Origin: a virus
Length of the DNA stretch: 22,303 bases
Direction: 5' to 3' (one strand)
IMG/VR virus record: IMGVR_UViG_3300022934_000218
Coordinates: 1-22,303 of that record
Each line of letters starts with the position of its first letter. Position 1 is the stretch's first letter. The translations under genes were made by a program, and so were the position numbers. Positions 1-22,303 of the stretch are shown here, piece after piece. The notes below the pieces were generated by a model. It worked only from the letters and a program-made list of their open reading frames with translations, was not told the origin of the DNA and searched no databases.

Positions 1-1
1 G

Positions 2-2026
2 GCCGGATTGTCAATCGCAAAGTTCTGCATTGACGGTGACAAAGCCGCCCACGCTATATCGAAACACCACCCCGAATACACACCACAAGCCACAGCGAAG
101 AAGATGGACTTAATCAAAGGTCCGTATACCTGCGCTAAGTTTGATGAGTTTAATCCTGATGTGTGCGTTAACTGCCCGAACTGGGGCAAGATAAAATCAC
201 CGATTGTGCTGGGGCAGAAAGTAAAAGAAGCCACCGAAGAAGATAACATAGTAGAAGCACCAGCCGTTGCATTGCCTAGCGCACCAGTAAATCAGTTTCT
301 TATCCCTACATACCCACGCCCATATTTCCGTGGCGCAAACGGTGGCGTATATGTGCGCACCACAAATGCTGACGGAGATATTGACGAAAAATCCATATAC
401 CACAATGATTTATATGTAGTAAGAAGGTTAAGAGACATAGAAATCGGCGAAGCAATCGTGATGCGGTTGCACCTGCCAAGGGATGGAGTAAGAGAATTTA
501 CGATTCCACTAACCGCTGTCACCTCAAGAGAGGAGTTCAGAAAGAACATGTCTATGCAGGGCGTGGCAGTAACAAAGATAGACGAACTTATGCAGTATAC
601 AACAACATGGGTAAATGAATTACAGGCAAACAGCGTGGCAGACGAAGCACATAGGCAGTTTGGCTGGTCAGATGAAGATTGCTCGTCATTCGTGCTGGGC
701 AACCAAGAAATCTTTTCGGATCGTGTAGAGTTTAATCCACCATCTACACAGACCGCAGGGTTGTTTCCAGCCTTTGAACCTCGTGGAAGCCTTGAGGGTT
801 GGCAACAGACTGCCGAGTTCTATAACCGCGAAGGCTTTGAGTTGCATCAGTTTGTTATAGGCACAGCGTTTGGCTCGGCACTTATGCAGTTCTCACCGAT
901 ACACTGTGCTGGCCTGCATCTCTACAGTAAAGAGTCTGGTGTGGGTAAAACTACAGCCATGGCGGCGGCAGTTTCGGTGTGGGGAAAGCCCGATGACCTT
1001 ATCATCCACGAGCGTGATACATACAACACCAAGATGAACAGGGGCGAAATCTACCACAACCTGCCACTATATATGGACGAACTTACCAACACTCACGGTA
1101 AGGAATTATCCAATCTAGCCTATCAGTTAACAGGTGGTCGCCAGCGTGGGCGTATGTCTAGTGGTAGTAATACCGAAAGACATAGAGGCGAGTCATGGCG
1201 TTTACTGGCAGTTACAACAGGAAACACCAGCATATGGGAACGCATCAGCATAACCAAGTCTATGCCGAAAGCAGAGGCACAGAGGATACTTGAGTGCCGT
1301 GTGAAGGCTATGCAGTTCGAGACTAAAGAAGAAACGGACAAGTTTAGCGCCGCAATTCAATCTAATTACGGACACGCCGGTATTCCGTTCGTTCAATACA
1401 TCATGAAAAACATTTCTGGTGTGAAGAACCTATGTGCTGAAGTTCAGTCTCGTGTAGATCAGCAAGCCAATCTAACAGCTGAAAACAGGTTTTGGTCTGC
1501 TGGCGTATCAATGACGTTAGCGGGCTTGATAATTGCAAAGAAGGTTGGGCTGGTTAATTACGATATAAACAAAGTATTCCAGTGGGCTGTAGACTTACTC
1601 GAAGAAAACAAGCGTAATGTCAACGACATGGGCGCTTCTATAGAAGAAACACTAAACGACTACATCCACGAGCATTGGGGCAATGTCCTATGGATTAAAA
1701 GCACCGATGACCTACGCAAACAGAACGAGAATGGGCTGGACTCTCTTATTGTTCCAGAAGTTTTGCCTCGGGGTAAGTTGGTTGCACGGTATGAGACTGA
1801 TCTAAAGAAAGCGTACCTTATACCGAAACCGCTGAAAGCATGGTGCGGTGAACAACAGATCAACTACAGTGCGTTTGTCAGCGACCTCAAGAGTAAACTG
1901 GGTGCAAGAAAGACCAAGATGCGCCTCAGTAAAGGCACACACATGAACCTGCCGCCTACAGATGTGATTGTGGTGGACTGTAACATTGGACTAGATAATG
2001 AGACAGGGAGTATTGAAGACCTATGA
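2..2026 (+). CDS. DUF927-like phage primase/helicase, C-terminal part (5' end outside window)
   Basis: This is probably the helicase part of a replicative primase-helicase acting at the phage replication fork. The frame is open to the left edge. The first usable start is a TTG at position 8 without a visible ribosome site, so I treat the gene as truncated by the window. Residue numbers count from that TTG. Near the N-terminus a cysteine cluster (Cys42, Cys53, Cys56) sits in a context typical of the primase C-terminal/zinc region that precedes such helicases. The P-loop ESGVGKTT (about 309-316) and the acidic Walker B stretch LPLYMDE (352-358) give a RecA-like ATPase core of the DUF927 type. 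The first glycine of a textbook Walker A is absent. The gene ends in TGA at 2024-2026 and overlaps the next gene by 29 bases. A nucleic-acid-dependent ATPase is well supported; the exact polarity and primase activity cannot be seen here. Confidence 0.82.
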   Translation, partial: AGLSIAKFCIDGDKAAHAISKHHPEYTPQATAKKMDLIKGPYTCAKFDEFNPDVCVNCPNWGKIKSPIVLGQKVKEATEEDNIVEAPAVALPSAPVNQFLIPTYPRPYFRGANGGVYVRTTNADGDIDEKSIYHNDLYVVRRLRDIEIGEAIVMRLHLPRDGVREFTIPLTAVTSREEFRKNMSMQGVAVTKIDELMQYTTTWVNELQANSVADEAHRQFGWSDEDCSSFVLGNQEIFSDRVEFNPPSTQTAGLFPAFEPRGSLEGWQQTAEFYNREGFELHQFVIGTAFGSALMQFSPIHCAGLHLYSKESGVGKTTAMAAAVSVWGKPDDLIIHERDTYNTKMNRGEIYHNLPLYMDELTNTHGKELSNLAYQLTGGRQRGRMSSGSNTERHRGESWRLLAVTTGNTSIWERISITKSMPKAEAQRILECRVKAMQFETKEETDKFSAAIQSNYGHAGIPFVQYIMKNISGVKNLCAEVQSRVDQQANLTAENRFWSAGVSMTLAGLIIAKKVGLVNYDINKVFQWAVDLLEENKRNVNDMGASIEETLNDYIHEHWGNVLWIKSTDDLRKQNENGLDSLIVPEVLPRGKLVARYETDLKKAYLIPKPLKAWCGEQQINYSAFVSDLKSKLGARKTKMRLSKGTHMNLPPTDVIVVDCNIGLDNETGSIEDL

Positions 2027-2225
2027 TCTGAACCCTGATGGGGTCAGAATCGTTATTGGTTGGGACGATATGGTTGTCGGAGCCTCAGTCTTTATCCCCT
2101 GTGTAAATACAGAGGACACCATTAAACAAGCTAAAAAGATAGCAGAAGTCAAAGTCTGGAAGATAGAACATCAAGTCCGCATCGAAGACGGAAAATTAGG
2201 GGTACGCATCTGGAGGATTTTGTGA
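1998..2225 (+). CDS. Small conserved-looking phage protein, unknown function
   Basis: A 75-residue protein that I do not recognise. It starts with ATG inside the 3' end of the helicase gene (29-base overlap, +1 frame relative to it), so its translation is probably coupled to the helicase. A clear Shine-Dalgarno site before this ATG is missing; a TTG at 2013 is a possible alternative start, but its purine-rich site is too close. The C-terminal half alternates charged and hydrophobic residues (around WKIEHQVRIEDGKLGVRIWR) and looks like beta strands in a compact alpha/beta fold. It has no cysteine pair, signal peptide or membrane segment. It is the last gene of the rightward module and the terminator follows about 50 bases later. 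A role in replication or its regulation is only suggested by position. Confidence 0.6.
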   Translation: MRQGVLKTYDLNPDGVRIVIGWDDMVVGASVFIPCVNTEDTIKQAKKIAEVKVWKIEHQVRIEDGKLGVRIWRIL

Positions 2226-2278
2226 TAACTTGTAATAGACAGTTAGTTTCCTCCGCTGTCATATGTTCTCCCCACTAG

Positions 2279-2306
2279 CCCCCTTGCTTCGGCGAGGGGG
2301 TTTTTT
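2279..2306 (+). terminator. Rho-independent terminator with UUCG tetraloop
   Basis: A 9-bp stem (CCCCCTTGC at 2279-2287 with GCGAGGGGG at 2292-2300, one T-G wobble) closes a TTCG loop and is followed by six T (2301-2306). C(UUCG)G is an unusually stable loop. Only the plus strand has the T tract, so it ends transcription of the helicase module. The stop codon of the converging 2,341-aa gene (TAA on the minus strand, 2305-2307) lies within the T tract. Confidence 0.93.
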
Positions 2307-5300
2307 ACTGGTTCCATTCATTTCGGCTTTCTATCAACGCTCTCCGCATAGCAGGGCTGATAGTTATACCGTTGTGCATCTGTGCAGAAGTCCTAGCGTG
2401 TGTTCGTAATGATTTTCGTACTGTATCAGCGGAAATCATAGCGCCAGTGCCGCGATAACGGTCGTTAAACTTTCTAATCTCGTCCATGGCTTCCTTACGA
2501 CCATCATAATCTCGCATCCGCGTGGCTTTATATAGTTTTTTGAGCAGTTTTGTGCGGCGTTCATTGACGTTCCTGTCAATTCGTTTAGTTGCTTGGTTGC
2601 GCTCCTGCTCAAATGTATAGCCTGTTGGTGCAAAGCCAAACATTTGCCCGATCAATTCACCAGTTGTAATGTCATCGTAGATGGGGTCGCCGCGTCTGGT
2701 GTACGCACCGCCTTCTCTAGCGTAGCGCCCGAAGGTAGATTTATAGGCATTGGCAAACGCAGGCGGCATGAGGTTCTCAACTCCGCGCTCTACCTCACCC
2801 TCTTGTAGATCGTTAAGACCACGAAGCAGTCTTTTACCTGTACTAAGCGCTGGACCGCCTAAGTAATAGCCTATTCCTTCTTCCAATGAAGGGTTACTGT
2901 TGTATCTATTTTCTTGGAACACGAGGTCAGTAAGGCGGATACGAGATGCAACATCAACACCTGTTACATAGTTGATCGGGCCTTTGAACCAGCCTTCTTT
3001 TACATATTTACGAACTATAGTGTCTGCATCGTCTTCGTCATCATCAAGGATCAAGTCGGCAATCATGGTAAAGATTCCGTAAAGTGGAACCCCATGCACA
3101 CCAGCAAATAACAATGCCGAACCATGTACCGCTATAAGTTCTTTCATTGCCTGTTTGCGCATCTCTGGGTCTACTGTGGCATCTAGCATACGCGCGGCGC
3201 TCTTCAGCATCGTGTAGTACATATTGATGCCGTAACTCTTATACATCAGAGCCACACGCAAAATACCTTGTTGTGATAGCCTCGGCGCAGTTTCCAGCAC
3301 CATGCCGCCGTTAAGTTGTTCTGTCTGGTACAGCGCTTCGTTGGCGGCTAGTTCTTCTTTCTGTGTACGGCTTAGAGTGTTTGTGTCTATGTATTTACCC
3401 TGAGTTTCAGAGAAGTACCGCGCATCTTTAGTCAGCCTGTCCAGAATAAGGTCGTAATTGGCAAACATAATTGTCTGGCGGTTGAATCGTTCTACAGCAT
3501 TGAACGCAAAAGCAGACGCAGTAGATATAGCATCTAAATATTGTTGCGCCTTATTGCCCTGTGCTTGCCTTCCACCTTCTTCCAAACCTAGAGCATCTTG
3601 CAAATAGGAACGCCCAAGATAGCCGCGCTCTGATGCAGTCTTAACCATTGTTGCCATGCGCCTTAGTTGGTTTATTTCTTTAGTACTCAAATCCAAATCA
3701 GTACGCACGGTGTAATTACCGTCATCATCTACATCGTAGTAGTCATCAATCTGATCTCTCTGCCCTGCTCGTAATTTGCCGTTTTCAAACTTAGGGAGAG
3801 TTGGTGTTATAACAATTTTAGAGAACTGGGCAGCACGCCCAATCGCCGCACCTGCATCCTTCACGCCGTGTTTAGCAGACATATATGGATATGCAAACAA
3901 CGGAATTTGCGACAAGTTAACCATTGCAGATGATATGTTAAAGCCGATTGTGTAGATAAACGCGCCTTGGTTTGCAGTTTTGAAGTAACGCTCTAACTCT
4001 TTATTTGCCGCACCTTCTCTTGCAAACTTAGCGCGTCCAATCAACTCTTCTTTATTATCTTTAAAACTGGCGGTCAGTTGGTCTTTAGCCCAACGCACAC
4101 CTTTTCTGTTTTTTAGGCTCTCAAAAAGTTTTAACCTATCTCTCTTAGGTTCTTTTATGTCTATAATCTCGTCTTCCAACATACGCAGTTTAGCCGCGTA
4201 CTCCAAACGAACTGCCTGCCGCCCAATATCATACGCTTTCGTCTTTAGACCAACCAACGAATCTTGGATGTACCCGGGCGTACCTTTACGTTTTTGTAGT
4301 GACTTCGCAAAGGATGTTTCGGGCAGTGCGTCAATAAACAAACGCATAATTTGAGCCTGCACATTCGGGTCAACTCTATTGGCAGTCAAAGTCTTCAAAG
4401 TCTCACCAACAAAAGAAGCAGGCGGTGCATTGCTGTAATCTTTTACTTGCATATCACCATCACTAGTATCAATAGAACCTCTTTCAACATCTGGATCAGA
4501 TTCTATTTCTTTCTTGACCCTATCACGTTCACGCTTGGTATCGAACATCCGCACAACATACGCTTCCCGTGACGATTTAGGGACTTTCATAGCGTATGTT
4601 AGTTTGTAATGCCCTTGACGAAGGAGTGGGAAGTAGACATCAAGCGTGCCAGCCTCAAACAACTTAGCGTATACTTCATTCTTTAGTCTACGAGCTGCGT
4701 CTGGGTTGTCTTTCATAAGGTCATCAATTTCCCCATAGATAACCTTTTTAAGTTTTTGATACTGGTCTGCGTACACTTTACGCATACCGTTATATACACG
4801 GTGTCCATTCGCGCCCAACCGATTCCAATCACGGCGTTGTGCGTCCCATATTTTAGCTAAGTCGTTGCCGCTATCATCCGTGCGTCCTTCATATGCACTT
4901 CGTGGTTTAGCTGGGTCTACCTGATAGATAGTTGCGCCGTATTCATCGCTGTAAATAAGACGGTCAAGTGCAGTTTTGGCCTCTGGGTTTCTGTCCGCCC
5001 AAGGCACGAATATCTTGTCAATAAACGCACGAACCTCTTTATCTGACTCTTGTATATCCCCGCGCTGTTTTTCAATAGTTTCATGGAGACGCACACCAAC
5101 ATCACCGAAACCATTGCGCATAGAGACATCACCAAGCGACTTTGTGCCAAGCACACCAAGAAGTAGCCGCCGCGCAAAATCAGTACTGGAAGCCAAAAAG
5201 TCTACAGCCAAATCACCAAATCTCTGCCGCGCTTCTGGTGTCATTGGTTTTGAGAAAGTCTTCTGGATAGCGCCCATATTCCGCATGATGTTTTTAACGC

Positions 5301-8300
5301 CATCAGGAGTAGACATCATAAGGAGTGCGCCTGCGTCACGAGACTCGGGGGATGGAGAGATAATCGCGTCTATCATCTCGTCTACATCAACCTGTGCCGA
5401 TCCAAGTGGCTTAGTGTCCATACCCATTAGGCGGCGTAGCATGTTAGATACAGTGTTAATGAACCGCTCAAGTGCAGAGAACTGCTCACCTTTCGGGTTG
5501 ATGCCAGCAAGAATCTTCTGGAACTCAGGGTTACTAAACGCTTCTGAAACAAACTCATCTACAGACTGAGAGCCATAGAATGTGCCCAGCTGGTCTTTTA
5601 CTTCGTTGAAGAGTTTCGTCAGCTTCTTAGTAACAGGGTGTGACTTGTTAGCCAGCGTTGCACTTGTGGCAGCGTGCGTCATCTCATGAAGTATTACATG
5701 CGCATTTACACCAGAATCGGCATCGAGTTTGATGGTATTTGTGGCAGGGTCAAACATACCAGCCACAGGGTTACCCGCATCATCAAGTAGAACCTTAACG
5801 ACCTCGATCTTAGTATCACCAGCAACGCCAGAAAGTTTAGCAGCAATCTGCCTTATGCGTGGGCTAGTGCCTGTAACTGACAGGGCTTGTAGCGCGGCTT
5901 TAAGATTACCGTTCTGCAAAGCCGACCGAACCGCCTGATGCACTGGAGTATCTAGGTTTACGACAGAATCGGTGCGCATAAGCAGTTTTAGAAGGTCACC
6001 ACCAAGCAGAGGATCGTCATACTCTGACTCTGCTTCTAGTATAGCGTTATATTCAGCTACGGCATCTTTACGGCGTTCTTTTTCCAGCTTCCGCTCAAAC
6101 GCACGATTTTGACGCTCCAACTGTTCTTGTTTTGCTCTAGCTTCAGCAACGCGGTCACCGCTGGTTAACCGTGCAATCCTAGCGCGTTCTGCGGCTTCTT
6201 TCTTTAGTTGCTGTTCTATAAACTTGTTAGCCTCTGGAGATAAGTTCTCCTTGGCCCACTTTAGTGTACGCTCAGCGTTGGCACGGCCTGTACCACGGAA
6301 GAAGTCAACCGTGTTCTGATCCATATCCTTAGTGGCGCGGAACTGCCTACCTGTTACCATCTCATCAGTGGTCTTGAAGTACGCAGGATCGTTATAAACA
6401 AAGTCGTACACTGCCATGTAAAGTGCGTCTACAGGACGTTGCATCTTACTAAAATATGTCTGCGCCGCCTTGCCTACATCGTCTCTGGCTTTTTGTGCGC
6501 TGTTTAGGAGTTCAAGAATCTTTGCTCTGTCATCTCCAGTAGTAGGATCATCCTTGAATTGCGCTGTATTCGGCGCGGCAAAGTCTATTGTGCCAGCGGC
6601 CTGACGCTCCATATCAGATTCCCAAACAGAATCTAGTTCCTCTTGGATGCGTTCTCTCTTTGTTTTAGGCGCGGGTTTCTTAGCAACAGCCTCACGTTTT
6701 GGCGCGGCCTTCTTAGCAACCGCTTTCTTGGCGGGTGCAGTTACTTCAGCTGCAGTACGTTCCTGCGTAGGTGCTTTCTTGGTAACTTGTTTTGGCGCAG
6801 CCTTCTTAGGGGCAGCCTTTTTAGCTCGCTCAGTAGCCAACCTCTCGAAAACTTGTTGTGGTGTCATAGCACGGCGCTCAATTTCTTCGCGCGTTAGTGC
6901 AGCTGGCTCGCCTCCTTCTCGCACATCAGGGAGTAAAGCACGGCGCTCAGGGCGCTCCAGTCGCTCTGGTCTAGGTGCTGCAACTCTTTCGGCATCTCCT
7001 GTGGGGGCGGCAAATGTTGCCACGCTTGGTCCACTATCCTCAACGCTAGCTCTATCTGGTGTTGGCTCAACGGCGGGAGCAGCACTAGGTCTACCTCGTC
7101 CTCCTCGGGTTGGTGTGAATAGTTCCAGTTGCTCATCGGGTGTACCCTCCAGCATCCTGCTAACATTCAACCGTGTCTGTTGCCCCACCTTTTGATTGTT
7201 CGCAAACTTTGTCAGGTCTTCACGGACAGCAGGATCATTTAAGTCTTTACCCTCTATGCGTTTACGAATGGGTGCACTCTGGGCGATCTGTAAATCATCC
7301 ATAAGTTCTTTTGTTATCTCGCGTGGCTCTGGTGCAATTCCAACGTCACTCGGCTCGGCAGCAGGGCGCCTTTGCCTACCAAATCCCGGCAAAGATGGCT
7401 GTTCAGGGCCACGCTCTCTGCGTTCAGGGATACGAGATTCCATTTCTTCAAGCTGTGTAGCTTCAGGAGCAGACTCAACTACTTCTGGCTCGGGAGCTGT
7501 AGGTGCTTCCGCACGCTGTACATCAATAGCGCGGCGAATTGTACCAAGTTCAGTACCACTAGGTGTAGTGTCAGTTATACCTTCAGCTTCAAGTGCACGG
7601 CTAAACGCACGAGACAGCGTGCCTTCCTGACGAGTAGGGGTCTGCTCGATAACATCCTGTAATATCTTAGTACGCCGTTGCTCTGTTTGACGTGCCCGGG
7701 CACCCTCTTGAGCTGCGCCTATAGTTTCTAGTTCTGATTCAGCTCTAACGCGCTGTTGTTCTGCTCTTTGGGCATCTTCTTGTGCCTGCATTTCTGCGAG
7801 CTGAGTTTCTTCTTCAATAAGTGTAAGCAGGTCACGCTCTTGAGTTGGCGCTCCTTCTTCAGCCACTGCCTCTTCCAGCGTATCCATAAACTGGTCAGGC
7901 CGTCTTAGTTCTTCTGGTCCTAAACGGCGGCGTTCCTGTTCTTGCTCTAATGCAAACAGATCAGGTTGTTCAAACGCGTCTTCGTCACCCCGCTCGGCAG
8001 CACGGAGTGCTTCTCGTTCACGGGCTTCTGCACGGACTCTTTCTTCTTCTGACTGTCTAGTTCTATCCCCCTCAAGACTAAACAACTCAGGTTGCGCGGT
8101 ATCTGTTCTTGCTGCAGATCTCGCCGCATCAGCGTCACGCAAGTCTCGTACAGTATCTGCTATTTGTAGTTCTGTAGGATCTGTAATTCCTCTTGCAGCA
8201 AGAGCTTCTATTGCTACGGGTGTGTATTGTTTTATTTCTTGTTCTTCTAAAAACTCATTAAGAACCCTGTTTTCTAAATCCGTTACGGCAAAATCAGGGG

Positions 8301-9330
8301 CGCCTTCATAATTAAGACCACCTACTTTAGTAGAGTCTACATACGGAGATGCCACGCGAGATGGGAACAACTCCCCTTGTTCTTGACCTTCTTCAAGCAC
8401 AGGTAGGTCTGTGTCGCCTAAACCCCGTGTACGGCCTTTTGTAAATATATCAACAACAGCTTGAAGGATTGCACCTGCACCGCCGCCAGCGATGGCTTCA
8501 TCAATTAAACCAGCATCAAGCAGTTCTTTTTCTGGGTTGTAGCCCATCTCGTTGAGGTTTTGCAGAATACCTGCTGTTACCTCTTGTGCAGCTTCTGCCC
8601 CACCAGATACAGCAGCGCTTCGTATTCTTTGCCCTATTGTTTCAACGACTTCACCGCCGAGTTTTTCAGCAAGCTCGCTGACGCCCGGAATTTTTAAGAC
8701 TCGGCTTAGTGGTAATACTTCAAGAGAACCGATTGCAGCGCCGCGCAATGTAGCAGCGGAACGCTCTTCTTCTGTGGCTCCAGCGGCTCTAGCACGCTCA
8801 CTAGCTTCACCTGCACCGGCTGCAACACCGAGCGCAGCGGCGCCACCAGTACCAACTATGGCAGCTGCAGTAGCAGAAAACGGTGCCGCAAGCGCTAGTG
8901 CGGCGGGTGTAAGTATTGCTCCAAAGGAACCAAGACCAGAAGAAATAAGATATGTTATGGAGTCTCGGTCAGCTGTTTCAAATTTAGCGGCTTCGCCAAG
9001 CTCCTGAATAATCTTACGGGCGGTTAACTCGCTTTCTTCATCGAGAAGTGCAGCGGCACCAACACCCGCAGTCTCAAGCGTACCACCATAACCTTCGACA
9101 AGACCTTTACCAATAGTCTCCCAGATACCTTCTTCGTCTGGCGCTTCTGGTTGAGCAAACAACGCCGCATATTCTGACTGTGCAGTTTCTAGGTCTTGTA
9201 AAGATTTTGCGCGGTCTTCCTCATCAATCTGCTGTTGAACAGCAGCAATGATCTGGGCATCGGTTGCACCCTCTGGACCTTCTACTTGGTAAGTTGCACC
9301 ATCGGGGCCAACAACTTCATAAACAGCCAT
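2305..9330 (-). CDS. Giant polyvalent, probably virion-ejected protein with zincin protease motif
   Basis: A 2,341-residue protein in the position of T7 gp16, the last internal core protein; I infer that it is packaged and ejected into the host. Residues 1-33 form a small module (VYEVVGPDGATYQVEGPEG) often found at the start of phage polyvalent proteins. Residues about 125-295 are rich in Ala/Gly with membrane-helix-like and glycine-zipper segments. Residues about 310-830 are low-complexity, charged and probably disordered, and carry four QxxLF motifs (318, 413, 455, 734). A Lys-Ala-Pro-rich basic tract spans about 836-893. A coiled coil lies at about 1040-1100. HEMTH (1215-1219) with a downstream EFVSEA segment (1259-1264) is a zinc metallopeptidase signature. 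The C-terminal 1,000 residues are helical, include YFPL (about 1570), NISSAMVNLSQ (about 1795) and a hydrophobic hairpin (about 2065-2095). The start ATG follows AGGGGGT at good spacing. Protease activity and ejection are inferred. Confidence 0.85.
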   Translation of the reverse strand: MAVYEVVGPDGATYQVEGPEGATDAQIIAAVQQQIDEEDRAKSLQDLETAQSEYAALFAQPEAPDEEGIWETIGKGLVEGYGGTLETAGVGAAALLDEESELTARKIIQELGEAAKFETADRDSITYLISSGLGSFGAILTPAALALAAPFSATAAAIVGTGGAAALGVAAGAGEASERARAAGATEEERSAATLRGAAIGSLEVLPLSRVLKIPGVSELAEKLGGEVVETIGQRIRSAAVSGGAEAAQEVTAGILQNLNEMGYNPEKELLDAGLIDEAIAGGGAGAILQAVVDIFTKGRTRGLGDTDLPVLEEGQEQGELFPSRVASPYVDSTKVGGLNYEGAPDFAVTDLENRVLNEFLEEQEIKQYTPVAIEALAARGITDPTELQIADTVRDLRDADAARSAARTDTAQPELFSLEGDRTRQSEEERVRAEAREREALRAAERGDEDAFEQPDLFALEQEQERRRLGPEELRRPDQFMDTLEEAVAEEGAPTQERDLLTLIEEETQLAEMQAQEDAQRAEQQRVRAESELETIGAAQEGARARQTEQRRTKILQDVIEQTPTRQEGTLSRAFSRALEAEGITDTTPSGTELGTIRRAIDVQRAEAPTAPEPEVVESAPEATQLEEMESRIPERRERGPEQPSLPGFGRQRRPAAEPSDVGIAPEPREITKELMDDLQIAQSAPIRKRIEGKDLNDPAVREDLTKFANNQKVGQQTRLNVSRMLEGTPDEQLELFTPTRGGRGRPSAAPAVEPTPDRASVEDSGPSVATFAAPTGDAERVAAPRPERLERPERRALLPDVREGGEPAALTREEIERRAMTPQQVFERLATERAKKAAPKKAAPKQVTKKAPTQERTAAEVTAPAKKAVAKKAAPKREAVAKKPAPKTKRERIQEELDSVWESDMERQAAGTIDFAAPNTAQFKDDPTTGDDRAKILELLNSAQKARDDVGKAAQTYFSKMQRPVDALYMAVYDFVYNDPAYFKTTDEMVTGRQFRATKDMDQNTVDFFRGTGRANAERTLKWAKENLSPEANKFIEQQLKKEAAERARIARLTSGDRVAEARAKQEQLERQNRAFERKLEKERRKDAVAEYNAILEAESEYDDPLLGGDLLKLLMRTDSVVNLDTPVHQAVRSALQNGNLKAALQALSVTGTSPRIRQIAAKLSGVAGDTKIEVVKVLLDDAGNPVAGMFDPATNTIKLDADSGVNAHVILHEMTHAATSATLANKSHPVTKKLTKLFNEVKDQLGTFYGSQSVDEFVSEAFSNPEFQKILAGINPKGEQFSALERFINTVSNMLRRLMGMDTKPLGSAQVDVDEMIDAIISPSPESRDAGALLMMSTPDGVKNIMRNMGAIQKTFSKPMTPEARQRFGDLAVDFLASSTDFARRLLLGVLGTKSLGDVSMRNGFGDVGVRLHETIEKQRGDIQESDKEVRAFIDKIFVPWADRNPEAKTALDRLIYSDEYGATIYQVDPAKPRSAYEGRTDDSGNDLAKIWDAQRRDWNRLGANGHRVYNGMRKVYADQYQKLKKVIYGEIDDLMKDNPDAARRLKNEVYAKLFEAGTLDVYFPLLRQGHYKLTYAMKVPKSSREAYVVRMFDTKRERDRVKKEIESDPDVERGSIDTSDGDMQVKDYSNAPPASFVGETLKTLTANRVDPNVQAQIMRLFIDALPETSFAKSLQKRKGTPGYIQDSLVGLKTKAYDIGRQAVRLEYAAKLRMLEDEIIDIKEPKRDRLKLFESLKNRKGVRWAKDQLTASFKDNKEELIGRAKFAREGAANKELERYFKTANQGAFIYTIGFNISSAMVNLSQIPLFAYPYMSAKHGVKDAGAAIGRAAQFSKIVITPTLPKFENGKLRAGQRDQIDDYYDVDDDGNYTVRTDLDLSTKEINQLRRMATMVKTASERGYLGRSYLQDALGLEEGGRQAQGNKAQQYLDAISTASAFAFNAVERFNRQTIMFANYDLILDRLTKDARYFSETQGKYIDTNTLSRTQKEELAANEALYQTEQLNGGMVLETAPRLSQQGILRVALMYKSYGINMYYTMLKSAARMLDATVDPEMRKQAMKELIAVHGSALLFAGVHGVPLYGIFTMIADLILDDDEDDADTIVRKYVKEGWFKGPINYVTGVDVASRIRLTDLVFQENRYNSNPSLEEGIGYYLGGPALSTGKRLLRGLNDLQEGEVERGVENLMPPAFANAYKSTFGRYAREGGAYTRRGDPIYDDITTGELIGQMFGFAPTGYTFEQERNQATKRIDRNVNERRTKLLKKLYKATRMRDYDGRKEAMDEIRKFNDRYRGTGAMISADTVRKSLRTHARTSAQMHNGITISPAMRRALIESRNEWNQ

Positions 9331-9339
9331 CTAGACCCC

Positions 9340-11193
9340 CTATGGTTTGCGCGTGACTGTAAACCCACTTGTCCCAGACCCTGCGGCAGAATCACGAATC
9401 CTAGATACAATATCGCCTCTCCATTTAATAAGGTCATTGGTAGCAGCTTTAATAGTAGCATTTTTCTCTTTGTTAAGAGCGTTAATCATATCCTGAGTCG
9501 TTCTGCCTTCTGGTAGCGGCACGAGACCTGCCTCAATATCAGCTATACGATCAGCATAGGCAGCATCAGTTTTGATAGTAATATCTGCCAAGATTTTTTC
9601 GATGTCTGCAAGAGTAGCCTGCATGTAACGCCGATCCGTGATGCCTGCCATAATCTGGTTGTGACTGTGCTGGATGCTGTTTTTCTGCTGAGCCGTTTCA
9701 TTTTGCATATTTGCAATATCAACTTTAACTGCAGTATCAACATTTTGCGCCAGTATCTTCACTTCGTTTGCACGCTCATCGCTGAGGCGCTTCTGCTCTG
9801 CTACATCAACCTTAAGCGCAGCATCGGCTTCCCTACGGCGGCGTTCAGCCTCTTCTCTAGTAAGTCTGCCAAGCCCTTCAGCACCGGCAATAATCTCACG
9901 GCTTGCACGATCAGCGGCTTTAGAACCTTCACCGTAGGCACTCTGCCGAATCTGCTGTGATTTATTGATCTGGTCTTCAAGCATCTTCTGACGCTCAGCC
10001 ATAAGGTTATACTGTGCGGTTTCTTGCCGTCCACGAGCTACATCAGCTTCAGCGGAACCGCCAGCCAAAACAGACCCAATACCGCTACGGTTTGCAGTAC
10101 CGCGCAGAAACGCTGATAGACGCTCACGGCGCATTTTATCTGGGTCAAACCGTGCTGTTTCCATATCTTTACGTTCTTGAATTAGAGCATCTAGCTTAGC
10201 ACGCTCATCTGGTGAGTAGCCAAAATATCCCATTGCTTCTTCGCGTGCACTTTTGGCTGCAGCAGTTGAGTCTTTTGCAGCTAATCCTTTGTATAGGTCA
10301 AGAAGCCCTTTCTCAGCTTCAATGCCGCTGTAATCTACTTTGTATTTATCACCACTAAGCGTAGGCACTTGAGTTTTTACTTGGCCTAGATCAAGTGAGT
10401 AATCGCCCTTGTTTACATTTGCACCGCCAGCAGGCATTTCTGGTTGTTGTCCTGTAGTTTGCCCAGCAGGTGGTTGTTGTCCTGTAGTTTGCCCAGCAGG
10501 TGGTTGTTGTCCTGTAGTTTGCCCAGCAGGTGGTTGTTGTCCTGTAGTTTGCTGATTTATTTGCGCTGACACAGGTACACTTTTTATTCCGCCTTGGTCT
10601 CCAATAACATCAAGTGCGCTAGTCTCCATACCTTGTGGAATTGTTCCCATAACCCCACGAGGACGAGCGCTGCTGACTGTACCAACAGGCACTTGTGTGC
10701 CGCTTTCAATGATAGCTTGAATACGCTCTTTCTTCTCATCAACGGACAAACTTGCATCGTCTTGAATAGCCTTAATTCTTTTGGCTTTACTATCCAATGT
10801 ATCTCCACCAGTGGCAAAAGCAACGATGCCGCCACCTGCCATACGCGCCATATTCGGTGCAGGTTGTCCAGCAATACCTCTTTGGGCTACTTGTGCTAAA
10901 TTCTTTTGCTGTTGCGCTTGACGCTGCTGCAGCAGTTTACCTGTTTGTGCAGCTAGTTCGTTCTTGGTCAGCCCAAGCACTTCTTCTTCGCGTTGTTCAG
11001 CGATAGTCTTTGGCGAGTTAGCCATCTTCATCTGCACATCACGGGCAGCAGATTCTTTTTCCGACTTAAGTTTTTGCAACGCAAGCAAATCAATCAGCTG
11101 TTGGTTTTGCTGATAACGCGCCATTAACTTATTCGGATCAGACCGATAAGCATCTACTTTTTGTTGGATTTGTTGGTCAATGCCCATCGCCAT
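9340..11193 (-). CDS. Coiled-coil internal virion protein (T7 gp15-slot candidate)
   Basis: A 617-residue hydrophilic, mostly helical protein, probably an internal or ejected core component by position between the 285-aa and 2,341-aa genes. Residues about 1-110 are Gln/Lys/Glu-rich helix. A glycine motif, ARMAGGGIVAFATGG (116-130), interrupts it and resembles GGIV-type motifs that I recall in many marine phage core proteins. Residues about 214-253 are a Pro/Gln/Thr/Gly linker made of ten-residue repeats, encoded by a perfect 30-bp DNA repeat. From about 330 to 600 the chain is charged heptad-like helix, rich in Ala, Glu and Arg. The start ATG is preceded by GGAG at 7 bases, and that Shine-Dalgarno site overlaps the end of the 285-aa gene. 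A second ATG two codons downstream is possible. I recognise no enzymatic motif. Confidence 0.8.
   Translation of the reverse strand: MAMGIDQQIQQKVDAYRSDPNKLMARYQQNQQLIDLLALQKLKSEKESAARDVQMKMANSPKTIAEQREEEVLGLTKNELAAQTGKLLQQRQAQQQKNLAQVAQRGIAGQPAPNMARMAGGGIVAFATGGDTLDSKAKRIKAIQDDASLSVDEKKERIQAIIESGTQVPVGTVSSARPRGVMGTIPQGMETSALDVIGDQGGIKSVPVSAQINQQTTGQQPPAGQTTGQQPPAGQTTGQQPPAGQTTGQQPEMPAGGANVNKGDYSLDLGQVKTQVPTLSGDKYKVDYSGIEAEKGLLDLYKGLAAKDSTAAAKSAREEAMGYFGYSPDERAKLDALIQERKDMETARFDPDKMRRERLSAFLRGTANRSGIGSVLAGGSAEADVARGRQETAQYNLMAERQKMLEDQINKSQQIRQSAYGEGSKAADRASREIIAGAEGLGRLTREEAERRRREADAALKVDVAEQKRLSDERANEVKILAQNVDTAVKVDIANMQNETAQQKNSIQHSHNQIMAGITDRRYMQATLADIEKILADITIKTDAAYADRIADIEAGLVPLPEGRTTQDMINALNKEKNATIKAATNDLIKWRGDIVSRIRDSAAGSGTSGFTVTRKP
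10441..10552. repeat. Perfect 30-bp tandem repeat, 3.7 copies
   Basis: Three full copies (10441-10470, 10471-10500, 10501-10530) and a 22-base partial copy (10531-10552) are identical at every base, including third codon positions. The unit encodes ten residues (PPAGQTTGQQ) in the linker of the 617-aa protein. Identity at silent sites points to recent duplication by slippage or recombination. There are no spacers, so it is not a CRISPR array. Confidence 0.97.
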
Positions 11194-11195
11194 GA

Positions 11196-12053
11196 TTAGT
11201 CTCCAAACAACATATCGTACAAGTCCATAATACCACCGGATGTAGACAAGATATTAGAGAGTGCACTGGGTTGCTGATATGAATAGGTTTGCGCTGCGAG
11301 TGGTAGCCCCTGCAGAAGTGACTGCATGTATTGTACCTGCTTGTATGGGAAGTCGCGTTCTTCTTCAAACTGTGCTCGGTCAGCCTCAATACCAGCAGCC
11401 TCAATCGCTCTCTGCTGCGCACCCAAATCGGCTTGCTTGGTTAAAGCAGCTAGCCCATAAGTATTAAGTGCATCTTGTGCGGCTCTCGCCCGTTCCTGCT
11501 CTGTATTGAACTGCTGACGCCCAGACTCATAAGCCTTTTGATACCCAGCACCAGTGATACCGGCAAGGTTAGAAAGGAGGTTTCTGTTAAGCTCTGACTC
11601 CATAAGAGCTTGCCGAGTACCACCATACGCCCCTGCTTTAGTGAGACGACCAGCATCAGCAAGACGTTGAATTTGTGCTTGGCGGCGTGCCTCATCAATT
11701 TGCGGCTGCAAAGAAGCCTGCAGATAAGGACTCATATATTGTTCAGCTGTACCCGCTTCAGTAAAACTAGTTGGCGTAAAAGCGCCCATTTCTTGAGTTG
11801 GGATAGCAAGTCCACCGATTCCACCAAATGCCTGTTGTTGCAGTCCAGACTCACCGGCAGTCAACGGCCCCATATAAGCCTGATATGGTTCAGAAGCGAG
11901 AGCCTGTCCACGTCCAAGCATCTCGGTTACATAAGGACCAACCCAGCTGGAAAGTGCGGATTCGCTACCAGTCTGCTTACCAACTAGTGGATCAGCGCTA
12001 GCTCCAGTGGTAGCAGCAGTAGTAGTGGTAGTCGTTGGAGTAGTTGTAGCCAT
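11196..12053 (-). CDS. Marine-phage internal virion protein (T7 gp14-slot candidate)
   Basis: A 285-residue protein. It begins with a threonine-rich run (residues 3-16), encoded by trinucleotide repeats, and continues with VGPYVTEMLGRGQAL and QAYMGPLTAG segments, then a long amphipathic helix region (PYLQASLQPQIDEARRQAQ, AGAYGGTRQALMESEL) and a conserved-looking YKQVQYMQSLLQGLPLAAQ near the C-terminus. I recognise this pattern from uncharacterised proteins encoded in the structural block of many marine podoviruses. Length and position fit a core protein like T7 gp14, which forms the outer-membrane channel during ejection, but I cannot show homology to gp14. The start ATG follows GAGGT at 5 bases, and the gap from the 289-aa gene is 8 bases. 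Virion location is likely; exact role inferred. Confidence 0.8.
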   Translation of the reverse strand: MATTTPTTTTTTAATTGASADPLVGKQTGSESALSSWVGPYVTEMLGRGQALASEPYQAYMGPLTAGESGLQQQAFGGIGGLAIPTQEMGAFTPTSFTEAGTAEQYMSPYLQASLQPQIDEARRQAQIQRLADAGRLTKAGAYGGTRQALMESELNRNLLSNLAGITGAGYQKAYESGRQQFNTEQERARAAQDALNTYGLAALTKQADLGAQQRAIEAAGIEADRAQFEEERDFPYKQVQYMQSLLQGLPLAAQTYSYQQPSALSNILSTSGGIMDLYDMLFGD

Positions 12054-12061
12054 ATCTTACC

Positions 12062-12931
12062 TCACGCGGGCATAGTTCTTTGTGGGTTAATCTGCTTGCC
12101 CTGTTTCGTGGTGCCAGTACGAGCTTTACGCACTCGGTCCATCATTTCATAAAGTTGTTCAGCACCAGCGTTTGAGTTGCCGTTACCCAAGCCACTAACA
12201 ACATCAGCAGCAACAACAAACTCACCACCTGAAAGTGCAGCGGGGTCTTGCCCGTCAATCATACTAGGAATAGTGTCTGCCATACCATCGGCAGTACTAT
12301 TTAGATAGCGAGAAGGAGCCATAGCAGCCAAACCACCGGGAGCATACCGATTTACTTGTCCTCCCATAGCCATACCTGCAGGGGGCGCAGGGGGCATAGC
12401 AGGGGGCATACGCCGTTCTTGTCTGGCTGGGTTATCAATATTAGCCCGCATCAAAGCTGCTGCTTCTTGTGCTGCAGCTGCTCTAGCTGCATCGCCACCG
12501 CTTGGTGCAGTATAACGAACATCAGTAAAATACCTACGCCCACCACTGCCGGGGCGGCGATTAGGATCATAAGAAGAAGGAATCATTGTTGGAGGCAGTG
12601 AAGCCTGCCCAGCTTGTGCAGCGGGTTGCGCAGGAGCTTGTATTTCTGCCATAGGCACTTGCTGGCGTGTCGCTAGGTAGCTAGGAATACCACCCTGATA
12701 CCCAGTAGGTCGCTGCTCGTTACCACCAAAAAGACCTAGTGCACTGGCTACTCCGCCACCAACACCAGCAATCTTACCCCAGTCAACACCACCTTCTGAT
12801 GTAGTAAAGAACCCACCAATATCTTCTAGTAGTCCTGTGCTGCCGTCATCAGAAAAGTCAAAATCAGTAATGTAGTCCCAAGCACTGGAGCCTGCGTTAA
12901 TTATGCTATCAAGGAAGCTGTCGTCTGCCAT
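12062..12931 (-). CDS. Marine-phage structural protein with conserved C-terminal domain
   Basis: A 289-residue protein, probably a virion or internal core component. Residues 1-70 contain aromatic and acidic helices followed by a Gly-rich hydrophobic stretch (GKIAGVGGGVASALGLFGG, 52-70) that could touch a membrane. The middle is Pro/Ala/Gln-rich, with RRPGSGGRRYFTDVRY at about 125-140, and ends in a proline run. A GG motif follows (MAMGGQVNRYAPGGLAAM, 187-204). The last 75 residues form the best conserved part as I remember the family: DGMADTIPSMIDG, GEFVVAADVVSGLGNG, and LYEMMDRVRKARTG. This C-terminal block recurs in unannotated proteins of many marine phages. The start overlaps the stop of the 1,799-aa gene as TAATG, with GGAG 7 bases upstream, so the two are translationally coupled. 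Confidence 0.8.
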   Translation of the reverse strand: MADDSFLDSIINAGSSAWDYITDFDFSDDGSTGLLEDIGGFFTTSEGGVDWGKIAGVGGGVASALGLFGGNEQRPTGYQGGIPSYLATRQQVPMAEIQAPAQPAAQAGQASLPPTMIPSSYDPNRRPGSGGRRYFTDVRYTAPSGGDAARAAAAQEAAALMRANIDNPARQERRMPPAMPPAPPAGMAMGGQVNRYAPGGLAAMAPSRYLNSTADGMADTIPSMIDGQDPAALSGGEFVVAADVVSGLGNGNSNAGAEQLYEMMDRVRKARTGTTKQGKQINPQRTMPA

Positions 12932-15900
12932 TACTTATCTCCAAGAATCCTTAATATTTCATCCGTAGCATCCACAACTCCGCCTTCTGCATATGGACTA
13001 GGGAACATAGCTGCTTGCTGCGGCGTAGCAAAGATGCTGCTAAAGTCGTAAAGATAACCAATTCTGGCTGGGTCTGGAGTTTTTACATCCACTTGTTGCC
13101 CGTATATATCGCCAGATTGCATTAGCATATTTTGCAGTTGCCTTATGTTACCTACTTTTTGCGCCTTTGCAGCTTCGTCTTCTACTTGTTGTAACAGATT
13201 TTGCTGCAAATCGGTAATTAAATTTTGTGTTTGCTGCTGTTGCGCGTACAAACCTGTCGCTGGCTGTGCAAACACTGATTCTGGCGCAAAGGTAACGTCT
13301 TGACCCTGTATAGCATTTTCTAACAGAGTTTGATCGTTTATGTCAACAATACCATCCCCTGTAACATCATATGCTAGCTGTTCTTCTGTAAATGTAAACT
13401 GGCTAGGATCAGCAAGCGCTTCCTGTTGTGCAATTAAGTCGGCAACGAAATCTATATCAACCTGCGTAACGTCTTTTGCTGGTTTACCTACTAACTCCGC
13501 AATAGCATCAATATCGGCTCCAAGAGTCTCTTCAACTCCTGTAATCTGCTCGCCGAGAGTTTCTTCAACTCCTGTAATCTGCTCGCCAAGTTCTGTCTGG
13601 ACATCAGAAAGTTCACCACTAAGGTCAGATATTTCACCAGTTAACACATTATATTGTGCACCGGGTAACGCTTCTTGGAGTTTTTCCGCTAACAGTTCTT
13701 GGTTGTACTGCCCCACAAGTGCTTCAATATCTTCAGGTCGTACATTAGGTAGCCCTGCCTCAGTAAACGCATCTATGACTTCCTGCTCTGTAACCATGAG
13801 CGGATCAACATAAGAACTAATAGCTTCTTGCTGTGCATTTTCAGCAACTTGCCCAGTAAATTGTTGGATTTCTTCGTCAGTAGGTGTGTAGCCAAGAGAA
13901 GTAAGAAACTCTTTTGCTTCATCTGCATCGGTGTAAAGTGGGTCTACAAATTCAGCAATGGCTGCTTGTTGTTCTTCTTCACTAGTTGCACCGACAAATT
14001 GATTGATTTGGTCTTCGCTTGGTGTAAACCCTAGTGCTTGGAAAAACTCTGTCGCTTCTTGCTTTGTCGTAGCTAGCGGATCAAAGGCGGCTTGTGCAGC
14101 TTCCAACGCAGCGGCTTCGTCTTGTTGTCCAAGATAAGCTGCGGCAAGTGTCTCGTCTAAAGTCAGCCCTTCAATGTCAGCGATAGCTTGGAGTTCTTCC
14201 ATTGTGACCATACGAGGGTCAACATATTTTTCGATTAGCCCTCTTTGAGTGGCTTCGTCTACTTGCCCAATAAATTGCTGAACTTCATCATCTGTTGGTT
14301 GGTAGCCAAGCCGACCAAAGAAATTACGAGCTTCTATCTCAGTAACAGTTTTCGGCCCTACATAGTTGGCAATAGCCTGTCTTGTGCCTTCTTCAATGTC
14401 AGTGCCGCGCCGACCTGTAGCCAAATTGCGTTGGATTTCTTCGTCAGTAGGTGTGTAACCAAGATCGAGAAACATCTGCCGAATCTCGTCTTCAGTAACT
14501 GTGCGTTCATCTACAAACTGGTCAATAGCTGCCTGTGCATCCGCCTCAGACATTCCAACATATTGATTTATCTCATCATTTGAAAAACCAAAACCAGACG
14601 GTGCAAACTCTTTCACCTCGGAAGCCATAGTATATAGCGGGTCATACTCTTCCCGAACATCCGCTATGCCCTGCGCTTCATCAGTTTGCCCCACATATTG
14701 CTGTGCTTGTTCTGGTGTAAGCGTTATACCTTCCTGTGCAGCTGCAGCTATAACTTCATCTACATCGAAATACCGTGGGTCTACATAACTATCAATCGCT
14801 GTATTGAGGTCTGCATCAGGATTAGCCCCTACAAACTGATTCAGTTCAGATGCTTGGAATTGATACGGAACTGTACCGCTAGCATAGTTAGCCGCAGCAT
14901 CAAAGGCTTCGGCTGTGCTTGTGTAGCCTTGATCGTAAATACTGTTGAGTAGGTTAGTCTGTATAGTTGGGTCAGTAATTCCAAGGTCGGCAAACTGACT
15001 AGCAGCAGCCTGTGCCCCTTCGGCGCTATTCGCAGCACTCTCGTAAATGTTGCGAACTTTTGGATTAAACATAACGAGTGCGTTAGTCAGCACATCGCCT
15101 GTAGCCACGCCGCTATAGATAGACCCAGAAGTACCACCACCGGATATAGCACCGAGAACAGAGTTACTTACTACATTACCGACAACATCGCGCGTTGGGT
15201 CTAGTTGGTACAGCTGTGATTCAACAAACGCTTGTGGCAGTCCTTCTTCGACAGTTTCCTGTCCAGCCTCTTTAGCCATAATATCAAAGGCTTCTGAGAA
15301 ACTTTTACCTTTCTTGCCGCTGAATATAGCCTCTTCAAACTTGTTACCGCCGATGCCCATGGTGCCGATAGTGGTCAACGCAGCAATAGTACCAGCGTTT
15401 ATGGCTATATCTTTTGCGTAGGTTTCAGCTTCCGCTACGCTCATTCCTGATTTTATGGCTGTAGCATAGGCATCTTGGTACGCACCGTTTGCTGTACCCC
15501 CAAAAGATTCGGCTACGTCAAGTGTAGCAGCAGTGCTAAGTGCGGTCTTACGTCCTATGTCTTTGGCGAATTGTTCTCCACCTTCCATAAAGGCTCTGCG
15601 TGCAATATTGCCTGTACCGCCACTAGCAATAAATACTGGGACTTCCTGTAAAACTTCTTTTGCTATGTATTCCGAAGCAAAAACTCCGGGGTTATCCATA
15701 GCCGCACCGCCGATTGCCTTTACAGAGTTCCAAGCTTTCGCCCATGTAGACAGCGGAGAGCCGTCAGCATTTGTTTTTAGCGTGCCATCTTCGTTTAGAT
15801 TAGCATTAGCAATAGTACTCTGAATGTCTGCGGCAGCTGCTTTGTACTCATCAGTCTTTAGATCACCCGCCATTGTAAGCAAGTTTTTAGCTGTCTTGCC

Positions 15901-18330
15901 TAACGGAGTTGACTCTGGGTTGATGCCTGCAAGCAACACAAGCGTGTTCATGCTCTGCAGGAGTTCGCCAGTAGCATCGGTAGTAACCCCAGCAATATTG
16001 CGGAACGTATCGCTGTTAACGATGTCCTGCACCTGCTCGGTTTCCATAATGTAGTTACTTAGGTTTGTAGCAAAGTCGTAGATTGGCTTGCCTACGCTTG
16101 CATCAAGCAGAACACCGGCTTCTTTACTAAAGTTCGATACTTGCGCCAAAAATGCGGATGGGTCTTGTTCTTGAAGTCTATCTAAAGATGCCCCGCGTAT
16201 AGTTATACGCATAGGGCCGCCCTCAGTAGCCCCTTCATTATCTAAAACATTAAAACCACCTACGCGAACATACCAACTACTATTGTCGCCGGGATACGAT
16301 TGGAACTCATAGGTTTCATTTGATAGTACTTCCCCTGTGATAGGGTCTGTAAGTTTCCTTGTAAAAGTACTTCCCGGCCCGTCACCAGTGCGATCCTCTT
16401 GCACAAGTAAAGTTCGCCCAAATTCATCTACATGCTGTAGCGTGGGCACGCTAAATACAATGTTATCCCACTCAACCAGCCCAGTATCTTTATTGTACGA
16501 AAGCGTTGCTCTGCCGTTAATAATATCTTCTTCAGTAACGCCATCAGCTCGTTTAATGTCCGCGTTACGCTGTTTACTGCCACTTTGAATTTGGTTTAGT
16601 AGGTCAGTTTTTTGTTCAGAGTTAAGGTTATCAATGCTGTCTACGCCGTAGTATTCTTTGACTAAATCGTCAAAAAATGTAGGGTCATTCTTGTTTTCAT
16701 CTATTAGCGTTTTAGCATCGTTAATAAGTAGATTTTGTAGGTCTGCGCCTGCATCCTCGAAGCCCATCTTTTTGAGGTCTTCAAGTGGACGGTTAAAATA
16801 TTGCTGTATGCTTTTTAGTTGTGACTCAGAAAGACTCGTAGGCACTATGCCTGCACTTTCTAACGCGCTATTAACCAGATCAGTTTTTGTTCTACCAAGT
16901 TCAGCATTATATTGCTCTTGGTTCACAGGTAAGCCCTGCTGCCTTCCATAAGTCAAATAGTGGTAGTAGGCATCTTCATCGTCATCGAGGTTATATAGCT
17001 GTTTATATTCGTCCTCTTTGAACTCACCTTCACCACCAGTAAGCGCTTCTGTAAAGGCTTTGTCTATTTGACGATAAGCAGGCTTAAGGTCTTCTTCGAG
17101 CCGATCTGCACTCGAAGTCATATTCTTTACTAGTTTATCGTATTCAGCTTTAAGTGTAGGTATGCGTGCTTCTGCAGCATCGGCAGCAGCTTTGTACTTG
17201 TCCAACTGCGGCTTATATTTTTCAGTATAGTCTTTATCCAGCTGAGTTGCGTAATCGTTGTACGCCTTTGTAGCTGCATTAAGCGCGTCTGCGTTAGCTT
17301 GATTAGGAGTTCCTTGGAATATCTGAAGTGCGCGATCATATTCGGTTTTAAGCCTATCACGCTCATCAAACCGAGGACGCAATTCATCCGCAACTTCATT
17401 ATATTTGGTAGCAGCATCGTTGAACGCTTTTGTGTTAGCGTCTACTTCATCAGCTTTGGCTTCTAGTTTCTGGTAGTCGCCAGATAGTTTGTCGATGGTG
17501 TTATTAACTGTGTCGCCGACTTTAGAATCATCAAGCCATTCTTTAAACGATGTAGCGCCATAAGCAGCAACAGAACTCATAACAGCCGCAGGCACATTAC
17601 CGCCTGTAAATGCTGCCGCAGTAGTCCGTTGTATACCCGCTGTTAACGCAGCTAGTTGCCCATCAGTAAGAGACTTGTCTGCATCTAAGTATTTCTGCAC
17701 CGTCTCGGTAGTAATTTGAGACTGCAGAACAGCGTTAGCCATAAGTTCTGGTGTTATCTCTTGGTCAGTAAGAGCCGCTGTAAGCCCCGCAGCGATGACA
17801 TTTTTAGCTGCGTCCGGTAGGTCGTTGTAAGCCCCACCTGAATTTTCTTCGATATATCCAAGCCCAGCGCTGACACCTGCCTGCACACCGCCTTTGAGCG
17901 CGGCCTCTAGTGGGTCTTGCCCCAAAACAACAGCAGCAGATGCGCTGCCTGCGGCGTTGCCTAGAATTTGTCCAGCAACTTCAGAACCTGTTTCCTGTGC
18001 TACATAAGAACCAGCAGTGCTTCCCACCTTAGCGCCAATTTTAGAGGCAACATAGGACTTAGCGGTAGCCTCAAGAATATCGCCTACATCGCCGCCTTTA
18101 ACCGCTACACTAGCACCATCAATAAGAGGTATAGCCCAAGCGTTACCAGTAGCTACAGCGGCTATTTTAGCTATTGTGGTTACTGGATCATCTAACGCAG
18201 CGTCAATAACGCTGCTAACCGTGTCTACAACGGGGTCAATAATCTTATCGACAACAAAGTCGGCAACGTCCTCAACAACATCAATAACGTCCTCAACAAC
18301 ATCTTCGATAATTTCAATAACTGCTGCCAA
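12931..18330 (-). CDS. 1,799-aa repeat protein with membrane-type segments and a dockerin-like calcium loop
   Basis: A giant probable virion or ejected protein of unknown function. It starts at TTG (18330) with GAGGG seven bases upstream; no ATG exists nearby in frame. Residues 1-45 form an acidic amphipathic segment (repeated DVVEDV). Gly/Ala-rich zipper-like stretches follow. Residues about 290-440 are a charged coiled coil. At about 439-475 a segment with YYHYLTYGRQQG resembles the HYxxYGxxEG motif of some secreted and surface proteins. Residues about 975-1070 contain membrane-helix-like sequence and the QETVEEGL...GGGTSG module. Residues 1186-1557 are eight repeats of about 46 residues. 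Two LGEQITGVEET repeats and a single EF-hand-like loop (DVTGDGIVDIND, 1655-1666) come next. The C-terminus has YAEGGVVDATDEILRIL. It sits between the 154-aa and 289-aa genes with one base of spacing or overlap. Confidence 0.85.
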   Translation of the reverse strand: MAAVIEIIEDVVEDVIDVVEDVADFVVDKIIDPVVDTVSSVIDAALDDPVTTIAKIAAVATGNAWAIPLIDGASVAVKGGDVGDILEATAKSYVASKIGAKVGSTAGSYVAQETGSEVAGQILGNAAGSASAAVVLGQDPLEAALKGGVQAGVSAGLGYIEENSGGAYNDLPDAAKNVIAAGLTAALTDQEITPELMANAVLQSQITTETVQKYLDADKSLTDGQLAALTAGIQRTTAAAFTGGNVPAAVMSSVAAYGATSFKEWLDDSKVGDTVNNTIDKLSGDYQKLEAKADEVDANTKAFNDAATKYNEVADELRPRFDERDRLKTEYDRALQIFQGTPNQANADALNAATKAYNDYATQLDKDYTEKYKPQLDKYKAAADAAEARIPTLKAEYDKLVKNMTSSADRLEEDLKPAYRQIDKAFTEALTGGEGEFKEDEYKQLYNLDDDEDAYYHYLTYGRQQGLPVNQEQYNAELGRTKTDLVNSALESAGIVPTSLSESQLKSIQQYFNRPLEDLKKMGFEDAGADLQNLLINDAKTLIDENKNDPTFFDDLVKEYYGVDSIDNLNSEQKTDLLNQIQSGSKQRNADIKRADGVTEEDIINGRATLSYNKDTGLVEWDNIVFSVPTLQHVDEFGRTLLVQEDRTGDGPGSTFTRKLTDPITGEVLSNETYEFQSYPGDNSSWYVRVGGFNVLDNEGATEGGPMRITIRGASLDRLQEQDPSAFLAQVSNFSKEAGVLLDASVGKPIYDFATNLSNYIMETEQVQDIVNSDTFRNIAGVTTDATGELLQSMNTLVLLAGINPESTPLGKTAKNLLTMAGDLKTDEYKAAAADIQSTIANANLNEDGTLKTNADGSPLSTWAKAWNSVKAIGGAAMDNPGVFASEYIAKEVLQEVPVFIASGGTGNIARRAFMEGGEQFAKDIGRKTALSTAATLDVAESFGGTANGAYQDAYATAIKSGMSVAEAETYAKDIAINAGTIAALTTIGTMGIGGNKFEEAIFSGKKGKSFSEAFDIMAKEAGQETVEEGLPQAFVESQLYQLDPTRDVVGNVVSNSVLGAISGGGTSGSIYSGVATGDVLTNALVMFNPKVRNIYESAANSAEGAQAAASQFADLGITDPTIQTNLLNSIYDQGYTSTAEAFDAAANYASGTVPYQFQASELNQFVGANPDADLNTAIDSYVDPRYFDVDEVIAAAAQEGITLTPEQAQQYVGQTDEAQGIADVREEYDPLYTMASEVKEFAPSGFGFSNDEINQYVGMSEADAQAAIDQFVDERTVTEDEIRQMFLDLGYTPTDEEIQRNLATGRRGTDIEEGTRQAIANYVGPKTVTEIEARNFFGRLGYQPTDDEVQQFIGQVDEATQRGLIEKYVDPRMVTMEELQAIADIEGLTLDETLAAAYLGQQDEAAALEAAQAAFDPLATTKQEATEFFQALGFTPSEDQINQFVGATSEEEQQAAIAEFVDPLYTDADEAKEFLTSLGYTPTDEEIQQFTGQVAENAQQEAISSYVDPLMVTEQEVIDAFTEAGLPNVRPEDIEALVGQYNQELLAEKLQEALPGAQYNVLTGEISDLSGELSDVQTELGEQITGVEETLGEQITGVEETLGADIDAIAELVGKPAKDVTQVDIDFVADLIAQQEALADPSQFTFTEEQLAYDVTGDGIVDINDQTLLENAIQGQDVTFAPESVFAQPATGLYAQQQQTQNLITDLQQNLLQQVEDEAAKAQKVGNIRQLQNMLMQSGDIYGQQVDVKTPDPARIGYLYDFSSIFATPQQAAMFPSPYAEGGVVDATDEILRILGDK
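13524..13589. repeat. 33-bp direct repeat, two copies
   Basis: Two adjacent 33-base units (13524-13556 and 13557-13589) differ at two positions. They encode a duplicated eleven-residue heptad-like segment (LGEQITGVEET) in a coiled-coil part of the 1,799-aa protein. This looks like a recent local duplication. Confidence 0.92.
13660..14775 (-). repeat. Eight protein repeats of about 46 residues
   Basis: Residues 1186-1557 of the 1,799-aa protein. Each unit has the pattern VTxxEAxxFFxxLGYxPTDEEIQQFxGQ, then an Ala/Gln-rich helix, then YVDP. Units vary from about 44 to 51 residues and have diverged in DNA sequence, unlike the recent 30-bp repeat in the 617-aa gene. Three helices per unit are likely. 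A degenerate extra unit may precede them, ending in SYVDP. Confidence 0.9.
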
Positions 18331-18331
18331 G

Positions 18332-18796
18332 TTATAGCCCTCGCTCCAACGGCTCTTTTCCTAACCTCATGTAAACAACATGTTTACCTGACGCAGTGCG
18401 CCCCACTGCTATTTTTGTATCCGAACCCATAGTACGTCTATGAAACGCACGAAACGCATTTAAAAATATATCCCCAGAAAATTGAGTCGTATAATGTGTA
18501 ATTCCTTTGTTCTGCAGGTAAGTAAAATACTTAAACCCGTTCTTAACAAAATTTCTGCCGGTGTCGATATTAAACGCACGCCCAACCATCTTGTTTTTGT
18601 CTTTTCCTGTACCTCTGTGTGCAAGAAACACTGTATTACCTATCTGCACTAGGTCGGTATTATCCTTAGTTGTTTCATCAGCTATACTAGCCAACACAAC
18701 AGCAGGGGGGTATTCGGTTTCGTTAAACTCTTCAACGGACATAGCTATTACTTCAGGCCCGCTAAGTTGTTCTTGGTTGCTATCTACTAATGGCAT
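18332..18796 (-). CDS. Small protein in the T7 gp13 slot; possibly GNAT-like
   Basis: A 154-residue protein between the KAS gene and the 1,799-aa gene. By position after the tail genes and before the giant core proteins, it matches T7 gp13 (138 aa). Its layout is also similar: beta strands (GNTVFLAHRG, KMVGRAFNID), an amphipathic helix (FVKNGFKYFTYLQNKGI), then strand-helix-strand (HYTTQFSG, FLNAFRAFHRRTMGS, KHVVYMRLG). This order recalls the second half of a GNAT acyltransferase fold, but the coenzyme A-binding Q/RxxGxG/A motif is not clear. The first 20 residues look like an extension. The start ATG has GGAGG at 5 bases and abuts the KAS stop (TAA, 18797-18799). I am confident of the gene and unsure of its function. 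Confidence 0.7.
   Translation of the reverse strand: MPLVDSNQEQLSGPEVIAMSVEEFNETEYPPAVVLASIADETTKDNTDLVQIGNTVFLAHRGTGKDKNKMVGRAFNIDTGRNFVKNGFKYFTYLQNKGITHYTTQFSGDIFLNAFRAFHRRTMGSDTKIAVGRTASGKHVVYMRLGKEPLERGL
18338..18342 (-). promoter_or_regulatory. Shine-Dalgarno site fixing a TTG start
   Basis: GAGGG lies seven bases upstream of the TTG at 18330-18328 and overlaps the last codons of the 154-aa gene. No ATG or GTG with a comparable site is near, so this supports TTG as the start of the 1,799-aa protein. Confidence 0.7.
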
Positions 18797-19909
18797 TTAG
18801 ACCTCCGTGGAAAACAGCGCAGCTGAGTACACATTACCCATACCTGCAGCGAGGCTAAGAAAAACGCCATCAAAAGCGGGAACGTCTTCCGAAAGAAAGA
18901 CAGAATCGTCAGCTGTTCTGTTGGGAATTTTGGGGATTACCCCAGATTTAAGATCATCCAGCAACAGCCCAGTCTCCAATAACCCGCTTGCACTAAGTGT
19001 ATGCCCTATGCGTGGCTTATATGAGGTCGCTACGAACTCATCAAGAGAGCGCAATAAAGCAGATTTTTCCGCAGCATTATTGACTGGCGTGCCAGTTCCA
19101 TGCGTTTTGACTAACCTTACTCTATTTCTATGTAGTTTGGCTACAAATAATGCACCTTCGATTGCTTTTGAGTAGCCTTCGCCGTCATCACGCTGCCCCA
19201 ACGGGTTAGTATTATCTTCCGCTGAGGTATACGCGCCCATAAATCTAGCCAATGGTGCACGCATATTAGGGTGTTCTTTTTCAAAAATAGTCAGCGCTGC
19301 TCCTTGTCCTACATGAAACCCGTGGTTTACGTCATCAAACGCTGAAGGCTTGCGCTTATCTTCGTCTTCCAATAATAGACACGCTTTTGCATCGCCAAAA
19401 AACTCAAGGGATGGTATACAAACAGAATCTTCACCACTTAATACAATCACACGATCAAATCCGTAATGAAACATTAAGTTCTGCATGTCCATAAGAACTT
19501 TTAAACTGGATGCGCACGCGCTAGCATCTGTAGATACATGGTCGTGGACATGAAACATAGTAGCAATACGCCCCGCATAGATATTAGTAAGCGTAATGAA
19601 CGGTAGTTTTGTTTTATAATGCAGCTCGGCTTCAGGGTTTTTATCGTAACGCCCGCTAGTCCCCATCCAACCCTGACTTCCAGCAGCAAGCATAAACGCC
19701 GTTTTGCCCTTCACAGGGTTTGCTTTAACATAGTTAATCGCTTCTTCCGTTATCACTTTGTTAAACATGTTATGTGGTGGGTAAGACATACCCGTTTTAG
19801 CTTTACGGAATGTGTCGGGAAGAATATGCACGCGCTGAGGGAACGCTATATCCTCGTATACGGTAGTTTCGGTAGTGCAGGCAGTTGCGGAGTAGGTCAT
19901 GTAAATCAT
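18797..19909 (-). CDS. Beta-ketoacyl-ACP synthase (KAS I/II type)
   Basis: This enzyme should catalyse decarboxylative condensation of an acyl thioester with malonyl-ACP in the cytoplasm. The 370-residue chain has the nucleophile Cys132 in STDASACASSL, His270 in KTHGTGTP, and Lys298 and His303 in YKPRIGHTLSASG. The C-to-H spacing (138) and H-to-H spacing (33) are close to E. coli FabF (C163, H303, H340; 140 and 37), and Lys lies five residues before the second His in both. HGFHVGQGAALTIFE (196-210) aligns with the family's DGFVLGDGA region. It is shorter than FabF (about 410): the N-terminus lacks roughly 30 residues and the final GFGGTN loop is changed to GMGNVY. An intact Cys argues against a chain-length-factor role. 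The ATG overlaps the ACP stop as ATGA, with GGAGG (19917-19921) seven bases upstream. The acyl substrate and product are unknown. Confidence 0.92.
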   Translation of the reverse strand: MIYMTYSATACTTETTVYEDIAFPQRVHILPDTFRKAKTGMSYPPHNMFNKVITEEAINYVKANPVKGKTAFMLAAGSQGWMGTSGRYDKNPEAELHYKTKLPFITLTNIYAGRIATMFHVHDHVSTDASACASSLKVLMDMQNLMFHYGFDRVIVLSGEDSVCIPSLEFFGDAKACLLLEDEDKRKPSAFDDVNHGFHVGQGAALTIFEKEHPNMRAPLARFMGAYTSAEDNTNPLGQRDDGEGYSKAIEGALFVAKLHRNRVRLVKTHGTGTPVNNAAEKSALLRSLDEFVATSYKPRIGHTLSASGLLETGLLLDDLKSGVIPKIPNRTADDSVFLSEDVPAFDGVFLSLAAGMGNVYSAALFSTEV

Positions 19910-20193
19910 TTCACGACCTCCATAGCTGCTTCCACAGTGTCAAAATCACGTTTTTTATGCTTATCGCAGAAGTCTTTAAGGTCTTGTATAGAAGAAAGAG
20001 GCATATGATTAGCCTCAACCTCGTCTATATCGTAGGCTTCAGCAATCAACATATAGGTAAGGGTAGTATCCAGACTATCTAGCCCGGTAGTGTCTTCTGT
20101 TACTGGAGTATCCATAGACGTGACACGCTTAAAAACGTCTCCACGAACTACGGTTTGTTCCCCACAACGGTTAAAAAATTCAAGAAAGTCCAT
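19906..20193 (-). CDS. Acyl carrier protein
   Basis: A 95-residue carrier protein that should hold growing acyl chains on a 4'-phosphopantetheine arm. Ser40 in GLDSLDTTLTYMLIAEAYDI matches the DSL motif at the start of helix II (E. coli AcpP GADSLDTVELVMALEEEF). The later LSSIQDLKDFCDKH fits helix IV. A charged tail of about 15 residues extends beyond the usual ACP end. I chose the ATG at 20193 because AGGAG (20200-20204) lies six bases upstream and because the family length then fits; a longer frame starting 14 codons earlier has no such site. The gene precedes and overlaps the KAS gene by four bases. It needs a host or phage phosphopantetheinyl transferase; none is visible here. A specialised ACP for the neighbouring KAS is the simplest reading. 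Confidence 0.9.
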   Translation of the reverse strand: MDFLEFFNRCGEQTVVRGDVFKRVTSMDTPVTEDTTGLDSLDTTLTYMLIAEAYDIDEVEANHMPLSSIQDLKDFCDKHKKRDFDTVEAAMEVVK

Positions 20194-20256
20194 GTGTCGC
20201 TCCTGTTCAAAGGGTATCTCTAATATACAAAACACCCTAAGATACGCAAGCGTACA
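20194..20256. other. 63-base intergenic gap in the late operon
   Basis: This is the only gap above ten bases between minus-strand genes. It holds the ACP Shine-Dalgarno site and the candidate promoter. I see no stable hairpin with a T tract that would end transcription between the jelly-roll gene and the ACP gene. Confidence 0.8.
20222..20249 (-). promoter_or_regulatory. Candidate promoter upstream of the ACP-KAS pair
   Basis: On the minus strand TTGCGT (20249-20244) is followed after 16 bases by TATATT (20227-20222), about 30 bases upstream of the ACP start. The -10 box matches the sigma-70 consensus at five of six positions, the -35 box at only three. It lies in the 63-base gap (20194-20256), the longest in this operon. 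A phage-specific promoter cannot be excluded. Confidence 0.3.
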
Positions 20257-20880
20257 CTATAAGTTGCTAACAAATGATACAGCGACTACAGAAGATGGTA
20301 AACCCGGATGAGGTGCTGTAGCAGCCTCTGTGTGTAAGTTAAGTTGTGTGTCGCTAGTAGCCCAGTACATCTCAATATATTGGCCCGCTGTTAGGTCAAT
20401 CGAGAAGTTCCAATGCACTGCTATATCATCGTTACCTTTAATGGTGTTTTTCTGCCCGCCATATGGTTGGTCAGTGCCGTTTTTGTTAATCCACGTCCAT
20501 AATGTAGCGGCTGATGAGTTGTTGTGCTCCAACTGCAAGGTCACTTGAAAGTTATAAACGCCATCATCAGTGGCAGTAATGCGGGTGTTGTCTACCCCAC
20601 CAATCGAAATACCGTTACCAATATAGGTATTCTCAAACTCAACGGGGTAGCCCGTGTTAGCAAGAGCGGCTGTTTGGTCAACGGTGCTATAAAAGAGACC
20701 CCGTGGCATATACAGAAACTTGCCACCATCATCAGTGCTAAGCACTGTGTTAATAGTGTTGACTAACCTATTGAAAAACAACCGAAGCACGTTGCTATTC
20801 TGGTCCATATACGGACGGTTATATTCCTCCGTGGCAAGCGGAAGTGCCGGTGGTTCAGTCTTTTCAATCTCGTTAGCCAT
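20257..20880 (-). CDS. C1q/TNF-like jelly-roll virion protein
   Basis: A 207-residue protein, probably a trimeric fibre, decoration or tail-tip component. Residues 1-60 form a Pro-rich segment and a helix (LRLFFNRLVNTINTVLS), which could anchor it to the virion. From about residue 58 the sequence is beta-rich with a C1q/TNF pattern: PRGLFYSTVDQTA, GYPVEFEN, a central DDGVYNFQVTLQLEH strand, a WINKNG turn, LTAGQYIEMYWA, and a terminal VVAVSFV strand. Related sequences occur beside tail genes of many marine podoviruses, as I recall them. Its start overlaps the preceding stop as TAATG, and the Shine-Dalgarno site is weak, so translation is probably coupled to the upstream tail gene. Receptor binding is possible but not shown. 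Confidence 0.75.
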   Translation of the reverse strand: MANEIEKTEPPALPLATEEYNRPYMDQNSNVLRLFFNRLVNTINTVLSTDDGGKFLYMPRGLFYSTVDQTAALANTGYPVEFENTYIGNGISIGGVDNTRITATDDGVYNFQVTLQLEHNNSSAATLWTWINKNGTDQPYGGQKNTIKGNDDIAVHWNFSIDLTAGQYIEMYWATSDTQLNLHTEAATAPHPGLPSSVVAVSFVSNL

Positions 20881-22303
20881 TACCGTCTACCGTCAGGCCG
20901 CATATCAATACGAGGTGTTCCTAGCTGCCAAGACACTCCCTCTGCAGTAGACTCTATTTTTACTGACATCTGCCTGCCCCGCACTCGGACGTTAATCTGG
21001 TCAGTATACTCTTCAATAGGCACTGTAGCTGTACGCGTTACAGCAGCGCTATTAGAACCACCTTGGGAAGCCGGAGAGTTATACCCAGAGCCAGAACTTG
21101 CTAGTGGCAGTAGAGTCATAGTAGCCGCAGGAGACGCAGCGGTAGAACCGTTGAATGTCATGTCAGGTAGTAAGCGCCAGATAAACGCAAACTTGTGCCC
21201 GTCATCAAGATCAAACTGCGCAGAAGAAATACTTGCAGCTATTGGGGCAGTCGTTCCGGTTTCGTTGTCGTCAAGTCCATCTTCGTGACTTACCAAATTA
21301 TAACTATATGTAGCAGCTAACGGATTATCTTGCAGTCCAGAATCAAGCCACGCGGTGCGCGCCAACGTGCCATAGTACCAAATATCTTCTAGATAGTTGT
21401 AAATTACATAACGATCTATGTTGTCAGAGTTTGTAGAGCAGTAGAACCACCACACCTCATGGAAAGATTCGTTTGTCCCAGCAAACACTTGATCGTATTG
21501 CAAAGTGTTAAAGTCGTTAAAAACAAACCGGCGTAGATCACAACGCAGTGGTTGGGTGCGACCATCATATTTGTAAAATTTATCTTTGCCCATCCAAAAC
21601 GCCGTTCCTGAAGCAAATGCAACGGAGTTCATAGATGCGATAGATATGTTATCGCCGACTAACTGCGCGCCCCACACTGCGGGAGCACCTTGATATTGTA
21701 GAGAATACAACGCTGCATCGGACCACACCAAAATTTCCTGACGAGCCTGTTTAGCTGCTATAATCTCTGTACCACGCGAAAGTCTTAGAGAGCCTGCTTG
21801 GTTTGTGGACGCAGGTGTCCAGTTAGTAGCATCTTCCTGATCTGACCATCGCACAAGCATAGGGTCTACAGTAGCAGTGCCAATATCATTTGTACCGAAA
21901 CAGAACACAAAACGGTTGATGTCAGATACAAGAATTATATTTTGCTGTGTAGGAACGCCTGACGCACCGCCAAGAGAAGAAAGATACACTCCACGAGTGG
22001 ATACTCCACCAGTAGCATCCCAATAGAAAATATTGCCCCCACGAGGCCCAAATACTAAATCTTCACCGAAGTTTGCTTGACTCCAGAGACGAATATCTTC
22101 TGCAGAAGTACCACCAGTACCCCAAGTTCCCGCACCCCATGTGCCACCTCCCCAACCTGTAAGTGGGACAGCGTAAGGCTCACCAGTACGGATTTGATAC
22201 GCACCGACTACGGAAGCGCCACCATTGCCTGTATCGGATGCGTTAGCTAATACAGTCGCTCCAGTGACATTATCCTTGGCCTCAACTTCATAAGTATCGG
22301 CGT
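20880..22303 (-). CDS. Large tail protein, T7 gp12/P22 gp10-slot candidate (5' end outside window)
   Basis: The frame is open to the right edge, so about 474 codons of a longer gene are present. A GTG at 21989 could be mistaken for the start, but the frame continues upstream with convincing protein sequence: a Trp/Gly-rich motif (GWGGGTWGAGTWG) and SQANFGEDLVFGPRGG. Further on are SDINRFVFCFGTNDIG, RWSDQEDATNWTP, SLRLSRGTEIIAAKQARQE, FWMGKDKFYKYDG and VIYNYLEDIWYYGT, a beta-rich pattern with repeated blade-like units that suggests a propeller or tail-tube nozzle. I recall this family in the tail module of many marine podoviruses. The position before the C1q-like and core genes fits T7 gp12 (tail tubular protein B). 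The homology to gp12 or P22 gp10 is inferred, not demonstrated. Confidence 0.75.
   Translation of the reverse strand, partial: ADTYEVEAKDNVTGATVLANASDTGNGGASVVGAYQIRTGEPYAVPLTGWGGGTWGAGTWGTGGTSAEDIRLWSQANFGEDLVFGPRGGNIFYWDATGGVSTRGVYLSSLGGASGVPTQQNIILVSDINRFVFCFGTNDIGTATVDPMLVRWSDQEDATNWTPASTNQAGSLRLSRGTEIIAAKQARQEILVWSDAALYSLQYQGAPAVWGAQLVGDNISIASMNSVAFASGTAFWMGKDKFYKYDGRTQPLRCDLRRFVFNDFNTLQYDQVFAGTNESFHEVWWFYCSTNSDNIDRYVIYNYLEDIWYYGTLARTAWLDSGLQDNPLAATYSYNLVSHEDGLDDNETGTTAPIAASISSAQFDLDDGHKFAFIWRLLPDMTFNGSTAASPAATMTLLPLASSGSGYNSPASQGGSNSAAVTRTATVPIEEYTDQINVRVRGRQMSVKIESTAEGVSWQLGTPRIDMRPDGRR

Follow-up and report, generated by a model that had tools for sequence, protein, structure and literature searches.

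Introduction

What might a very large phage protein do with a C-terminal arm that consists of helical repeats and ends in a single calcium-type loop? The question is raised by the gene of a 1799-amino-acid protein in the window analysed here, which is a whole virus record of 22303 bases with its block of structural genes on the minus strand (Table 1). On balance, we favour the reading that the gene product belongs to the virion or to an ejection module and combines a variable helical rod with a dockerin-like end domain for a single calcium ion; this domain would be a static point of attachment or assembly.

Table 1 Features of the 1799-amino-acid protein, its gene and the neighbouring genes (positions are those of the window)
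Feature	Position	Strand	Basis
Gene of the 1799-aa protein	12931..18330	-	ORF listing; relatives in 80 loci
N-terminal part, residues 1-1139	14914..18330	-	AlphaFold model
Nine helical units of ~46 residues, residues 1140-1556	13663..14913	-	Unit profiles, lag self-score, model
Long helix/predicted coiled coil, residues ~1544-1614, overlapping the end of the last unit	13489..13701	-	Model helix 435-505
33-base tandem repeat, two copies, inside the coiled coil	13523..13587	-	Sequence
Dockerin-like domain (predicted fold), residues 1615-1682 (~68 residues)	13285..13488	-	Profiles, Pfam, model
First, ligand-less half GKPAKDVTQVDIDFVADLIAQQEA, residues 1615-1638	13417..13488	-	Alignment; model helix 514-529
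Calcium-type loop DVTGDGIVDIND, residues 1655-1666	13333..13368	-	Sequence and conservation
Helix overlapping and following the end of the loop, residues 1664-1674	13309..13341	-	Model helix 555-565
154-aa conserved neighbour, unknown function	18332..18796	-	Homologue in 71/80 loci
Stabilisation-protein-like virion gene, cut by the end of the record	20880..22301	-	phrog_3287
Downstream genes of 289, 285, 617 and 2341 aa	2305..12931	-	Conserved order

Materials and methods

The C-terminal 650 residues were used as a query and yielded two relatives; the three-sequence alignment then led to 80 loci. These loci in viral contigs were fetched with two N-terminal peptide patterns, which makes their selection independent of the loop. 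A search with loop peptides is biased and was left out of the census. The AlphaFold run on residues 1110-1799 was based on 30 sequences and no templates; residue numbers are obtained by adding 1109 to the numbers of this model.

Features of the protein and its relatives

The start codon is TTG, and residue 1 aligned with the ATG start of two relatives (L002 and L003). Cysteine is absent from the protein. Its sole PHROG match at E <= 0.1 was phrog_25320 (E 0.065), a family of unknown function. AlphaFold predicted helices, a long coiled coil (residues ~270-430) and a beta-containing stretch (~600-715) for residues 1-1139, mostly at low confidence, and the mean pLDDT over residues 1-1150 was 60. 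Comparison of this low-confidence N-terminal model with the PDB gave no match at E <= 0.001. The C-terminal part is strongly acidic, with 85 Asp and Glu against 19 Lys and Arg residues in the repeats and 14 against 2 in the domain.

When cultured phages were searched by tblastn, no relative was found with either the window protein or that of L117, and the domain, searched at E values up to 10, returned nothing but four records at E 3 or worse. Five cultured or named phages provided 33 annotated neighbour proteins, against which the profiles of domain and units gave nothing above chance; among these phages, only MW202545.1 has the N-terminus in common with the window protein. Phage MinM2 has a similarly placed gene that bears the annotation 'calcium-binding protein'; the loop pattern was not found in it. 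Scans of cellular genome contigs for prophage or host copies found no relatives.

Genomic neighbourhood

The PHROG match of the stabilisation-like gene is phrog_3287 (E 3.7e-58; virion structural protein, head and packaging), and a homologue of the gene lies upstream of the 1799-aa gene in 79 of the 80 loci. Among cultured phages, matches to the gene were obtained in HTVC023P, CRP-901/902, DSL-LC04, MinM2 and Pseudomonas phages, among others. The initial annotation had seen the protein against the background of T7 core proteins. This frame is not supported and was dropped, as the structural gene next to it belongs with phrog_3287 and has cultured relatives that are not T7-like. No T7 core or ejection protein was present among the matches listed by VIA-align for the model, which does not speak against such an identity.

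At the sequence level, the order 289 > 285 > 617 > 2341 aa of the downstream genes is kept wherever a locus reaches far enough. The 2341-aa protein matches DarB-like and PLxRFG proteins. P22-type phages keep their ejection proteins downstream of the stabilisation gene, and the place of the 1799-aa gene may, by analogy of position, be called ejection-cassette-like.

Further observations were made on the neighbouring genes. The 2341-aa protein (2305-9330, minus strand) contains the stretch HEMTH, which we take to be a zinc-protease-like HExxH motif. A perfect 30-base tandem repeat of 3.7 copies in the gene of the 617-aa protein (10441-10552, minus strand) encodes a decapeptide rich in Q, P, G and T. 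The 207-aa protein encoded next to the stabilisation gene (20257-20880, minus strand) has weak minor tail protein matches (phrog_737, E 2e-5) and a homologue in 44 of the 80 loci; as a guess, it could be a knob of the tail-needle type. The structural block also harbours, at 18797-20235 on the minus strand, a beta-ketoacyl synthase of 370 aa (Ketoacyl-synt_C, E 3e-16) and, beside it, an ORF of 109 aa resembling acyl carrier proteins (ACP), with a GLDSLD motif and a weak match to phrog_5934 (E 0.066). Homologues of the synthase and the ACP-like ORF are found in 29 and 26 of the 80 loci, respectively, invariably in the interval from the stabilisation gene to the 1799-aa gene. PF02801 was detected in 7 of 22 related records, and MW202545.1 has a synthase in the same position that is 54% identical.

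Helical units and coiled coil

The mean BLOSUM62 self-score of residues 1140-1556 at a lag of 46 is 0.22, compared to a best value of -0.20 among 500 composition shuffles at all tested lags. Eight repeats, each ending in YVDP, had been annotated initially. The period of about 46 residues is real, but nine units are present, the first of which (1140-1185) precedes the start assigned at that time; this count is partly circular, because the profile was built from those very units. A profile iterated over the relatives likewise gives nine units in the window. The exact ending YVDP occurs only at 1182, 1369 and 1507, whereas FVDP (1461), YDP, AFDP, VDER and YVGP are found elsewhere. In the AlphaFold model, a unit comprises three helices of approximately 15, 10 and 7 residues, with pLDDT values mostly between 85 and 93. 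The number of units ranges from 2 to 18 among the complete reading frames in which units were found, these counts being lower bounds, as divergent units are missed by the profile.

No Pfam family was consistently matched by the units. Single units gave weak matches to UPF0154, DUF2789, DUF7370, PUB and others, which look like generic helix-turn-helix likeness; even the best of these families did not recur consistently, being matched by no more than 6 of 55 units. A comparison of the unit profile with PDB sequences yielded a designed TPR at the top and centrin in the list, all matches being weak. The idea that the units themselves are calcium EF-hands was also discarded, since they lack calcium loops and have no profile link to the domain. 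The EF-loop pattern was found only once in the whole protein, at residue 1655, the 12-residue calcium loop is absent from the units, and comparison of the unit and domain profiles gave no match (probability 1.2%).

The coiled-coil repeats noticed earlier include an 11-residue unit, GEQITGVEETL, which is duplicated almost exactly at the DNA level. Given the helical repeats and the coiled coil in the AlphaFold model, the suggested rod is plausible.

Conservation of the calcium-type loop

The initial annotation had placed the loop DVTGDGIVDIND correctly, both in coordinates and in residue numbers. A loose EF-loop regular expression matches 1.24% of shuffled versions of the 1799-aa protein. Because the pattern is that frequent in shuffles, relatives were examined, and it is the conservation in relatives, not the pattern itself, that makes the loop significant.

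The 3' end of the gene is present in 36 of the 80 loci, corresponding to 30 clusters at 90% identity, and the domain was found in 30 of these 36 loci (25 of the 30 clusters). In the window and the 25 cluster representatives, the ligands expected to vary in homologues if the loop were irrelevant turned out to be conserved: Asp occupies positions 1, 5 and 12 of the loop in 26/26 sequences, domain matches having been found with a loop-containing profile that a strongly changed loop could escape. Position 3 is Thr in 19 and Asn in 7 of the 26 sequences, 23 sequences have Asp and 3 have Thr at position 9, and the Tyr before the loop is invariant, whereas positions 2, 4, 6, 7, 8, 10 and 11 are variable. 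Both GAT and GAC are used for Asp at positions 1, 5 and 12, which indicates that the protein and not the DNA is under conservation. Relatives with conserved ligands have overall identities down to 24-27% in the aligned region.

Thirteen C-termini that had been missed by the first loop pattern were checked by eye. Seven carry a variant loop (L059, L071, L074, L085, L109, L115 and L117), all of which were later recovered by the profile, and six are domain-less (L051, L068, L086, L095, L097 and L102). Three of the latter, L086, L095 and L097, are short frames of 664, 676 and 635 residues, respectively, in which the units are absent too. In L051, IIGRPAT appears by eye to be directly joined to ATGLFA, as if the domain had been removed whole rather than decayed. 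With its absence from 6 of 36 loci, the domain is not essential everywhere.

A wider domain search yielded 80 loci with 80 domain frames, which overlap with the earlier set at the contig level and do not enter the conservation counts. The domain always ends a long or cut frame, and at least one 46-residue unit is detectable in 61 of the 80 frames. The remainder are cut or have units missed by the profile; all zero-unit frames are open at their 5' end.

Dockerin-like domain

The domain profile, built from 47 sequences, has two halves (GKPAxxVTxxDIDFVxDLIAQ and YDVTGDGxVDINDQxLL). D1625 is invariant in 47/47 domain sequences. The first half keeps this residue and a helix (1623-1638), and its ligands are missing at positions 1, 3 and 5. 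Profile comparison of the two halves gave no match (probability 0.2%), and the sequence therefore does not show the internal duplication that dockerins typically have. The description of 'only one loop, unlike dockerins' applies in that a single loop is calcium-competent, but according to the Pfam match and the model it is preceded by a degenerate, ligand-less first half.

At E values up to 0.1, Pfam Dockerin_1 is matched by 41 of the 47 domain sequences, the best with an E value of 3.5e-9. The copy of the window aligns with profile positions 17-56 of 57 (E 0.0017) and, with 19.0 bits alone and 18.3 bits in the genome search, falls below the curated cut-off of 22.9 bits. This cut-off was passed in 6 of 22 related records; at a loose threshold, Dockerin_1 matches were also obtained in 5 of 14 control genomes. 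Comparison of the domain profile with PDB sequences gave mostly dockerins as top matches (8x39, 2e-5; 4dh2, 3.4e-4; 2y3n, 1.5e-3). The loop agrees with the dockerin pattern D1, D/N/S/T3, D5, D/N/S/T9, D12 in 26/26 sequences and is followed by a helix in the model.

The model of residues 1110-1799 has a mean pLDDT of 80, with domain blocks mostly between 81 and 90 and the last two falling from 83 to 58. It contains the loop and the helix of an EF-hand at high confidence. VIA-align placed four dockerins (8x39_A, 4uyq_B, 5nrm_B and 5lxv_B) among ten chains with Z >= 5. They reach Z values of 5.6-6.5 over 56-59 residues and cover both halves (model residues 509-581); unrelated chains come to 6.0 and 5.9, and values of Z < 8 may mean little according to the tool itself. 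Foldseek returned nothing at E <= 0.001 for this model, the best matches being troponin C and calmodulin (E values from 0.013 upwards). In the viral structure library, too, no match reached E <= 0.001, and DUF4214 proteins and tape measures are among the weak rows. The initially proposed dockerin-type EF-hand is thus supported by the conserved ligands together with a model that aligns to dockerins. We use 'dockerin-like' for a predicted fold suggested by sequence profile and model together, as either alone is insufficient.

Proposed role and alternative explanations

The gene product is probably a large protein of the virion or the ejection module in a family of uncultivated tailed phages. The last third of this protein would form an elongated arm, composed of three-helix units that vary in number, a coiled coil and the dockerin-like domain of ~68 residues. 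This end domain would consist of two 'loop plus helix' halves, with calcium ligands only in the second (1655-1666). The conserved ligands speak for the binding of a calcium ion and for its importance; most likely, one ion would keep the end domain folded. The folded domain may then be a static point at which the long acidic arm is attached to, or assembled with, another part of the virion. The units, the domain, the conserved ligands and the gene order are seen in the sequences themselves, the fold is a prediction, and calcium binding, a place in the virion and docking are inferences.

This static role has to be weighed against a calcium switch, in which the folded end domain would hold the arm at the calcium level outside and loss of the ion in the low-calcium interior of the host would free or unfold the arm as the genome is delivered. 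The ejection-cassette-like gene position and a single conserved calcium-type loop where a long arm ends speak for such a switch, as does the strongly acidic C-terminal part, although acidity alone fits other roles too; we consider the switch unlikely. A shade less likely again is a tape-measure-like or fibre-like protein, in which the number of units would determine a length or the arm would contact the surface of the host. The range from 2 to 18 units would suit this role, and the correspondingly placed gene of DSL-LC04 carries the annotation 'tail tape measure protein', although its protein gives no match to the window protein, PHROGs of that kind were matched over the last ~50 residues only, and the podovirus-like gene set appears to lack a long tail to measure. 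The LPS-binding N-terminal domain of the surface layer protein RsaA is among the best non-dockerin rows of the repeats (Z 6.0, 3.5 A, 79 residues), but this row does not stand out from unrelated helical matches.

A true dockerin whose partner is a cohesin, carried by a second phage protein or by a host protein, would be in line with the dockerin-type sequence and predicted fold. Textbook dockerins, however, hold two calcium ions, whereas the first half of the domain is devoid of ligands, and Cohesin (PF00963) was found in 0 of 22 related records including the window, which may be fragments; this reading is quite improbable. Least probable is a loop that arose by chance or decayed and binds no metal. 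The frequency of the loose pattern in shuffled copies and the many proteins of a large window would allow for it, but it is disfavoured by ligands that are kept with synonymous codon change in such distant relatives.

Significance

A bolder form of the switch is rather doubtful: the phage family would have taken up a dockerin-like domain to lock, in a calcium-dependent manner, the end of an arm that varies in length and belongs to an ejected virion protein, with the domain folded in water rich in calcium and released in the host, where calcium is scarce. If true, genome delivery would be coupled to calcium. Many reports describe phage infections that depend on calcium, but this dependence has seldom been traced to one domain. 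Here, conservation pins down a ligand set in a protein of a putative genome-delivery gene block, in a family without a cultured member in the collections searched, and its four acidic or polar residues are amenable to mutation. Dockerin-like modules would also extend to a phage structural protein. Dockerin-like domains and giant phage proteins are known separately; their combination, kept across a family, was not found in the open-licence literature searched. No description of a dockerin-like module in a phage structural protein was found there, the closest case being gene 40 of VvAW1, for which Blastp similarity to dockerin type I is reported (PMC3558961).

Comparison with known systems

Type I dockerins (PF00404), such as the double-dockerin module of Clo1313_0689 (PDB 8x39), have the same loop D-x-[TN]-x-D-x-x-[VI]-[DT]-x-x-D followed by a helix. 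They are also alike in having two halves, a length of ~60-70 residues, no long helix before the loop and a similar predicted fold. Unlike them, the domain of the window lacks ligands in its first half, is terminal on a giant phage protein, has no glycoside hydrolase or cellulosome context and no cohesin found, and stays below the Pfam cut-off. The ~46-residue units share the hairpin helix - LG(Y) - PT - helix with the EF-hand pairs of calmodulin, troponin C and centrin, but they contain no calcium loop and the matches are weak (best Foldseek E value 0.013).

In the P22-type ejection cassette, gp7, gp20 and gp16 follow gp10. The 1799-aa gene is likewise located downstream of a stabilisation gene and before a giant protein of the DarB/PLxRFG type, and the matching cassette of the cultured phage DSL-LC04 ends in an annotated 'DNA transfer protein'. 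In contrast to P22, there is no PHROG sequence match to the gp7, gp20 or gp16 families.

The closest named record, the Manatee Spring phage MW202545.1, encodes in this place proteins that are extraordinarily cysteine-rich (L123:21488-24649), with runs such as CCSCCCSCCC. Its 639-aa ORF is cysteine-rich and has neither the units nor the calcium domain, in contrast to the protein of the window. Only the first ~170 residues of this ORF are homologous to the 1799-aa protein (E 1.3e-20), it occupies the same position after the ketosynthase and a 146-aa gene, and its C-terminus resembles, as judged by eye, the separate 289-aa protein of the window.
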